Source: Sphaerisporangium sp. TRM90804
GTDB taxonomy: Bacteria > Actinomycetota > Actinomycetes > Streptosporangiales > Streptosporangiaceae
NCBI RefSeq assembly: GCF_029846175.1
Contig: NZ_JARWAC010000021.1
Location: 124,001 to 188,000 of the forward strand
Direction: 5' to 3'
Length of the DNA: 64,000 nucleotides
This document shows, in pieces, positions 1 through 64,000 of this stretch (positions are counted from its first letter, which is position 1; every line of letters starts with the position of its first letter). The notes under the pieces are model-generated. The model ran no database searches. It was not told the DNA's origin and saw only the letters and a program-made list of their open reading frames with translations. A program made the translations under genes and the position numbers.

Positions 1-958
1 GGGGGGCCTGTCCGGCTGCGGGACTGGGGACGCGGGCCGGCTCTGGGCCGGGGGTGGGCTTCGGCGCGGCGTCGGTCCCGGCCGGGCCAGATGCCCCGCC
101 CGAAGCCGAGCCCGAGGGGGAGGAGGGGGGACGGGAGGAGGTTCTGGCTATGGCGGAGAGCATGGCCACGGTCTTGGCGTGGGAGAGGCGCTTGGTGTGG
201 TCCTTCTCCAGCAGGGCGGCCAGGACGGGACGGAGCGGGCCGGCCTGGGTGGGCGGCTCGGCCTGCTCGGTCATGAGCGCGGCCAGCGTCTCGCTGACGG
301 TCGCGCGCTCGTACGCGGGCCGGCCCTCCACGGCGAAGTACAGGGTCGCGCCCAGCGACCACAGGTCGGACTCCGGGCCGGTGTGGTCGCCGCGAGCCCG
401 CTCGGGAGCCGTGTAGCCGGGGGAGCCGATCACCATGCCGGTCTTGGTGATGTTGCTGTCGCCGGAGGCCTTGGCGATGCCGAAGTCGGTGAGCACCACC
501 CGGCCGGTCTCGGTCAGCAGGACGTTCGCCGGCTTGACGTCGCGGTGCAGGATGTCCTGCTCGTGGGCGGCGGCCAGCGCGCTCAGCAGGTCGAGCCCGA
601 TCTCGGCGACCAGCCGGGGCGGCAGCGGCCCCTCCTCGTCGATGACCTGCTCCAGCGACCTGGCCTCGACCAGCTCCATGATGATCCACGGGCTGCCGTC
701 GACCACGATGGCGTCGTGGACGGTCGCCACGGACGGATGGGCGATCTTCGCGGCGAGCCGCCCCTCGCGGATCATGCGTTCGCGCAGCTCGTCGCGCTGC
801 TCCTTGTTGAGCCCGGAGTCCTGGCGGATCTCCTTCACGGCCACGTCGCGGCCGAGAAGGCGGTCGTGGGCGCGCCAGACGGTGCCCATCGTCCCCCGGC
901 CGAGAGGGGCGATGAGCTCGTATCTGTCGGCGAGCAGCCGCGTCTGCTGTTCCGGCAT
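1..958 (-). CDS. Ser/Thr protein kinase, partial (3' end beyond left edge)
   Basis: Hanks-type Ser/Thr kinase running off the left edge, about 319 residues visible. The glycine loop GRGTMGTVWRAHD is followed by the catalytic lysine in DVAVKE (about residue 42), HRDVKPANVLL (138-148), DFG (158-160) and TAPER (183-187), so the catalytic domain looks intact and active. After about residue 270 the chain becomes rich in Pro, Arg, Ser and Gly; no membrane helix is visible before the edge. The ATG at 958 is preferred because YELIAPLG follows within a few residues. It has no Shine-Dalgarno, but a -10-like box sits 7 nt upstream. The kinase at 2101-3585 is a close paralogue with the same motif order. 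Substrate unknown. High confidence in family, none in target. Confidence 0.9.
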   Translation of the reverse strand, partial: MPEQQTRLLADRYELIAPLGRGTMGTVWRAHDRLLGRDVAVKEIRQDSGLNKEQRDELRERMIREGRLAAKIAHPSVATVHDAIVVDGSPWIIMELVEARSLEQVIDEEGPLPPRLVAEIGLDLLSALAAAHEQDILHRDVKPANVLLTETGRVVLTDFGIAKASGDSNITKTGMVIGSPGYTAPERARGDHTGPESDLWSLGATLYFAVEGRPAYERATVSETLAALMTEQAEPPTQAGPLRPVLAALLEKDHTKRLSHAKTVAMLSAIARTSSRPPSSPSGSASGGASGPAGTDAAPKPTPGPEPARVPSPAAGQAP

Positions 959-971
959 GTGTATGAAGATA
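959..971 (-). promoter_or_regulatory. candidate leaderless promoter of the first kinase
   Basis: On the minus strand the hexamer TATCTT (971-966) lies 7 nt before the ATG at 958, with no purine-rich ribosome site between. That spacing puts the transcription start at or beside the start codon. No good -35 is visible. Confidence 0.4.
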
Positions 972-1098
972 GCGATTCCGCCTTGCGAAGTACCTTCGCC
1001 TCACTTACGGCGATTCCCGATACAACCTCCGGGGCGGCCCCAGGCGGTCCGAAAAGGTGCCTCCCCCTGCCTCACCCGGTGCCGGACCCCCGCGCCTC

Positions 1099-1290
1099 CC
1101 GCGACGCCTGCGGCTCCCACGATGCCCGCGCCTCCCGCGACGCCTGCGGTTCGGGCGACGCGTGCGGCTCCCGCGACGCCTGGGGCTCCGGCGATGGCTG
1201 CGGCTGCCGCGATGCCTGCGGTTCCCGCGATGCCTGCGGTTCCCGCGACGCCTGCGGTTCCCGCGACGCTGGGGCTCCGGCGATGGCTGC
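1099..1290. repeat. 18-bp GC-rich tandem repeat between kinase and SnoaL gene
   Basis: About ten imperfect copies of an 18-bp unit resembling GCGATGCCTGCGGTTCCC fill most of the 429-bp gap between the divergent kinase and SnoaL genes. The unit is a multiple of three, so it keeps a frame open on each strand; on the minus strand it would read as repeated ASREPQ. I do not call a gene there, because that frame runs across the start of the next gene and has no recognisable domain or ribosome site. The rest of the gap (972-1098 and 1291-1387) shows nothing I can name. Confidence 0.75.
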
Positions 1291-1387
1291 GGCTGACGTG
1301 ACGCCTGCTGCGCCCGCGGCTCCCGCGGCTCCGGCCTTACCTCCGGCGTAATCGACGGGCCTCACCCCGGCCCGGCAGGCTCGCGGC

Positions 1388-1807
1388 ATGAGGAGCGACA
1401 CCCGAGACATCGTGGAGGAACTGCTGCGCCGGATCGCCGAGGGCGATCATGAGCGCACGGCGGAGCTGTTCGCCGAGCCGGTCGACTGGCGGCTCGCCTG
1501 GCCGGCCGAGGGGCATCCGGCCGTGCCGTGGATCCGCCCCCGGTCAAGCCGGGCCGACGTGGCCGACCACTTTCGGACGCTGTCGGCCCGCCACGTGCCA
1601 GAGTTGAACGGCACGTCGGTGACGCGGATCCTGGTCGACGGGGCGCACGCCGTCGTGCTCGGCGAGATCGCGCAGACGGTGCGCGACGGCCCCGCCTACA
1701 CCTCGTCGTTCGCGCTGCACCTCACCGTCGAGGACGGGCTCGTCACCGGCTACGACATCTACGAGGACAGCCTCACGGTCGCACGGGCCCTCAGCGCCAC
1801 GGCGTGA
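1388..1807 (+). CDS. SnoaL-like / nuclear transport factor 2 family protein
   Basis: A 139-residue protein with the layout of the SnoaL-like NTF2 fold: an N-terminal helix (DIVEELLRRIAEGD), a strand carrying FAEPVDWRLAW, then the antiparallel sheet with VLGEIAQTV, SSFALHLTVEDG and a closing YDIYEDSL. Proteins of this fold range from polyketide cyclases and ketosteroid-isomerase-like enzymes to non-catalytic binders, and nothing here fixes a substrate. It is a single-gene unit, divergent from the first kinase and convergent with the second. The ATG at 1388 gives the normal family length. Family fairly sure, function unknown. Confidence 0.8.
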   Translation: MRSDTRDIVEELLRRIAEGDHERTAELFAEPVDWRLAWPAEGHPAVPWIRPRSSRADVADHFRTLSARHVPELNGTSVTRILVDGAHAVVLGEIAQTVRDGPAYTSSFALHLTVEDGLVTGYDIYEDSLTVARALSATA

Positions 1808-2100
1808 TCGCCCAGGGGCGCCCGTCGCGTCAGGAGCGCCCGAGCTGGCCTCCCACCGGCATCCGCTGTCATGACGGTGGACCGCCGAAGCGGCGGCTCA
1901 CCCGGCGATCTCCGTCGGGGTGCCCACGGAAGTGGCGCGGTCGCTCGGGGACGCCCGCCGTGCGAACCGGGTGTGTGAGCCGGGGGGGCACTTGGGGTGG
2001 TCGCCCGGCCGGTGGCGGCGGTCATCCGGCGATCGCCGTCGGGTGTGCCCGTGGGAAGTGGCGGGGGCGCTCGGGGGCGCCCCGCCGTGTGAGCCGGGGG
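1808..2100. repeat. intergenic region with two diverged direct repeats
   Basis: Between the convergent SnoaL and kinase genes. Two diverged copies of a roughly 80-bp sequence lie at 1902-1987 and 2026-2100, each starting CCGGCGATC and ending GTGAGCCGGGGG, joined by a GC-rich spacer. The second copy ends directly against the kinase stop codon. No gene or clear terminator hairpin is visible. Confidence 0.6.
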
Positions 2101-3585
2101 TTACTTGCGGCGGTTGCCGGGTCGGAACCTTCGGGGGAGGATCAGGCGGACCAGATCGGTGAGCTGGCGCAGCAGGGGGCTGATCTCGGGCTCGGCGCGG
2201 CGGCGGCCCGGGGGCGCCTCGGCCGGCCTGCGGTGCATGCCCTCGGCCGACCTGCGCTGCCCGCGCGGGGCGGGCACCGGGGGGACCTCCGCCTGCGGTG
2301 GGTGGGGCGCGCGTTCGGCCCGGGGGTCGGCCCGGTGCTGCCCGCGGTGGGCGGGCTTGCGCTGCCCGGGCGGGGCCTCGCCCGCGAGGCCGTTCACGGT
2401 GTCGTCCGCGCCACCGCCCTTGACCGCGCCCACGCCCATGCCCGCGACCCGGCCGACCGCGCCGGTGACCCGGCCCATCGCCGCCGCGCCGCCGCCCAGG
2501 ACGCCGCCCATCGCGCCGCGCGTACCGCCGCCGCCCGTCGTGCCGCGTGTACCGCTGCCGCCCATGGCGCCGCGTGTACCGCCGCCGCCCGTCGCACCGC
2601 CGGCTGTGAGGCCGTCCATCGGGCCGCTCGCGCCGTGTGACGGCCTCGGGGCGCCGCCGTGGGCGGCCGAGCCCGTGCGGGACGGGCGCTGGGCGGGCCC
2701 GCCCAGCGGCTCCTCGGCCGAGCCGCCCGCCGCCACCCGGGCCAGCATGAGCGCCGCCCGCATGCCGTCGAGCCGCGCCTCGGGGTCGATCTGGAGCAGG
2801 CCGCGGAGGATCGGGGCCAGCGGCCCCGCGCGTTCCATGGGGATCGGCTCGCCGCTGGTGAGGGCGGCCAGCGCCGCGGCGGCAGTGCGCCGCCCGTGCA
2901 GGCCGCGGCCCTCGACGGCCGTGTAGAGGGTGGCGCCGAACGACCACAGGTCGGCGGCGGGGCTGGCGCGGTCGCCGAGCACGCGCTCGGGGGCGATGTA
3001 GCCCGCCGAGCCGAGCACGATGCCCGCCTGCGTGATCGAGGCGTCGCCATCCAGCGCGGCGAGGCCGAAGTCGGTGAGGACCGCGCGGTCCTCGGTGACC
3101 AGCACGTTGCTGGGCTTGACGTCGCGGTGCAGGATGCCCTTGCCGTGCACGGCGCGCAGGGCGGCGAGCACCTGGCGGCCGATCTCGGCCGCGCGGCGCG
3201 GCGGAAGCGGCCCGTGCTCCCTGACCAGCTCGTCGAGCGACCTGGCGTGCAGGAGCTCCATGACGATCCAGGGGCGGTCGTCCTCGGTGATGACGTCGAA
3301 CACCGTGATGACCGAAGGGTGGGCGACCATGGCGGTCGCGCGGGCCTCGCGTTCGGTTCTGGCGCACAGCTCGGCCCGCAGATCCTCGTCGAGGATGAGC
3401 GGCAGCCGCACCTCCTTGACAGCCACGTCACGGTCGAGAAGGCCGTCGTGGGCGCGCCAGACCGTGCCCATGCCGCCACGCCCGACGGGCTCGAGCAGCC
3501 GGTACCGCGAGGCTAGCTCGTATCCGGACGGGGCGCGCATGGGTGGCAGCTTACCGATTTGTTCATCGCCGCCTGTAGAGGCCAT
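2101..3585 (-). CDS. Ser/Thr protein kinase with repetitive Gly-rich tail
   Basis: A 494-residue Hanks-type kinase. The catalytic domain spans about residues 28-285: GRGGMGTVWRAHD, catalytic lysine in DVAVKE (residue 58), HRDVKPSN (153-160), DFG (172-174) and IAPER. Key residues are all present. The remaining ~200 residues are low-complexity: a Gly/Thr/Arg stretch with repeats of GGGGTRG and GAMGG, a Gly-Val segment, then a basic Arg/Pro tail. No transmembrane helix stands out, so it may be cytosolic or associate with membranes through the basic tail. The ATG at 3585 is used; an internal ATG at 3540 (MRAPSGYEL) is a real alternative. It lies 35 bp downstream of the fumarase gene on the same strand and may be co-transcribed. 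Confidence 0.9.
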   Translation of the reverse strand: MASTGGDEQIGKLPPMRAPSGYELASRYRLLEPVGRGGMGTVWRAHDGLLDRDVAVKEVRLPLILDEDLRAELCARTEREARATAMVAHPSVITVFDVITEDDRPWIVMELLHARSLDELVREHGPLPPRRAAEIGRQVLAALRAVHGKGILHRDVKPSNVLVTEDRAVLTDFGLAALDGDASITQAGIVLGSAGYIAPERVLGDRASPAADLWSFGATLYTAVEGRGLHGRRTAAAALAALTSGEPIPMERAGPLAPILRGLLQIDPEARLDGMRAALMLARVAAGGSAEEPLGGPAQRPSRTGSAAHGGAPRPSHGASGPMDGLTAGGATGGGGTRGAMGGSGTRGTTGGGGTRGAMGGVLGGGAAAMGRVTGAVGRVAGMGVGAVKGGGADDTVNGLAGEAPPGQRKPAHRGQHRADPRAERAPHPPQAEVPPVPAPRGQRRSAEGMHRRPAEAPPGRRRAEPEISPLLRQLTDLVRLILPRRFRPGNRRK

Positions 3586-3620
3586 GCCGATTCTCTGTTG
3601 AGATCTTCTGTCAGGATGAG

Positions 3621-5276
3621 TCAGATTCTGCGACCGATGGTGAGGACGGGTCCGGTGGTGTCCTCGAAGAAGTCGCCGCCCTTGTCGTCCACGACGATGA
3701 AGGCGGGGAAGTCCTCGACCTCGATCTTCCAGACGGCTTCCATGCCGAGTTCCGCGTACTCCAGCACCTCGACGCTCTTGATGCAGTCCTGCGCGAGCCG
3801 GGCGGCCGGGCCGCCGATGGAGCCCAGGTAGAAGCCGCCGTGCTCGCGGCAGGCCTCGGTCACCTGCTTGGAGCGGTTGCCCTTGGCGAGCATGACCAGC
3901 GAGCCGCCGGCGGCCTGGAACCGCTGGACGTAGGAGTCCATGCGGCCCGCGGTGGTCGGGCCGAAGGAGCCGGAGGCGTAGCCCTCGGGCGTCTTGGCGG
4001 GGCCCGCGTAGTAGACGGCGTGGTCCTTGAGGTAGCCGGGCATCTCCTCGCCGGCGTCGAGCCGCTCAGCGATCTTGGCGTGCGCGATGTCCCTGGCCAC
4101 CACCAGCGGCCCGGTCAGCGAGAGCCGGGTCTTCACCGGGTAGCGGGTGAGCTCGGCGAGGATGTCGCGCATCGGGCGGTTGAGGTCGACGGGCACCACG
4201 TCGTCCGACAGGTGCTCGTCGGTGGTGTCGGGCAGGAACCGGGCCGGGTCTGTCTCCAGCCGCTCCAGGAAGACGCCCTCCGGCGTGATCTTGGCGAGGG
4301 CCTGCCGGTCGGCGCTGCACGAGACGGCGATGGCCACCGGGCACGAGGCGCCGTGCCGGGGCAGCCGGATCACCCGCACGTCGTGGCAGAAGTACTTGCC
4401 GCCGAACTGGGCGCCGATGCCGAGCCGCTGCGTCAGCTCGAAGACCTTCTTCTCCATCTCCAGGTCGCGGAAGCCGTGCCCGGACGGCGAGCCCTGGGTG
4501 GGGATGGAGTCCAGGTAGCGGGCCGAGGCGTACTTGGCCGTCTTCAGCGCGAACTCGGCGCTGGTGCCGCCCACCACGACCGCCAGGTGGTACGGCGGGC
4601 AGGCCGCGGTGCCCAGCGAGCGGATCTTCTCCTCCAGGAACTGGAGCATCCGCCTCTCGTTGAGCACCGCCTTGGTCTCCTGGTACAGGAACGACTTGTT
4701 GGCGCTGCCGCCGCCCTTGGCCATGAACAGCAGCTTGTACTCGTCCGAATGGCCGCCCGGGTCCTCGGCGTACAGCTCGATCTGCGCGGGGAGGTTGTCG
4801 CCGGTGTTCTTCTCGTCCCACATGGTCAGCGGGGCCATCTGCGAGTAGCGCAGGTTCAACTCTGTGTAGGCGTCGTAGACGCCGCGCGAGATGTGCTCGG
4901 CGTCGGCGCCGTCGGTCAGCACGTGCCGGCCGCGCTTGCCCATGACGATCGCGGTGCCGGTGTCCTGGCACATGGGCAGCACGCCGCCCGCCGAGATGCT
5001 CGCGTTCTTCAGCAGGTCGAGCGCGACGAACCTGTCGTTGCCGCTGGCCTCCGGGTCGTCGATGATCTTGCGGAGCTGGGCCAGGTGGGAGGACCGCAGG
5101 TAGTGCGAGATGTCGTGGATCGCGGTCTTGGTCAGCAGCCGGAGTGCCTCCGGGCCGACCTCCAGGAACGTACGGCCCGCCGCCTCCACCTTCCGCACCC
5201 CCTCGGCGGTGACCAGACGGTACTCCGTCTCATCGGGACCGAGCGGAAGCAGGTCGGTGTAGTCGAATCCGGGCAT
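3621..5276 (-). CDS. fumA: class I fumarate hydratase (iron-sulfur fumarase)
   Basis: A 551-residue protein matching the single-chain class I fumarases (FumA/FumB type), which interconvert fumarate and malate with a labile [4Fe-4S] cluster. Segments seen in order: [12 protein letters not shown] and TAACPPYH, each with a cluster cysteine; [18 protein letters not shown]; and [15 protein letters not shown] with the third. The C-terminal domain has [12 protein letters not shown] and AKGNRSKQV. The frame stays open far upstream, but the ATG at 5276 starts the family-typical [13 protein letters not shown] and has GGAGGAG 8-10 nt before it on the minus strand. Streptomyces also carries a class I fumarase near glpX; in this window the two are 15 kb apart. 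It supplies the TCA step after the succinate dehydrogenases at 50-62 kb. Confidence 0.96.
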
Positions 5277-5531
5277 CGCCTGTGCTCCTCCGTAACTCCT
5301 GGCCGGCTCACCTCCGCCGGCCGGGCCCGCCGCCGTCTGGGGACGGGTCGCGGCTTCTGCCTGTGCAGGGTACGGCTCCGCGGCCCCCGCCCGGCAAACG
5401 GGCCCCGCGGGCCGGGGCGGGACGGCGGCGCGCCGGCCGGGCCGGGCGGATGCATCCCCTGGTCGACGGGGTGACGAAGCTCTGTCTATACGCTCGGAGA
5501 CAGAACACGGGCGTCCACGATCGGGGGAGTC

Positions 5532-5828
5532 ATGGATCCGGGTTACATCGTGCTCGGCGTGCTGGGGGTGCTGGTGCTCTCCGCCGTCCTGGGGGTGGCG
5601 CTGCTCACCGTCGTGCTGAAAGGCATCAAGGGGGAGACCGTCCAGTGGCCGGTGCTGCCGGAGCGGGAGAGCGCGCGGGCCGCTCGCGAACGGCGGGAGT
5701 ACGAGGCCGGGAACCGCAGCGACGAGCACTGCGAATGGACGGGCCGCGACCTGGCCGGGGACGACCTTCGGCCGGTCGGCACCCACGAGGAGAAGCACGC
5801 CATCCCCGGCCGGGCCCGGTGGTGGTGA
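5532..5828 (+). CDS. small single-pass membrane protein, unknown function
   Basis: 98 residues. Residues 5-28 ([20 protein letters not shown]) form one hydrophobic helix at the N-terminus, followed by a charged cytoplasmic-looking tail rich in Arg and Glu. I do not recognise the family. The ATG at 5532 has a purine-rich GGGGGAG just upstream. It is divergent from fumarase, with 255 bp between the two starts, and precedes the inositol operon without joining it. A real gene is likely because the start, ribosome site and membrane helix agree. Confidence 0.6.
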
Positions 5829-5890
5829 CCCGCTGAGGGGGGCCGTCCGCCCCCGTCCGCCCGCCGCGTCGCCAGGACCACAGTTCATCT

Positions 5891-5937
5891 GAATGTCAGG
5901 ACAAAGTCTTGACTCCGGACATTCTGGTACTTAGAAC
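5891..5937 (+). promoter_or_regulatory. promoter and candidate operator of the inositol operon
   Basis: TTGACT (5909-5914) and TAGAAC (5932-5937) are separated by 17 bp and read as -35/-10 boxes. Dyads overlap them: TGTCAGGACA (5894-5903), AGTCTTGACT (5905-5914) starting 11 bp later, and outer arms GAATGTC (5891-5897) / GACATTC (5918-5924). The first dyad resembles the motif I recall for the GntR-type inositol regulator IolR of Corynebacterium. That assignment is inference; no regulator gene lies beside the operon. Confidence 0.6.
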
Positions 5938-5979
5938 TGGGGGCGAGCCGTGATGAGCTGATCGAGGCGCGGAGGCAGC

Positions 5980-6963
5980 ATGCGTGTGGGTCTGTTGGGT
6001 CTTGGCCGCATCGGCGCCTTCCACGCCGTGACGCTGGCCGCGCATCCCGACGTGGGCGAGCTGGTGGTGTGGGACGCCGACGAGGCGAGGGCCGCCGACG
6101 TGGCGGCCCGGGTCGGCGGCGTCGTGGGCGACGCCTTCCAGACGGACGCCGTCGTGATCGCGACCCCCACCTCGACGCACGCCGAACTGATCACCCGGGC
6201 CTGCGAGGCGGGCATCCCCGTCTTCTGCGAGAAGCCCGTGGCGCCGACCATCGAGGAGACCGTGCGCGTCGCCGAGGTCGCCGGGCGCAGCGGCACGCTC
6301 GTGCACATCGGCTTCCAGCGCCGCTTCGACGCCGGCTACGCCGCCGCCCGCGCGGCCCTGCTCGCCGGCGAGCTCGGCGACCTGCACCGCGTGCACCTGC
6401 TCAGCGCCGACCCCCGGCCCCCGGACCCCGCGTACATCCCCCTCTCGGGCGGCATCTTCCGCGACTGCCACATCCACGACTTCGACATCCTGCGCTGGGT
6501 CACCGGCCGCGAGGTCGACACGGTGTACGCCACGGGCGCCAACCGGGGCGCCGCCTTCTTCGCCGAGGCCGGCGACGTCGACACCAGCGCCGCGCTGCTG
6601 ACCCTGGACGACGGCACGCTGGTGACCCTGCAGGGCTCGCGTTACAACGGCGCCGGGTACGACGTGCGCATGGAGCTGGCCGGCACCCTGCGCACGGTCG
6701 CCGTCGGACTGGACGACCGCGTGCCGCTGACCTCGGCGGAGCCGGGCGCGGGCTTCCCCGGCGGCGAGCCGTGGCCCGACTTCGGCACCCGCTTCGAGGC
6801 GGCGTACGTCGCCGGGATGGCCGCCTTCCTGGCGAGCGTGCGGGACGGCGGCCCGAGCGCCTCCTCGGTGCGGGACGCCCTGGCCGCGCTCAGGATCGCC
6901 GAGGCCGCCGAGCTGTCCCGCCGCGCCGGGCGCCCGGTGAAGGTCGTGGAGGTGGAGGCATGA
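5980..6963 (+). CDS. iolG: Gfo/Idh/MocA oxidoreductase, probable inositol 2-dehydrogenase
   Basis: 327 residues. An N-terminal Rossmann domain starts MRVGLLGLGRIG (GxGxxG NAD-binding loop), followed by the family EKPVAPT segment with the catalytic lysine. The C-terminal domain carries DCHIHDFDIL, matching the Asp and His that act with the lysine in inositol dehydrogenases. The reaction would be NAD-dependent oxidation of myo-inositol to scyllo-inosose, the first catabolic step. It is the first gene of the iol operon, 43 bp downstream of a strong candidate promoter, and its stop overlaps the next start (ATGA). The family alone covers many sugar dehydrogenases; the neighbours make the inositol assignment likely. 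Confidence 0.87.
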   Translation: MRVGLLGLGRIGAFHAVTLAAHPDVGELVVWDADEARAADVAARVGGVVGDAFQTDAVVIATPTSTHAELITRACEAGIPVFCEKPVAPTIEETVRVAEVAGRSGTLVHIGFQRRFDAGYAAARAALLAGELGDLHRVHLLSADPRPPDPAYIPLSGGIFRDCHIHDFDILRWVTGREVDTVYATGANRGAAFFAEAGDVDTSAALLTLDDGTLVTLQGSRYNGAGYDVRMELAGTLRTVAVGLDDRVPLTSAEPGAGFPGGEPWPDFGTRFEAAYVAGMAAFLASVRDGGPSASSVRDALAALRIAEAAELSRRAGRPVKVVEVEA

Positions 6964-7850
6964 CCGCGGCCGGCGACGCTCCGCGGGTCGCCGCGGCGCC
7001 GATCTCCTGGGGGGTCTGCGAGGTGCCGGGCTGGGGCCACCAGCTCGACCGGGAGCGGGTGCTCGGCGAGATGCGCGCGCTCGGCCTCACCGCCACCGAG
7101 CTGGGCCCCGACGGGTTCCTGCCCGGGGACGCCGACGAGCGGCGCGCGCTGCTCGGCGCGTACGGCCTGCGGGGCATCGGCGGGTTCGTCCCCGTCGTCC
7201 TGCACGACCCGGCGCACGACCCGCTGCCGGAGGCCACGGCCACGTTCCGCTCGTTCGCCGAGGGCGACGTGGAGACGGTCGTGCTGGCCGCGGCCACCGG
7301 CGCCGACGGCTACGACGTCCGGCCGCGGCTGGACGCCGAGGGCTGGAAGACGCTGCTGGACAACCTCGGGCGCCTGCTGCGGGCCGCCGAGCCGTTCGGC
7401 AGGGCCGTGACGCTGCACCCACACGTCGGCACGATGATCGAGACCCGCGAAGAGGTCGACCGCGTGCTCGACGGCTCCGGCATGCCGCTCTGCCTGGACA
7501 CCGGCCACCTACTCATCGGGGGCACCGACCCGCTTGACCTGGTGTCCAGGGCAGCAGCCAGGGTCGCACACGTGCACCTCAAAGACGTGGACGCCACGCT
7601 CGCCGAGAAGGTGCGGGCCGGGGAGCTGACCTACACCGAGGCGGTGCGCGCCGGCGTCTACCGGCCGCTGGGCCGGGGCGACGTCGACGTGGCGGGCATC
7701 GTCGCGGGCCTGTCCGCCGCCGGCTACCGGGGCTGGTACGTGATGGAGCAGGACGTCGTGCTCGACGCCGAGCCGCCCGAGGGCGGCGGGCCGCGCGGGT
7801 CGGTGGGCGAGAGCCTGGCCTACCTCGCCGGGCTGGACGGCCGCGCATGA
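6960..7850 (+). CDS. iolE: xylose isomerase-like TIM barrel, probable inosose dehydratase
   Basis: 296 residues of the AP endonuclease-2/xylose isomerase-like TIM-barrel family. It opens APISWGVCEVPGWG, a segment typical of inosose dehydratase-like proteins. Likely metal ligands are the Glu in TATELGPDG, Asp and His in CLDTGHLL, His in HVHLKD and Glu in MEQD. IolE dehydrates 2-keto-myo-inositol. The frame is open well upstream inside iolG, but the ATG at 6960 overlaps the iolG stop and begins the conserved sequence. IolH or IolI would be alternatives within the same fold; the absence of any other candidate dehydratase in the operon favours IolE. Confidence 0.75.
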   Translation: MTAAGDAPRVAAAPISWGVCEVPGWGHQLDRERVLGEMRALGLTATELGPDGFLPGDADERRALLGAYGLRGIGGFVPVVLHDPAHDPLPEATATFRSFAEGDVETVVLAAATGADGYDVRPRLDAEGWKTLLDNLGRLLRAAEPFGRAVTLHPHVGTMIETREEVDRVLDGSGMPLCLDTGHLLIGGTDPLDLVSRAAARVAHVHLKDVDATLAEKVRAGELTYTEAVRAGVYRPLGRGDVDVAGIVAGLSAAGYRGWYVMEQDVVLDAEPPEGGGPRGSVGESLAYLAGLDGRA

Positions 7851-8791
7851 CCGAGGTGCTCACGATCGGGCGGGTGGGCGTCGACATCTACCCGCTCCAG
7901 GTCGGCGTCTCGCTGCGCGAGGTGGAGACCTTCGGCAAGTACCTGGGCGGCAGCGCCACCAACGTCGCGGTGGCCGCGTCCCGGCTGGGCCGCCGCGCCG
8001 CGGTGATCACCCGCACGGGGGCCGACCCGTTCGGCCTGTTCATCCACGACGCGCTGCGCTCGTACGGCGTGGACGACCGGCACGTCACCGCGGTCGAAGG
8101 GCTGCCCACGCCCGTGACGTTCTGCGAGATCCGCCCGCCGGAGGACTTCCCGCTGTACTTCTACCGCTTCCCCAAGGCCCCTGACCTGGAGATCTACCCC
8201 GAAGAGCTGGACATGGCGGCGATCAGGGACGCCGGCCTGTTCTGGGGGACCGTCACCGGCCTGTCCCAGGACCCGTCCCGCGCGGCCCACTTCGCCGCCT
8301 GGGAGGCCAGGGGGCGCGCCCCGCTCACCGTGCTCGACCTCGACTACCGGCCGATGTTCTGGGCGTCCCCCGCCGAGGCCGGGGAGTGGGCCGGCAAGGC
8401 GCTGCGGCACGTGACCGTGGCCGTGGGCAACCTGGAGGAGTGCGAGGTCGCCACCGGCACGCGCGAGCCGTACGCCGCCGCCGAGGCGCTGCTGGACATG
8501 GGCGTGGAGCTGGCCGTCGTCAAACAGGGCGCCGGCGGCGTGCTCGGCATGACGGCCGGCCAGACCGTCGTCGTGCCGCCCGTACCCGTCGAGGTCGTGA
8601 ACGGCCTCGGCGCCGGGGACGCGTTCGGCGGCGCCCTGTGCGACGGCCTGCTCGCCGGCCGCGACCTGGAGACCACGCTGCGCTTCGCCAACGCCGCCGG
8701 CGCGATCGTGGCGGGCAGGCTCGCCTGCGCGCCCGCCATGCCCACATCCGAGGAGGTCGAGGCAGTGCTCTCGGGGAAAGCCCATGCGTGA
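7847..8791 (+). CDS. iolC: 5-dehydro-2-deoxygluconokinase (PfkB family)
   Basis: 314 residues of the ribokinase/PfkB sugar kinase family. The N-terminal GGSATNVAVAASRLG is the substrate-binding signature; VNGLGAGDAFGGALCDG near residue 250 is the second PfkB signature, with the catalytic Asp in GAGD. IolC phosphorylates 2-deoxy-5-keto-gluconate at O6. Translation is coupled to the preceding gene through an ATGA overlap and to the next by 8 bp of overlap. Family certain; the specific kinase activity rests on the iol context. Confidence 0.9.
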   Translation: MTEVLTIGRVGVDIYPLQVGVSLREVETFGKYLGGSATNVAVAASRLGRRAAVITRTGADPFGLFIHDALRSYGVDDRHVTAVEGLPTPVTFCEIRPPEDFPLYFYRFPKAPDLEIYPEELDMAAIRDAGLFWGTVTGLSQDPSRAAHFAAWEARGRAPLTVLDLDYRPMFWASPAEAGEWAGKALRHVTVAVGNLEECEVATGTREPYAAAEALLDMGVELAVVKQGAGGVLGMTAGQTVVVPPVPVEVVNGLGAGDAFGGALCDGLLAGRDLETTLRFANAAGAIVAGRLACAPAMPTSEEVEAVLSGKAHA

Positions 8792-9665
8792 CGACGATCG
8801 CCGCAGGCTGACGGAGGACCGCGCCCGCCACCCGTGGCGCGTCGCCGAGGCCGCCGCGGAGCGCAGCCGCAGGCCGCTGCTGGGCGAACGCGACCAGCTC
8901 CTGATCATCGCGGCCGACCACCCCGCCCGGGGCGCGCTCGGCGTGCGCGGGCGCCCCCTGGCGATGGCCAGCCGCGTCGACCTGCTCGACCGGCTCGGCG
9001 TCGCGCTCGCCAGGCCCGGGGTGGACGGCCTGCTCGCCACGCCCGACGTCGTGGAGGACCTGCTGCTGCTCGGGGCGCTGGACGACAAGCTCGTCATCGG
9101 CTCGATGAACCGGGGCGGCATTCACGGCACGGCGTTCGAGTTCGACGACCGCTTCACCGCCTACGACACCGAGGCGATCGTGGCCATGCGGCTCGACGGC
9201 GGCAAGATGCTCTGCCGCATCGGCCTCGACTCCCCCGAGACGGCGAACACGCTGGAGGCGTGCGCGCGCGCCGTGACCGCCCTGGCGCGCGAGGGGCTGC
9301 CCGCCCTGATCGAGCCGTTCTGGTCGCGCCGCGAGGCGGGGGCGGTGCGCCACGACCTGTCACCGGAGGGCATGATCCACGCCATGCACGTCGCCCAGGG
9401 TCTCGGCGCCACCTCCGCCCACACCTGGCTCAAGATCCCGGTGATCGATGAGATGGAGCGGGTCATGGAGGCGACCACCCTGCCCACCCTGCTGCTCGGC
9501 GGCGACCCCACCGCCGCGCCCGAGGAGGTCTACACCTCGTGGCGCAAGGCGCTGCGGCTGCCCGGCGTGCGAGGGTTGGTCGTCGGGCGCGCGCTGCTGT
9601 ACCCGCCCGGTGACGACGTCGCCGCGGCGGTCGACACCGCCGCCGGGATGCTGGAGGTGTCCTGA
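8784..9665 (+). CDS. Cgl0159-type (beta/alpha)8 aldolase-like protein
   Basis: 293 residues. It matches the (beta/alpha)8 family named after Cgl0159 of Corynebacterium, which sits beside iolC in actinobacterial inositol loci. Landmarks are LLIIAADHPARGALG, GSMNRGGIHGTAFEFDDRF, RLDGGKMLCRIG, WLKIPVIDEM and the phosphate-loop-like VRGLVVGRALLYP. The context suggests it replaces IolJ, cleaving 6-phospho-2-deoxy-5-ketogluconate to dihydroxyacetone phosphate and malonic semialdehyde; that role is inferred, not shown. A lysine in WLKIP is a plausible Schiff-base residue. The start at 8784 overlaps iolC by 8 bp, and its stop overlaps iolB (TGATG). Confidence 0.82.
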   Translation: MRDDDRRRLTEDRARHPWRVAEAAAERSRRPLLGERDQLLIIAADHPARGALGVRGRPLAMASRVDLLDRLGVALARPGVDGLLATPDVVEDLLLLGALDDKLVIGSMNRGGIHGTAFEFDDRFTAYDTEAIVAMRLDGGKMLCRIGLDSPETANTLEACARAVTALAREGLPALIEPFWSRREAGAVRHDLSPEGMIHAMHVAQGLGATSAHTWLKIPVIDEMERVMEATTLPTLLLGGDPTAAPEEVYTSWRKALRLPGVRGLVVGRALLYPPGDDVAAAVDTAAGMLEVS

Positions 9666-10522
9666 TGTCGTATATCCCCGCGGGCTCCACCGCGGCGGCG
9701 CCCTGGGCGCTGTGCGTGACGCCGGAGCTGGCCGGGTGGACGTACGCCGGGCTGCGGGCGCTCACCCTCAGCGGCGAGACCGTCGAGTTCGCCACCGGCG
9801 ACGAGGAGATGCTCGTCCTGCCGCTCAGCGGCGCGTGCGCCGTGGAGTGCGACGGGGTCCGGCTCGAACTGCACGGGCGCCCGTCGGTGTTCGAAGGCGT
9901 CACCGACTTCGCGTACCTGCCGGTCGGCGCCGCCGTGCGGCTCACCGGGGAGGGGCGGTTCGCGCTGCCGTCCGCGCTGGCCACCCGCCGCCTCCCCGTG
10001 CGGTACGGCCCGGCCGCGGACGTCCCGGTGGAGGTGCGCGGAGCGGGGCGGGCCAGCCGCCAGGTCAACAACTTCTGCTCGCCCGGGGCGTTCGAGTGCG
10101 ACAAGCTGGTGGCCGTGGAGGTGCTCACCCCGGAGGGCAACTGGTCGTCCTACCCGCCGCACAAGCACGACACCGCCTCCGAGCGCGAGGCCGTGCTTGA
10201 GGAGATCTACTACTTCGAGGGCGGCCCCGGCTACCAGCGGGTCTACGGCTCGCCGGGCCGGCCCATCGACGTGCTCGCCGAGGTCGGCTGCGGTGACGTC
10301 GTGCTGGTGCCGCACGGCTACCACGGCCCCTCGATGGCGGCCCCGGGGTACGACCTGTACTACCTCAACGTGCTGGCCGGGCCCGCCGAGCAGCGCTCGA
10401 TGGCCTTCTGCGACGACCCCAGGCACGCCTGGATCCGCGGGAGCTGGGAAGGACAACCCATCGACCCGCGTGTCCCCATGACCGCGGCCCCCGGCCGCCA
10501 CGACGACGCGAGGCGGGGATGA
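9665..10522 (+). CDS. iolB: 5-deoxy-glucuronate isomerase
   Basis: 285 residues of the bicupin IolB family, which isomerises 5-deoxy-glucuronate to 2-deoxy-5-keto-gluconate. The C-terminal cupin shows the metal-binding set: PPHKHDT, the Glu in EEIYYF and PHGYHG. NNFCSPGAFECDKLVAVEV is also typical of the family. Its start overlaps the preceding stop (TGATG). The C-terminus (GRHDDARRG) ends 46 bp before iolD. Confidence 0.93.
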   Translation: MSYIPAGSTAAAPWALCVTPELAGWTYAGLRALTLSGETVEFATGDEEMLVLPLSGACAVECDGVRLELHGRPSVFEGVTDFAYLPVGAAVRLTGEGRFALPSALATRRLPVRYGPAADVPVEVRGAGRASRQVNNFCSPGAFECDKLVAVEVLTPEGNWSSYPPHKHDTASEREAVLEEIYYFEGGPGYQRVYGSPGRPIDVLAEVGCGDVVLVPHGYHGPSMAAPGYDLYYLNVLAGPAEQRSMAFCDDPRHAWIRGSWEGQPIDPRVPMTAAPGRHDDARRG

Positions 10523-10568
10523 CGGCCGGCGCCGGTCGCCGCCGGGCCGGAGTACGACAGGAGCGGGC

Positions 10569-12397
<1,829 letters not shown>

Positions 12398-12410
<13 letters not shown>

Positions 12411-12453
12411 CGCGCCGCCCTCCGGCCGGGGGGCGGCGCGCTAAAGGTAGGGA
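12398..12453. terminator. bidirectional terminator between iolD and ABC operon
   Basis: Perfect 23-bp inverted repeat: arms 12398-12420 and 12431-12453, with a 10-nt loop, TCCGGCCGGG. The left arm includes the final sense codons and stop of iolD. The right arm lies 50 bp from the stop of the convergent ABC permease. No clear U-tract, as usual for high-GC actinobacteria. Confidence 0.8.
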
Positions 12454-12502
12454 TCTTTCCTGCGCGGGATGCCGGTGCCGCGCCCGCGGATGCGGGGCCC
12501 GC

Positions 12503-13264
12503 TCAGGCGATCTTGCGGCGGTAGGTGCCCGTGGCGAGGACGTACGCCACGACGAGGATGCCGACGCACCAGGCGAGGGCGGTCCAGATGTCGCCGCCGA
12601 CCGGCTGCTGGGTGTACAGGTGGCGGATGGCGTTGACGATGGAGGTCACCGGCTGGTTCTCGGCGAACCAGCGCACCGGGCCGGGCATGGTGGCGGTGGG
12701 CACGAACGCCGAGCTGATGAACGGCAGGAAGATGAGCGGGTAGGAGAACGCGCTCGCGCCGTCCACGGTCTTCGCGGACAGGCCGGCGATGACGGCGAGC
12801 CAGGTCAGCGCCAGGGTGAACAGGATCAGGATGCCGGCGACGGCGAGCCACGCGGCCACTCCCGCCCCGGAGCGGAAGCCCATGAGCAGGGCGGCGAGCA
12901 CGACGACCACGAGCGAGATCAGGTTGGCGACCAGCGAGGTCAGCACGTGCGCCCACAGCACGGACGACCGTGCGATCGGCATCGACTGGAACCGCTCGAA
13001 GATGCCGCTCTGCATGTCCTGGAAGAGCCGGAACGCGGTGTAGGCGATGCCCGAGGCGACCGTGATGAGCAGGATGCCGGGCAGCAGGTAGTTCACATAT
13101 GACACCGATCCCGTGTTGATCGCGCCGCCGAACACGTAGACGAACAGCAGCAGCATGGCGATCGGCGTGATCGCGGTCGTGATGATGGTGTCCACGCTGC
13201 GCGTGATGTGGCGCAGGGATCGTCCCAGCAGGACGGTGGTGTCGCCGAAGAAGTGCCTGGTCAT
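12503..13264 (-). CDS. ABC-2 transporter permease, DrrB-like
   Basis: 253 residues, about six hydrophobic segments: 30-50 (TPIAMLLLFVYVFGG), 60-80 (LLPGILLITVASG), 105-135, 140-165, 175-190 and 230-247. FQSMPIARSSVLWAHV after the second segment and the late ENQPVTSIVNAIRHL are typical of the DrrB/ABC-2 drug-export permeases of actinobacteria. It pairs with the ATPase immediately upstream (4-bp overlap, ATGA) to form an exporter; substrate unknown. Last gene of the PadR-led operon. Confidence 0.88.
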   Translation of the reverse strand: MTRHFFGDTTVLLGRSLRHITRSVDTIITTAITPIAMLLLFVYVFGGAINTGSVSYVNYLLPGILLITVASGIAYTAFRLFQDMQSGIFERFQSMPIARSSVLWAHVLTSLVANLISLVVVVLAALLMGFRSGAGVAAWLAVAGILILFTLALTWLAVIAGLSAKTVDGASAFSYPLIFLPFISSAFVPTATMPGPVRWFAENQPVTSIVNAIRHLYTQQPVGGDIWTALAWCVGILVVAYVLATGTYRRKIA

Positions 13265-14088
13265 CGCTGTTCCTTACTCGTCGGTGCGGATGTCGTGGTA
13301 ATCGCCGGCGCCGCGACCCCGCCGTCGGCGCCGACGAGCGTGAGGAAGACGTCCTCCAGGGTCGGCTGCTTCTCGACGTACTCGACCTTGGCGGGCGGGA
13401 GCAGCTGCTTGAGCTCGGTGAGGGTGCCGTTCACGATGATCCGGCCCTCGTGCAGGATCGCGATCCGGTCGGCGAGCTGTTCGGCCTCGTCCAGGTACTG
13501 CGTGGTGAGCAGCACCGTCGTCCCCTGGGCGGCGAGCTCCCTGACGGCCTGCCACGCCTCGATGCGCGCCTGGGGGTCGAGCCCGGTGGTGGGCTCGTCG
13601 AGGAAGACGATCGGGGGATCGCCGATGAGGCTCATGGCGATGTCGAGGCGGCGGCGCATGCCGCCGGAGTAGGTCGCCACCCTGCGGGCGCCGGCGTCGG
13701 CCAGCGAGAACCGCCGCAGCAGGTCGTCGGCGATCCTGCCCGGCTCCTTGAGGTGGCGCAGCCTGGCGACGAGCACGAGGTTCTCGCGCCCGGTGAGGAT
13801 CTCGTCGACGGCGGCGAACTGCCCGGTGAGGCTGATGGACTCCCGCACGTCCGCCGCTTGTGCGGCGACGTCGAAGCCGTTGACCCGGGCGGTGCCCGCG
13901 TCGGCCTTGAGCAGCGTGGAAAGGATCTTCACGACCGTGGTCTTGCCGGCCCCGTTGGAGCCCAGCAGGGCGAAGATGCTGCCCCGCGCCACGTCGAAGT
14001 CCACCCCGCGCAGCACCCGCAGCGTCTTGTACGACTTCTCCAGACCCTGCACGCGAATCGCAGGGCTCTTAACCTGTTCGGCTGTCAT
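13261..14088 (-). CDS. ABC transporter ATP-binding protein, DrrA-like
   Basis: 275 residues. Walker A GSNGAGKTT, signature YSGGMRRRLD, Walker B IVFLDEPTTGLDP and the switch-region QYLDEAEQLADR are all intact. The C-terminal extension with PTLEDVFLTLVG is characteristic of DrrA-type drug-resistance ATPases. The reading frame extends upstream, but the ATG at 14088 starts a normal-length protein. It drives export with the downstream permease. The PadR repressor at the head of the operon suggests induction by a toxic small molecule. Confidence 0.92.
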   Translation of the reverse strand: MTAEQVKSPAIRVQGLEKSYKTLRVLRGVDFDVARGSIFALLGSNGAGKTTVVKILSTLLKADAGTARVNGFDVAAQAADVRESISLTGQFAAVDEILTGRENLVLVARLRHLKEPGRIADDLLRRFSLADAGARRVATYSGGMRRRLDIAMSLIGDPPIVFLDEPTTGLDPQARIEAWQAVRELAAQGTTVLLTTQYLDEAEQLADRIAILHEGRIIVNGTLTELKQLLPPAKVEYVEKQPTLEDVFLTLVGADGGVAAPAITTTSAPTSKEQR

Positions 14089-14117
14089 CCGGATATCCGT
14101 TCTCTCGTCATGGTTCG

Positions 14118-14510
14118 TCACGTTTCGTCGCGCGCGGCGCGATCGATGGCGCTGGACAGCCGCTCCCGCTCCCGGCCGATCCACTGACCCTCGGGGTAGT
14201 TCCGGAGAAACGTCTCGGCGAACTCCACGGGGTCCTCCCCGACGACCTCGCGGATCGGGGTTCCGTTCGCCGCGCTCTGCTCGAAGAGGTCGGCGAGATC
14301 CTCCAGCATCCTCAGCAGGCTGTCGGCCTTCCCGGGGCCGAAGTACAGCATGTAGCGATGCAGTGCCTCGATCGCCGTGTGGTAGCTCTTGGGAAGCCGC
14401 TCCGTGCGCGCCTTGTACTCCCGGTAGCGCCTCTTGTCCTCGAACGGTCCCGTGACGATCTCCACGAGTCGCCGGAAGCGCTTCTTCCGCTCGATCGGCC
14501 CTGCGGCCAT
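14118..14510 (-). CDS. DUF1048 family protein
   Basis: 130 residues, highly charged and helical, consistent with the DUF1048 family often encoded directly after PadR regulators. Seen: RRLVEIVTGPFEDKRRYREY, LPKSYHTAIEALHRYM, then SLLRMLEDLADLFEQSAANG. Molecular role unknown; the constant pairing suggests it works with the PadR switch. The ATG at 14510 lies 2 bp after the padR stop; the frame is open further upstream inside padR but overlap would be total there. The following ATPase starts 29 bp after its stop. Confidence 0.8.
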   Translation of the reverse strand: MAAGPIERKKRFRRLVEIVTGPFEDKRRYREYKARTERLPKSYHTAIEALHRYMLYFGPGKADSLLRMLEDLADLFEQSAANGTPIREVVGEDPVEFAETFLRNYPEGQWIGRERERLSSAIDRAARDET

Positions 14511-14512
14511 GT

Positions 14513-14842
14513 CTACTCGCCTCCTTCGCGGAGCTGTTCGAGCCGTTCCGAGAGGAAGCTCCAGGTCCTCCAGAACTCTTCGAGGTACTCGCGTCCCTGA
14601 GCGTTCAGGGAGTAGACCTTGCGTGGCGGCCCCTTCTCGGAGGGGACCTTCTCCACGTCGACGAGGCCGCGTTGCTCGATCCTGACGAGCAGGGCGTAGA
14701 CGGTGCCCTCGGCGATGTCGGAGAAGCCCTGGTCGCGCAGCCACGCCGTGATCTCGTAGCCGTACGCGGCCCGGCCGGACAGGATCGCGAGGACGATGCC
14801 CTCCAGTGTTCCCTTGAGCATCTCGGTCACCTGTTTGCCCAT
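14513..14842 (-). CDS. PadR family transcriptional repressor
   Basis: 109 residues with the PadR winged helix: LKGTLEGIVLAILSGRAAYG, YEITAWLRDQGFSDIAEGTVY and VKSL-type wing residues replaced here by KVYSLNAQG. The short C-terminal helix (EFWRTWSFLSERLEQLR) would mediate dimerisation. The ATG at 14842 is preceded by an excellent ribosome site (AAAGGAGG, 9 nt upstream). It heads the operon padR-DUF1048-ATPase-permease and most likely represses it through the repeated sites just upstream. Confidence 0.93.
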   Translation of the reverse strand: MGKQVTEMLKGTLEGIVLAILSGRAAYGYEITAWLRDQGFSDIAEGTVYALLVRIEQRGLVDVEKVPSEKGPPRKVYSLNAQGREYLEEFWRTWSFLSERLEQLREGGE

Positions 14843-14870
14843 GGAACACCCCTCCTTTCAGCTACTCAGC

Positions 14871-14924
14871 AAGACTGACTACTGGTACATAGTGACACCG
14901 AATACCGGTACATAGCAAGACTGA
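14871..14924 (-). promoter_or_regulatory. repeated PadR operator-like sites upstream of padR
   Basis: Two near-identical blocks: TACTGGTACATAGT (14880-14893) and TACCGGTACATAGC (14903-14916), 23 bp apart, about two helical turns. Each is flanked by AAGACTGA (14871-14878 and 14917-14924), and a third TACC box follows. On the minus strand these read ACTATGTACC, close to known PadR operator cores. This AT-richer patch is the likely promoter; a precise -10/-35 cannot be fixed. Confidence 0.6.
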
Positions 14925-15075
14925 ATACCGACGGACTGAGCCTCCCGTGGCGGGGGGAGATACCGGCTCGCGACCTGGACGCCGGACGGCGGGAACCGCT
15001 AGGCCGTCGGCGGCTCGGGAACGGCCCGCACCTCGCCGGAGGCCGGGGACCGCGTCACGCTTCGACTCGGCGTGC

Positions 15076-16281
15076 CTAGGCCGCCGGCTCGGCGGGCTGA
15101 AGGCGGGTCCTCGGCTGGAAGCCGCGGGCCAGGGCGATGATGGCCGCGGTCAGGACGAGGGGGGCCAGGAAGGCGATCCGGTAGTCGGCGGCCTCGGCGA
15201 TGCCGCCGACCAGGGCGGCGCCGACGATGAAGCCGACGTAGTTGAACATGTTGACGCGGGCGACCGCGACGCCGGTGCCGGCCGGGTCGAGGCGGCCGGC
15301 GGCCGAGAAGGACTGCGGGGCGACGACCGAGAGGCCCACCCCGGCCAGGGCGAACGCGACGACCGCCAGCGGCTCGCTGGGGGCCGCGACGATGCCGGCG
15401 AAGCCGAGCGCGGCGAGCAGGCCGCCGGCTCGGACGATGGCGGCGGGGCCGTACCTGCGTACGGCGAGGTCGCCGCCGATCCGGACCACGAACGTGGCCG
15501 CCTGGTAGGCGCCCAGCGCCAGCGGGACGGCCGCCGCCGAGGCGTGCATGATCTTGTCCATGTAGACGGAGCCGAAGTTGGAGATCGACGCGTCCCCCAC
15601 GTAGAGGAACGCCATCGCGAGGCAGAGCGGCAGGATCGGCCGCCACGGGAACCGCGCCGCGGGGGGAGGCGCCGCTCCCGCCGCCGGGGAGGGGGCGTCC
15701 GGCTGATGGACGTGCTCCTCGGCGGGGCCGTACAGGGCCGGGGCCGCCGCGACGGCGACGGCGACGCCGGCCGCCATGGCGACGGCGAAGGTGACCGGCA
15801 GTCCCAGGCCCATGCCGCCCGCCGCCGAGGCCCAGGCGGCCCCGGCGACCGCCGCCGCGCTCCACAGGGCGTGGAAACCGGTGAGGATGGGCCGCTCGTA
15901 CCTGCGCTCGACCGTGACGGCCTGCATGTTCATGGCCGCGTCGACCGCGCCCAGGCACAGCCCGAACAGGACGTTGGCCGCCACCAGCACGGGCACGCTG
16001 GGGGCGAGCCCGGCGAGCACCACGGCGACGCCCGCGAGCGGCTGGGCGATCCGCAGCACCCATCGGCTGCCGAGCCGCTTGGCGACCTCGCCCGCCAGCA
16101 CGCTTCCGGCCCCGGCGATGACCGGCACGACCAGCAGCAGGATCGTCAGCTCGCCGTCGCTCAGCCCGTGCTTTCTCTGCAGTGCGGCGACCTGGGTGAG
16201 CAGTGTCGCGAAGGTCAGGCCCTGGGTGAAGAACACGGCATAGGTGGCCAGGCGCGCGCGCCGGTCGCGGTGGGTGGGCAC
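15076..16281 (-). CDS. MFS transporter
   Basis: 401 residues with about twelve hydrophobic segments in two halves, separated by a Pro/Ala-rich loop near residues 195-215. RLGSRWVLR after the second helix resembles the MFS loop 2-3 motif. NVLFGLCLGAVDAAMNMQAV and NMFNYVGFIVGAALVG resemble the sugar/drug MFS group that includes the YbjJ/FucP-like exporters. Substrate unknown. Divergent from the NmrA-like gene, with 208 bp between starts. The 145 bp between this gene and the padR operator region hold nothing I can name. Confidence 0.85.
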   Translation of the reverse strand: MPTHRDRRARLATYAVFFTQGLTFATLLTQVAALQRKHGLSDGELTILLLVVPVIAGAGSVLAGEVAKRLGSRWVLRIAQPLAGVAVVLAGLAPSVPVLVAANVLFGLCLGAVDAAMNMQAVTVERRYERPILTGFHALWSAAAVAGAAWASAAGGMGLGLPVTFAVAMAAGVAVAVAAAPALYGPAEEHVHQPDAPSPAAGAAPPPAARFPWRPILPLCLAMAFLYVGDASISNFGSVYMDKIMHASAAAVPLALGAYQAATFVVRIGGDLAVRRYGPAAIVRAGGLLAALGFAGIVAAPSEPLAVVAFALAGVGLSVVAPQSFSAAGRLDPAGTGVAVARVNMFNYVGFIVGAALVGGIAEAADYRIAFLAPLVLTAAIIALARGFQPRTRLQPAEPAA

Positions 16282-16489
16282 CTCGGCCTCCGAGGGGGAG
16301 CAAAACGTGAGGCTGATTCAGATCGCGCCAGGCTACGGTCGCCGCCCCGGCCGGTCAATCCCCACCCGTGCGGCCGACCGCCCGGCGAAGCGTGGCGGTG
16401 GACTCAGTATCAGGGGTGTAGACGCTCGAACATGGAAACGATGCTCTCAGCCATGGTCCGTCTCAACCGGTCGCCTTTTACTTGGGTGC

Positions 16490-17326
16490 ATGACGGAACA
16501 GACGAAGACCATCCTGGTTCTGGGTGGCACGGGGAAGACCGGGCGCAGAGTGGTGGAACGGCTCGCCGGGCGCGGGCTGCGGGTGCGGGCCGGCTCCCGC
16601 GCGGGGACGCCGCCGTTCGACTGGGAGAAGCCGGAGACCTGGCCCGACGTGGTGCGCGGTGCCGACGCGGTGTACGTCACCTACCAGCCCGACCTGGCGT
16701 TCCCCGGGGCCGCCGAGTCGATCCGCGCGTTCGCCGAGTTGGCCGCGCGCGGTGGCACCCGCCGCCTGGTCCTGCTGTCGGGCCGGGGCGAGGAGGCGGC
16801 CCGGGTGAGTGAACAGGGGGTGCGCGACTCCGGCGTCCCGGAGTGGACCGTCCTGCGGGCGAGCTTCTTCGCCCAGAACTTCAGCGAGGACTTCCTGCTG
16901 GACCCGGTACGGGAGGGCCTGGTCGCCCTCCCGGCCGGCGAGGTGGCGGAGCCGTTCGTCGACGTCGCCGACGTGGCGGACGTCGCGGTGGAGGCCCTGA
17001 CGCGGGACGGGCACGCCGGCCAGGTCTACGAGCTGACCGGCCCCCGCCTGCTCACCCTGGCCGAGGCGGCCGCCACGATCGGCGAGGCCGCCGGACGTGA
17101 GGTCGCGTACCTGCCCGTCACGCCGGAGCGGTACCGGTCCACGTTGACCGCCCAGGGCGTTCCCGAGGACTACGCCGCCTTCCTCGCCGACCTGTTCGGC
17201 GGCATCCTGGACGGCCGCAACGCCCACCTCGACGACGGAGTCCAGCGTGTCCTGGGCCGGGCCCCGCGCGACTTCGCCGACTACGTGAAGGAGACCGCCG
17301 CCACCGGCGTCTGGACGACCGGCTGA
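16490..17326 (+). CDS. NmrA-like NAD(P)-binding protein
   Basis: 278 residues of the atypical short-chain dehydrogenase (NmrA/QOR2-like) group. Nucleotide-binding loop ILVLGGTGKTGRRV at residues 8-21; RLVLLSGRGEE and WTVLRASFFAQNFSEDFL are the strands and helix that line the site; EPFVDVADVADVAVEAL is the conserved region before the C-terminal lobe. Members are NAD(P)H-dependent reductases or redox sensors; no Tyr-x-x-x-Lys dyad is obvious. The upstream frame is open, but the ATG at 16490 begins the Rossmann fold directly. Stands alone, divergent from the MFS gene. Confidence 0.85.
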   Translation: MTEQTKTILVLGGTGKTGRRVVERLAGRGLRVRAGSRAGTPPFDWEKPETWPDVVRGADAVYVTYQPDLAFPGAAESIRAFAELAARGGTRRLVLLSGRGEEAARVSEQGVRDSGVPEWTVLRASFFAQNFSEDFLLDPVREGLVALPAGEVAEPFVDVADVADVAVEALTRDGHAGQVYELTGPRLLTLAEAAATIGEAAGREVAYLPVTPERYRSTLTAQGVPEDYAAFLADLFGGILDGRNAHLDDGVQRVLGRAPRDFADYVKETAATGVWTTG

Positions 17327-17333
17327 CCTCCCC

Positions 17334-17384
17334 CACGGGTCGCCGGTCGTCACGGGTCGCCGGTCGTCCGGCACGGGTCGCGGC
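17334..17384. repeat. 17-bp tandem repeat after NmrA-like gene
   Basis: CACGGGTCGCCGGTCGT occurs at 17334-17350 and 17351-17367, with a third partial copy from 17372. It lies between convergent genes; no terminator hairpin is clear. Confidence 0.7.
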
Positions 17385-17480
17385 CCGGCGATCGCCCGAT
17401 GGGAACCGGTCACGGGACGATCAGCACCGGCGCCGCGACCTGAACGCCGTGGCGGGTGACCGGCCTGCCTCTGACGCCGG

Positions 17481-18284
17481 TCAGTCGATCATGCGGGCGC
17501 GCATCTTCCACACGGCCAGGCTCCACATCAGGGCCGCGAACAGGAGCAGGACGGCCACGTGGACGAGGTCGTGCACGCCCAGGCGCAGGAACACGGCGTC
17601 CCTCACCAGCTCGACGCAGTGGTAGAGCGGGTTGACCCTGGCGGCGGTGGCCGCCCACGACGGGAGCTGGTCGGTGGGGAAGAACGTGCCGGCGACCAGG
17701 AACATCGGGGCCAGCACGCCGCTGATGACGTAGTCGAAGGTGTTGATCGAGGGCACGATCGCCGACACCCAGATGCCGAACAGGGCGAAGCCGAGCCCGG
17801 TGACGAAGCCGATGAACGGCACCAGCAGCATGCCCGGGCTCGGCGGGAGCCCGAACGCCATGCCGACCACCATCGGCGCGCAGCCGTACAGCCCGGCCTT
17901 GGCGGCCAGCCAGGACGCCTCGGCCGTCACCAGCTCGTGCACGTCGACCGGGGCGGCCAGCACGGCGTCGTAGGTGTGCTGGAAGGTGCGGCGGATGAAG
18001 GTGCCGAACATCGCGCCGAAGGCGCTGATGAACAGCACCGAGGTGGCCACCACGCCCGTGGAGACGAAGTCGCGGTAGTCGTAGCCGTAGGCCGCGCCGA
18101 TGACCGCGCCGAACCCGAAGCCGAAGGCCAGCAGGTAGATCGTCGGCTCCACGAGCGCGGCGAACGAGGTGGACGGCCAGTAACGCTTGTAAAGCGCCAG
18201 CTCCCGGCGCCACACCCCGCGCACCGGAGCCCACTCGAACCACCGCAGCGCGGGCCCCTCGGCCCGGGTGGACGGTGCGGTCAT
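17481..18284 (-). CDS. ABC-2 transporter permease, NodJ-like
   Basis: 267 residues, about six membrane segments: 45-65 (LVEPTIYLLAFGFGFG), 75-100, 125-150, 155-180, 190-205 and 240-260. RRTFQHTYDAVLAAPVDVHEL and NPLYHCVELVRDAVF fit the NodJ/ABC-2 type exporter permeases. The ribosome site AAGGAGAT sits 6 nt before the ATG. It pairs with the ATPase upstream; the 205 bp between them are very GC-rich, with no gene of their own. Confidence 0.86.
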   Translation of the reverse strand: MTAPSTRAEGPALRWFEWAPVRGVWRRELALYKRYWPSTSFAALVEPTIYLLAFGFGFGAVIGAAYGYDYRDFVSTGVVATSVLFISAFGAMFGTFIRRTFQHTYDAVLAAPVDVHELVTAEASWLAAKAGLYGCAPMVVGMAFGLPPSPGMLLVPFIGFVTGLGFALFGIWVSAIVPSINTFDYVISGVLAPMFLVAGTFFPTDQLPSWAATAARVNPLYHCVELVRDAVFLRLGVHDLVHVAVLLLFAALMWSLAVWKMRARMID

Positions 18285-18489
18285 CGGATCTCCTTGAGCA
18301 TGGCCGCCCCCGCCTCACGCCCGGCCGAGCCGTAACGGGCCGCCAGGGGCGGCGGGAAGGCGGAACAGGGCGGCCTGGGTGTGAGCGGGGCGGGACGGGT
18401 CGGGCCGGGCGCGGGGGAGGCGCGGCGCGCCGCCCCGGGCGTGAGCGACACCGGGCGGGCCGCCTCACGTGCGGGGCGGAGGGTGGGGG

Positions 18490-19446
18490 TCATTCGACGC
18501 TCTCGCCGGTGAGGACGACGAAGACGTCCTCGAGGTTGGCGGCGCGTTCGACGTGGGCGGGGCCGAGGAGCTCGCGCAGGGACTCCGGCTGGCGTTCGGA
18601 CGCGAGGACGGCGACCGACGGGCCGGTGCGCCGGGTCGACAGGCCCGCCTCGCGGGCCAGGCGCTCGACCTCGGCGACGCGCTCGGGCCTGCCGAAGTGC
18701 TCGTCGACACGCTTGCCCGCGTGCTCGGCGATCAGCGCGGCGGGAGTGCCCCGCGCCACCACCCGGCCGCGCGACATCAGCGCGCACTCGTCGGCGAGCC
18801 GCTCGGCCTCCTCGATGTAGTGGGTGGACATCAGCGTCGTCACGCCCTCGGAGCGCAGCTCGGCCACCAGCGACCAGAGCTCCTGGCGCACCTGGGGGTC
18901 GAGCCCGACGGTCGGCTCGTCGAGCAGCACCAGGCGGGGGCGGTGCACCAGGCCGCGCGCGATGAGCAGGCGGCGGCGCATGCCGCCCGACAGGTCGCCC
19001 ACCTTGGTGCCGGCGCGGTCGGTGAGCTGGGCCACCTTGAGCGCGCGGTCGACGGCGGCCACGCGGCCCGCGCGGGGCACGCGGTAGAGGTGGGCGAAGA
19101 CCTCCAGGTTCTGCCGGGTGGTGAGTTCTTCGTCGAGGTTGTCCTGCTGGGGGACGACGCCCATGAGCGAGCGCGCCATCTTGGAGGCGCGGGGAAGCGC
19201 GTGGCCCAGGACGGTGATCTCGCCCGAGGACGCCCGGGACTGGGAGGTGAGCAGCCGCATCGTGGTGCTCTTGCCCGCGCCGTTCGGCCCCAGCAGCCCG
19301 AGGCAGACGCCGTGGGGGACCTCCAGATCGAGGCCGTCGACCGCGGTGATCTCGCCGTAGCGTTTGACCGCGCCCCTGATGGAGATCGCGCTCTCGGTGC
19401 GCACCGGAGAGGCGTTCCGCCTGGACGGCGTCTGCAGGATGGGCAT
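18490..19446 (-). CDS. ABC transporter ATP-binding protein, NodI/DrrA-like
   Basis: 318 residues. Walker A LLGPNGAGKST, signature LSGGMRRRLLIARG, Walker B LVLLDEPTVGLDP, then STHYIEEAERLADE. The C-terminal part with AANLEDVFVVLTG marks the NodI/DrrA group. The frame runs on upstream through a minisatellite and antisense to the DUF1707 gene, which is not plausible. The ATG at 19446 gives the normal N-terminus (SAISIRGAVKRYGEITAVDG). Exporter partner: the permease at 17481-18284. Substrate unknown. Confidence 0.9.
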   Translation of the reverse strand: MPILQTPSRRNASPVRTESAISIRGAVKRYGEITAVDGLDLEVPHGVCLGLLGPNGAGKSTTMRLLTSQSRASSGEITVLGHALPRASKMARSLMGVVPQQDNLDEELTTRQNLEVFAHLYRVPRAGRVAAVDRALKVAQLTDRAGTKVGDLSGGMRRRLLIARGLVHRPRLVLLDEPTVGLDPQVRQELWSLVAELRSEGVTTLMSTHYIEEAERLADECALMSRGRVVARGTPAALIAEHAGKRVDEHFGRPERVAEVERLAREAGLSTRRTGPSVAVLASERQPESLRELLGPAHVERAANLEDVFVVLTGESVE

Positions 19447-19500
19447 GCGGCCACCATAGGAAACGCCACCGACACTTCGCCATCCGATATCGGGCGACCC

Positions 19501-19690
19501 CGGAACGCGTCCGGGGGAGGTGTCCGCGTGTGCCGAGGCGCGTCGTTCCGGCCCCGGATCGCGTCCGGTGGACGCGTCCGCGTGTGCCGAGGCGCGTCCT
19601 CCCGGTCCCGGAACGCGTCCGGTGGACGCGTCCGCGTGTGCCGAGGCGCGTCCTCCCGACCCCTGATCGCGTCCGGTGGACGTGTTTCCA
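19501..19690. repeat. 54-bp minisatellite between ABC gene and DUF1707 gene
   Basis: About 3.5 copies with an exact 54-bp period: the core GTCCGCGTGTGCCGAGGCG begins at 19522, 19576 and 19630. Copies differ by a few substitutions. The unit is 18 codons long, so it keeps reading frames open on both strands, but no domain or start supports translation. It lies in the divergent promoter region of both neighbours. Confidence 0.85.
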
Positions 19691-19716
19691 TCTGCCGGCG
19701 GGTGGCCCGGCCGGGT

Positions 19717-19722
19717 TAGTGT
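19717..19722 (+). promoter_or_regulatory. -10-like box for leaderless DUF1707 gene
   Basis: TAGTGT ends 6 nt before the GTG start. This is the spacing expected when transcription starts at the initiation codon. No convincing -35. Confidence 0.4.
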
Positions 19723-19728
19723 CAAGGG

Positions 19729-20421
19729 GTGGAAGCGCAACGCGGAGCGCGGTACGACCGCTGGAACGATCGATGGAACCGGCAGGCGGCCCCGGCTCTG
19801 CGGCAGATCCTGTCCGGCTTCCTGAACCACACGCCGCCGGGCGACGGGCCGGCGCCGCACGAGCTGCGGGCCTCCGACGCCGACCGCGAGCGGGTGGTCG
19901 CCGTGCTGGCCGACGCGCTGAGCGACGGCCGGCTCGACCTCGCGGAGCACGAGGAACGCGTCGAGGCGGCCTACCACGCCCGCACGCTGGGCGAGCTGTC
20001 CGCTCTCACCGCCGACCTGCTGCCCGAGCACCTGCAGCCGTTGCGCGCCGACGGCGCGCCGGTGATGGCGCTGTTCCGCTCCGAGCAGCGCGACGGCCGC
20101 TGGGTGGTGCCCGCGCACTACCCGGTGACGGCCATCGGCACCGGCGTGACCCTCGACCTGCGCGACGCCCTGCTGCAGAGCAGCCACGTCACCCTGCGGG
20201 CCACCGTGGTCGGGGCCACGCTGACGCTGCTCGTGCCCGACGGCGTGCGCGTGGTCATGCCGGCCTCCGCCGTGCTCGGCGGCAAGAAGAACCAGGCGCC
20301 CGCTCACCTGCCGCCCGACGCGCCGGTCATCGAGATCACCGGCACGATCATGATGGGCAACGTCGTCGCCAAGTACCCCAAGCCGCCCAAGCGCGGCTGG
20401 GCCCGCCGCCGCGCCCTGTGA
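19729..20421 (+). CDS. DUF1707 and cell-wall-response (LiaF-like) domain protein
   Basis: 230 residues. Residues 45-100 form the DUF1707 domain, with the signature ELRASDADRERVVAVLADAL, DGRLDLAEHEERV and AYHARTLGELSALTADL. The C-terminal half (residues 125-215) is a beta-rich LiaF/YvqF-like part: GTGVTLDLRDALL, VTLRATVVGATLTLLVPDGVRVV, then IEITGTIMMGNVVAKYPKPP. No membrane helix, so probably cytosolic or peripheral. Families of this kind accompany envelope-stress responses, but no partner is next door. The GTG at 19729 lacks a properly spaced ribosome site and lies 6 nt after a -10-like TAGTGT, so translation may be leaderless. Confidence 0.85.
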   Translation: MEAQRGARYDRWNDRWNRQAAPALRQILSGFLNHTPPGDGPAPHELRASDADRERVVAVLADALSDGRLDLAEHEERVEAAYHARTLGELSALTADLLPEHLQPLRADGAPVMALFRSEQRDGRWVVPAHYPVTAIGTGVTLDLRDALLQSSHVTLRATVVGATLTLLVPDGVRVVMPASAVLGGKKNQAPAHLPPDAPVIEITGTIMMGNVVAKYPKPPKRGWARRRAL

Positions 20422-20439
20422 CCCCGGCCCGCGAGCCGG

Positions 20440-20690
20440 CTAAGGCGCCGCGCCCCGCGAGCCCCGTCCGCGAGCCGGGCTACGGCGCCGCGCCCTGTGG
20501 CCCCCGGCCGCGAGCCCGGGCTCAGGGCGCCGCGCCCTGTGGCCCCCGGCCGCGAGCCCGGGCTCAGGGCGTCGCGCGCTGTTGAGCCCCGTCCGGGAGC
20601 AGGGCAAGGGCGCCGCGCTGTGAGCCCCGGCCGCGAGCAGGGCAAGGGCGCCGCGTTGTTGAGCCCGGTCCGCGAGCCGGGGGTCAGGTG
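20440..20690. repeat. 42-bp GC-rich tandem repeat between DUF1707 gene and glpX
   Basis: Five to six imperfect copies of a unit near 42 bp. The best two begin TGTGGCCCCCGGCCGCGAGC at 20496 and 20538. Several copies hold the 12-bp palindrome GAGCCCGGGCTC, so transcripts from either of the convergent neighbours would fold; the array may serve as a bidirectional terminator. The last copy touches the glpX stop. Confidence 0.8.
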
Positions 20691-21718
20691 GCGGTGTCGA
20701 AGTTGATGGCGCTATAGGCGCGCAGCTTCCAGAGCTGGTGCTCGCTCTCGACCTTGCGCACGGTGCCCGAGCGGCCCCGCATGACCAGGGAGTGGGTGAC
20801 GGCGACCCCGGCCCGGTAGCGCACACCGCCCATCAGCTCGCCGTCGGTGACGCCCGAGGCGGCGAAGAACACGTCGTCGGAGCTGACCAGGTCGTCGGTG
20901 GTGAGCACGCGGTCGAGGTCGTGCCCGGCGTCCAGCGCCCGGCGGCGCTCGGCGTCGTCGCGCGGCCACAGCTTGCCCTGGATCACCCCGCCCAGGCACT
21001 TCAGGGCGCACGCCGCGACGATGCCCTCCGGCGTGCCGCCGACGCCGAGCATGAGGTCGACGCCGGTGTCCCTGCGCGCCGCCATGATCGCCCCGGCGAC
21101 GTCGCCGTCGGTGATGAACTTGATGCGCGCGCCGGTCTCCCGGATCTCCCGCACCAGCTCCTCGTGGCGCGGCCGGTCGAGCAGGACGACCATGACGTCG
21201 GCCGGGGTGCATCCCTTGGCGCGGGCCACCGCGGCGATGTTGGCCGCCACGGGCGCGTCGATGTCGACGGAGTCGGCCGCCTCCGGGCCGGTCACCAGCT
21301 TGTCCATGTAGAACACCGCCGAGGGGTCGTACATCGACCCGCGCGGGCTCACCGCGATCACCGAGATGGCGTCGGGCATGCCGAGGGCCGTCAGCCGGGT
21401 GCCGTCGACGGGGTCGACGGCCACGTCGCACGCGGCGCCGCTGCCGTCGCCCACCTCTTCGCCGTTGAAGAGCATCGGGGCCTTGTCCTTCTCGCCCTCA
21501 CCGATCACCACGACACCGCTCATGGACACCGTGTTGATGAGCTGGCGCATGGCGTTGACCGCGGCGCCGTCGGCGCCGTTCTTGTCACCCCGCCCGACCC
21601 AGCGGGCGGCCGCCATCGCGGCGGCCTCGGTCACCCGGACGAGCTCCATCGCCAGGTTGCGGTCGGGAGCGTGCCGCTCGGTGGCCAACGCCGGCGGTAC
21701 GGACGTCTGTTCCGTCAT
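20684..21718 (-). CDS. glpX: class II fructose-1,6-bisphosphatase
   Basis: 344 residues, the usual GlpX length. [30 protein letters not shown] and the metal-binding DPVDGT are present, followed by [20 protein letters not shown]. It hydrolyses fructose-1,6-bisphosphate in gluconeogenesis and is the main FBPase of many actinobacteria. ATG at 21718 with AGAGGGG about 8 nt upstream. The 5' leader contains a 7-bp inverted repeat (21754-21777). Its neighbours DUF4245, xseB, xseA and ispH match the order around glpX in Mycobacterium and Streptomyces. Confidence 0.96.
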
Positions 21719-21753
21719 ATGACAAGCCCCTCTAGATTGGACGAACGGCGATC

Positions 21754-21777
21754 GGGGTGCCCAGAACGCCGCACCCC
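21754..21777 (-). promoter_or_regulatory. inverted repeat in glpX leader
   Basis: GGGGTGC (21754-21760) and GCACCCC (21771-21777) around a 10-nt loop, about 36 nt before the glpX start. It could be an RNA hairpin or an operator; I cannot tell which. Confidence 0.35.
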
Positions 21778-21806
21778 GCGTCCTCTCTTTCCGATCCCAG
21801 CCGATT

Positions 21807-21823
21807 ACAACGATCGTAGTTGT
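21807..21823. promoter_or_regulatory. palindrome between glpX and tetR
   Basis: ACAAC (21807-21811) and GTTGT (21819-21823) flank the perfect 8-bp palindrome ACGATCGT (21810-21817). It lies in the divergent region, 39 bp before the TetR start. Size and position fit a TetR-type operator, making autoregulation possible; this is inference. Confidence 0.4.
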
Positions 21824-21848
21824 CTCACTTCGGCGGCCGACGGAGGGA

Positions 21849-21854
21849 TACTGT
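21849..21854 (+). promoter_or_regulatory. -10-like box for tetR
   Basis: TACTGT lies 7 nt before the ATG at 21862, suggesting a leaderless mRNA. A GGAGGG at 21842 is 14 nt from the start, rather far for a ribosome site. Confidence 0.4.
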
Positions 21855-21861
21855 CACCTGC

Positions 21862-22458
21862 ATGAGCAGTGACACGGAACGGCCTGTGACCGTGCGTACC
21901 TCGGAACGTGGAGCCGCCACCCGCGGCGCGCTGCTGGACGCCGCCAGGGAGGTGTTCGTCACCCGCGGATTCGCCGAGGCCGGGGTCACCGACGTCGTGT
22001 CCCGCGCCGGCGCCAGCGTGGGAAGCCTTTACCACCATTTCTCCGGTAAGGCCGACCTTTATCTCACGCTCTTCGACGAGTTCCACGTCCGTCAGGTCCA
22101 CCGCACCAAGCAGGCGGTGCAGGAGGCGCGCGCCGGGGGCGAGGCCGACCCGATGCGGCTGTTCGTCGCCGGCGCCCGGGCCTACCTCGACGGCTGCTTC
22201 GACGAGCGCGAGCTGGCCGCGCTGTTCCTGCGCGGCGACGGCCCCCCCGGCTTCGAGGTCCTCATGCGCGACCGCATGCGCCACTGGGCGCGGCGCAACG
22301 CCGCCCTCTTCGAGGAGGACCGCGGCGCCTTGGTCGTGGTGGTGACCGGAGCCCTGGCCGCCGCGGTGTCGGAGGTCGCGCTCGCCGAGGACGTCGCCGA
22401 GTCGAAGAAGCTGGCCGAGGCCGTCCTGGAGATCATCGGGCGCATCGAGCGCTCCTGA
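21862..22458 (+). CDS. TetR family transcriptional regulator
   Basis: 198 residues. The N-terminal HTH runs from TRGALLDAAREVFVTRGFAE through VTDVVSRAGASVGSLYHHFS, the standard TetR DNA-binding domain. The C-terminal ligand domain has YLDGCFDERELAALFLRGDG. Target genes unknown. Divergent from glpX with a palindrome between, so self-control and perhaps glpX control are possible. The ATG at 21862 is favoured over an upstream TTG at 21820 because the latter would add an unrelated basic stretch. Confidence 0.92.
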   Translation: MSSDTERPVTVRTSERGAATRGALLDAAREVFVTRGFAEAGVTDVVSRAGASVGSLYHHFSGKADLYLTLFDEFHVRQVHRTKQAVQEARAGGEADPMRLFVAGARAYLDGCFDERELAALFLRGDGPPGFEVLMRDRMRHWARRNAALFEEDRGALVVVVTGALAAAVSEVALAEDVAESKKLAEAVLEIIGRIERS

Positions 22459-22501
22459 CACGCCCGGTGGTGGCGGGTCCGCGACCGGCCGCACCGGCCG
22501 G

Positions 22502-22507
22502 TACTCT
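22502..22507 (+). promoter_or_regulatory. -10-like box for DUF4245 gene
   Basis: TACTCT ends 8 nt before the GTG at 22516, and no ribosome site intervenes; a leaderless start is likely. Confidence 0.4.
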
Positions 22508-22515
22508 GCCTGGTT

Positions 22516-23079
22516 GTGCGCCGATTCCTCGAAGGCTTCTACGGGTACGCGTTCGCCGTGCTGTTCTGCCTGGCGCTCGTGGGCGTCTTCCTGCTCGTCA
22601 CCCCGCAGAGCCGCACCGAGCACATCCCGGTGGTCGACTACTCGATGACCGTCGCCGAGCTGCGCCGCGTCGCGCCGTACGAGGTGCGGGTGCCCGAGCC
22701 CGTGCCCGCCGGCTGGGTGCCGAACAGCTCCAGCGTCGACAAGAGGGGCCACGTCACCTGGCGGCTCGGCTTCGCGACCGCCCAGCGTGAGCACGCGACC
22801 CTGGCGCAGAGCGACGAGCCGGCGCAGGCGTTCGCCAACCGCCTGGCCAACAGCGACAAGGTGACCGGCACCCGCCAGATCGCCGGCCAGGCCTGGCAGG
22901 AGCGCTTCCGCTCCGACAAGAACCAGCGCACCCTCGTGCTGCCCGCCCCGGGGGTGACCGTCGTCGTCACCGGCACCGCCGGCTGGGACGAGCTCACCGC
23001 CCTGGCGGCCTCCCTCAAGCCCCTGCCCAAGGGGACGGCTCCGCCTTCACCGGTTCCGTCCTCGCCGGCTCCGTCGTAG
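22516..23079 (+). CDS. DUF4245 family membrane-anchored protein
   Basis: 187 residues. One N-terminal membrane helix (residues 9-29, FYGYAFAVLFCLALVGVFLL) is followed by an extracytoplasmic DUF4245 domain with VVDYSMTVAELRRVAPYEV, VPEPVPAGWVPNSS and a C-terminal TGTAGWDELTALAASL; the end is a short Pro/Ser tail. Biochemical role unknown. The same gene lies next to glpX and xseB in mycobacteria and streptomycetes. GTG start at 22516; probable leaderless mRNA. Convergent with xseB, sharing a hairpin. Confidence 0.9.
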   Translation: MRRFLEGFYGYAFAVLFCLALVGVFLLVTPQSRTEHIPVVDYSMTVAELRRVAPYEVRVPEPVPAGWVPNSSSVDKRGHVTWRLGFATAQREHATLAQSDEPAQAFANRLANSDKVTGTRQIAGQAWQERFRSDKNQRTLVLPAPGVTVVVTGTAGWDELTALAASLKPLPKGTAPPSPVPSSPAPS

Positions 23080-23096
23080 CCGGCGCGGGGCCGGCT
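23078..23096. terminator. shared hairpin between DUF4245 gene and xseB
   Basis: AGCCGGC (23078-23084), a 5-nt loop, GCCGGCT (23090-23096). The 16-bp gap between these convergent genes is almost entirely hairpin, and both stop codons touch its arms. Likely a bidirectional terminator. Confidence 0.6.
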
Positions 23097-23338
23097 CAGA
23101 AGGGGGCGTCACCCGCGCCCGGGGCCGCCGGCTCCTCGCGGCGCGCCATCGCGGCGGCCAGCCGCACGCGGGCCCCCTGGAGCCACTCCTCGCAGATCGC
23201 GGCCAGTTTCTCGCCGCGCTCCCAGAGCTCGATCGACTGCTCCAGGGTGAGCCCCCCGGCCTCCAGCCGGCGCACCACCTCGGTCAGCTCCTCGCGGGCC
23301 TGCTCGTACGACGGGGTATCAGCCTTCTCCTGAGCCAC
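23096..23338 (-). CDS. xseB: exodeoxyribonuclease VII small subunit
   Basis: About 80 residues, the standard XseB size. YEQAREELTEVVRRLEAGG, LTLEQSIELWERGEKLA and CEEWLQGARVRL form the two-helix hairpin that binds XseA. A GTG at 23338 is preferred because AGGGTGG sits 5 nt upstream; a GTG at 23347 is the alternative, adding three residues. Gene order xseA-xseB, 27 bp or more apart, on the same strand. Confidence 0.94.
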   Translation of the reverse strand: MAQEKADTPSYEQAREELTEVVRRLEAGGLTLEQSIELWERGEKLAAICEEWLQGARVRLAAAMARREEPAAPGAGDAPF

Positions 23339-23374
23339 AGGGACCACCCTACGGGCAGCCGGCGCCCCCGAGCC

Positions 23375-24586
23375 TCAGGCGGGCGGCGTGGAGACCGTCA
23401 CCCCGACGCGGCCGTCGGGGAAGCGCACGCTCAGCTCGTCGTCGGCCTTGACGTCGGCGGCCATGCGCACGACCTCGCCCGAGGTGTGCTGGACGATCGC
23501 GTAGCCGCGTTCGAGCGTGGCCGCGGGGGAGAGGGTGACCAGCCGGGCGCGCAGGTGCGTGAGGGAGTCCTCGGCGCGGTCGAGGGACGAGCCCAGGCAG
23601 CGCCGCGCCCGGTCGCGCAGGGCCTCGGCCTGCTCGGCGCGGCGCTCGATCTCGCGCACGGGGTCGGCCAGGGCGGGCCGTGACCGCACGGCCGCCACCC
23701 AGGCGGTCTCGCGGTCGAGCCAGCCGGACACCACGCGCCGCCCGCGGTCGCGGAGCTGGCGCACGAGCTGGAGCTGCTCGCCGACGTCGGGGACGACCTT
23801 CTTGGCCGCGTCGGTGGGGGTGGACGCGCGGACGTCGGCGACCAGGTCGAGCAGGGGGTTGTCCTGCTCGTGGCCGATGGCGCTCACGACGGGGGTGCGG
23901 CAGGCCGACACCGCGCGCACCAGCGACTCGTCGGAGAACGGCAGCAGGTCCTCCAGCGAGCCGCCGCCCCGGGCGATGACGATCACGTCGACCTCGCCGT
24001 CGGAGTCGAGCCTGCGCAGCGCTTCGGTGACCTCGCCCACCGCGTAGGGCCCCTGGACGGCGACGGTCTCGACCCGGAACCGGACGGCCGGCCACCGGCG
24101 GCGCGCGTTCTCAAGGACGTCGCGCTCGGCGGCGGAGTCGCGGCCGCAGATCAGGCCGACGGTGCCGGGCAGGAACGGCAGTCGCCGCTTGCGGTCGGCG
24201 TTGGCCAGGCCCTCGGCGACGATGACCTGCCGCAGGCGTTCGAGCCGGGCGAGAAGCTCGCCGACGCCGACGGGGCGGATCTCCAGCGCGGTGAACGCGA
24301 ACGAGCCCTTGTTGACCCAGAAGTCTGGCTTGACCAGCATGACGACCCGCGCGCCGTCCACCGGCCTGGGGACGGCCGCCTCATAGGCGTTGCGCGGGCA
24401 GGTGATGCGCGCCGACACGTTGGCGACCGGATCGCGCAGGGTGAGGAACACCGTGCCGCCGCGGGAGGAAAGCTCGGTGATCTGCCCCTCGGCCCACACC
24501 GTGCCGAGCTTGCCGATCCACTGCCCCACCATCTGCAGGACCGAGCGGATCGGAAGGGGCTGCTCGGGTGAGGTCTTCGCCGTCAT
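23375..24586 (-). CDS. xseA: exodeoxyribonuclease VII large subunit
   Basis: 403 residues. The N-terminal OB-fold (residues 15-105) includes [20 protein letters not shown]; the catalytic domain starts [21 protein letters not shown] and has [18 protein letters not shown] and [20 protein letters not shown], the conserved GGGSxED and GHE-D segments. A coiled-coil C-terminal region follows. With XseB it degrades single-stranded DNA from both ends. ATG at 24586. Confidence 0.96.
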
Positions 24587-24603
24587 GCGGGCAGCCTACG
24601 CAG

Positions 24604-25536
24604 TCAGGCCTGCTCCCCGGCTTCCAGCTTGGCCAGGCGCTTGGTGTACATCTGCACGATGTCGTCGCGGGCGGCGTTCTCGCGCTCGTACTCCAGCAGC
24701 GCGCGGATCTGCTCGGCCGACTTGCCGCGCAGCCGGGCGCGCAGCGAGGCCATCGACAGCTCCGAGTAACCGGGCATGGGCTCGGAGAGCGCCGGAGACG
24801 TGCCGGCGGCCGTGCTTCCGGCCGTCGCGGAGGCGCCGCCCGCCGGTGCGGCCGGGGTGGCGCCCGCCGGCTTGGCGGCGCGCGGCTTGCGGGCCGGCTT
24901 GGGCGCGGCATCGGCCGGTGTGGCGGGAGAGCCCGGTGCCGCCTTCGGCTTCCTGGCGGCCCTCGGCTTGGGCGCGGCCTCCGGGGCGACCGGCTCGGCG
25001 GACGCCTTGGCGGCGGGCTTGGCCGGCGTGGGCCCGGCGGTGGTCTCGGCGGCCGGCTCGGCGGAGCTCGTGGCCGGCTTGGCGGAGCTCGTGGCCGCGG
25101 GCTTGGCCGCAGCGGCGGGCCTGGGGGCCCTGGCGGGCTTGGCCGGAGCCGGGGGAGCGGCGGGAGCGGCCTCGGCGGCGGGGGCCGGCGTGGGGGCGGC
25201 GCCGTTGCGGCTCTGCTCGGGCGCGCTGGGGCGGGGCGCGAAGATGACCGGCTCGCGTCGCGCCGGCTTCTGCTCCGGCTCCTCGACGACCACCTGCGCG
25301 ACCGGGCGCGCCTCCCCCTGGTCGGCGGGGAACGGGCCCTTCTCCTCGTCGCTCAGCAGCCGCTTGACGCCCGTCCGGATGCGGTCGCTCAGCATCAGCG
25401 CCTGCCCGACACCGGTCAGAGCCGTCTGCAGCACGTTGAGCGGCAGGTCCTTGGCCTTCTCCTTGAGCTCCTGGGTGTCGGAGACGGTCTGCCGGACATT
25501 CTTGGCTATGGTGCGGACGATGTCGGTTACTGACAT
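24604..25536 (-). CDS. lipid droplet-associated protein family (Rv1109c-like)
   Basis: 310 residues in three parts. Residues 1-62 are amphipathic helices (VRTIAKNVRQTVSDTQEL, LPLNVLQTALTGVGQALML). Residues 65-245 are a low-complexity Ala/Pro/Lys linker. Residues 250-310 contain MPGYSELSMASLRARLRGKS, then EQIRALLEYERENAARDDIV. Both ends match the family named for Rv1109c of M. tuberculosis, which also lies between xseA and lytB/ispH. A structural role at lipid bodies is what the family name implies; direct function is unknown. The linker is unusually long. ATG at 25536; 17 bp separates its stop from xseA. Confidence 0.85.
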   Translation of the reverse strand: MSVTDIVRTIAKNVRQTVSDTQELKEKAKDLPLNVLQTALTGVGQALMLSDRIRTGVKRLLSDEEKGPFPADQGEARPVAQVVVEEPEQKPARREPVIFAPRPSAPEQSRNGAAPTPAPAAEAAPAAPPAPAKPARAPRPAAAAKPAATSSAKPATSSAEPAAETTAGPTPAKPAAKASAEPVAPEAAPKPRAARKPKAAPGSPATPADAAPKPARKPRAAKPAGATPAAPAGGASATAGSTAAGTSPALSEPMPGYSELSMASLRARLRGKSAEQIRALLEYERENAARDDIVQMYTKRLAKLEAGEQA

Positions 25537-25568
25537 GCCGGCTCCCTAGGGATCTGATTTCGGACGAC

Positions 25569-25584
25569 CAGTCTGGTCAGACTG
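25569..25584. promoter_or_regulatory. palindrome upstream of lipid droplet-associated gene
   Basis: CAGTCTG-GT-CAGACTG, 7-bp perfect arms, centred about 40 bp before the start at 25536. A -35-like TTGACC on the minus strand (25599-25594) lies upstream of it. A regulator dimer bound here would cover the expected -10 region. Owner unknown. Confidence 0.45.
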
Positions 25585-25709
25585 TGCCGCTAAAGGTCAA
25601 GGGGCGGACGGACGGGTGTCGCACGCTCTCTAAGCATAGGAAAGCAGATGAACCGTGCATGCCCGAGGAAGCGGAACCGGGAAGGCCGACCACATGACAC
25701 CCGAACACA

Positions 25710-25715
25710 TAACAT
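25710..25715 (+). promoter_or_regulatory. -10-like box for leaderless ispH
   Basis: TAACAT ends 6 nt before the ATG at 25722. The intervening GGGTCC is not a ribosome site. Confidence 0.4.
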
Positions 25716-25721
25716 GGGTCC

Positions 25722-26693
25722 ATGACTTCGCAGACCCCCGCGACCCGTCGCGTCCTGGTGGCCAAGCCCCGCGGATACTGCGCCGGCGTCGACCGCGCGG
25801 TCGAGGCGGTCGAGAAGGCTCTGGAGCGTTACGGGGCGCCCGTCTACGTGCGCAAGCAGATCGTCCACAACACCCACGTGGTCCGCAGGCTTGAGGAGCT
25901 CGGCGCGATCTTCGTCGAGGAGACCGACGAGGTGCCCGAGGGCGCGATCGTGGTGTTCTCCGCGCACGGGGTGTCCCCGGCCGTCCACGAGGAGGCCGCG
26001 CGCCGCAGCCTGCGCACGATCGACGCCACCTGCCCGCTGGTCACCAAGGTGCACAACGAGGCCAAGCGCTTCGCCGCCAGGGACTACGACATCCTGCTCA
26101 TCGGCCACGAGGGCCACGAGGAGGTCGAGGGCACGGCGGGCGAGGCCCCGGCCCACATCCAGCTCGTCGACGGGCTCGACGGCGCCGACGGCGTCCAGGT
26201 GCGCGACCCCGAGCGGCTGGTCTGGCTCTCCCAGACCACCCTGTCGGTCGACGAGACCAACGAGACCGTCGCCCGGCTGCGCGAGCGCTTCCCCAGCCTC
26301 ATCGACCCGCCGAGCGACGACATCTGCTACGCCACGCAGAACCGCCAGATCGCCGTCAAGGAGATCGCGCGCGAGTGCGAGCTGGTGATCGTGGTCGGCT
26401 CCACGAACTCCTCCAACTCCAAGCGCCTGGTCGAGGTCGCCGTGGACGCCGGAGCCGACGCCTCCTACCTCGTCGACGACGCCTCCTACATCAGGCCCGA
26501 ATGGCTTGAGGGCGTCACCACGGTCGGTCTCACCAGCGGCGCCTCGGTGCCCGAGGCGCTGGTCGAGGGCGTGCTGGCCCACCTGGCGGGCCACGGCTTC
26601 ACCGACGTCCAGGAGGTCGAGTCGGTCCCGGAGAACGTCCGGTTCGCCCTGCCGCACGAGCTGCGTCGCGACCTGCGCGCCCCCGTGGCCTGA
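25722..26693 (+). CDS. ispH: 4-hydroxy-3-methylbut-2-enyl diphosphate reductase
   Basis: 323 residues. The three [4Fe-4S] cysteines are C20 (GYCAGV), C104 (DATCPLV) and C202 (DICYATQNR). Active-site segments [18 protein letters not shown], the Glu-Thr turn of SVDETNET and [13 protein letters not shown] are also present. Last step of the non-mevalonate (MEP) isoprenoid pathway: HMBPP to IPP and DMAPP. Divergent from the lipid droplet gene. Start ATG, likely leaderless. Confidence 0.97.
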
Positions 26694-26708
26694 CGGGGCC
26701 CGCGCACA

Positions 26709-26759
26709 CCGTCCACCCTGCGCGACCGTCCACCCTGCGCGACCGTCCACCCCCGCGCA
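26709..26759. repeat. 17-bp tandem repeat after ispH
   Basis: CCGTCCACCCTGCGCGA at 26709-26725 and 26726-26742, and a third imperfect copy to about 26759, between convergent ispH and the kinase-like gene. Confidence 0.75.
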
Positions 26760-26777
26760 GACCGCCCGCCCCGCGCG

Positions 26778-27335
26778 TCACGTCCACGCGCCCGTGTCGA
26801 TCACCACGTCGGCGCGGGCGCGCACGCGGTCGGCGGCGAAGTAGGCGTCCTCCTGGCGTGCCCAGCGCTCCCAGTGCGGCAGGTAGGCGTCGCCGTCGCG
26901 CCGCAGGGCGCGGGCGCGGCGCACTCCGGGCGGGGCGTCGGCCCAGATCAGGAACGAGGTGTACGGCTCCGCGGCGGCGGAGCCCGCGCCGACGCCCTCG
27001 ACCACCAGGGCCCCGGGCGGGCTCAGCTCGTGCCACTCGGCGTACGCCGACAGCGCCCAGTCGTAGCGCCGCCAGCGGGCCGGGCGGCCCTCCGCGAGCG
27101 GGCGCACGATCCACTCGACCAGCCGGTCGGCCCCCGCGCGAAGCCCGTCCCAGCCGTCGTACAGGTCGTCCATGTGGATCAGCGGCGCCCCCAGCTCGGC
27201 CGCCAGCGCGCCGCCGATGGTGGTCTTGCCCGAGCCCGAGGGCCCGTCCACGGCGATCACCCGGGCCCGCCGGGCCCGGAGCCGCCCGGCCAGCCCTTCC
27301 GGGATCACGGCATCGGCCAGCCCCTCCGGGATCAC
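26778..27335 (-). CDS. uridine kinase-like P-loop NTPase
   Basis: 185 residues. Walker A VDGPSGSGKTTIG at residues 29-41, then LIHMDDLYDGWDGL (the DDxYD segment of uridine kinase-like phosphotransferases), LVVEGVGAG, and an RRARALRRDGDAY lid. It probably phosphorylates a nucleoside or similar small molecule; substrate not determined. The N-terminus carries a short duplication: IPEGLAD-A-V then IPEGLAG. A start inside the repeat is therefore possible; I use the outer GTG at 27335. Confidence 0.82.
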   Translation of the reverse strand: MIPEGLADAVIPEGLAGRLRARRARVIAVDGPSGSGKTTIGGALAAELGAPLIHMDDLYDGWDGLRAGADRLVEWIVRPLAEGRPARWRRYDWALSAYAEWHELSPPGALVVEGVGAGSAAAEPYTSFLIWADAPPGVRRARALRRDGDAYLPHWERWARQEDAYFAADRVRARADVVIDTGAWT

Positions 27336-27405
27336 GGCAGGCGACGGCCGACGTGCCCCGGCCCGCCCGGCGCGGCGGCAGGGGCTGGTGGGCGGGCGGC
27401 GGGGC

Positions 27406-27942
27406 TCAGCTCTGCGGCTCCCTCGGGGAGCCGTACACCCGGGGCTCGAAGTACCCCTCGGGCTCGGGCGCGAAGACCGGCACGTCGCGCTTGGCCCCGG
27501 CTGGGGCGGCGGCCCCGGGAGCGGCGGGGGAGCGGCCGGCCCGCAGCTCGTCGCGCAGCTCGCGGACGTTGGCCGGCAGGCCGCGGAACCAGGCCACGGC
27601 GAGAACGAGCGCCGAGCCCGCGAACAGCCACGGCGCCCCGGCGGACAGGGCGGTGACCAGGCCGAGCCCGAGCGCCTGGACGAGCGACGGCGCGCCCAGC
27701 GCGCCCGCCACCGCGGAGGTCAGGGTGGCGGCGAAGAACACCAGCGGCGGTGTCACCACCAGCGAGAGCAGGTCGCGCGGCTGCACCAGCAGGACGGCCG
27801 CCAGGCACGCCGCGCCGAAGGCCAGGCCGACCACGGTCGTCGAGCCCGCGAGCTGGGAGACGAGCGTGACGGCGAACACGAGCGCGATCGCGCCCCGGGC
27901 GGTCAGCCTGACCCCTGGTCGCGTGCCCTGCGGCGTCACCAC
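27406..27942 (-). CDS. DUF6542-like integral membrane protein
   Basis: 178 residues with four hydrophobic helices (about 18-35, 40-55, 62-85 and 88-118) and a Pro/Ala-rich cytoplasmic tail containing VPVFAPEPEGYFEPRVYG. This pattern fits the actinobacterial DUF6542 family, which usually lies next to ychF or ispH. Function unknown. Its start overlaps the rmuC stop by 7 bp, so the two are probably co-transcribed. Confidence 0.75.
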   Translation of the reverse strand: MVTPQGTRPGVRLTARGAIALVFAVTLVSQLAGSTTVVGLAFGAACLAAVLLVQPRDLLSLVVTPPLVFFAATLTSAVAGALGAPSLVQALGLGLVTALSAGAPWLFAGSALVLAVAWFRGLPANVRELRDELRAGRSPAAPGAAAPAGAKRDVPVFAPEPEGYFEPRVYGSPREPQS

Positions 27943-29564
27943 GATCGCCCTCCCCCGGCCTGCTCGGCGGCCTCACCCCCGCCGGGCGGGCCCTGCGAGG
28001 AGTCTCGCGCCAACCTACCGCTCCGGTGCGGGCCCTGGAACGGCCTTGCCGTCTCTTCACCGGCCGGTGGCGGGCTCTCTGCCCCCACCAGGCCGGAGCC
28101 CTCCCCACCTGGCCTTTCCGCGCCCTGAACGTCCCCTGGCGCGGAAGGGACGCCCTCCACGACCGCGTCGCCGACGAGCGCGGCGGGGACGCCCTCCACG
28201 GGCGCGTCGCCGACGAGCGCGGCGGGGGTGTCCTCCTCAGGCGCGTCGCCGACGAGCGCGGCGGGGGTGTCCTCCTCAGGCGCGTCGCCGACGAGCGGGG
28301 AAGGGGCGTCATCCTCGGGCGCGTCGCCGACCAGCTCGGGCATCGAGGGCTGTCTCGGCAGGTCCTCCACGAGGTCGGGCTGGGGGAGCGTGCCGTCCAC
28401 CACGCCGAGGTCGCTGAGCTTGCGCGCGCTCACCAGCACGCGGCTCTCCAGGGAGCCCACCGCCTTGTTGTAGGCCACGACGGCCCGGCCCAGCGCCTTG
28501 CCGACGGCGTCGACGTTGCGTCCCAGCGCGCCCAGCCGCTCGTACAGCTCCTTTCCGAGGTCGAAGACCGCGCGCGCGTTCTCGCTCAGCGCCTCCTGCT
28601 GCCAGGCGTACTGGGCCGTGCGCAGCATGGTGATGAGCGTCGTGGGCGTGGCGATGTGCACGCGGCGCCGCATCGCGTACTCCAGCAGCTCGGGGTCGCG
28701 TTCGAGCGCGGGCGCCAGGAACGCCTCGCCGGGGATGAACAGCACCACGAACTCCGGCGCCGGGGTGAACGCCTGCCAGTACATCTTGGACGCCAACCGG
28801 TCGACGTGGTCGCGCATGTGGCGGGCGTGGGCGTCCAGCCGCACCTCCTGCGCCTCGGACTCCCCGGCCTCGGCGGCCTCCAGGTAGGCGGCGAGCGACA
28901 CCTTGGAGTCCACGACGATGTTCTTGCCGCCCGCCAGGCGCACCACCATGTCGGGGCGGACGACGCCGTCGCGCGTGGTGGCGCTCGCCTGCTCGTCGAA
29001 GTCGCAGAACCGGGCCATGCCCGCGATCTCGGCCACCCTGCGAAGCTGCAGTTCCCCCCACCGGCCGCGCGCCTCGGGCCGGCGCAGCGCGCGCACCAGC
29101 GCGCTGGTCTGGGTGCGCAGGCGCTCGGAGCTGTCGCGGACGAAGTCCATCTGCTGCCCCAGCTCGGCCTGCGCGACGCGGTAGCCGGTCTCGCTCTCCT
29201 TGAGCTGCTCCTGCACCCTGGCGAGCGTCTCGCGCAGCGGGGCGACCAGGTTCTCGACGGCCTGCCGTCGCTGCTCCAGGTCGCCCGCGGCGTCGGCGCG
29301 GGAGGCGGCCAGCCGGCCCTCGGCCAGCTCCAGGAAGCGCAGGTTGTTGACGTCCAGCGCCCGGTTGGACAGCGACTGGAAACGCTGCGTCATCTGCTCC
29401 TCGACGTAGGAGACCTTCTCCTCGGCGGCCTTGGCCCTCGCCTCGGCCAGGGCCACCCGGGTCTCGGCGTCGGCGGCGCGGGCGGTGGCGCGTGCCCTGC
29501 CCAGCGCGAAGCCGATCACCAGGCCCGCCGCCAGGCCGGCGGCGAGCTGGAACGCGAGTGCCAT
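27936..29564 (-). CDS. rmuC: RmuC family DNA recombination protein
   Basis: 542 residues. N-terminal membrane helix (ALAFQLAAGLAAGLVIGFAL), a long coiled coil (residues 28-140), then the RmuC nuclease-like core: RGRWGELQLRRVAEIAGM, VRPDMVVRLAGGKNIVVDSK, FIPGEAFLAPAL and ATPTTLITMLRTAQYAWQQE. RmuC limits rearrangements at inverted repeats; a direct nuclease activity is only presumed. The last ~130 residues are unusual: an acidic tail with near-identical 13-residue repeats of ALVGDAPEEDTPA. The ATG at 29564 has GGGGTGG upstream; an in-frame GTG at 29573 is the alternative. Confidence 0.92.
   Translation of the reverse strand: MALAFQLAAGLAAGLVIGFALGRARATARAADAETRVALAEARAKAAEEKVSYVEEQMTQRFQSLSNRALDVNNLRFLELAEGRLAASRADAAGDLEQRRQAVENLVAPLRETLARVQEQLKESETGYRVAQAELGQQMDFVRDSSERLRTQTSALVRALRRPEARGRWGELQLRRVAEIAGMARFCDFDEQASATTRDGVVRPDMVVRLAGGKNIVVDSKVSLAAYLEAAEAGESEAQEVRLDAHARHMRDHVDRLASKMYWQAFTPAPEFVVLFIPGEAFLAPALERDPELLEYAMRRRVHIATPTTLITMLRTAQYAWQQEALSENARAVFDLGKELYERLGALGRNVDAVGKALGRAVVAYNKAVGSLESRVLVSARKLSDLGVVDGTLPQPDLVEDLPRQPSMPELVGDAPEDDAPSPLVGDAPEEDTPAALVGDAPEEDTPAALVGDAPVEGVPAALVGDAVVEGVPSAPGDVQGAERPGGEGSGLVGAESPPPAGEETARPFQGPHRSGRLARDSSQGPPGGGEAAEQAGGGRSW
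28155..28330 (-). repeat. 39-bp coding repeat in rmuC tail
   Basis: Four to five copies of a 39-bp unit encoding ALVGDAPEEDTPA-like segments, some nearly identical at DNA level. The reading frame is kept throughout, and the repeat is acidic. Confidence 0.75.
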
Positions 29565-29632
29565 GAGGTCCACCCCGGCATGATTCCAGTCCCGAGGGGG
29601 CCGCGCGTGTCCCGCGCGCGTTCCGGGCACCG

Positions 29633-29638
29633 TAAACT
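29633..29638 (+). promoter_or_regulatory. -10-like box for leaderless ychF
   Basis: TAAACT ends 8 nt before the GTG at 29647. GGCGGAC in between is a weak ribosome site at best. Confidence 0.4.
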
Positions 29639-29646
29639 CGGCGGAC

Positions 29647-30723
<1,077 letters not shown>

Positions 30724-30847
30724 GCGGGCCTCGCATCCACGGGCCAATGCTTCTCGGGGACAGCGCCGAAGTGCCCCTGCTCTTCCTCCGCTCCGTCGGT
30801 GGAAGGCCGAGGGCGTTTCGTCACGCCAGGGGCGGCCGGGGTCACCG

Positions 30848-32074
30848 CTACGTGCCGGGCCCGCGGATCTGTCGGTAGGTCTGGCGAAGCTCTCCTGATT
30901 CAGGCAGCTTGCGCCGTTCCACGGCTTCGATCACCTCGGCCACTCTCCAGTGGTTCGACGGCACGAGGAATCCGCTTGACATCGCCTCCAGCGCCATGTG
31001 CCCGGCCTCGTCGAGCTGGTCGTTCGCCAGGAGCGCGAGAGCCAGATCAAGGCGCGCCGACACCGCCCGGCGTGGACGCGGTGGTCCATACGCCGCCGAC
31101 TCCAGCCGTGCCAGCACCTGACGGGCGTACGAGGCGGCGGCCGGATCCCCCAGCCACGCCAGCGTCGTGGCCATGTAAGCGTCGCTCTTGGCGGGGTCGT
31201 ACCGGTAATGGTGTTCTGGGCGATCTGGCCGGGGAAGCGGAGAGACCAGATGAGCGACCCGCTTAAGCGCATCGCGGGTTTCCCGTCCGGCGCCGAGCCG
31301 AGCCCATGCTCGCCCCTCCTGCGCCGTGGCCTGGATGTAGGCGGAGCTGCCCCGGGGCGCCAGCGCCTGTGCGGCTTGCGACAAGGCGACGGCCTGCCGG
31401 TAGTCGCCTCCGGTGAGCACCTGCCATGCCTGGGTCTCCACGCACCACGCGGCGATCTCAGGGTGCTCGGCATGCCGGGCGAGCTGCGCCGCCGTGCGCA
31501 GTCTCGCCGCCCCCGCTGGAAGCCGGCGCAGATCGATGAGGCATGTCCCGGCCAGGAGAGACAGCCAACCGCCGACCACGAGCAGGCGGCGATGCTCGGC
31601 GAGCGTCTTCTTCCCGTCCAAGAGCTTGGACACGTAGGCCAGGTGTCGCCGGACGCGGGACAGCAGCTCGGCCGGGGGCGTCCCCGGGTATGCGATGGCG
31701 AGGTCGTCCGCCGCGATCTCCAGTCGCTCCAGCGTTTCGGCTCCGACCGCACTCGTGGTCGCGCGGTGCGCCAAATCCAACGCGTCGGTCTCGTCATCCA
31801 CCTCACGGTCCGCTGCGTCCCCGTCGCGGAACAGCTCGTCCTCGTCGAGATCCAGCGCCCTGGACAGGAGGACGGGGTAGGGGTCACGGGGGCGGCGGCG
31901 TCCTGACTCCCAATCCTTGAGCTGCCGTTCCATCGACTCGCGAGCCGGAAGACGAGCCCGCGTCCGGGGATCGGCGACTTCGGCCATCCGCCGCACCAGG
32001 TCCCGCTGACTCCACAGCCGTTCGCGACGTTCGGCGCGTATGCGCGCAGCCCATTCGGGAGGGTTCGCGACCAC
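30848..32074 (-). CDS. HTH and TPR-domain regulator
   Basis: 408 residues. The N-terminal part has an XRE-like helix-turn-helix (IRAERRERLWSQRDLVRRMA) and a second conserved element MERQLKDWESGRRRPRDPYP. The remainder is a TPR-like alpha solenoid, visible in LLVVGGWLSLLAGTCLIDLR, GDYRQAVALSQAAQALAP and LALALLANDQLDEAGHMAL. Such proteins are abundant in filamentous actinomycetes, often next to small genes of unknown function, as here. The GTG at 32074 is chosen: GAAGAGG lies about 12 nt upstream, and the sequence beginning VANPPEWAARI is family-typical. Targets unknown. Confidence 0.84.
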   Translation of the reverse strand: MVANPPEWAARIRAERRERLWSQRDLVRRMAEVADPRTRARLPARESMERQLKDWESGRRRPRDPYPVLLSRALDLDEDELFRDGDAADREVDDETDALDLAHRATTSAVGAETLERLEIAADDLAIAYPGTPPAELLSRVRRHLAYVSKLLDGKKTLAEHRRLLVVGGWLSLLAGTCLIDLRRLPAGAARLRTAAQLARHAEHPEIAAWCVETQAWQVLTGGDYRQAVALSQAAQALAPRGSSAYIQATAQEGRAWARLGAGRETRDALKRVAHLVSPLPRPDRPEHHYRYDPAKSDAYMATTLAWLGDPAAASYARQVLARLESAAYGPPRPRRAVSARLDLALALLANDQLDEAGHMALEAMSSGFLVPSNHWRVAEVIEAVERRKLPESGELRQTYRQIRGPGT

Positions 32075-32259
32075 TGGCGTGCACCTCTTCGGCTGGTCGG
32101 ACGGCGAGAAGTCCCTTGCTCTCCTCCAGTCTCCTTGAACGTCACCTGTCTGTCTCGGCGTCTCTCCGGCTGTCATGAGTCGAACGCATCGCGTAAACGA
32201 CGGGACCCGCAGGCGCTGTCACGCCCGACGGGCCCCTTGATCGCATCGGAGTGCGACCC

Positions 32260-32559
32260 ATGCCAAAGCCTAGGATTCATCGCTCGTGCGGTAAGCATCG
32301 CGACGGCACTCCGCCCGCCCGAGTGGTCCCTCGCCGCTTCGACCGGGCGAAGAAGGCCGCCGCCGCGCAGCTTGACCAGTTGGAGCCGTCCTGGCTGGTT
32401 CTGTACGGGGAGTGGACCCGGCAGTTCGTCGCGTTCGCCCGGTGGACGGCCGAGCCGGTGCGGGTCGCCGCGGCCACCGTCGAAGAACTGCGGGAGCTGA
32501 TGCGCGAGGCCGAGCTCAGCGCGATGTTCAGGCACGCCTACGAGTGGGGCGCGGCGTGA
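32260..32559 (+). CDS. small protein of unknown function
   Basis: 99 residues: a basic N-terminus (KPRIHRSCGKHRDG, ARVVPRRFDRAKKAAAAQL) followed by a helical part with WLVLYGEWTRQFVAFARW and ATVEELRELMREAEL. I do not recognise it. ATG at 32260 with GGAG 8 nt before; a GTG at 32251 is possible. Translation of the next gene is coupled (GTGA overlap). Divergent from the HTH-TPR regulator by 185 bp, which suggests it is a target. Confidence 0.6.
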   Translation: MPKPRIHRSCGKHRDGTPPARVVPRRFDRAKKAAAAQLDQLEPSWLVLYGEWTRQFVAFARWTAEPVRVAAATVEELRELMREAELSAMFRHAYEWGAA

Positions 32560-32942
32560 ACGACCAGAGTGGTGCCGATCCTTATGGGATGTCGCCCAAG
32601 GCGCGCCCGTCGGTTGGCGGGTACCTCCCCCCGTCCGGCCGCCCGCTGGTGCCCGCGCAGCGGCCGGTGGTGCCGTTCCTGGCCGGCGTGGTGGCGCGGC
32701 AGATCCACGCCATCGAGCAGACCTACCCGGCGTGGCTGGTGATCCGCCTGGTGGACGAGGACGGTATTCCGGCCGGGTGGGCCGCCACCCGGCACGCGGA
32801 GCTGACCGAGGCGCAGCACACGGCCGGCCTGGTGCCGTCCCTGGCCGCCGACGACGCCGCGGACCTGCTGGCGGCCTTGGCCGTCCAGGACGAGATCGCC
32901 CACCAAACCCGCTACGCCACCGGGTGGGAAGGTCAGGCGTGA
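32556..32942 (+). CDS. small protein of unknown function
   Basis: 128 residues. A proline-rich N-terminal 45 residues (GGYLPPSGRPLVPAQRPVVP) precedes a compact domain: FLAGVVARQIHAIEQTYPAW, LVIRLVDEDGIPAGWAATR, LAADDAADLLAALAVQDEIA. I do not recognise the fold. The GTG at 32556 overlaps the stop of the preceding gene, so the two form one unit. This pair beside an HTH-TPR gene resembles arrangements common in Streptosporangiaceae. Confidence 0.6.
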   Translation: MNDQSGADPYGMSPKARPSVGGYLPPSGRPLVPAQRPVVPFLAGVVARQIHAIEQTYPAWLVIRLVDEDGIPAGWAATRHAELTEAQHTAGLVPSLAADDAADLLAALAVQDEIAHQTRYATGWEGQA

Positions 32943-33071
32943 GTCCGCGCGAGACGGAGCTGGGTGCCGCCGGAGGATACGACGAGCACGGGACGCATGT
33001 CCCAGGAGCCACTCCATCTTGGCGGGCCATATCCGATGCGCCTGTAACGCCATCCCCAGCAGGCTTCGGTC

Positions 33072-33149
33072 CCGGGGATCGGCGACGTCGTCAAGGACGG
33101 CAAGTTCGCCTTCAAGGTCACCAAGACCGAGAGGAAGACCTTTCCGGGG
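33072..33149 (+). pseudogene. DUF4352-like fragment
   Basis: One frame reads PGIGDVVKDGKFAFKVTK then TERKTFPG, matching the start of DUF4352 domains of secreted actinobacterial proteins (GIGDxVxDGKFxFxVT). A stop lies a few codons upstream (about 33045-33047), so no signal peptide is attached, and the domain breaks off after about 26 residues. Seen directly; that it is a relic is inference. Confidence 0.55.
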
Positions 33150-33824
33150 GCCTATCCGGCGGAGTCCTCGACGCGCGGGCTGAGCCCGTATGGCGAGCCG
33201 GTACCTCGCCCCCCCGCGCCGTCACGTCTGGGCGCGGGGGTGGAGTACCGGCCGTGCGGGACTCACCGCGCGAGACGGACTCCGGCGTGCCGGGCGTCCA
33301 GCGGTCCCGGGGTGCGTACGTGTGGCGGGTAGGAAGGCGTGGCCGTCAGGTAATCCAGTGGGCGTCGTGGTCGCGCGTAGGCTCCTTTGTTCGGGTGCGG
33401 TCGTACGCCGTGGGGATGACGGCCGTCCAGATCACCCGATGCGCCGACTCCTGGAGCGGCCTTGCGGAAGGGAGGGCCGGTGCGTGCGGACGGTTCGCGG
33501 CCTCCGGTCCGGGCCCGACGCCCCCTCGTCACGGAGAGTTGCGTGCGCATCGGTGCGCGGAGCGCCGTAACCGGGATGAACAGGAGTTATGCCTCCACTG
33601 CCGGCCATATTCCATCCAGTTTTTCATCTGGTGCGAGCTTTGTCCCTAATGCGAGTTTTGTCGCGGAGGTGAACTGTGGCTCGTGCTCGGCCAAAAGCCC
33701 CGTGCGCTGGGCGAACTCGGCGATCCGGTCCCGGTAACAGGAGGAAGACCCAGTTGGTCTGCTATAGCGATGCCTGCAGCATGGGCGTGGCTTTCCTGGA
33801 ACAATTGGTGAGGCCGCTAAGGTG

Positions 33825-33830
33825 AATACT
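33825..33830 (+). promoter_or_regulatory. -10-like box before the transfer-like operon
   Basis: AATACT, preceded by TG, ends 5 nt before the ATG at 33836 of a 22-codon ORF. It is a candidate operon promoter; no clear -35. Confidence 0.35.
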
Positions 33831-33835
33831 TGACC

Positions 33836-33904
33836 ATGGATGACAGCAACGACAGGAAGACGACAGCGCGCCAGCCAGGGGGATCGGCGCGAGCGGAGGC
33901 GTGA
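33836..33904 (+). CDS. 22-residue leader ORF of transfer-like operon
   Basis: ATG at 33836 opens MDDSNDRKTTARQPGGSARA-EA; its stop TGA (33902-33904) overlaps both possible tcpC starts (GTG 33901, ATG 33904). Such an overlap would couple translation. It is hydrophilic, with no known motif. Reality is uncertain, but two more mini-ORFs with the same kind of overlap occur in this operon. Confidence 0.4.
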   Translation: MDDSNDRKTTARQPGGSARAEA

Positions 33905-34920
33905 TGGCTCGCAGGGCTGATGTCCAGGCCGGTCCTCGGACCGCCGGCGAAGACGAGCATTCGACGTACCCTCCGTCACCCTACGACCCCGATCCCGACC
34001 CCGTCCGAGGCCGGGGGCACGCGCGACGCGGCGGCTGGTCCGGCGGCGGCGGGCGCTGGCTCGTGTGGGCGGGCCGGGCGATCCTGTGGGCGGTGATCCT
34101 GGTGATCGTGGTGAACGGCGTCCGGGCGCCCATCGAGCGCATGACCCAGGGGGCCGAGCCCTCCACGGTGTCGACCACGCCGTCCGGCAGCGGGTTCCCC
34201 GAGGGCGCGGCGGCGGCGTTCGCCAACCAGTTCGCGTCCGCCTACCTCAACTTCGACGGGTCGAAACCGGATGACCGGGCCGAGCGGCTGAAGCCGTTCC
34301 TGCCCGTGGGCGCCGAGACCCAGTTCGGATGGAACGGCTTCGGCCGCATGTCCGCGGGCACCTTCCAGTTCGACGGCATCGAGCTCATCGACGCGCAGAA
34401 CGCCGTCGTCACGGTCTTCGCGCAGTCGGGCGCGCAGCGCCTGCGGCTGTCGGTGCCCATCTACTACGCCGACGGCAGGTTCGTCGTCTCCGGTCAGCCC
34501 GCCCTGCTGCCCGGCGGCGCTCCCGCCGACCTTCCCCAGCCCCCCGCGCCCGAGCGTGACGACGTCACCGAGAGCGAGCTGCGCCCGCAGCTGGAGGGCT
34601 TCTTCAAGGCCTACGCCGCCGGCGACGCCACGCAGCTGCAGCGCTACGTCGTGCAGGGCGTGACGCTCGACGGCTTCCAGGGCAAGGTCACGCTGGCCGA
34701 GCTCAACACCGTCATCGCACCGCCCGGCGGCACCACACGCGAGGTCACCGCCGTGGTCGTCTGGGCCCTGGCGGGCCCGACCCCGGCGCCCACCGCGACG
34801 TCCGCCGACCCCGCCGCCCAGGAGGGCAGTCTGGAGCAGTCGTACCGCCTCTCCATGGAGAAGCAGGGCGACAACTGGTACGTCAAAGACATTCGCGGCG
34901 CATCCAGGTCCACAGAGTGA
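33904..34920 (+). CDS. TcpC-like conjugal transfer protein
   Basis: 338 residues. A cytosolic Pro/Asp/Gly-rich N-terminus (about 50 residues), one membrane helix (LVWAGRAILWAVILVIVVNG) and an extracytoplasmic part made of two NTF2-like domains: FANQFASAYLNFDG to VSGQPALLPGG, then QLEGFFKAYAAGDATQLQRY to QGDNWYVKDIRG. This is the layout of TcpC/VirB8-type scaffold proteins of Gram-positive transfer systems. ATG at 33904 has GGAGG 4 nt upstream; GTG at 33901 is the alternative. First structural gene of the operon. Confidence 0.85.
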   Translation: MARRADVQAGPRTAGEDEHSTYPPSPYDPDPDPVRGRGHARRGGWSGGGGRWLVWAGRAILWAVILVIVVNGVRAPIERMTQGAEPSTVSTTPSGSGFPEGAAAAFANQFASAYLNFDGSKPDDRAERLKPFLPVGAETQFGWNGFGRMSAGTFQFDGIELIDAQNAVVTVFAQSGAQRLRLSVPIYYADGRFVVSGQPALLPGGAPADLPQPPAPERDDVTESELRPQLEGFFKAYAAGDATQLQRYVVQGVTLDGFQGKVTLAELNTVIAPPGGTTREVTAVVVWALAGPTPAPTATSADPAAQEGSLEQSYRLSMEKQGDNWYVKDIRGASRSTE

Positions 34921-34960
34921 GGCGCGCGCCGCGAGGGGCACCGAAGGAGGATCGCAGAGA

Positions 34961-35032
34961 GTGCGACGAACACGGGCAGGCCCGGAACCGGGTCCGCGCG
35001 ATCATAAGCAGGAGGACGAGAGTTGGTTCTGA
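34961..35032 (+). CDS. 23-residue ORF coupled to the next gene
   Basis: GTG at 34961 with a strong ribosome site AAGGAGG 10 nt upstream; the peptide begins MRRTRAGPEPGPRDHKQ and ends ESWF. Its last four codons overlap the TTG start of the next gene at 35023. The perfect ribosome site with nothing else to serve is the main evidence that it is translated. Too short for domain recognition. Confidence 0.5.
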   Translation: MRRTRAGPEPGPRDHKQEDESWF

Positions 35033-35310
35033 ACATCATCGTGGAGAACGCCCTGGCGCTCGTGACGCCGACGGCGCCGCCGACCGGCGGCGTGAACACC
35101 GAGGGGCTCGCGGACTTCCTCCGGAGGTTCTTCGCCCCGCTGTTCCTCGTGGTCGTCTCCGTAGTCGCGATCTTCTTCCTCTTCACCCGCGAGATCACCC
35201 GCTTCGTCCAGTTCATCATCCTGGCCGTCGCGATCGGCGTGATCTTCTACGTGCCCAACGTCATCGAGGTGACGGCCAAGGCGATCGCGGGAGCGCTCGG
35301 CATCAAGTGA
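35023..35310 (+). CDS. TcpD-like small membrane protein
   Basis: 95 residues with two hydrophobic helices (about 37-55, APLFLVVVSVVAIFFLF, and 62-80, VQFIILAVAIGVIFYVP) separated by a short basic loop, and a short hydrophobic C-terminal helix. This matches the small two-helix TcpD-type proteins found between TcpC and TcpE in Gram-positive transfer systems; a VirB2/TrbC-like pilin is a looser alternative. The unusual TTG start is supported by GGAGG 7 nt upstream (35011-35015). Confidence 0.72.
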   Translation: MVLNIIVENALALVTPTAPPTGGVNTEGLADFLRRFFAPLFLVVVSVVAIFFLFTREITRFVQFIILAVAIGVIFYVPNVIEVTAKAIAGALGIK

Positions 35311-35348
35311 GCCCGACCGGATGGCCGTGACAGGGAGAGGAGGATCGG

Positions 35349-38300
35349 GTGGACCTGCCTACCTATACGAATATCTGGCGCATTGAGAAGCGGCTCTACA
35401 AGCTGTACGACCTCCGGCTGCCGATGCCGCTTCCGATCGTCTGGATCGGCGTGTTCGTGGGCGTGCTGGTCCCGTGGTCGCTCCTTCTCCGCGTCGTCGG
35501 GGTTCCCTTCGACGCGCCCTGGCACGTCTTCTACCTGGTGCCGCCCGGCCTGGTGACCTGGCTGGCCACCCGGCCGGTGATCGAGAGCAAGCGGCTCAAC
35601 GAGCTGCTGCAGTCCCAGCTCCGCTACGTCGGAGAGCCGCGGGCCTGGTGCCGCCTCGCGCCGGTCGAGGAGCCCGACGAGATCACCTTCACCGCCCGCG
35701 TGTGGCGGGCCGCTCCCGGCACCGCCGCGGTGGCCGCCGCCGACGAGTTCGCGCTCGCGAGTGCCGCCAAGGCGCGGCGCGGCGCCCGCGCGAAGCCCAA
35801 GCACACGGCTCCGCGCCGCAGGCCGCTGGAGGCGTGGGCCTCCCGCCAGCCGGCGTCCGTCAAGCCGTCCGTGCGCCCCGGCGAGGTGCGCCCCGTCGTG
35901 GCCGCGGCCGCGGCGGCGGTGACCACGCTGGCGCCGCCCGAGCGGCCCGCGCGCCTCCCCGAGCGCCGCCTGGCCCGGGGCACCGCGACGGCCGAGTCCG
36001 CCGTCGGCCTGCCTGCCGCCCTCCCGCTTCCCGGCGAGATCCCCACCCTCGCCCGCCCGGCCCCCGGCGCCCGCCCCGCGATCTCGCCCCCGGCGGTCGC
36101 GCCACCCGTGGCCGAGCCGCCCGCCGCCATGCCGCCCGAGGTCGCGGCACGCGCCGTCCTGCCGCCCGCGGTGACGCCGCCCGCGGTCGCGCCGCCGACC
36201 GTCGCGCCAGGTGCCGTCCTGCCGCCCGCGGTCGCGCCGCCCACCGTCATGCCGCGCGCGGCCGAGTCGCCCGCCGTCGCGTCGCGTTCCGTGATGCCGC
36301 CCGCGGTCGCGCTGCCGACCGTCGCGCCAGGTGCCGTAACGTCGCGCGCGGTCTCACCACACACGGTCATGCCGCCCGAGGTCGAGTCGCCCGCCGTCGT
36401 GTCACGTGCCGTCCTGCCGCCCGCCGTCTCGCCCCCGGCCGTCGCGCCGCCCGCGGTCACGCGGCCCTCGGCCACCTCGCCCGCCGCGGGGCCGCCCGCG
36501 TCATCGCCGCCCGCGGTGACGCCGCCGGTCGCCGCGTCACCAGGGGTGACGTCGTCGGGCATGAGTTCGACCCCCGCGCCCGCGTCCCCGTCGCAGGCGC
36601 CCGCGCCGTCGGCCGCGGGCTCCCCGCCCGGGGCGCCGATCGGCACGGAGGCGCTACGCCGGCTGCGCAGGCTCGCGGCGTCCGCGGAGGCGCCCAGGCC
36701 GACCGCGCGTCCGGCGCGGGCGCAGTCCGCGAGCGGCGGGTACGGCGAGGCCGGACGTCCGGCGGCGCCCGAGCGGGCCTCCACCCCGAGCGAGACGCCC
36801 AAGGCGCCCGAGAGGGAGGTCGAGGTCCGCGAGCAGCACCGCAAGGGGCAGCCGCCGCGCGCCGGCGCCCCCGTCCGCTCGCCCGAGGCCCGCACCGTCT
36901 GGCCCACCGCACGCACCGCCTCCGAGGCCCGGCCGCCCAGCCCCGAGCCCCAGGGGGCCGAGGCCGAGCGTCAGCCGTCCCTACCCGAGCGTCAGCCGTC
37001 CCTACCCGAGCGCCAGTCGTCCGTGGTGCCAGGGCGTCAGTCGTCCGTGCCTGAGCGCCAGCCGTCCCTTCCCGAGCGTCAGTCGTCCGTGCCTGAGCGC
37101 CAGCCGTCCCTTCCCGAGCGTCAGCCGTCCGTGCCTGAGCGTCAGCCGTCTCCGCCTGAGCGGCAGCCGTCGCGTCCCGAGACCCGGCCGGCCGCGCCCG
37201 AGCGGGCGCCGTCCCGGCCGGCGGCGCAGCCGTCGTGGCCCGAGCAGGCGCCGACCAGGCGGGAGGCCGAGCCGGCCCGGCCGGAGCGTGGGCCGTCCCG
37301 GCCCGAGGCGCTGCCGTCCGTGGGGGCGCCCGCGCCCCGGCAGGGCGCGCCGAGGGGGCCGTTGCGGCCGGCCGCGCGTGAGACGGCGGGCCCGCTGTCC
37401 ATCCGCAAGATGCCCGGGGGCTCCGGCGCGACCGCCGACCCCGCGGCGCCGTCCGTGCCCGTGCCGGTTCCCCGCCCGGGGGACGAGCCCAGGGTGCGCC
37501 GCGTCGAGTCGGTGGTCGGCCGCGACCAGACGGGCGGGTGGCGGCGCCTGGCGCAGGTCGTGGTGGGCGGCGGCGCGCCGACCCGCCACGACGGCATCGT
37601 GGCCGACGAGGTCAGGGCGGCCACCGAGTTCACCGGCAGCCGCCGCGTCATGGTGCTGGGATGCACCGGCGGCGCCGGGCAGACCACCACCGCGCTCATG
37701 TTGGGGCACACCTTCGCCCGCCACCGCGACGACCGCGTGCTCGCCGTGGACGCCAACACCGGCGACAACACGATGACCGACCGCATCGACGCCGAGTCGC
37801 CCGAGTCGCTGACCTCCCTGCTCGCCGGCCTCGACGGCGTCAGCGGCTACCTCAGCATGCGCACCTACACCACCCGGTGCGACTCCGGCCTGGAGGTCGT
37901 CGGGTCCGACTCCGACGCCGCCGCGGCCCGGCGGCTCGCCGACCGGGGCCTGTTCTCCGACCAGCGGCTCGCCCAGGCCATGCGGGTGCTCGACCGGCAC
38001 TACAGCGTCATCCTGGTCGACCCCGCCGCCTCGGTGGCGGCCCGCATGCTGCCGTACGCCGACCAGCTCATCCTGGTCGCGCCGGCCAGCGAGGACGCCC
38101 CCGAGGCCGTCGCGATGACGTTCGACTGGCTCGACGGACACGGGTCGAACGCTCTTCGCCAGCGGGCGATCATGGTGATCAACGGCGTCAGCAGGCGGAG
38201 CATGGGCGGCGTGGAGCAGGCCGAGGCGGTGGCGCGCGGCCGGTGCCGCGCCATCGTCCGCGTCCCCTGGGACGACGAGCTGGCACCCGGGCAGCCCGGC

Positions 38301-38420
38301 CCGGCCGACCCCGCGCACCTGCGGGCCCAAGGGCGCAGGGCGTACGTCGCCCTGGCGGGAGTTGTGGCAAGCGGCCTGGCGGCGGCGAGCCGCCCGAGCG
38401 AGGAGGAAGTGGCTCAGTGA
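35349..38420 (+). CDS. TcpE domain fused via proline-rich linker to MinD/ParA-like domain
   Basis: 1023 residues. Residues 1-120 are TcpE-like: TNIWRIEKRLYKLYDLRLPM, two adjacent membrane helices (LPIVWIGVFVGVLVPWSLLL; APWHVFYLVPPGLVTWLA), then RRLNELLQSQ-type sequence (here KRLNELLQSQLRYVGEPRAW). Residues about 195-690 are low-complexity: PPAVAPPTVAPG-like repeats, then seven-residue SLPERQP repeats. Residues about 740-1010 are a SIMIBI ATPase fold: VMVLGCTGGAGQTTTALM (P-loop, 772-781), AVDANTGDNTMTDR, and VILVDPAAS with D891. The P-loop reads TGGAGQTT where MinD has KGGVGKTT, so both lysines are missing (Q778). ATP hydrolysis is therefore doubtful. GTG start with GAGGAGG upstream. The VirB4 gene follows. 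Confidence 0.83.
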   Translation: MDLPTYTNIWRIEKRLYKLYDLRLPMPLPIVWIGVFVGVLVPWSLLLRVVGVPFDAPWHVFYLVPPGLVTWLATRPVIESKRLNELLQSQLRYVGEPRAWCRLAPVEEPDEITFTARVWRAAPGTAAVAAADEFALASAAKARRGARAKPKHTAPRRRPLEAWASRQPASVKPSVRPGEVRPVVAAAAAAVTTLAPPERPARLPERRLARGTATAESAVGLPAALPLPGEIPTLARPAPGARPAISPPAVAPPVAEPPAAMPPEVAARAVLPPAVTPPAVAPPTVAPGAVLPPAVAPPTVMPRAAESPAVASRSVMPPAVALPTVAPGAVTSRAVSPHTVMPPEVESPAVVSRAVLPPAVSPPAVAPPAVTRPSATSPAAGPPASSPPAVTPPVAASPGVTSSGMSSTPAPASPSQAPAPSAAGSPPGAPIGTEALRRLRRLAASAEAPRPTARPARAQSASGGYGEAGRPAAPERASTPSETPKAPEREVEVREQHRKGQPPRAGAPVRSPEARTVWPTARTASEARPPSPEPQGAEAERQPSLPERQPSLPERQSSVVPGRQSSVPERQPSLPERQSSVPERQPSLPERQPSVPERQPSPPERQPSRPETRPAAPERAPSRPAAQPSWPEQAPTRREAEPARPERGPSRPEALPSVGAPAPRQGAPRGPLRPAARETAGPLSIRKMPGGSGATADPAAPSVPVPVPRPGDEPRVRRVESVVGRDQTGGWRRLAQVVVGGGAPTRHDGIVADEVRAATEFTGSRRVMVLGCTGGAGQTTTALMLGHTFARHRDDRVLAVDANTGDNTMTDRIDAESPESLTSLLAGLDGVSGYLSMRTYTTRCDSGLEVVGSDSDAAAARRLADRGLFSDQRLAQAMRVLDRHYSVILVDPAASVAARMLPYADQLILVAPASEDAPEAVAMTFDWLDGHGSNALRQRAIMVINGVSRRSMGGVEQAEAVARGRCRAIVRVPWDDELAPGQPGPADPAHLRAQGRRAYVALAGVVASGLAAASRPSEEEVAQ
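36130..37180 (+). repeat. coding repeats in proline-rich linker
   Basis: Two arrays inside the linker. From about 36130 to 36480 alternating Pro/Ala/Val units such as PPAVAPPTVAPGAV recur. From about 36966 to 37170 a 21-bp unit encodes SLPERQP or SVPERQP, with up to nine copies. Frame preserved throughout. Confidence 0.8.
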
Positions 38421-38458
38421 CGACGAAGCGAGCCCGGCGCGGGGAACGGGTCGTCTGA
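38417..38458 (+). CDS. 13-residue ORF bridging TcpE-MinD and VirB4 genes
   Basis: GTG at 38417 overlaps the preceding stop (GTGA), and the TGA at 38456-38458 overlaps the VirB4 ATG (TGATG). Peptide: MTTKRARRGERVV. The ribosome site AGGAGGAAG lies about 10 nt before this GTG, while the VirB4 ATG has no good site of its own. Ribosomes may therefore translate the mini-ORF and reinitiate. Confidence 0.5.
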   Translation: MTTKRARRGERVV

Positions 38459-40941
38459 TGGCGAGATCGTCGCGGTCCAGGAGCAGGCTGGCGGTCCGCT
38501 ACTTCGACGACCGCATCCTCCTCACCGACTCCTCGGCATGGGCGTACTTCCGCCTGCCGACGGTGAGCTACGAGTTCGTCACGGCCGAGGAGCGGGAGGC
38601 GCTGGCCACCAACATCACCATCGCCCTGGCCGCCATCCGCATGCCCGACGCCGAGGTGCACCTGCGGGTGGCGCACCGCGCCTATCCGGCCGCCGAGTGG
38701 GCGATGGCGCTCAACGCCACCTCCGACGAGGGGGAGGGCTGGCGCGACTACCTGGAGGAGATGTACCGGCACGTCTGGGCCAAGGACTTCTGGAGCAAGG
38801 AGGTCTACCTCGGCGTCCGCCTCGGCCCGCGCGGCGCCCAGCTAGGCACCGGCGTGCTCGCGCAGCTCTTCGGCTTCTACCAGCGCGGTGAGAAGGCCCT
38901 GGGCCTGGAGGACGACCACGTCCCCGACGGCGAGCTGGAGAAGTGGACCAACCAGGCCGAGCGCCTGGGCCGGGCCCTGGCCTCCAGCGCCCTGTACGCC
39001 CGCCACGCCACCTCCGGGGAGATCGCCTGGCTGTTCCGGCACGCGGCGTCCGGCTCGCTCGGCGACCCGCCGGCGTCGGCCTCGCCCACCAGGCGGTGGG
39101 GCCAGGGCGAGATCGAGTCGCTGGTCGAGGGCCAGATCCACAACGGCCGCTCGTTCCTGCGCATCCAGCAGCCGGCGGGCGACTCCTACGTCGCGCACCT
39201 GTCGTTCGCCCGGTTCCCCGACCTGATGCCGTTCCCCGACGGCGAGCCCTGGCTGCACTTCATCGACCAGTTACCGTTTCCCGTCGAGGTCAGCTCGCGG
39301 ATGCGCCTGATCCCGCCGATCAAGGCCAGCAAGGACGTCGCGCGCAAGCTCGCGCACGCCAGGGACATGGACATCCACATCCGCGAGGCGGGAGCCGAGG
39401 CGCCGATCGCGCTGGCCGAGCAGATCGACGCCGCCCGCATGCTGGAACACGGCATCACGAAGGAGCGCCTGCCCTTCGTCTACGGCTGGCACCGTCTCAT
39501 CGTGGCCGCGCCGACCGAGGAGATGTGCCTTCAGCGTGTCGAGGCGGTGGTCGAGCACTACCGCGACATGGGCATCGACATCGTCAACTCCACGGGCGAC
39601 CAGTTCTCGCTGTTCTGCGAGGCGCTGCCGGGCGAGCGCGTGCGGGTCAACGCCTATGCCCAGCGCCAGCCGCTGCGCACCATCGCGGGCGGCATGGCCA
39701 CGGCCACCGTCGACCTCGGCGACCGCGTCGACGAGACCACGTCCGGCTGGGCCGGGCCCTACATCGGGGAGACGCTGGGGCGCGCCCGCTCGATCGTCCA
39801 CTTCGACCCGCTGGTGGCCGCGACGCGCAACCGGCCGACGGCCATCGCGATCACCGGCGAGCCCGGCGGCGGCAAGACGACGCTCGCGCTGCTGCTCATC
39901 TACCAGATGGCGGTGCGTGGCGTCACGGTCGCGGTGATCGACCCCAAGGGGGACGCCGAGTCGCTGGTGCAGCTCCTGCAGAAGCGCGGGCGCAAGGCCA
40001 GGGTGATCCCGCTGGGCTCGGCCGCGCCGGGCCTGCTCGACCCGTTCTCCTTCGGCGACGACATCGCGGCCAAGAAGACCATGGCGACCGAGACCCTCCG
40101 CCTGCTGCTGCCGCGCATGTCGGAGGAGCGCGAGTCGGCGATGATCCAGGCGGTCTCCACAGTCTCCAACCAGCCGAGCCCCTCGCTGGGGCGGGTCGTC
40201 GACCACCTGGAGCAGGCCGAGGACCCCGCGTCCAAGAACCTCGGCGCGGTGCTGCGCTCGATGTCGGAGATGCGGCTCGCGCGGCTGTGCTTCGACCCCT
40301 CCGGCGGCGACAACATCGACACCGAGGGCTGGACCACCGTGTTCACGCTGGGCGGCCTCACGCTGCCCGACGTCACCACCACCAGGGACGACTACTCCTA
40401 CGAGCAGCGCCTGTCGGTCGCCATCCTCTACCTGGTGTCGCAGTTCGCCAGGCGGCTGATGAACGGCCTCGACCGGCGCACGCCCAAGGCGATCTTCCTC
40501 GACGAGGCGTGGGCGATCACGTCCACGCCCGAGGGCGCCAAGCTGGTGCCCGAGGTGTCGCGCATGGGCCGGTCGAGGAACACCGCGCTGGTGCTGGTCT
40601 CGCAGAACGCCGGCGACCTGCTGAACGAGCAGGTCACCAACTGTCTCTCCTCGGTGTTCGCCTTCCGCTCGACCGAGCGGGTGGAGGTGGAGCACGTGAT
40701 GGCGCTGCTGGGGGTGGAGCCGTCGGAGGAGCACAAGGCGGCGTTGCGGGCGCTGGGCAACGGCGAGTGCATCTTCCGCGATCTCGACGGGCGTGCCGGC
40801 CGCATCGGCGTGGACCTCATCTCCGAGGACCTACTGCGCTGGCTGGACACCAACCCCACCCATGACAGACCCGGCGAGAGCGCGCAGCGCTCCTCCGGGC
40901 CGGCGGGCAGGTCCGGGGCTGTACAGGAGGTGCGGTCATGA
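38458..40941 (+). CDS. VirB4-like ATPase
   Basis: 827 residues. The N-terminal half is the VirB4/TraC-type domain (VRYFDDRILLTDSSAWAYFR, then RLPFVYGWHRLIVAAP). The C-terminal half is a RecA-like ATPase: Walker A ITGEPGGGKTTLAL with K473, VAVIDPKGDAESLV, Walker B AIFLDEAWAI with D682/E683, then ALVLVSQNAGDLLN and a C-terminal arginine-rich lobe. VirB4 powers assembly and transport in type IV secretion. The reading frame extends upstream, but the ATG at 38458 gives the natural N-terminus and overlaps a mini-ORF. The next gene overlaps by 4 bp (ATGA). Confidence 0.9.
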   Translation: MARSSRSRSRLAVRYFDDRILLTDSSAWAYFRLPTVSYEFVTAEEREALATNITIALAAIRMPDAEVHLRVAHRAYPAAEWAMALNATSDEGEGWRDYLEEMYRHVWAKDFWSKEVYLGVRLGPRGAQLGTGVLAQLFGFYQRGEKALGLEDDHVPDGELEKWTNQAERLGRALASSALYARHATSGEIAWLFRHAASGSLGDPPASASPTRRWGQGEIESLVEGQIHNGRSFLRIQQPAGDSYVAHLSFARFPDLMPFPDGEPWLHFIDQLPFPVEVSSRMRLIPPIKASKDVARKLAHARDMDIHIREAGAEAPIALAEQIDAARMLEHGITKERLPFVYGWHRLIVAAPTEEMCLQRVEAVVEHYRDMGIDIVNSTGDQFSLFCEALPGERVRVNAYAQRQPLRTIAGGMATATVDLGDRVDETTSGWAGPYIGETLGRARSIVHFDPLVAATRNRPTAIAITGEPGGGKTTLALLLIYQMAVRGVTVAVIDPKGDAESLVQLLQKRGRKARVIPLGSAAPGLLDPFSFGDDIAAKKTMATETLRLLLPRMSEERESAMIQAVSTVSNQPSPSLGRVVDHLEQAEDPASKNLGAVLRSMSEMRLARLCFDPSGGDNIDTEGWTTVFTLGGLTLPDVTTTRDDYSYEQRLSVAILYLVSQFARRLMNGLDRRTPKAIFLDEAWAITSTPEGAKLVPEVSRMGRSRNTALVLVSQNAGDLLNEQVTNCLSSVFAFRSTERVEVEHVMALLGVEPSEEHKAALRALGNGECIFRDLDGRAGRIGVDLISEDLLRWLDTNPTHDRPGESAQRSSGPAGRSGAVQEVRS

Positions 40942-43757
40942 GACGCAGCGCGGGCTCGAAGAAGCCGGGACGGCGCGTCGCGCGCCTGCGGCGCAGGGCG
41001 CTGGTCGTGCTGGCGATCCTCGCCAGCGTGCTGGTGGTGCCGATCGCGTTCTCGACCGTCACCGCCGGCGCGGCTGCGCCGTGCGACCTGTCGCCCGACC
41101 TGGCGCCCGAGATGGTCGGCGGCGGCGTCGACGGGCTGGTCAAGCCGCCGCTGCCCGACGACGCCCCGCAGGGCGCCGACGGCGCCGGGCAGGTGCGGCC
41201 GCCCGCCGCGGGGGAGCCGATCACCAACTACGAGCGGTACGGCATGGCCGGCCAGTTCTGGCACACCTACGACCTCGGCTGCACCGACGTCGCGGCCGTG
41301 CTCGGCAACGCCTGGGCCAACACGGTGTTCTCCTGGGCCAAGGCCATCGACCGCATGACGATCACCACCTACCAGGCGGCGGCGACCGAGGGACCGCTCC
41401 AGTCGATCAAGGACATGGTCGACGACATCGTCATCAACCTCGCCGACGCCATGTACTGGCCGTACCTTCGCGTGATCATCCTGCTCGCGGCCGTCTGGCT
41501 CGCGTGGTACGGGCTGATCCGCAAGCGCGCAAGCACGACGGCCGAGGGCGTGATCTGGATGATCCTCGCCGTCACGGTCGCGGTGTGGTTCTTCAGCCGC
41601 CCCGGCGACTTCACCGGCGTCGGCAAGACCGTCACCGACAAGACCGGCGAGATCGTCAACTCGGCGTTCAGCGGCCTGCCCGGCGCCGGGGGGGCGTCCT
41701 GCCTGCCCGGCAAGGGCGAGGCCAACGCCAAGGTGGCCCCCGGCGGGTACGGCCAGACCGGCACGCCGGGCGTCGACCAGAACGCCGACGCGCTGTGGTC
41801 GACGCTGGTCTGCAAGCCGTGGCTGATGGGCGAGTTCGGCACCGCCGACCCCAAGGCGCCCGTGGTCGCCGTGATGGGGCCGAAGGTGCTGGACATCCAG
41901 GCCACCGACGTCCAGGAACAGTCCAGCGGCCAGAAACCCGACTCCGGCGCGCACCAGGCGAGGTTCGAGCAGGAGGTCGCCAAGCCGCTGGAGAGCACCG
42001 CGATGTTCTTCCTCTTCCAGGGGAAGGACTGGACCAGCCGGCTCGGCATCGCGATCGGCGCCCTGCTGGCGGCCATGGTCGCGGGCGTGCTGATCTTCCT
42101 GGTGGCCGTCTCGCTGATCGCGCTCAAGATCGGCTTCTTGCTGCTGCTCATACTCGGGCCGGTGTTCCTGCTGATCGGCGTCCATCCGGGCACCGGACGC
42201 ATCATCGCCATGCGCTGGGTCGAGATGCTGGTCGGCACGCTGCTGAGACAGGCGGTGCTGGCGCTCGTCCTCGGTGTGCTCGTGTACGGCTACGCGCTGA
42301 TCATCTCCACGAACCTCCCGTGGGGCATGCAGATCATGTTCATCGCGCTGCTGACCATCGCCGTGTTCTTCTACCGGCGCCCCTTCCAGCACCTGTTCGC
42401 GTCCATGGACGGCCACACGCTCGCCACGAGGATGCTCGGCGAGGCGGCCTCCGCGCCCACGCTTTCGCGGGCCGCGAACGCGCTGCCGCCGGTCGCGGCG
42501 GCGCGCATGGGCCGCTGGGGGCTGCGCAAGGCGGAGCCGCTCGTCAACGCGGCGGCCATGGCGGGCGGCGGCGCGGCGGCCACCGCCGCGTCGGTGGCCC
42601 AGGGCCGCGTCAGGGGCGAGGAGGGCGGTCCCGGAGGGGCCCAGCAGGGCGGCCGGGTGCCGGCGGGCGGTCAGCCGATGCCGCTGGACGCCGACGGCCA
42701 GGCGGGCGTGCGGCGCAAGGCCACCGGTCGCGGCATCGCGGTCGCGCGCCCGGGGGCGGCCCCGCCGCTCAACCTGTCGGGACGGCCCGGCGGTCCCGGA
42801 GCGCCTTCGGGGCGCAACGGCGCTGACGGCGTCTCGGTCGGCCCCCGCACCGGCGGCGCCGGGGTGCCGTCCGGCCCGCGCGCGGGCGGCGGCGCGGCCG
42901 GCACCGGGCGCACCGGCGGGGCGGGCAGCGGGCCGGGGTCCCGGCCGACCGTTCGCACGGGCGGCGGCTCGGGCGGAGGCGGCGGGTCGACGGTCGGAAG
43001 CTGGTTCGGCGGCAGGCCCGGCGGAGGCTGGGCGTCCCGCTCGCCGGGCGGCTCCTCCGGCTCCACAGGTTCTTCCGGCGGGTCCGGCGGGGCGTCGGGC
43101 GGCGGCTCTGGCCGCGGGTCCGACGGCCAGGCGCCCAGGGGGCCGCGCACGACGGCGGGCGGGCCGCGCGGCTCGTCCGGCGGCGGTTCCGCGGGCGGCC
43201 TGTTCGGCTCCTCGGGCGGCGGCCGGTCCTCGGGCGGGGCCTCGTCGTCATCGGGCGGCTCCTCGGGCGGCCTCTTCGGCTCCGGGGGCTCAGGCGGCTC
43301 CGGGCGGTCCTCAGGCGGCTCCTCCGGCGGTTCGCCCGGCCGGTCGCCGGGGCGTTCCGGCGGGAGCCTCTTCGGCGGCTCGGGCAGTTCGGGCGGCTCC
43401 GGTGGCTCGGGCCGGTCGTCGGGCGGGTCCGGGCGTTCTTCGGGCGGTTCGCAGGGCGGGTTCTTCGGGCGGTCCTCGGGCGGGTCGTCCGGCGGCTCCT
43501 CGGGCGGCTTCTTCGGCCGGTCCCAGGGCGGGTCGTCCTCGGGCAGGGGGGCGGGCGGTTCGTCCGGCCGGTCCTCCGGCGGTTCGCAGGGCGGGTCGTC
43601 CGGCGGCGGGCCGGGCCCGTTCTCCGGCGGCGGAGGCGGCAGGTCGGGCTCCGGCGAGGCTCCGCCGCTGTGGCTGCCCCCGCGCCCTCAGTCCGGACGC
43701 GGTGACGACGAGGGCGCGCCGTTCTGGTTGCGGCCCCCCAACCGCGACGAGGGCTGA
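40938..43757 (+). CDS. VirB6/TrbL-like polytopic membrane protein with Gly/Ser-rich tail
   Basis: 939 residues. Signal-like hydrophobic stretch at 21-45 ending AGAAAPCD, an extracytoplasmic segment, membrane pairs near 172-195 and 207-225, a long Cys-containing loop, then four helices between about 370 and 485 (LGIAIGALLAAMVAGVLIFL; LIALKIGFLLLLILGPVFLL; and two more). This resembles the VirB6/TrbL inner-membrane channel of transfer systems. From about residue 560 the chain is low-complexity, ending in some 250 residues of GGSSGGSSGGSGRSSGG-type sequence and a short hydrophilic end. Not a standard feature of VirB6. Confidence 0.8.
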   Translation: MRRSAGSKKPGRRVARLRRRALVVLAILASVLVVPIAFSTVTAGAAAPCDLSPDLAPEMVGGGVDGLVKPPLPDDAPQGADGAGQVRPPAAGEPITNYERYGMAGQFWHTYDLGCTDVAAVLGNAWANTVFSWAKAIDRMTITTYQAAATEGPLQSIKDMVDDIVINLADAMYWPYLRVIILLAAVWLAWYGLIRKRASTTAEGVIWMILAVTVAVWFFSRPGDFTGVGKTVTDKTGEIVNSAFSGLPGAGGASCLPGKGEANAKVAPGGYGQTGTPGVDQNADALWSTLVCKPWLMGEFGTADPKAPVVAVMGPKVLDIQATDVQEQSSGQKPDSGAHQARFEQEVAKPLESTAMFFLFQGKDWTSRLGIAIGALLAAMVAGVLIFLVAVSLIALKIGFLLLLILGPVFLLIGVHPGTGRIIAMRWVEMLVGTLLRQAVLALVLGVLVYGYALIISTNLPWGMQIMFIALLTIAVFFYRRPFQHLFASMDGHTLATRMLGEAASAPTLSRAANALPPVAAARMGRWGLRKAEPLVNAAAMAGGGAAATAASVAQGRVRGEEGGPGGAQQGGRVPAGGQPMPLDADGQAGVRRKATGRGIAVARPGAAPPLNLSGRPGGPGAPSGRNGADGVSVGPRTGGAGVPSGPRAGGGAAGTGRTGGAGSGPGSRPTVRTGGGSGGGGGSTVGSWFGGRPGGGWASRSPGGSSGSTGSSGGSGGASGGGSGRGSDGQAPRGPRTTAGGPRGSSGGGSAGGLFGSSGGGRSSGGASSSSGGSSGGLFGSGGSGGSGRSSGGSSGGSPGRSPGRSGGSLFGGSGSSGGSGGSGRSSGGSGRSSGGSQGGFFGRSSGGSSGGSSGGFFGRSQGGSSSGRGAGGSSGRSSGGSQGGSSGGGPGPFSGGGGGRSGSGEAPPLWLPPRPQSGRGDDEGAPFWLRPPNRDEG
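43060..43620 (+). repeat. Gly/Ser-coding low-complexity tract
   Basis: About 560 bp of irregular repeats (GGCGGCTC, TCGGGCGG and similar) encoding SSGGSSGG and GGSGGSGRSSGG. Frame-preserving and extremely GC-rich. Confidence 0.8.
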
Positions 43758-43759
43758 GC

Positions 43760-44428
43760 ATGGCGCAGGTCAACGACCGGCGAGGGCTCGCCTTCGCCGG
43801 AGTGGTCGTGGCGCTGGCGGCCGTCGGCGTCTACCTGTCCATGCGGCCCGCCGCGAGCGGCCCTGGGGACGAGGGGCCGGCCGGCCGCACGGCGGTGATC
43901 TCCGAGGGCACCCCGGCGCCGCCGTCCTCGACGGCGCCGTCGCCCGCGCCCGCCGTCTCGCCGGGCTCGTTCGACATCTACCGCTACCTGCCGTTGTCCA
44001 GGCAGCAGATCGCCCAGGCCGCCGACGTGGCCCAGCGGTTCGCCGTCTCCTACGCGACGTTCCGCCACGACGAGGACCCCGCGACCTACGCCGATCGCCT
44101 CAAGGCGTTCACGACCCTTGAGCTCGGCAGCGTGCTCGCGCGCGACGTCACCACGCCGGCGACGGTGGAGCAGAACCGCGCCCAGAAGATCGTCTCCCAG
44201 GGGTCGGCCCAGGTGAAGAGGATCCGCAACATCGACGAAGGGTCGATCGTCTTCGTGGTGACCTCCCTGCAGCGCATCACCGCCGAGGCCGGCCCGCGGC
44301 AGCTCAGCACCGACTACGCGATCACGCTCACCCAGGTGGGCACCGAGTGGCGGGTGTTCGACATGCAGCCCGCCGAGGCCGGGCAGGACGGGGACACCGG
44401 AGGCGCCGGCGACGGGATCGTGCAGTGA
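43760..44428 (+). CDS. single-pass VirB8/NTF2-like protein of the transfer operon
   Basis: 222 residues. One membrane helix near residues 9-27 (GLAFAGVVVALAAVGVYLSM), a Pro/Ser linker, then an extracytoplasmic domain: DVAQRFAVSYATFRHDEDPA, YADRLKAFTTLELGSVLARD, and a strand region ending YAITLTQVGTEWRVFDMQPA. That is the order of a small NTF2/VirB8-like domain. I infer a structural role beside the VirB6-like protein. Two bp after the previous stop; its own stop overlaps the next start (GTGA). Confidence 0.7.
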   Translation: MAQVNDRRGLAFAGVVVALAAVGVYLSMRPAASGPGDEGPAGRTAVISEGTPAPPSSTAPSPAPAVSPGSFDIYRYLPLSRQQIAQAADVAQRFAVSYATFRHDEDPATYADRLKAFTTLELGSVLARDVTTPATVEQNRAQKIVSQGSAQVKRIRNIDEGSIVFVVTSLQRITAEAGPRQLSTDYAITLTQVGTEWRVFDMQPAEAGQDGDTGGAGDGIVQ

Positions 44429-45504
44429 CGTCGCGGGTGCGCCTCGCGCTGCTGATCGGGCTCGCGGGCGTCGTCCTCACCACGCTCATCATGGCGCCGA
44501 TGCTGATGAGCACCTTCCCGTCCTTCCTCGGCGGCGGCATCACCACCGACTGCGACGACACCGTGACGGACGTCACCAACGTCTCCGACACCGCGCAGTC
44601 CGACATCCCCGGCGAGTACCTGAGCCTGTACAAGAAGTGGGGCAAGGAGATCGGGGTCCAGTGGACCGTGCTCGCCGCCGTGGGCAAGCGTGAGACCGAC
44701 CACGGCCGCTCCAACCTCCAGGGCGTGAAGAGCGGCACGAACTTCGCCGGCGCCGCGGGTCCCATGCAGTTCCTGATCAGCACCTGGGGCGGCAAGGCCA
44801 AGATCAAGATCCCGTCGAAGTTCAACGGCTACGCCTCCGACGGCGACGACGACGGCGTGGCCGACGTCTACAATCCCGCCGACGCGATCCTGGGCGCCGC
44901 CAAGATGCTCAAGCGCAACGGCGCCCCGAGCGACGTCACGCGCGCGCTCTTCGCCTACAACCACGCCATGTGGTACGTCGAGCAGGTGCTGGTCATCGCC
45001 AGGAAGTACGCCGTCGACGGCACGCTGGAGGTGCCCCCGGACGACGACCCCGCCTGCGACCCGCCGCTGGTCGACGCCGCCCCGAGCGAGGTCGTCAAGG
45101 AGATCCTGGAGTACGCGCTCGCCCAGCGCGGCAAGCCCTACCGCTGGGGGGGCACCGGGCCGCAGGGCTACGACTGCTCGGGCATCATCTACATGGCCTA
45201 CCGCTCGGCCGGGCTGTCGATCCCGCGCACCACGTTCGGCCAGTGGCCGTTCGGCGTGAAGATCTCCAAGGGGGACGAGCAGGCGGGCGACCTGGTCTTC
45301 TTCAACTCCGGGCCGGGCACCTCCGCCAACAACCCCGGCCACGTCGGGATGGTGGTCTCTCCCGGCAAGATGATCGAGGCCAGGTGCACGCTCTGCGGGC
45401 CCATCAAGGTGACCACCTACCGCGACCGGCCGAACATCGTCGGCTACACCCGCCCGCTGGAGAACCGCACGGTCGTCGACCAGCTCAAGCGCATCGGCGT
45501 GTGA
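44425..45504 (+). CDS. lytic transglycosylase and NlpC/P60 peptidoglycan hydrolase
   Basis: 359 residues, membrane-anchored or secreted. N-terminal helix LALLIGLAGVVLTTLIMAPM, a transglycosylase domain at about 65-195 with the probable catalytic E90 in GKRETDHG, AGPMQFLISTWG and YNPADAILGAAKML, then an NlpC/P60 domain from about 225: GKPYRWGGTGPQGYDCSG with nucleophile C251, and NNPGHVGMVV with H306. Such two-domain hydrolases (VirB1/CwlT-like) open the wall for transfer machines. The GTG at 44425 overlaps the previous stop; an open frame continues upstream. Last gene of the operon. Confidence 0.9.
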   Translation: MTSRVRLALLIGLAGVVLTTLIMAPMLMSTFPSFLGGGITTDCDDTVTDVTNVSDTAQSDIPGEYLSLYKKWGKEIGVQWTVLAAVGKRETDHGRSNLQGVKSGTNFAGAAGPMQFLISTWGGKAKIKIPSKFNGYASDGDDDGVADVYNPADAILGAAKMLKRNGAPSDVTRALFAYNHAMWYVEQVLVIARKYAVDGTLEVPPDDDPACDPPLVDAAPSEVVKEILEYALAQRGKPYRWGGTGPQGYDCSGIIYMAYRSAGLSIPRTTFGQWPFGVKISKGDEQAGDLVFFNSGPGTSANNPGHVGMVVSPGKMIEARCTLCGPIKVTTYRDRPNIVGYTRPLENRTVVDQLKRIGV

Positions 45505-45631
45505 GCGGCCGTTGCCCCGGTGTGATCACCGCCGGTCGGGCCCGGTGGGCCGCACCCCTGGCCGCACTGGGGGTCCCATGGTGCCCGGCGCCGGCGATCG
45601 CGCACAGCGGCGCGGGGGCGGGAAGACTCCT

Positions 45632-45637
45632 TAGTCT
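45632..45637 (+). promoter_or_regulatory. -10-like box for NUDIX gene
   Basis: TAGTCT ends 8 nt before the ATG at 45646, in a locally AT-richer patch. No ribosome site intervenes. Confidence 0.4.
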
Positions 45638-45645
45638 TTACTCGC

Positions 45646-46035
45646 ATGGAGACGATTGTTGTGGCGGCGGCCATCATCGAGGGGGGCAGGCTTCTCGCGG
45701 CCCAGCGCGCCGGTCCGCCGGCGATGGCGGGAGGCTGGGAGTTCCCCGGCGGCAAGGTGGATCCGGGGGAGAACGACCATCAGGCGCTGGTCCGGGAGTG
45801 TCAGGAGGAGCTCGGCGTCCTGATCGACGTGGGCGCCCGCATCGGCGGCGACTGGCCGCTCATCCCCGGATACGTGCTGCGGGTCTGGCGGGCCCGGCTC
45901 AGCTCGGGCGTTCCGCACCCCCATGAGCACTTGGCCTTGCGCTGGCTGGAGCGTGACGAACTCTACGACATCCCATGGCTGCCCGCCGACCTGCCGATTG
46001 TGAAAGCTGTACAAGATCTGGTCTGCGAAGGCTGA
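45646..46035 (+). CDS. NUDIX hydrolase, MutT-like
   Basis: 129 residues, MutT size. Nudix box GGKVDPGENDHQ then ALVRECQEELGV (residues 34-57) has the full GX5EX7REUXEEXGU pattern. EFPGGK and the WLERDELYDIPWLPADLPIV C-terminus resemble 8-oxo-dGTP/CTP pyrophosphatases. It hydrolyses an NDP-linked substrate, plausibly oxidised nucleotides. Single gene with its own probable leaderless start, between the transfer operon and the two exported proteins. Confidence 0.92.
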   Translation: METIVVAAAIIEGGRLLAAQRAGPPAMAGGWEFPGGKVDPGENDHQALVRECQEELGVLIDVGARIGGDWPLIPGYVLRVWRARLSSGVPHPHEHLALRWLERDELYDIPWLPADLPIVKAVQDLVCEG

Positions 46036-46115
46036 TCTCCGGCCCCCTGTGAGATAACGGCTACACAGCGTGACGAGTTTGTCGCGAAGTGCAACGGGGG
46101 AACGGGGATGGTGTA

Positions 46116-48350
46116 GTGGCCGGTCGGTGGCAGCGCACCCGGATGGTGTCCGTAGTCGGCGCTGGAGCTCTGGTTCTGGTCGGCGGTGGTTCCGCCGGCA
46201 CGGCGGTCGCGGAGGATCGGGGGTACGCCGACCCGCCCGACATGGCCGAAGGCCCTGGGCTGAGCCTGCGCCTGGTGGGCCCTGAGGGCCCCGCCCGGCC
46301 GGGCGCGCCGGTCACGCCGGGGCAGGTGCTGCGGTTCAGCGTGCGGATCCAGGGGCCGGCCGACCGTGCCCGCCTGGCCGTGGTCGCCACCCCCGTGGGC
46401 GCGCTCGCGTCCGTCGGATGCGCGGACGCCTCGGGCACGCCGGGGAGGTCGTCGCCACGCGCCCAGGTGTGCGGGTTCGACGACATCTCCAGCCCTCGCA
46501 CCGTGGACGTCGCGGTCACCATCCCGCCGCACGCGGAGGAGGTCCGCCTGCGGGCCGTCGCCCATCTGCGCGACCCCGGTGGCGTGCAGTGGATCAAGAG
46601 GATGGCGGGCGCCGACATCCGGATCGCCGGCGCGTCCGGCCGGGTCGGCGAGCGCGGGCTGGAGAAGGGCCCGCTCGGCCTGTCCCGCCCGTCGTCCCCC
46701 GCCCGGGGCCCCGCCGAGGGCGGCCCGGCCGGCTCCCGCCCGTCGTCCCCCGCCCGGGGGCCGGCCCAGGCCGGTCCGGCCGCCTCCGCGCGCCCGGGCA
46801 CGCCGGTCCCGGATCCGGGACCGGACGCGAATCCGGGCCTGGACCCCGACTCGGACATCTATCCCGAGCTGGTGCCCCTGGGCTCCGCCCTCCCGGCCGC
46901 CGCCGTGCCGCCCTCCGGGACCATCACCCCCGGCCGCCCCGGCCCCGGCACGGACACCACGACCCCGGCCCCGTCCCCCGCCGGAGCCCCGGCCCCTGAC
47001 GTCGCCCCGCCCGGTGCCGCCCCGGCCTCCGGCAAGGACGGCGCCTCCGGCAAGGACGGCGCCTCCGGCGGGTCGGATACGTCGGGGAAGGCCGGTGAGC
47101 CCGGCAAGGCCGGGTCGCCGGTCGCCGAGAGTGGGATGCCCCCCGGCTCCGGTGAGTCCTCGGCCGGCTCGGCCCCGATTGGTTCGGCTCCGGCCGGTTC
47201 GGCCCCGATTGGTCCGGCTCCGGCTGGTTCGGCTCCGGTCGGCGCGGGCCCCCTTCTCGTCACGCCGGGGATGCCGCCCTGGCCGCGCACGCCCGGCACG
47301 CCCGGCGGGTCCGGCGGGTCCGGCACGTCCGGCGGGTCCGGCGGGTCCGCGTCCGGTGGGCCCGCGCCCAGCGCGTCCGGTGGGTCCGTGCCCGGCACGC
47401 TCGGCGGGTCCACGTCCGGTGCGTCCGGTGCGTCCGGTGGGTCCGTGCCCGGTACGGACGGGGGCGCGTCCTCGGCTGGGGAGTCCTCGTCGGGGGCGGC
47501 GGGTGCGCCGTCTCCGTTCGACCTGATCGGTGTGCCGTCGCCCGGGCGCGGTGAGCCGTCGCTGGCCGCGGCGCACGGCGGGGCGTCTCCTGCCGGTGTG
47601 CACGGGGTGCCGTCCGGGGTGGGCGTGCCGGATCTTCCCGCGGTGGCCGAAGGCGCGCCCGAGGGGGCGAGCGAGAGGCACGGCACCAGCCCACGCGCGG
47701 GACGGTCGGCGCGCACGCCCGTCAAGGCCCGGCGGACGCACGCGGGCGTGCCCGGCGCCGCGGTGGCGGCCCCGCGCCGCGCGGCCGGTGCTCCGGGACG
47801 GCGCGCGGCGCTGGGGCCCGTCAACGCGCCCGCGCCCATGCCGCTCAAGATCCAGGCGCCCGTGCCCGTCCCGGCGCAGGCTCCGGCGGTCCCGCTGAGC
47901 GCGCCCATCGTCCCGATGCCGCTCGCCGGCGCGGTGCCGCCGGCCCCGGCTCCGGTGCCCGCTCCGGTGCTGCCGGGTGCCACGCCGGCGCCGGGAGTCG
48001 TCCCGCTGTCCGGCACGGGCCCCACCCCGGCTCCGGGCGCGCCGCAGGCCCCCGGGCCCGGCGTGGTGCCCACCCCGCTGCCCGGCCAGGCCGCGGCGCC
48101 GGGGTTCCCCGACGCCGGCGGGCTCTCGCCGGCGGCTCCGGCGCAGGCCGCGCCGCTGCCCCAGGAGATGGGGCCGGTGAAGCGCGATCTGGCGGCGGGA
48201 GCCGAGGAGGACGGGTTCGGCGGGGTGCGGAGCCTGCCCGCCGTGGCGGGCGCGGTGATGCTGTTGCTCGGGGCGCTGTGGGTGCAGATGAAGCTCAGGC
48301 GACGCCGGGCGGTGCGCAGAACCGCGACCGATCCGGGTTCTTGCGACTGA
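46116..48350 (+). CDS. large exported proline/glycine-rich protein with C-terminal anchor
   Basis: 744 residues. Signal peptide (RMVSVVGAGALVLVGGGSAG, cleavage near TAVAED). Residues about 45-180 look like one beta-sandwich: LSLRLVGPEG, PVTPGQVLRFSVRIQGPADR, VDVAVTIPPHAEEVRLRAVA, with a Cys pair (VGCADASG; QVCGFDD). The next 500 residues are Pro/Ala/Gly/Ser-rich, with repeats such as SAPIGSAPAG and GGSGTSGGSGG. A C-terminal membrane helix (AVAGAVMLLLGALWVQM) and a basic RRRRAVRR end anchor it in the membrane, not by sortase. GTG at 46116 with GGGGA upstream. Function unknown; it follows the transfer-like operon. Confidence 0.75.
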   Translation: MAGRWQRTRMVSVVGAGALVLVGGGSAGTAVAEDRGYADPPDMAEGPGLSLRLVGPEGPARPGAPVTPGQVLRFSVRIQGPADRARLAVVATPVGALASVGCADASGTPGRSSPRAQVCGFDDISSPRTVDVAVTIPPHAEEVRLRAVAHLRDPGGVQWIKRMAGADIRIAGASGRVGERGLEKGPLGLSRPSSPARGPAEGGPAGSRPSSPARGPAQAGPAASARPGTPVPDPGPDANPGLDPDSDIYPELVPLGSALPAAAVPPSGTITPGRPGPGTDTTTPAPSPAGAPAPDVAPPGAAPASGKDGASGKDGASGGSDTSGKAGEPGKAGSPVAESGMPPGSGESSAGSAPIGSAPAGSAPIGPAPAGSAPVGAGPLLVTPGMPPWPRTPGTPGGSGGSGTSGGSGGSASGGPAPSASGGSVPGTLGGSTSGASGASGGSVPGTDGGASSAGESSSGAAGAPSPFDLIGVPSPGRGEPSLAAAHGGASPAGVHGVPSGVGVPDLPAVAEGAPEGASERHGTSPRAGRSARTPVKARRTHAGVPGAAVAAPRRAAGAPGRRAALGPVNAPAPMPLKIQAPVPVPAQAPAVPLSAPIVPMPLAGAVPPAPAPVPAPVLPGATPAPGVVPLSGTGPTPAPGAPQAPGPGVVPTPLPGQAAAPGFPDAGGLSPAAPAQAAPLPQEMGPVKRDLAAGAEEDGFGGVRSLPAVAGAVMLLLGALWVQMKLRRRRAVRRTATDPGSCD

Positions 48351-48356
48351 ACACCC

Positions 48357-48384
48357 TTTACTGTTGCTTTCGCCCAACTAGTAT
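48357..48384 (+). promoter_or_regulatory. candidate promoter of second exported protein
   Basis: TTTACT (48357-48362) and TAGTAT (48379-48384) separated by 16 bp, in an AT-richer island between two very GC-rich genes. The start codon is 40 bp downstream, leaving room for a 5' leader with AAGCGGAGG at the ribosome-site position. Confidence 0.5.
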
Positions 48385-48424
48385 TTCCTTGACTTGATCG
48401 GCGAGCGCAACAAGCGGAGGCGAC

Positions 48425-49624
48425 GTGAGCGGGCGCGTACGTGTTACGGCCGTGTCCGCCGTGCTGGCGTCGCTGGGGCTGACGGGAGCCGTGCTGCTGG
48501 CCACGGCTCCCATGACGGCGCCCCGGGCGAACGCGGCACAGGTCGCGGCGGCCGACCCCACCGACCAGGTGGAGCCGACCGATCCCTACATCACCGAGAG
48601 CGGCGACCCCGGGGCCGACCCCGAGCTGGAGCCCGAGCCCACGGTGACGATCACCGTCACCCAGAGCCCCGACCCCGTGGTCACCACCACCAGGACGATC
48701 ACCCCGAAGGCCACGAGGAAGGTCACCAAGACCCCCAAGGCCAGCCCCACCAAGACCGCCCCGGTCGTGCCGCCCGCACCCGTGGAGCCGCCGCCGACCG
48801 TTCCCAGCGCGCCGGTCATCCCGTCGTCCGATCCGGTCGTGCCGCCCACCACCCCGACCGAGTCGGTTCCCGTCCCTGAGGTGTCGCTGGCGCAGGTGTC
48901 GCCCCCCGCGCAGGACACCGCCACGGCACCGAGCACGTCCTTCGAGGAGCCGACCCCCGACTCCGTGCCCATCGAGATCCGCAACGCCTCCCCCGAGTAC
49001 GACCAGCTCACGCTGAGCAGGAAGCTCGCGATCCCGGGCGTGCTGCTCGCCGTCCTGGTGATGCTGGGAGTGTTCATCTTCGAGGGCAGGATCCGCCGCA
49101 TGGCGCACGCGGCGGCCGTCCGCCGGGCGGGGCCGCGCGGGGCGGGGCGTCACCGCGGCGCCGACCTCGCCGGGGGCTACCCGATGCCCGGCTACCCGAT
49201 CTACCACGACGGTACGGCGTACGCGCCGATCATCAGCTTCGTGCCGGTGCAGGGCTTCCCGAACGCGCCGGGCCAGGAGGGCTACCAGCCCGTCTACGGC
49301 GACCCCACGGGGTTCGACGCGTACGGCCGCCCGGAGCAGGGCTTCGGGGCCCCCGGAGCCGTGGGGCCCGCGGAGCCGTGGCCCCGCAGGGAGCCGCAGG
49401 GCGGCTCCGGCGCTCCCGGGGACGCGACGGCGGTCATCCCCGCGGCCGGAAGCGCGTCGCCCAAGGCCGGGCCGGGTGAGCCGTTCGCCGGCAAGTCGGA
49501 GGAGCTGGGCTCGCACGCCTCCGACGGCCGCACGTTGCGCGGGCCGCTCCCCGGCGAGCAGGGCGCTCAGCCCGCCGAGCCGCGCCGCGGCCTGCTCGGC
49601 AGGTTCCGCCGCGACAAGCCCTGA
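48425..49624 (+). CDS. exported proline-rich single-anchor membrane protein
   Basis: 399 residues. Signal peptide (VTAVSAVLASLGLTGAVLLA, cleavage near RANAAQ), then about 140 extracytoplasmic residues rich in Pro, Thr and Val with repeated acidic and basic blocks (PTVTITVTQSPDPVVTTTRT; TPKASPTKTAPVVPPAPVEP). A membrane helix follows at about 202-220 (AIPGVLLAVLVMLGVFIF) with a cytoplasmic tail of about 180 residues: Arg-rich, then Gly/Pro/Tyr-rich (PGYPIYHDG, PVYGDPTGFDAYGRPEQG). No known domain. Topology resembles the protein before it, and the two may act together. GTG start with GCGGAGG upstream. Confidence 0.75.
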   Translation: MSGRVRVTAVSAVLASLGLTGAVLLATAPMTAPRANAAQVAAADPTDQVEPTDPYITESGDPGADPELEPEPTVTITVTQSPDPVVTTTRTITPKATRKVTKTPKASPTKTAPVVPPAPVEPPPTVPSAPVIPSSDPVVPPTTPTESVPVPEVSLAQVSPPAQDTATAPSTSFEEPTPDSVPIEIRNASPEYDQLTLSRKLAIPGVLLAVLVMLGVFIFEGRIRRMAHAAAVRRAGPRGAGRHRGADLAGGYPMPGYPIYHDGTAYAPIISFVPVQGFPNAPGQEGYQPVYGDPTGFDAYGRPEQGFGAPGAVGPAEPWPRREPQGGSGAPGDATAVIPAAGSASPKAGPGEPFAGKSEELGSHASDGRTLRGPLPGEQGAQPAEPRRGLLGRFRRDKP

Positions 49625-50105
49625 CGAGGACCGCCCGGCCGGGTGAGCGCATGCGGCCGGGGCCGGCTCGCCGCCCCCGTGGTTGGTTCGTCCTCCGGAG
49701 TGGGTGCGGCCCCGACCAGGCCGGTCGGCTGACCCCGTGATGGTCCGCTCTCCGGGGCGGGCGCCGGCCACCCAGGCCACCCAGGTCGGCCCGCTACCCC
49801 GTGATGGGTCCGGTCTCCGGAGCGGGGTGCGGCCACCAGGCCACCCAGGCCGGCCCGCTGTACACGTGAGCGGCGCGATCTGTGGAACGGGGCCTGCCGC
49901 ATCCGCGTCCCAGGGGCGCTGAGAGCGTCCCTGGCGCCCTGACGGCGGCCTTGAGCCCCAGGAGAGTGCGGAGGGCTTCCCCGGCCGTCCTCGACGACAG
50001 GGGAGTGTCGCTCGTGCGACCGGCCAGGCCCGCCCCTCACTCAGAGGCCGGGTGAGGGGGCCGAGGCGCGGGTGACCGGCCTCGGCCCTCCTCTGACCGG
50101 GCGGC
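49625..50105. repeat. 481-bp intergenic region with 64-bp direct repeats
   Basis: Between the exported-protein gene and the convergent sdh1 operon. Two long copies begin CCCCGTGATGG or CCCCGTGATGGG at 49733 and 49797 (64-bp period), each including GGCCACCCAGGCC-like sequence; an older, partial copy lies before them from about 49681. The remaining 49863-50105 has no gene, terminator or RNA that I can recognise. Confidence 0.75.
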
Positions 50106-50888
50106 TCAGCCCGCCTTGGAACCGGAGGGGTTCGACGAGCCGGGCCGCTTGAAGATCTTGCTGCCCAGCCACACCAGCGGGTCGTACTTCCGGTCGACGA
50201 CGCGCTCCTTCATCGGGATCAGCGCGTTGTCAGTGATCTTGATGTGCTCGGGGCAGACCTCGGTGCAGCACTTGGTGATGTTGCAGTACCCGAGGCCGTG
50301 CTCCTCCTGGGCCGAGTCCTTGCGGTCGGCCACGTCGTACGGGTGCATGTCCAGCTCGGCGATCCGCATGAGGAAACGCGGGCCGGCGAACGCCGGCTTG
50401 TTCTCCTCGTGGTCGCGGATCACGTGGCAGACGTTGTTGCACATGAAGCACTCGATGCACTTGCGGAACTCCTGGGACCGCTCGACGTCGATCTGCTGCA
50501 TGCGGTACTCGCCGGGCTTGACGTTGTCCGGCGGGGTGAAGGACGGGATCTCCCGCGCCTTCTGGTAGTTGAACGAGACGTCGCAGACCAGGTCCTTGAT
50601 GACCGGGAACGTGCGCATCGGCGTCACGGTGATCGTCTCGTACTCGGTGAAGGTGGACATCCGCGTCATGCACCCGAGGCGGGGCTTGCCGTTGATCTCC
50701 ACCGAGCACGAGCCGCACTTGCCCGCCTTGCAGTTCCACCGCACCGCGAGGTCGGGCGCCTGGGTCGCCTGAAGCCGGTGGATGACGTCGAGCACGACCT
50801 CGCCTTCGTTGACCTCGACGACGAAGTCCTCCAGCGCGCCCTCGCCGCCCTCGCCTCGCCAGACGCGGAACTTGGCCTTGTACCCCAT
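50106..50888 (-). CDS. sdhB: succinate dehydrogenase iron-sulfur subunit (Sdh1 type)
   Basis: 260 residues. Plant-type [2Fe-2S] cysteines C53, C58, C61 and C73 (CKAGKCGSC and RLGC). Two more clusters: C144/C147/C150/C154 (CIECFMCNNVC) and C202/C207/C208/C212 (CNITKCCTEVC). All three cluster sites are intact, so it can carry electrons from the flavoprotein to the membrane subunit. The frame is open upstream inside sdhA; the ATG at 50888 overlaps the sdhA stop by one base (TGATG). It matches Rv0247c of the mycobacterial Sdh1 operon. C-terminal Gly/Ser/Pro tail is short. Confidence 0.95.
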   Translation of the reverse strand: MGYKAKFRVWRGEGGEGALEDFVVEVNEGEVVLDVIHRLQATQAPDLAVRWNCKAGKCGSCSVEINGKPRLGCMTRMSTFTEYETITVTPMRTFPVIKDLVCDVSFNYQKAREIPSFTPPDNVKPGEYRMQQIDVERSQEFRKCIECFMCNNVCHVIRDHEENKPAFAGPRFLMRIAELDMHPYDVADRKDSAQEEHGLGYCNITKCCTEVCPEHIKITDNALIPMKERVVDRKYDPLVWLGSKIFKRPGSSNPSGSKAG

Positions 50889-52795
50889 CAGGACTCCTTC
50901 ACGAGCGCGTCGTAGTCCGCGAGCTCGTCGGCGGTGACGTACTTGCTGAGCTCGGCGCGGTCGAACAGCCGGAACAGGTCGTCCCGCATGGGGGGCTGCT
51001 CCTTCTCCTCGACCGAGACCTCGCCGTCGGCGGTGAGCGCGCACACCAGCAGCTTGCGGCGCCACTCGGCGGACATGCCGGGGAAGTCGTCGCGGGTGTG
51101 CCCGCCGCGGCTCTCCTCGCGGATCAGCGCGGCTCGGGCCACGCAGTCGGAGACGAGCAGCATGTTGCGCAGGTCGATGGCGAGGTGCCAGCCCGGGTTG
51201 TAGATGCGGCCGCCCGGGGCGCCGGTGGCCGCCGCCCGCTCCTTGAGCTTGGTGACGACCTCCAGGGCCTCCTTGACCTCCTCGGCCTTGCGGATGATGC
51301 CCACGAGCTCGTTCATGGTGCGCTGCAGCTCGTGGTGCACCTCGTACGGGTTCTCCCCGCCGGCGCGCGACAGCGGGGCCACGGCCTCGATCTCGGCCGC
51401 GCGCATCACGTCGTCCGGGGTGACCGGCCGGGCCGCGAGCCGGTCGACGTACGCCGCCGCGCCGGCGCCGGCGCGGCGGCCGAACACCAGCAGGTCGGAC
51501 AGCGAGTTGCCGCCGAGGCGGTTGGAGCCGTGCATGCCGCCCGACACCTCGCCGGCCGCGAACAGGCCCGGCACCGAGGAGGCGCCGGTGTCGGCCTCGA
51601 CCTCCACCCCGCCCATGATGTAGTGGCAGGTCGGGCCCACCTCCATGGGCTCGGCGGTGATGTCGACGTCGGCCAGCTCCTTGAACTGGTGGTGCATCGA
51701 CGGCAGCCGCTTGATGATCTCGGCGGCCGGCAGCCGGCTGGAGACGTCCAGGAACACGCCGCCGTGCGGCGAGCCGCGCCCGGCCTTCACCTCGGAGTTG
51801 ATCGCCCGGGCGACCTCGTCACGGGGCAGCAGCTCCGGAGGGCGCCGGTTGTTCGCCTGGTCGTTGTACCAGCGGTCGGCCTCCTCCTCGGTGGTGGCGT
51901 ACTTGTCCTTGAACACCTCGGGGATGTAGTCGAACATGAAGCGCTTGCCCTCGGAGTTGCGCAGCACCCCGCCGTCGCCGCGCACCGACTCGGTGACGAG
52001 GATGCCGCGCACCGACGGCGGCCACACCATGCCGGTGGGGTGGAACTGGATGAACTCCATGTTGATCAGGCTGGCGCCGGCCAGCAGCGCGAGCGCGTGC
52101 CCGTCGCCGGTGTACTCCCAGGAGTTGGAGGTCACGACGTAGGACTTGCCGATGCCGCCCGTGGCCAGGACGACGGCGGGCGCGTCGAAGCAGATCAGGC
52201 GGCCGGTCTCGCGCCAGTAGCCGAACGCGCCGCTGATCCCGGCGTCCCGCGCGGGGCCCTGCTTGAGCAGGGTGGTGATCGTGCACTCGGCGAAGACCTT
52301 GATGTACGCCTCGGCGTCGCCGTGCAGCCTCTCGTCCTCCTGCTGGAGGGCGACGACGCGCTGCTGGAGCGTGCGGATCAGCTCCAGGCCGGTGCGGTCG
52401 CCGACGTGGGCCAGCCGGGGGTACTCGTGCCCGCCGAAGTTGCGCTGGCTGATGCGGCCGTCCTTGGTGCGGTCGAACAGCGCGCCCCAGGCCTCCAGCT
52501 CCCACACCCGGTCGGGTGACTCCTTGGCGTGCAGCTCGGCCATGCGGGGGTTGTTGAGGAACTTGCCGCCGCGCATGGTGTCGCGGAAGTGCACCATCCA
52601 GTTGTCGTCGGAGTTGACGTTGCCCATCGCGGCGGCGGCGCCGCCCTCGGCCATGACGGTGTGCGCCTTGCCGAACAGCGACTTGCACACGATGGCGGTG
52701 CGCTTGCCCTGCTGGCGGGCCTCGATGGCGGCCCTCAGCCCGGCGCCGCCCGCTCCGATGACGACGACGTCGTATTCATGTCGCTCGATGTCCAC
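50888..52795 (-). CDS. sdhA: succinate dehydrogenase flavoprotein subunit (Sdh1 type)
   Basis: 635 residues. FAD-binding VVVIGAGGAGLRAAIEAR at residues 9-26; KAHTVMAEGGAAAAMGN has the histidine expected to bind FAD covalently; HPTGMVWPPSVRGILVTE and RGDGGVLRN form the active-site region; MGGVEVEADTGASSVPGLFA is the second FAD segment. It oxidises succinate to fumarate. GTG start at 52795 with AAGGA 9 nt upstream. Centre of the anchor-sdhA-sdhB operon. Confidence 0.96.
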   Translation of the reverse strand: MDIERHEYDVVVIGAGGAGLRAAIEARQQGKRTAIVCKSLFGKAHTVMAEGGAAAAMGNVNSDDNWMVHFRDTMRGGKFLNNPRMAELHAKESPDRVWELEAWGALFDRTKDGRISQRNFGGHEYPRLAHVGDRTGLELIRTLQQRVVALQQEDERLHGDAEAYIKVFAECTITTLLKQGPARDAGISGAFGYWRETGRLICFDAPAVVLATGGIGKSYVVTSNSWEYTGDGHALALLAGASLINMEFIQFHPTGMVWPPSVRGILVTESVRGDGGVLRNSEGKRFMFDYIPEVFKDKYATTEEEADRWYNDQANNRRPPELLPRDEVARAINSEVKAGRGSPHGGVFLDVSSRLPAAEIIKRLPSMHHQFKELADVDITAEPMEVGPTCHYIMGGVEVEADTGASSVPGLFAAGEVSGGMHGSNRLGGNSLSDLLVFGRRAGAGAAAYVDRLAARPVTPDDVMRAAEIEAVAPLSRAGGENPYEVHHELQRTMNELVGIIRKAEEVKEALEVVTKLKERAAATGAPGGRIYNPGWHLAIDLRNMLLVSDCVARAALIREESRGGHTRDDFPGMSAEWRRKLLVCALTADGEVSVEEKEQPPMRDDLFRLFDRAELSKYVTADELADYDALVKES

Positions 52796-52804
52796 TGATG
52801 ATCC

Positions 52805-53620
52805 TTATGCGAGCGGGAAGTTGACGATGCCCTTGGCGACCAGGCGCACGTACAGGTCGGCCAGCATGACCGAGTACATCGACAGCCAGGCCAGCAGCAT
52901 GTGCCGGGAGTTGAGCTTGGACACGAACGTCCACATCTTGTAGCGCACGGGGTGCTTGGAGAAGTGGTTGAGCCGGCCCGCCGTGATGTGGCGGCAGGAG
53001 TGGCAGCTCAGCGTGTACGCCCAGATCAGCACGACGTTGATCCACAGGATGACCGTGCCGAGGCCGACGTGGCCCCAGTTGCCCTCGTGGTCGCGCAACG
53101 CCAGGACGGCGTCCCAGGTGAGCACGGCGGCGATGAGGATGGCGCCGTAGAAGAAGTAGCGGTGGACGTTCTGGATGATCAACGGCAGGCGCGTCTCACC
53201 GGTGTACTTCTTGTGCGGCTCGCCGACGCCGCACGCCGGCGGGGACAGCCAGAACGCGCGGTAGTAGCCCTTGCGGTAGTAGTAGCAGGTGAGGCGGAAC
53301 CCGGCCGGCAGCCCGAGGATGAGGAAGCCGGGGGGAAGCGTCCACCAGTCGCCGAGCGGCGCGAGCCCGAGGAACCGTGCCCCCTCGGGGCACGACGTCG
53401 CCAGGCAGGGCGAGGAGAACGGGGCGATATACGGCTCGATGAAGTAGCTCTTGTCGAAGATCGCCCAGAATCCGTAGACGAGGAAAGACGAGAGTGCCGC
53501 GAATGTGATGGCCGGGGCCAGCCACCATCGATCCGTCCGCAGGGTGCGGGCCTTTATCTGGGCCCGCTGCTTGCGCTGCGACGGTTCACTGGGCGGCCGG
53601 CCGGCCGTTGTCTGGGTCAT
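52805..53620 (-). CDS. Sdh1-type membrane anchor subunit
   Basis: 271 residues with five probable membrane helices (about 36-56, 93-113, 155-175, 187-207 and 240-262). It matches the unusual membrane subunit of mycobacterial Sdh1 (Rv0249c), unrelated to common SdhC/SdhD. Conserved-looking cysteines and histidines: C72, C77, C112, C130, H136, H153 and the cluster LSCHSCRHI (C206, H207, C209, H211). Structural work on mycobacterial Sdh1 reported a Rieske-type [2Fe-2S] cluster in the membrane arm; some of these residues could hold it, which is inference. ATG at 53620 is used, since the upstream GTG at 53635 has no spaced ribosome site. Confidence 0.87.
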   Translation of the reverse strand: MTQTTAGRPPSEPSQRKQRAQIKARTLRTDRWWLAPAITFAALSSFLVYGFWAIFDKSYFIEPYIAPFSSPCLATSCPEGARFLGLAPLGDWWTLPPGFLILGLPAGFRLTCYYYRKGYYRAFWLSPPACGVGEPHKKYTGETRLPLIIQNVHRYFFYGAILIAAVLTWDAVLALRDHEGNWGHVGLGTVILWINVVLIWAYTLSCHSCRHITAGRLNHFSKHPVRYKMWTFVSKLNSRHMLLAWLSMYSVMLADLYVRLVAKGIVNFPLA

Positions 53621-53766
53621 CGGAGAACTCTCCACCTCCGCGGACCGCGTCGCCTGTCGGCGCGAGATCCGGTTTACGTTTTGGCTGGGAGCCGCGCGCG
53701 TTCGCGCCGATCACACAGCCGCGCGCGTGCCGGTGGGGGCTACGTTACGACGGCCTGATACCGCCG

Positions 53767-53818
53767 TGTGAGCAGGGTCACTCACTTTTTCGACCGACCC
53801 GGTGTGATTCCTGTCACG
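53767..53818 (-). promoter_or_regulatory. two Crp-like sites upstream of the sdh1 operon
   Basis: TGTGAGCAGGGTCACT (53767-53782) and TGTGATTCCTGTCACG (53803-53818). Both fit TGTGA-N6-TCAC and the Streptomyces Crp pattern GTG-N6-GNCAC exactly. Centres are 36 bp apart, 155-191 bp before the first start of sdh1. The promoter itself is not obvious. An MrpA/Crp-type regulator is the natural candidate. Confidence 0.6.
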
Positions 53819-53833
53819 TCGCCGTCAAGCTCC

Positions 53834-54280
53834 CTAACCTTGGCCGTTCCTTGGGAGTTTGACGACCGACACGAAGAAGTCGTCGATCTGCCGGACCACC
53901 TGGATGAACTGCTCGAAGTCCACCGGCTTGGCCACGTAGGCGTTCGCGTGCAGATTATAGCTCCGCAGGATGTCCTCCTCGGCCTCCGACGTGGTCAGCA
54001 CGACGACGGGGATGCTGCGCAGGGTGGCGTCGGCCTTGATGTCCTCCAGCACCTCCCGGCCGTCCTTGCGTGGCAGGTTGAGGTCGAGCAGCACGAGGTC
54101 GGGCCGGGGCATGCCGGCGTACTCGCCCTCCTGGCGCAGGAAGGCCATGGCCTGCTCGCCGTCGCTCACCACGTGGAGCTTGTTCTGCACCTTGTTGTGC
54201 TCGAACGCCTCCTTGGTCAGCAGGACGTCCCCGGGGTCGTCCTCCACGAGGAGGACGTCGATGAAGCGGTACTCAGCCAT
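53834..54280 (-). CDS. stand-alone response regulator receiver protein
   Basis: 148 residues, a receiver domain only, of the Rcp1-like type common beside bacteriophytochrome-like kinases. [18 protein letters not shown] carries the acidic pocket, D66 (VLLDLNLP) is the phosphorylation site, [12 protein letters not shown] has the switch Thr/Ser and [11 protein letters not shown] the conserved Lys. No output domain, so it acts by protein contact, possibly as phosphate sink or shuttle. It overlaps the kinase gene by 8 bp. Confidence 0.93.
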
Positions 54281-55850
54281 GCTGTTCTCCAGGTGATGCG
54301 GGCAAGGTCCAGCGGAAGGTCGTCCCGGGCTTGTCGGGGTCGGCGTCGGCCAGCCAGATCTTGCCGCCGTGGTACTCGACGATCTTCCTGCACAGGGCCA
54401 GCCCGATTCCCGTCCCCGCGTACACGTCGCGCGGATGGAGCCGCTGGAAGATCAGGAAGATGCGGTCAGCGTACTTGCCGTCGATGCCGATGCCGTTGTC
54501 GGAGCAGGTGAACTCCCACATGTCCCCCTGCTCGACGGCGGAGACGTGCACGCGGGGCGGCTCGTCCGAGCGGAACTTCAGGGCGTTGCCGATGAGGTTC
54601 TGGAAGAGCTGGGTGAGCAGCACGCGGTTGCCGAAGACGGCCGGCAGCGGGTCGTGGGTGACGGTGGCGCCGGTGTCCTCGATCTGGGCGCCCAGGTTGT
54701 TCATCGCGCCCTTCATGACGTCCTCGACGTTCGTCTCGGCCTTCTCGCCGCCCATGCGGCCCACCCGGGACAGGTCGAGCAGGTCGTTGATGAGCAGCTG
54801 CATGCGCTTGGCGCCGTCGACGGCGAACGCGACGTACTGCTTGGCGCGGTCGTCGAGCTGGTCGCCGTACCGCTGCTCCAGCATCTGGGTGAAGCTCGCC
54901 ACCTTGCGGAGCGGCTCCTGCAGGTCGTGGCTGGCGACGTAGGCGAACTGCTCCAGCTCGGCGTTGGACCGGCGCAGCTCGACCGTCTGGTCGGACAGGA
55001 GCTGGCGCGCCTCGGCGGCCCGGCGCCACTCGCGCAGCATGCGCCCGCGCATGGCGTCGACGCGCCCGGAGAGCTCGGCCAGCTCGGCCGGCCGGTCGAC
55101 GGCGAGCTCGCGGCCGAAGTCGCCGACCGCGACGGCCCTGACCTGCTGGGTGAGCTGGGAGATCGGGCGCAGCACCACGTAGCGGACGATCAGCGTGAAG
55201 GCGACGGCGGCGCCGACGAACACCAGCGCCAGCAGGCCCAGCACCCAGTAGAAGGTGCGCCACCCCTCCTCTAGCTCGCGGCTGCCGGCGTCATGCAGGA
55301 GGGTCAGGTTCTCCTGCTGGTCGGCCAGCGCGTCCTGCACGGCGGTGAAGCGCGCGTTGTTGACGGCGGCGTAGGTCGTGGCGGTCTTGGTGCCCAGCTC
55401 GGGCACCTTCGCGATGATGACGTCGGCGTAGTCGCGGCGCCAGCGGGAGGAGGCCTCGGTGAGGGTCGCCAGGTCGGCGCGCGCGTTCTGGCCGGGCAGG
55501 CGGGACACCAGCGCCCGCAGCCGCGCCGAGGCGGCCGCCTCCGACCGCAGGGCCCGCTGGTAGTCGTCCAGGTACTGCCGCTCGTTGGTGCGCCCGTAGG
55601 TGCGCACGGAGGTCTCCTGCGCCCCCAGCGCCGTGGAGAGCTGCAACGTGTGCAGGATGGCCGGGTCGATCACGTCGACGACGGCCTCGCGGGAGATGCG
55701 CGTCTGGTTGACCGCCGCCATGGTGAGCCCCGCCGCGACGGCGAAGGCGAGGGCGATGGACATGCCCGCGATCAGGAACCACCGGCCCAGCGGCAGGCGC
55801 CCGACGCCGCGCGGCGGCTCCGGGGCGGGCAGGGGAGGCAGTTCGGTCAC
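54273..55850 (-). CDS. membrane sensor histidine kinase with CHASE3-like domain
   Basis: 525 residues. TM1 (24-46), an extracytoplasmic four-helix CHASE3-like domain (50-198: [33 protein letters not shown]), TM2 (201-224), HAMP, then the HisKA box [19 protein letters not shown] with H308, and HATPase motifs [25 protein letters not shown] and [18 protein letters not shown]. All catalytic boxes are present. The frame continues upstream, but the GTG at 55850 overlaps the previous stop and gives a normal N-terminus. Signal unknown; it probably phosphorylates the receiver encoded next. Confidence 0.93.
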
Positions 55851-57067
55851 GAGGGGCTCCCGGGAGCGGAGGAGGGGCTTCTCCGTCCGACCAGGACGGC
55901 GGCGAGGTCGTCGCTGAGGGCGTGACGGTGCATCTCCCGCACGGAGCTGATGATGCGGTCGAGATCGATCTGGCCCTGCTGGCGGATGAGCCGGATCAGC
56001 CCCTCGGTGCCGAGGAGGTCGGGGCCGCCGCCCACCGTGGCCTCGATGAGGCCGTCGGTGTAGAGCAGCATCGACCAGTCGTCGCCCAGCGGCAGCTCGA
56101 TCGTGCTCCACACGACGTCCTTGAAGATGCCGAGCGGCGGGCCCGACGGCGTGCCGGGCACGATGTCGACCACGCCGTCGCGGACGCCGCCGCGCACGAG
56201 CAGCGGCGGCGGGTGGCCGACGACGTGCAGCCGGGCGTGGCGCAGGTCGGGCTCGATGGTCATCGTGCACAGGGTGGTGAAGATCTCCGGCGACTTGCGC
56301 TCGTGGCGCAGAACGGTCTCCAGCGTCGTCAGCAGGTCGGTGCCGGTGTGGCCGGCCAGCACGAGCGTGCGCCAGGCGATGCGCAGCGCCGCGCCGAGCG
56401 CGGCCTCGTCGGGGCCGTGGCCGCACACGTCGCCGATGACGACGTGCACCGCGCCGTCGGGCGTCTGGACGGTGTCCCAGAAGTCGCCCGCGAGCAGGGC
56501 CTGCCGCCGGCCGGGCAGGTAGCGCGCCTGGTGCTGGAGCCCTTCGCGCTCCAGCTCCTTGTTGAGCATGGGCACCGGCAGCAGGCCGTGCTCCAGACGG
56601 GCGTTCTCGCGGCTGAGATGCTCCGCCTCGGCGAGCTTGCGCTGGACGAGGTCGGCGCGCTTGCGCTCTATGGCGTAGCTGATGGCCCGCCCGAGCAGCC
56701 GCTCGTCGACGTCCTGCTTCACCAGGTAGTCCTGGGCGCCGGCGGCGACGGCCTCGACGCCCATGTGCGCGTCGTTCAGGCCGGTCAGCACGAGCACGGC
56801 GGTGCCGGGCGCCATGGTGAGCACCTGACGCAGCGCCTCCAGGCCGGTGGCGTCGGGAAGGGAGAGGTCGACCACGACACAGTCGACGTCGCGGGTGAGC
56901 CGGTCGCGGCTCTCGGAGAGGGTGCGCGCCCAGATGATCTTCGGCGGTGTGGCAGCCCCGGCGAGCAGCTCTTCTACCAGGAACGCGTCGCCTGGGTCGT
57001 CCTCGATGAGGAGAATCGTCAGCATCTCGGCCGGCGCCGCCGGCGTACCGGGCGAGGGCGCGGTCAC
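55847..57067 (-). CDS. response regulator with PP2C (SpoIIE/RsbU-like) phosphatase output
   Basis: 406 residues. Receiver domain 15-135: ILLIEDDPGDAFLVEELL, phosphoacceptor D67 (VVVDLSLPD), DYLVKQDVDERL. A coiled linker (RKLAEAEHLSRENARLEHGL) leads to the PPM phosphatase domain: LLAGDFWDTVQTPDG, VVIGDVCGHGPDEAALGAAL, TMTIEPDLRHARLHVVGHPP and LLYTDGLIEATVGG, with the metal-binding Asp residues. Such proteins control anti-anti-sigma factors by dephosphorylation; no partner anti-sigma gene lies in this window. GTG start at 57067. Head of a three-gene signalling operon. Confidence 0.93.
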   Translation of the reverse strand: MTAPSPGTPAAPAEMLTILLIEDDPGDAFLVEELLAGAATPPKIIWARTLSESRDRLTRDVDCVVVDLSLPDATGLEALRQVLTMAPGTAVLVLTGLNDAHMGVEAVAAGAQDYLVKQDVDERLLGRAISYAIERKRADLVQRKLAEAEHLSRENARLEHGLLPVPMLNKELEREGLQHQARYLPGRRQALLAGDFWDTVQTPDGAVHVVIGDVCGHGPDEAALGAALRIAWRTLVLAGHTGTDLLTTLETVLRHERKSPEIFTTLCTMTIEPDLRHARLHVVGHPPPLLVRGGVRDGVVDIVPGTPSGPPLGIFKDVVWSTIELPLGDDWSMLLYTDGLIEATVGGGPDLLGTEGLIRLIRQQGQIDLDRIISSVREMHRHALSDDLAAVLVGRRSPSSAPGSPS

Positions 57068-57232
57068 TGGTGCCTCTTGTGAAGTGATGGTCGGCGTTGG
57101 CTGTTGCTGCCCTGCACCTTATAGCGAAAGCAGTCCACTCGCATGTGTGTACGAAACCGTGACTTAGGGGTGTGAAGCATGTCAAATGCCAATACGTCCC
57201 AGCTTGGGGTGGCCTGACGCGCCGGAGGCTGG

Positions 57233-58156
57233 TCAGGCGAGCCCGACACCCTGGGGCAGCGTTCCCTTCTCGGCGGCCTGCGAAAGATAAGAGAGAAGCG
57301 TAGCGCGGAAGGCCTGGGCCGCTCTGGTGGGCTCGACATCCTTGCGATGAGCGAGCGCCACGGTGCGGCGAAGCCCCGGAGGGGAGAGTGGGGTGCCCGC
57401 CAGCCCGGGGCGGCCGTCCAGCACCATCGAGGGCACGACCGCCACCCCGAGGCCGGCCTCCACGAACCGCAGCACGGCGTCCATCTCGCCGCCCTCCACC
57501 GCAAGGCGCGGCTCGAACCCGGCCTGGCGGCAGGCGTTCAGCGTCGCCTCGCGCAGGTCGTAGCCCCGGCGGAACATCACCAGCGGGCGCCCGCGCAGGT
57601 CCTCGATGCGCAGGTGCGCCTTGCGGGTCGTCGCCCCGGCGGGGGAGGCGACGACCAGGCTCTCGTTGAGGATGTCCTCGGTGACCAGGGAGGGATCACT
57701 GCTGTGCAGGGGCAGGATGATCAGGGCGAGGTCGAGCTGGCCGCGCGCCAGGTCGCGGACGAGGTCGCGCGAGCCGCCCTCCTCGACCAGCAGGTCGATT
57801 CCGGGGTAGTCGCGGTGGAATCTCGCCAGCACCTCCGCCAGCAGCCCGGCGCACAGCGACGGGGTGCCGCCGAGCCGCACCCGGCCCCGGCGCAGCCCGG
57901 CCAGCTCGGCCACCTCGCGGCGCGCGGTGTCGGCGTCGGCGAGCATCCGCCGGGCCAGGGGCAGCAGGGCCTCGCCGGCGGGCGTCAGGGAGACGTTGCC
58001 GCGCGCCCGGTTGAACAGGGGCGCGCCCAGCTCGGTCTCCAGCGTCTTGATCTGCTTGCTCAGCGACGGCTGCGCGACCCGCATCCGTTCGGCGGCCTGG
58101 GTGAAGTGCGAGGTCTCGGCCACAGCCACGAAGGAAGCGAGTTGCTGTAGCTGCAC
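57233..58156 (-). CDS. LysR family transcriptional regulator
   Basis: 307 residues. N-terminal winged HTH: MQLQQLASFVAVAETSHF, AAERMRVAQPSLSKQIKTLE, then LFNRARGNVSLTPAG. The effector domain starts RGRVRLGGTPSLCAGLL and includes GGEMDAVLRFVEAGLGVAVV. Effector unknown; a TCA intermediate is plausible because it is divergent from sdhCAB and a LysR-type box lies between. The GTG at 58156 starts the HTH directly; the longer frame would add 19 unconserved residues. The 165 bp after it, before the PP2C gene, hold a minus-strand TTGACA (57185-57180) but no matching -10. Confidence 0.93.
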   Translation of the reverse strand: MQLQQLASFVAVAETSHFTQAAERMRVAQPSLSKQIKTLETELGAPLFNRARGNVSLTPAGEALLPLARRMLADADTARREVAELAGLRRGRVRLGGTPSLCAGLLAEVLARFHRDYPGIDLLVEEGGSRDLVRDLARGQLDLALIILPLHSSDPSLVTEDILNESLVVASPAGATTRKAHLRIEDLRGRPLVMFRRGYDLREATLNACRQAGFEPRLAVEGGEMDAVLRFVEAGLGVAVVPSMVLDGRPGLAGTPLSPPGLRRTVALAHRKDVEPTRAAQAFRATLLSYLSQAAEKGTLPQGVGLA

Positions 58157-58274
58157 CCACCAAGCGTATGCCGGGGCCCCGGAACGGCCCTGGCGGGGGA
58201 GGGGTGCCCGCATTGTGAGATTGATCCCATTCGACCGGCCGGCTCACGCGCGTGTGACCTGCGGGCCACCGTGC

Positions 58275-58289
58275 ATAGCCCCCGGCTAT
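58275..58289. promoter_or_regulatory. LysR-type operator box before sdhC
   Basis: ATAG-N7-CTAT (58275-58289), a perfect dyad with the T-N11-A core of LysR sites. It lies 22 bp before the -35 box of sdhC, where an activator would bind. Confidence 0.6.
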
Positions 58290-58310
58290 CGAGACCAGGC
58301 GCCTGATGAC

Positions 58311-58340
58311 TTGGACCGCCGGAAACGTGATGCCTACCGT
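58311..58340 (+). promoter_or_regulatory. promoter of sdhCAB
   Basis: TTGGAC (58311-58316), 18 bp, TACCGT (58335-58340). The predicted transcription start falls within a few bases of the GTG at 58349, so the mRNA is probably leaderless. Confidence 0.5.
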
Positions 58341-58348
58341 CGGTGATT

Positions 58349-59103
58349 GTGACGTCGACCATCGAACGAGGCATGGCCACCAAGGCCGTGACGCCCCGCC
58401 CCGCGCCCGCCAGGGCCGCGCCCGCCCGGCGCGGGGGCTTCCTGCGCACCTCCAACGGCAAGAAGGCCGTCATGGCGGTGACCGGGGCCGTGCTGGTGCT
58501 CTTCCTCGTCGCCCACATGCTGGGCAACCTGAAGGTCTTCGCCGGCGCCGAGGGCTTCAACTCCTACGCCGCCTGGCTGCGCACCGTCGGCGAGCCCGCG
58601 GTGCCGGGCCGCACCCTGCTCACGCTCGCCGAGATCGGGCTGCTGGCGGCGGTGGGGCTGCACATGTGGGCGGCCGTCTCGCTCGCCCGCCGCGCCGCCA
58701 GGGCGCGCCCGGTGAAGTACGCCGCCCGCCGCAGGTCGCGGGCGGACGGGTACGTGGTGCGCACCATGCGGTACGGCGGCGTCATCATCGCGCTCTTCGT
58801 CGTCTGGCACCTGCTCGACCTGACCTTCGGGACGGTCAACCCCGGCGGCGCCGCGGCCACCCCGTACGAGCGGGTCGTCCAGGGCTTCGCGCCCGCGCGG
58901 TGGTGGGTCACCTCGTTCTACCTGGTCGCGATGGCCATGGTGGGCCTGCACCTGCGCCACGGCCTGTGGAGCGCCTTCCAGACGCTCGGCCTGGCGCGCG
59001 GCCGCCGGCGCCGCGCCCTGAACGTCCTCGCCGCGGCCTTCTCGGCGGTGCTCGTCCTCGGCTTCGTCTCCGTACCCCTCGCCGTGATGATCGGAGTGGT
59101 GAA

Positions 59104-59107
<4 letters not shown>
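58349..59107 (+). CDS. sdhC: succinate dehydrogenase cytochrome b subunit
   Basis: 252 residues, the fused five-helix diheme anchor of type B succinate:quinone oxidoreductases. Likely heme ligands: H in [15 protein letters not shown] in [13 protein letters not shown] in [11 protein letters not shown] and H in [35 protein letters not shown] is the family-typical first helix. Start choice is open: GTG at 58349 fits a leaderless mRNA, GTG at 58343 adds two residues, ATG at 58373 removes eight. Stop overlaps the sdhA start (GTGA). Confidence 0.93.
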
Positions 59108-61025
<1,918 letters not shown>

Positions 61026-61029
<4 letters not shown>

Positions 61030-61763
61030 ACCTCACCCTCAAGGTGTGGCGGCAGAACGGCCCCGCCGACGGCGGGCGGATGGTGACCTACAAGGTCGAG
61101 GACGTCTCGCCGGACATGTCGTTCCTGGAGATGCTCGACGTGCTGAACGAGCGGCTGACCCTGGAGGGCGACGACCCGGTCGCGTTCGACCACGACTGCC
61201 GCGAGGGCATCTGCGGCATGTGCGGCATGGTGATCAACGGCGTCGCGCACGGCGAGCAGCGCGCCACGACCACCTGCCAGCTCCACATGCGGCACTTCGA
61301 GGACGGCGCCACCATCACCATCGAGCCCTGGCGCGCGGCCCCCTTCCCGGTCGTCAAGGACCTGGTGGTCGACCGGGGCTCCTTCGACCGCATCATCCAG
61401 GCCGGCGGCTTCATCTCCGTCCCCGCCGGCTCGGCGCCCGACGCGCACAGCATGCCGGTCAAGAAGGAGGACGCCGACGACGCGTTCGACGCCGCCACCT
61501 GCATCGGCTGCGGCGCCTGCGTAGCCGCCTGCCCCAACGGCTCGGCCTCGCTGTTCACCGCCGCCAAGATCACCCACCTGGGCCTCCTGCCCCAGGGCCA
61601 GCCCGAACGCGACTCCCGAGTGGTCGCCATGGTCGAGCAGATGGACCTGGAAGGCTTCGGCGGCTGCACCAACACCGGCGAATGCACCGCCGTCTGCCCC
61701 AAGGGCATCCCCCTGGACGCCATAGCCCAGATGAACGCCGACTACCTGAAAGCCGCCAGGTAA
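61026..61763 (+). CDS. sdhB: succinate dehydrogenase iron-sulfur subunit (SdhCAB type)
   Basis: 245 residues. [2Fe-2S] cysteines C58, C63, C66 and C84 ([11 protein letters not shown] and TTTC). [16 protein letters not shown] and [15 protein letters not shown] hold the [4Fe-4S] and [3Fe-4S] clusters. It passes electrons from SdhA to the diheme anchor. GTG start overlapping sdhA. A hairpin 68 bp downstream ends the operon. Confidence 0.96.
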
Positions 61764-61830
61764 GACTCCGGTAGCCGAAGTCCCCGGCCCAAGACATCGT
61801 CTTCGCCTCCGGCTCAGGCTGTATTTCCCA

Positions 61831-61850
61831 GGGGGGCCTACCGGCCCCCC
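61831..61850 (+). terminator. terminator hairpin after sdhB
   Basis: GGGGGGCC-TACC-GGCCCCCC, 8-bp perfect G/C stem with a 4-nt loop, followed by TTCG without a long T-run. It is the expected distance past the operon end. Confidence 0.6.
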
Positions 61851-62236
61851 TTCGACCCCCCGATCGAACGGGCCGCCATCTGGTTCTTCGGAGTACCGCA
61901 CAGAGTGCTTTGGGTACCTCCACGCGCGTTAGTCAAACGGCGATGCCGCGCCAACAAGGTTCCCAGGGTAACAAGCCGATGAGCCGCAGTACCGTCGGCA
62001 GGGCGCGGCCAACGTCGGCAGGAGCGCCCCATCCGCCCAGCCTGACTTTGACCGGGAGACCTGATGATTCAACACGGCGGTCTCATCCCGGAGCACCATG
62101 ATCTCGACGTCTTTGCGACGCCTGACTGCGGGCGGGCAATACCAGCCAGCCGAACACCCCGAACCACGACCAAAAGCAGACGAACCGAGACGAGCCGCGA
62201 ACTTGCCGTACCGCTACTGAAGGTCAAAACCGCAGC
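61851..62236. other. intergenic region without a recognisable gene
   Basis: Less GC-rich than the surroundings. The direct repeat GTCGGCAGG occurs twice near 61993-62021. An ORF starts at 62064 but runs antisense into the kinase-TPR gene and resembles nothing. I see no tRNA, hairpin or promoter that I would defend. Confidence 0.5.
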
Positions 62237-63862
62237 TCATTCAAAGAAGGGCGGCCCTCCTTGGACAGATCTCAGTCGCCCAATCTGCTTGTCGAGATTC
62301 CGTATTTGGGTCGAGCCCGCACCGAACGCCTCTGTCAGAAGCGGACGGACGGCTTCGAACTCCGCTATCGCTTCGTCCGGGTATCCGGACGCGGCGAGCA
62401 TCTGCGCGATGACGAAGCGTGATTCTCGGATCCGCTCTGCAGCGTCGTCGTCCGCCGCGGGGTTGGCGTTGACGGCGTTGCCCACGTAGAAGCGGAGGTG
62501 CGGCAGGGCCTTGTCCGGCTTGCCGATCTCGGCGTAAGCGTGACCCGCATGATACGAGCAGTCGAGGACGTAGAAGTCGTTCTGGGAGAGACGCTTGCGG
62601 TAGTCACGTCCGACGACGTCGAACAGCGACGCCGCCCGGGTGTACTCCCCGGCGTAGAAAAGCGCGGCGGCCAGGAAGTGCCGCAGCCGCAGTTCCAAAA
62701 ACGAGTTCTCGGCGCGGGTGACGCCATCCTCCAGGAGACGGATTGCCTCTGATGGATGGTCGTTTTCCAGGAGCACCTGGACGTTAGCCCGCAACTCCTC
62801 GAATTCGTCTTCGGCGAGCGTTCCCCGGCCGGCGCCCTGCTGCTGACGCTTGACTGGAGCCAGTAGCGGCCGCCGGAACGGACGGGTCGGGTCGCGGTTC
62901 TCGTCGAGGTCCCCCGCGCCACCGTCCGATCCGCCCGGCACCGTCACGAACGGGAGAAGTTTCTCATAGACGGCCTCCGCCGAGGGCCGCACCGCTGGCT
63001 GCTTCGCCATCATCGACGACACCAGCGCATCGACTTCCGCCGGGACGTCCGGGCGGCGCGCCCGCACCGACGGTGCCGCCGTCTGGAGGTGATGGAAGCG
63101 TATAGGTCTGTCGGTGGTCCCGTGGAACGGCACGTCACCGGTAAGCAGCTCGAATAGCAGGCAACCGAGCGAGTAGACGTCCGAGGCGGAGGCTACCGCC
63201 TGGCCGATGCACTGCTCCGGCGACATGTACGGTGGGGTGCCGATGGTCCGGTCCACCTGCGTGAGCCTCGGCAACGCCCCCGCACCGCGCAGGATCGCGA
63301 TGCCGAAGTCCAGCACCTTCACCAGGCCGCCATCCACGAGCATCACGTTGGCTGGCTTGATATCCCGGTGGACGATGTCGACCCGGTGCACGTCCACCAG
63401 GACCGCCGCGATCTGCGCGGCGATCGACGCTGCCCAGGACACGCTCGACGGCACGGCGACGTAGTCCGTCCTGTCCAGCAGCGACTCCAGCGTCGAGCCC
63501 CGCAGCAACTGCATGACGAGCCACAGCTGCGTGCTACCGGCGGGGGGCGTCTCGGTACCCGTGTCGTAGACCGCCGGAATGCCGGGGTGCTCCAGCTGGG
63601 CGGTGGTGCGGATCTCCCGCAGAAACCGCCTCCGGTCCCGGTCCAGGGCGTCGAGGATCTCCACCGCCTCCGGGCTGTCTGGCCCGGCCGGGATCGCCCC
63701 CGGCGAGGAGGTCCGGAGCATCTTGATCGCGACCCGCCGGTCCAGCCGCTCGTCGTAGCCATGGAAGACCTCGCTCATGCCGCCCTTGCCGAGCGACCCA
63801 TCCACGCGGTAGCGCCCCGCCAGCAGCCGTCTCTCGACCGGTTGCCCGGTCCCGTCTTCCAC
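62237..63862 (-). CDS. Ser/Thr protein kinase with C-terminal TPR region
   Basis: 541 residues. Kinase domain about 18-310: GKGGMSEVFHGYD, catalytic K47 (RRVAIKML), HRDIKPANV (165-173), DFG (186-188), PPYMSPEQC, SLGCLLFELLTGDVPF. All key residues are present. Residues about 345-540 are TPR-like helices: ANVQVLLENDHPSEAIRLLE, LRHFLAAALFYAGEYTRAAS, YHAGHAYAEIGKPDKALPHL. No transmembrane helix, unlike PknB-type kinases, so it is cytosolic and probably recruits substrates through the TPR. The GTG at 63862 has no strong ribosome site. It belongs to a different subfamily from the two kinases at the left end. Confidence 0.9.
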   Translation of the reverse strand: MEDGTGQPVERRLLAGRYRVDGSLGKGGMSEVFHGYDERLDRRVAIKMLRTSSPGAIPAGPDSPEAVEILDALDRDRRRFLREIRTTAQLEHPGIPAVYDTGTETPPAGSTQLWLVMQLLRGSTLESLLDRTDYVAVPSSVSWAASIAAQIAAVLVDVHRVDIVHRDIKPANVMLVDGGLVKVLDFGIAILRGAGALPRLTQVDRTIGTPPYMSPEQCIGQAVASASDVYSLGCLLFELLTGDVPFHGTTDRPIRFHHLQTAAPSVRARRPDVPAEVDALVSSMMAKQPAVRPSAEAVYEKLLPFVTVPGGSDGGAGDLDENRDPTRPFRRPLLAPVKRQQQGAGRGTLAEDEFEELRANVQVLLENDHPSEAIRLLEDGVTRAENSFLELRLRHFLAAALFYAGEYTRAASLFDVVGRDYRKRLSQNDFYVLDCSYHAGHAYAEIGKPDKALPHLRFYVGNAVNANPAADDDAAERIRESRFVIAQMLAASGYPDEAIAEFEAVRPLLTEAFGAGSTQIRNLDKQIGRLRSVQGGPPFFE

Positions 63863-63894
63863 GCCCCATCACCTCTATCTCGAGATCGGAACTC

Positions 63895-64000
63895 CTACCC
63901 GGCCAGGCCGCCGGTTTCCCGCTGCATCTCCGCGCGGAGCTTGGCCAGCGCCTCATCCCGGGCGGGCTCGGTGATGATCCGGTAAGCGCGCTTGCGGGCA
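63895..64000 (-). CDS. unidentified protein, C-terminal end only
   Basis: The minus-strand frame ending at 63895 gives RKRAYRIITEPARDEALAKL then RAEMQRETGGLAG and a TAG stop. Only about 34 residues are inside the window, and no domain can be named. Its stop lies 32 bp before the kinase-TPR start, so the two are probably in one operon. Confidence 0.45.
   Translation of the reverse strand, partial: ARKRAYRIITEPARDEALAKLRAEMQRETGGLAG

Follow-up and report, generated by a model that had tools for sequence, protein, structure and literature searches.

A TcpE–MinD fusion with a degenerate nucleotide site, fixed in the Streptosporangiales and seemingly part of a conjugation-type machine taken over by the host

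Why would a bacterial chromosome encode a conjugation membrane subunit joined to a MinD-type domain with an altered nucleotide site, and does such a protein serve a plasmid or the cell? The question arises from a gene in a 64,000-nt stretch of DNA from Sphaerisporangium sp. TRM90804 (hereafter “the window”). With moderate confidence, we propose that the locus encodes a domesticated machine of the MPF_FA/Tcp type, vertically inherited in the Streptosporangiales, in which TcpE bears a pseudo-ATPase MinD domain on a disordered arm and serves the host. MinD-type partners of conjugation or T7 machines are already known (VirC1, StbB, and Ted; mycobacterial T7SS loci). What is new here is the covalent fusion to VirB3, together with an apparently dead site; we found no report of a TcpE–MinD fusion in the open-licence literature.

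The first-pass annotation described one chain made of TcpE, a proline-rich linker, and a MinD/ParA domain, and this fusion is confirmed (Table 1). The N-terminal part belongs to the TcpE family PF12648 (70.8 bits versus a curated cut-off of 29.9). TcpE is likely VirB3-type, as judged from a review that describes it as a likely VirB3 homologue beside VirB4 (PMC12857230), from gene order, and from helix topology. The fused gene lies directly upstream of virB4 in the window and in all 62 loci described below, as expected of a virB3 gene, and helices are predicted at residues 4–20, 28–50, 59–79, and 83–95 (low-confidence AF2 model, pTM 0.40). Comparison of this weak model with the solved structures of the PDB gave no match at E≤0.001. 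VirB3 is expected to be a small protein with two TM helices followed by another helix; the predicted helices at 28–50, 59–79, and 83–95 would be the counterparts, whereas the whole TcpE-bearing chain has 1023 residues. Much of this length is linker, which ranges from 248 to 969 residues (median 558.5) among the 202 protein records that passed a filter on start and P-loop. Between linker and P-loop, residues R717, R718, E720, V722, G724–D726, and G729–R733 are invariant across 14 aligned rows; a looser GWR-type motif precedes the P-loop in 21 of 24 fused proteins and 15 of 22 unfused relatives.

Table 1. Features of the locus, in window coordinates
Feature	Coordinates	Strand	Details
ychF, housekeeping flank	29647..30723	+	50/62 loci
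TcpC (VirB8-type) gene	33901..34920	+	Pfam PF12642 2.9e-16; 62/62 loci
Small membrane protein in the TcpD place	35023..35310	+	Weak TcpD match, E 0.045, 13.9 bits vs cut-off 100; 62/62 loci
Fused gene: TcpE (VirB3-type), Pro/Ala-rich linker, degenerate MinD domain	35349..38420	+	1023 aa; coordinates include stop codon
TcpE domain, residues 5–102	35361..35654	+	Pfam 1.4e-19
Pro/Ala-rich repetitive linker, residues 121–715	35709..37493	+	
Conserved pre-P-loop stretch with GGWRR, about residues 717–745	37497..37583	+	
P-loop GCTGGAGQTTT, residues 771–781	37659..37691	+	T773 replaces signature Lys; Q778 replaces Walker A Lys
Walker A' D801 and switch I N803	37749..37757	+	
Walker B D891 and altered switch II DPAAS	38019..38033	+	
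VirB4/TcpF-type ATPase, P-loop GEPGGGKT	38458..40941	+	Pfam AAA_10 2.9e-66; 62/62 loci
VirB6/TrbL-type protein, Gly/Ser-rich tail	40938..43757	+	Pfam TrbL 3e-9; 56/62 loci
Conserved 222-aa protein	43760..44428	+	62/62 loci
SLT + NlpC/P60 wall hydrolase (VirB1/CwlT-type)	44347..45504	+	Pfam NLPC_P60 1.1e-20; 62/62 loci
NUDIX gene, far end of conserved block, candidate member of the machine	45646..46035	+	62/62 loci

The neighbors of the fused gene place it in an operon of the MPF_FA type, since VirB1, VirB3, VirB4, VirB6, and VirB8 kinds of gene occur in a single cluster. The same kinds are shared by the MPF_FA T4SSs of ICEBs1, Tn916, and pCW3 (Tcp), and a Bacillus subtilis plasmid has a similar gene order by annotation. 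Five Pfam families match above their cut-offs in the cluster (TpcC, TcpE, AAA_10, TrbL, and NLPC_P60). In NCBIfam, the VirB4 gene (taken here to start at the ATG at 38458) matches TcpF at 5.9e-72, below the model's cut-off, and the VirB6 gene also matches only below cut-off; the 222-aa protein has no Pfam match. The wall hydrolase gene probably starts downstream of 44347. Among 36 VirB4 sequences, the P-loop is GEPGGGKT in 31 and another intact GxxGxGKS form in four distant ones, and is missing from one fragment. Unlike MPF_FA elements, the locus is chromosomal and fixed, its VirB3 is extended by the linker and MinD domain, and no VirD4-type coupling protein or relaxase was recognised among 25 hand-chosen window frames scanned for families; the transfer families searched for were MobF, Replic_Relax, and TraG-D_C.

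How widespread is this arrangement? TcpE is present in 146 of 150 genomes of the order, covering 39 of 39 genera, with one copy in 142 genomes and two in four; it is unfused in two of the 146, both of one family (f3). In a class-wide draw, TcpE was found in 21 of 22 genomes of the family and in none of 224 others. Among 61 genomes, 58 have a fused-type MinD domain scoring at least 316 bits, the remaining three being f3, and 58 have a close copy of VirB4 (at least 78% identity). Eighty named loci were fetched and 18 below 20 kb were left out; all 62 loci of at least 20 kb contain the syntenic block with identical gene order. The variable position and patchy presence that would mark a mobile element are thus not seen, and the TcpE–MinD locus is fixed in the order, at a set chromosomal place, in nearly every member examined. 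The first-pass annotation called the fusion unusual: the covalent tie to VirB3 is indeed new, but it is not the oddity of a single genome. A caveat is that one stop was counted inside the MinD match in genomes G046, G028, G020, G044, and G037, and one inside the VirB4 match in G008, G044, and G023.

A machine so placed would serve the host rather than a plasmid, and two known systems suggest what its job may be. The Streptomyces cmdABCDEF operon (SCO4126–4131) is likewise chromosomal and T4SS-like, encodes a VirB4-like ATPase, and belongs to a sporulating actinomycete; sporulation and chromosome-segregation defects are reported for it, an absence of effect on SLP2-derived plasmid transfer is stated as data not shown, and cmdB and cmdC are reported to be similar to SCO6878 and SCO6880 (PMC2782261). 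The likeness is one of description, and the accessible part of that paper mentions no TcpE or MinD fusion. The archaeal Ced/Ted systems likewise derive from T4SSs domesticated on the chromosome. No relaxase is recognised in them, and a MinD/ParA ATPase is common in Ted loci; the accessible part of the source speaks of no MinD fusion (PMC9905601). Ced is a known DNA importer, and Ced/Ted are also compared here by description, not sequence. The job would be chromosome handling in hyphal growth or sporulation, as for cmd, or DNA exchange, as for Ced/Ted. A dedicated role in taking up DNA or passing it between hyphae, which would make the machine a bacterial counterpart of Ced/Ted and the MinD module the receiver of DNA on its way in or out, would fit these parallels and the retained wall hydrolase; it is nonetheless rather unlikely, as the conserved block contains no recognised nuclease, pilin, or competence gene.

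What the MinD domain contributes depends on its nucleotide site. A SIMIBI-class (MinD/ParA) fold is predicted for the C-terminal domain, and the concern that it might fall outside this class was not borne out. Fold comparison returned PDB 3fkq, which we take to be a TadZ. TadZ is a MinD-like protein of a pilus machine that has a degenerate nucleotide site and is said to place its machine at the pole; that is a different machine, and TadZ is not known to be joined to a membrane subunit. The fused domain lacks the deviant Walker A motif KGGxGK[TS], and the Walker A position is Gln in every fused copy of three sets (121/121, 120/120, and 112/112); a fused orthologue with an intact KGGxGKT, which the first-pass annotation proposed to look for, was not found in these sets. 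In addition, switch II is altered in 24 of 24 fused domains (DPAAS here versus DCGTG in most unfused relatives). The annotation's observation that both P-loop lysines are lost is confirmed. Loss of the signature Lys is the weaker argument of the two, because StbB-like conjugation proteins with SGXXGK[T/S] have been described (PMC3098194) and the signature Lys is also missing in 2 of 22 unfused relatives. The Walker A change from Lys to Gln and the switch II change therefore bear the weight of the pseudo-ATPase reading, which the conservation of the lysine losses supports and the altered switch II strengthens. We infer from these residues that the fused domain has lost ATP binding or hydrolysis.

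The domain may instead still bind ATP, with hydrolysis absent or very slow, and serve in ATP-locked dimerisation or in sensing instead of being a dead scaffold. We regard this as unlikely. D801 and D891 are each retained in 112/112 copies, and 57 positions of the domain are invariant in an alignment of 33 rows, beyond the needs of a bare spacer. Against this, Gln cannot provide the phosphate-binding charge in the P-loop, and the signature Lys is lost and switch II changed in 24/24. NosGet3d tolerates Arg at Walker A with residual ATPase activity (PMC10248533), so Gln might still permit weak ATP binding.

On the preferred reading, that of a pseudo-ATPase, TcpE would sit at the foot of VirB4, and the MinD domain would therefore be kept in the cytoplasm close to the VirB4 ring. 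It would not undergo ATP-driven monomer/dimer cycling and would act as a permanent docking or adaptor module, delivering cargo to VirB4. The likeliest cargo is chromosomal DNA or a partner bound to DNA, perhaps the separate paralogue with intact lysines (KGGVGKTT) encoded on contig C63 of the same genome. Alternatively, the module may set the position of the machine in the hypha. VirC1 (Ti) and StbB (R388) are likewise ParA/MinD-family proteins serving a T4SS, and such partners have been proposed to deliver DNA to a polar transfer pore (PMC3098194, PMC9905601). They are separate proteins, whereas the MinD domain here is covalently tied to VirB3, and the SGXXGK[T/S] motif of StbB retains the Walker A Lys that is Gln here.

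Separate MinD relatives occur as a paralogue in the same genome, on Nocardiopsis plasmids, in Rhodococcus and Iamia T4SS operons, and in two mycobacterial T7SS loci, most of them with a canonical P-loop. The simple statement that all relatives are canonical was rejected: among 22 unfused domains, Walker A is Lys in 21 and Arg in one, the signature position is Lys in 20, Asn in one, and Gly in one, and 15 have precisely DCGTG as switch II. A motif search returned no P-loop for two unfused domains (Rhodococcus and M. adipatum). The 16 paralogues compared were chosen from a longer match table, and three of them come from f3 genomes without the fused gene. In a MinD tree of 46 tips, the 24 fused tips form a single clade (support 1.0). 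The VirB4 tree, built without one genome piece (L209, too short to hold a VirB4 frame), does not order the Nocardiopsis plasmid copies versus the chromosomal ones (node supports 0.585 and 0.763); the suggestion that the fusion is the derived state thus has the MinD tree and parsimony as its basis.

The actinobacterial MinD/ParA proteins related to the fused domain are presumably those known as EspI-like. They belong to the same MinD subfamily, often show low complexity in their N-terminal part together with a GWR-type stretch, and are encoded beside a T7SS or in an operon with an SCO6880-family protein; unlike the fused domain, they are separate proteins, mostly with a KGGVGKTT-like P-loop and DCGTG switch II. 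The presence of the same MinD family in T7SS loci (EspG-MinD-EccD-MycP) of two mycobacterial plasmids raises the possibility that the machine exports an effector or developmental protein, with the MinD module as substrate receptor. We consider this quite unlikely, as the conserved block contains no recognised gene for a secretion substrate.

The Nocardiopsis plasmids carry a VirB4 70–74% identical to that of the locus, an unfused TcpE, and a separate MinD with KGGVGKTT; one, examined further, also has MobF, VirD4, and its own ParA. Across the order, transfer families are patchy: MobF occurs in 20, TraG-D_C in 42 (some matches weak), and Replic_Relax in 33 of 61 genomes, and eight of the 61 (G010, G015, G027, G029, G034, G042, G048, and G051) have the machine but no match to any of the three. 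The genome studied here has a single weak TraG-D_C match and a Replic_Relax match on contig C3, and a MobF match with an internal stop on C15, neither being the contig of the locus. Because these families are patchy, none was recognised in the locus, and eight genomes have none of the three, the machine appears decoupled from transfer. That the locus is still part of an ICE or plasmid remnant, with the fusion an ordinary conjugation part, is therefore very improbable despite the core MPF_FA mating-channel genes and the plasmid cousins, given its fixation, constant gene order, and mostly single copy.

The preferred reading draws on the fusion, its fixation, the operon, the lost Walker A Lys, and the changed switch II, all read from sequence, and on the predicted SIMIBI fold. 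More tentatively, the locus could be a novel host machine of the Streptosporangiales, a T4SS without plasmid parts in which a VirB3-tethered pseudo-MinD acts as a permanent receptor for DNA or a partner at VirB4. A tethered step that needs no ATP would then take the place of ATP-driven delivery in conjugation, and the machine would move chromosomes or exchange DNA between cells. Conjugation machines are usually viewed as a property of plasmids; here, one seems to approach a housekeeping gene in how fixed it is within an actinomycete order, and a plasmid-moving type of machine has seemingly been taken over for the cell's own job. As a natural “Rosetta stone,” the fusion suggests that the MinD-type partners encoded beside some actinobacterial T4SSs and T7SSs act at VirB3/VirB4. 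With the nucleotide site apparently lost in one lineage and kept in its relatives, the scaffold role of MinD-type partners would be separable from their ATP cycle.

The TcpE–MinD fusion gene lies in a block ordered TcpC, small membrane protein, fused gene, VirB4, VirB6, 222-aa protein and SLT/NlpC-P60 hydrolase, and the VirB4 of this machine has an intact P-loop. By annotation, a B. subtilis plasmid has a like gene order, preceded by genes for a DUF87 protein and a replication-relaxation protein. The first-pass annotation described a single chain uniting TcpE, a proline-rich linker and a MinD-type domain, with both P-loop lysines replaced and the Walker B aspartate kept. The reading frame and domain matches bear out the single chain (see table), and motif inspection agrees on the P-loop: it reads GCTGGAGQTTT, with T773 at the signature lysine and Q778 at the Walker A lysine, and the aspartates of Walker A' (D801) and Walker B (D891) retained. 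The linker is 22% Pro and 20% Ala and is built in part of ERQPS-like and PPAV-like units. Amid its otherwise variable sequence is a conserved basic stretch, PIGTEALRRLRRLAASAE (noted in 14 aligned rows, out of register in one), which may serve as a helix for docking or membrane binding.

Features of the fused gene and its surroundings (nucleotide positions in the window, or residues of the fused protein)
Feature	Position	Strand	Basis
Gap, ychF to TcpC	30724-33900		3.2 kb
Fused gene, TcpE-linker-MinD	35349-38420	+	reading frame, 1023 residues
TcpE domain	residues 5-102		Pfam match, 1.4e-19
Linker	residues 121-715		composition
Basic stretch of linker	residues 430-447 (36636-36689)		alignment
MinD-type domain	residues 769-910		ParA/MinD-type AAA_31 match, 4.9e-6, at cut-off
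222-aa protein	43760-44428		no Pfam family matched
First Pro/Gly/Ala-rich frame	46089-48350		no Pfam match
Second Pro/Gly/Ala-rich frame	48425-49624		no Pfam match

The family scan of the window covered 25 frames. The 222-aa protein resembles, by eye, a second VirB8/NTF2-type subunit. Directly past the NUDIX gene are two long open frames rich in Pro, Gly and Ala; the second has matches in 48/62 syntenic loci, and its product is a possible cell-surface partner for the machine. Upstream, five frames were tested in the gap between ychF and TcpC; none is conserved, with matches in at most 1/62 loci.

The lysine loss is also conserved among orthologues, a point on which the first-pass annotation had asked for a check. 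The Walker A position is Q in 121/121 records (the best 120 of 962 matches to residues 740–1015 within the E-value limit, a set that includes the query and its own database copy), in 120/120 records when the query was a distant copy from the Spirillospora/Actinomadura side (the best 120 of 821 matches), and in 112/112 fused copies from genome-fetched DNA, all of which keep both aspartates. Judged by their motif strings, 111 of these 112 copies have T at the signature position and one has A. The best named homologues come from Sphaerisporangium, and the order is accordingly taken as Streptosporangiales. An alignment of 24 fused domains versus 22 unfused relatives separates the two at switch II. 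From Walker B on, the unfused relatives read DCGTG exactly in 15/22 cases, with a near variant in most others, and have 17 residues up to the next conserved aspartate in 17/22 (14, 15, 20, 20 and 24 in the others), whereas all 24 fused domains read DPAA or DAAA and have 13. At switch I, N replaces the second Asp of DxD in 23/24 fused domains; because 17/22 unfused relatives also carry N, this change is not specific to the fusion. The 24 fused domains form one clade with support of 1.0 (FastTree, 46 domains, 273 columns). The simplest account is a single ancestral fusion and site loss, followed by conservation.

Most of the order's genomes that were searched have a separate MinD gene as well. 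The copy in the window's own genome is on contig C63 (locus L142) and encodes 849 aa with a low-complexity N-terminus and KGGVGKTT; ORFs nearby resemble pheA and serS by eye, and matches at the level of this paralogue also occur in the other genomes searched. Among 16 hand-picked paralogues (13 from fused-gene genomes and three from genomes of family f3 that lack the fused gene), 15 have KGGVGKTT and the remaining one carries R in place of the Walker A lysine.

TcpE was found in 146/150 genomes of the order, covering 39/39 genera; 142 of them have a single copy and four have two. Two of the 146 belong to f3, and their only TcpE is short and unfused, next to a distant VirB4; a third f3 genome, G002, gave no TcpE match. 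The remaining three TcpE-negative genomes are assemblies of 470–740 contigs, one of which (G013) encodes the fused-type MinD part within a frame of 700 aa. In a class-wide draw, TcpE occurred in 21/22 genomes of the window's family and 0/224 others. Of 61 genomes, 58 have the fused-type MinD domain (at least 316 bits), and the same 58 have a VirB4 at 78% identity or more. Synteny was read from those named loci that reached 20 kb, 62 of the 80 fetched (18 shorter ones were left out). All 62 have the NUDIX gene and the whole block from TcpC to the hydrolase, except for VirB6, which is in 56; ychF lies upstream in 50. In the two f3 loci with unfused TcpE (L156 and L157, from G004 and G006), VirB4 is about 24% identical; these loci are a different Tcp-type element, perhaps a mobile one, belonging to another family within the order.

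Across the same 61 genomes, MobF is present in 20, TraG-D_C in 42 and Replic_Relax in 33, and eight show none of the three; transfer genes, as covered by these three families, therefore do not co-travel with the machine. The machine locus appears fixed rather than mobile. Elsewhere in the window's own genome, contig C15 has a MobF-type match (29822–30619, minus strand) that contains an internal stop.

Split cousins occur on plasmids. Two Nocardiopsis plasmids (N. exhalans and Nocardiopsis sp. MT53) carry a VirB4 70–74% identical to the window's, annotated conjugal transfer genes, and VirB6-type and SLT genes; their MinD is a separate protein that has KGGVGKTT and is 32% identical to the window's domain. 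Among the transfer genes on the N. exhalans plasmid, Pfam confirms TcpC and an unfused 169-aa TcpE; this plasmid, the one read further, additionally has a ParA of its own, MobF and a VirD4-type protein. MOB-suite types it (NZ_CP099838.1; L179, L194) as "non-mobilizable"; its annotation includes the MobF relaxase and the VirD4-type protein, and it has a Tcp-type channel. A Streptomyces plasmid has VirB4, a long unknown gene and NlpC/P60, with a coupling protein upstream. On Rhodococcus koreensis and Iamia plasmids, MinD heads a gene run with a SCO6880-family protein, a DUF87 or ATP-binding protein and a TraM-recognition protein, and on two mycobacterial plasmids EspG and EccD of a T7SS flank it. 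Four other matches whose surroundings were read had no machine nearby.

A 2025 review, in its account of the MPF_FA class, to which it assigns pCW3, gives TcpE (PF12648) as the most likely VirB3 homologue and describes VirB3–VirB4 contacts (PMC12857230). Together, these would bring the MinD domain close to VirB4, with a tether of 248–969 residues (the linker lengths in 202 protein records passing a start and P-loop filter). The MinD/ParA proteins VirC1 and StbB are thought to deliver DNA to the conjugation pore (PMC3098194, PMC9905601). In this lineage, such a partner was fused to the VirB3-type subunit and appears to have lost its nucleotide site; once tethered, it would not need an ATP cycle to reach the pore. 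The natural reading of the MinD domain is therefore a constant docking module, and the candidates for what it docks to are DNA, VirB4 and the lysine-bearing separate paralogue. The component parts are of known kinds; an order-wide VirB3–pseudo-MinD fusion in a domesticated machine is apparently unreported, with no published report found in the literature searched.

Streptomyces cmdABCDEF is likewise a chromosomal T4SS-like operon, and normal sporulation and chromosome segregation, not plasmid transfer, are reported to depend on it (PMC2782261). Chromosome handling of this kind would fit the machine, as would DNA exchange of the archaeal Ced/Ted kind. The hosts are hyphal actinomycetes, mostly spore-forming, and for this reason we lean slightly toward chromosome handling as what the machine may do.
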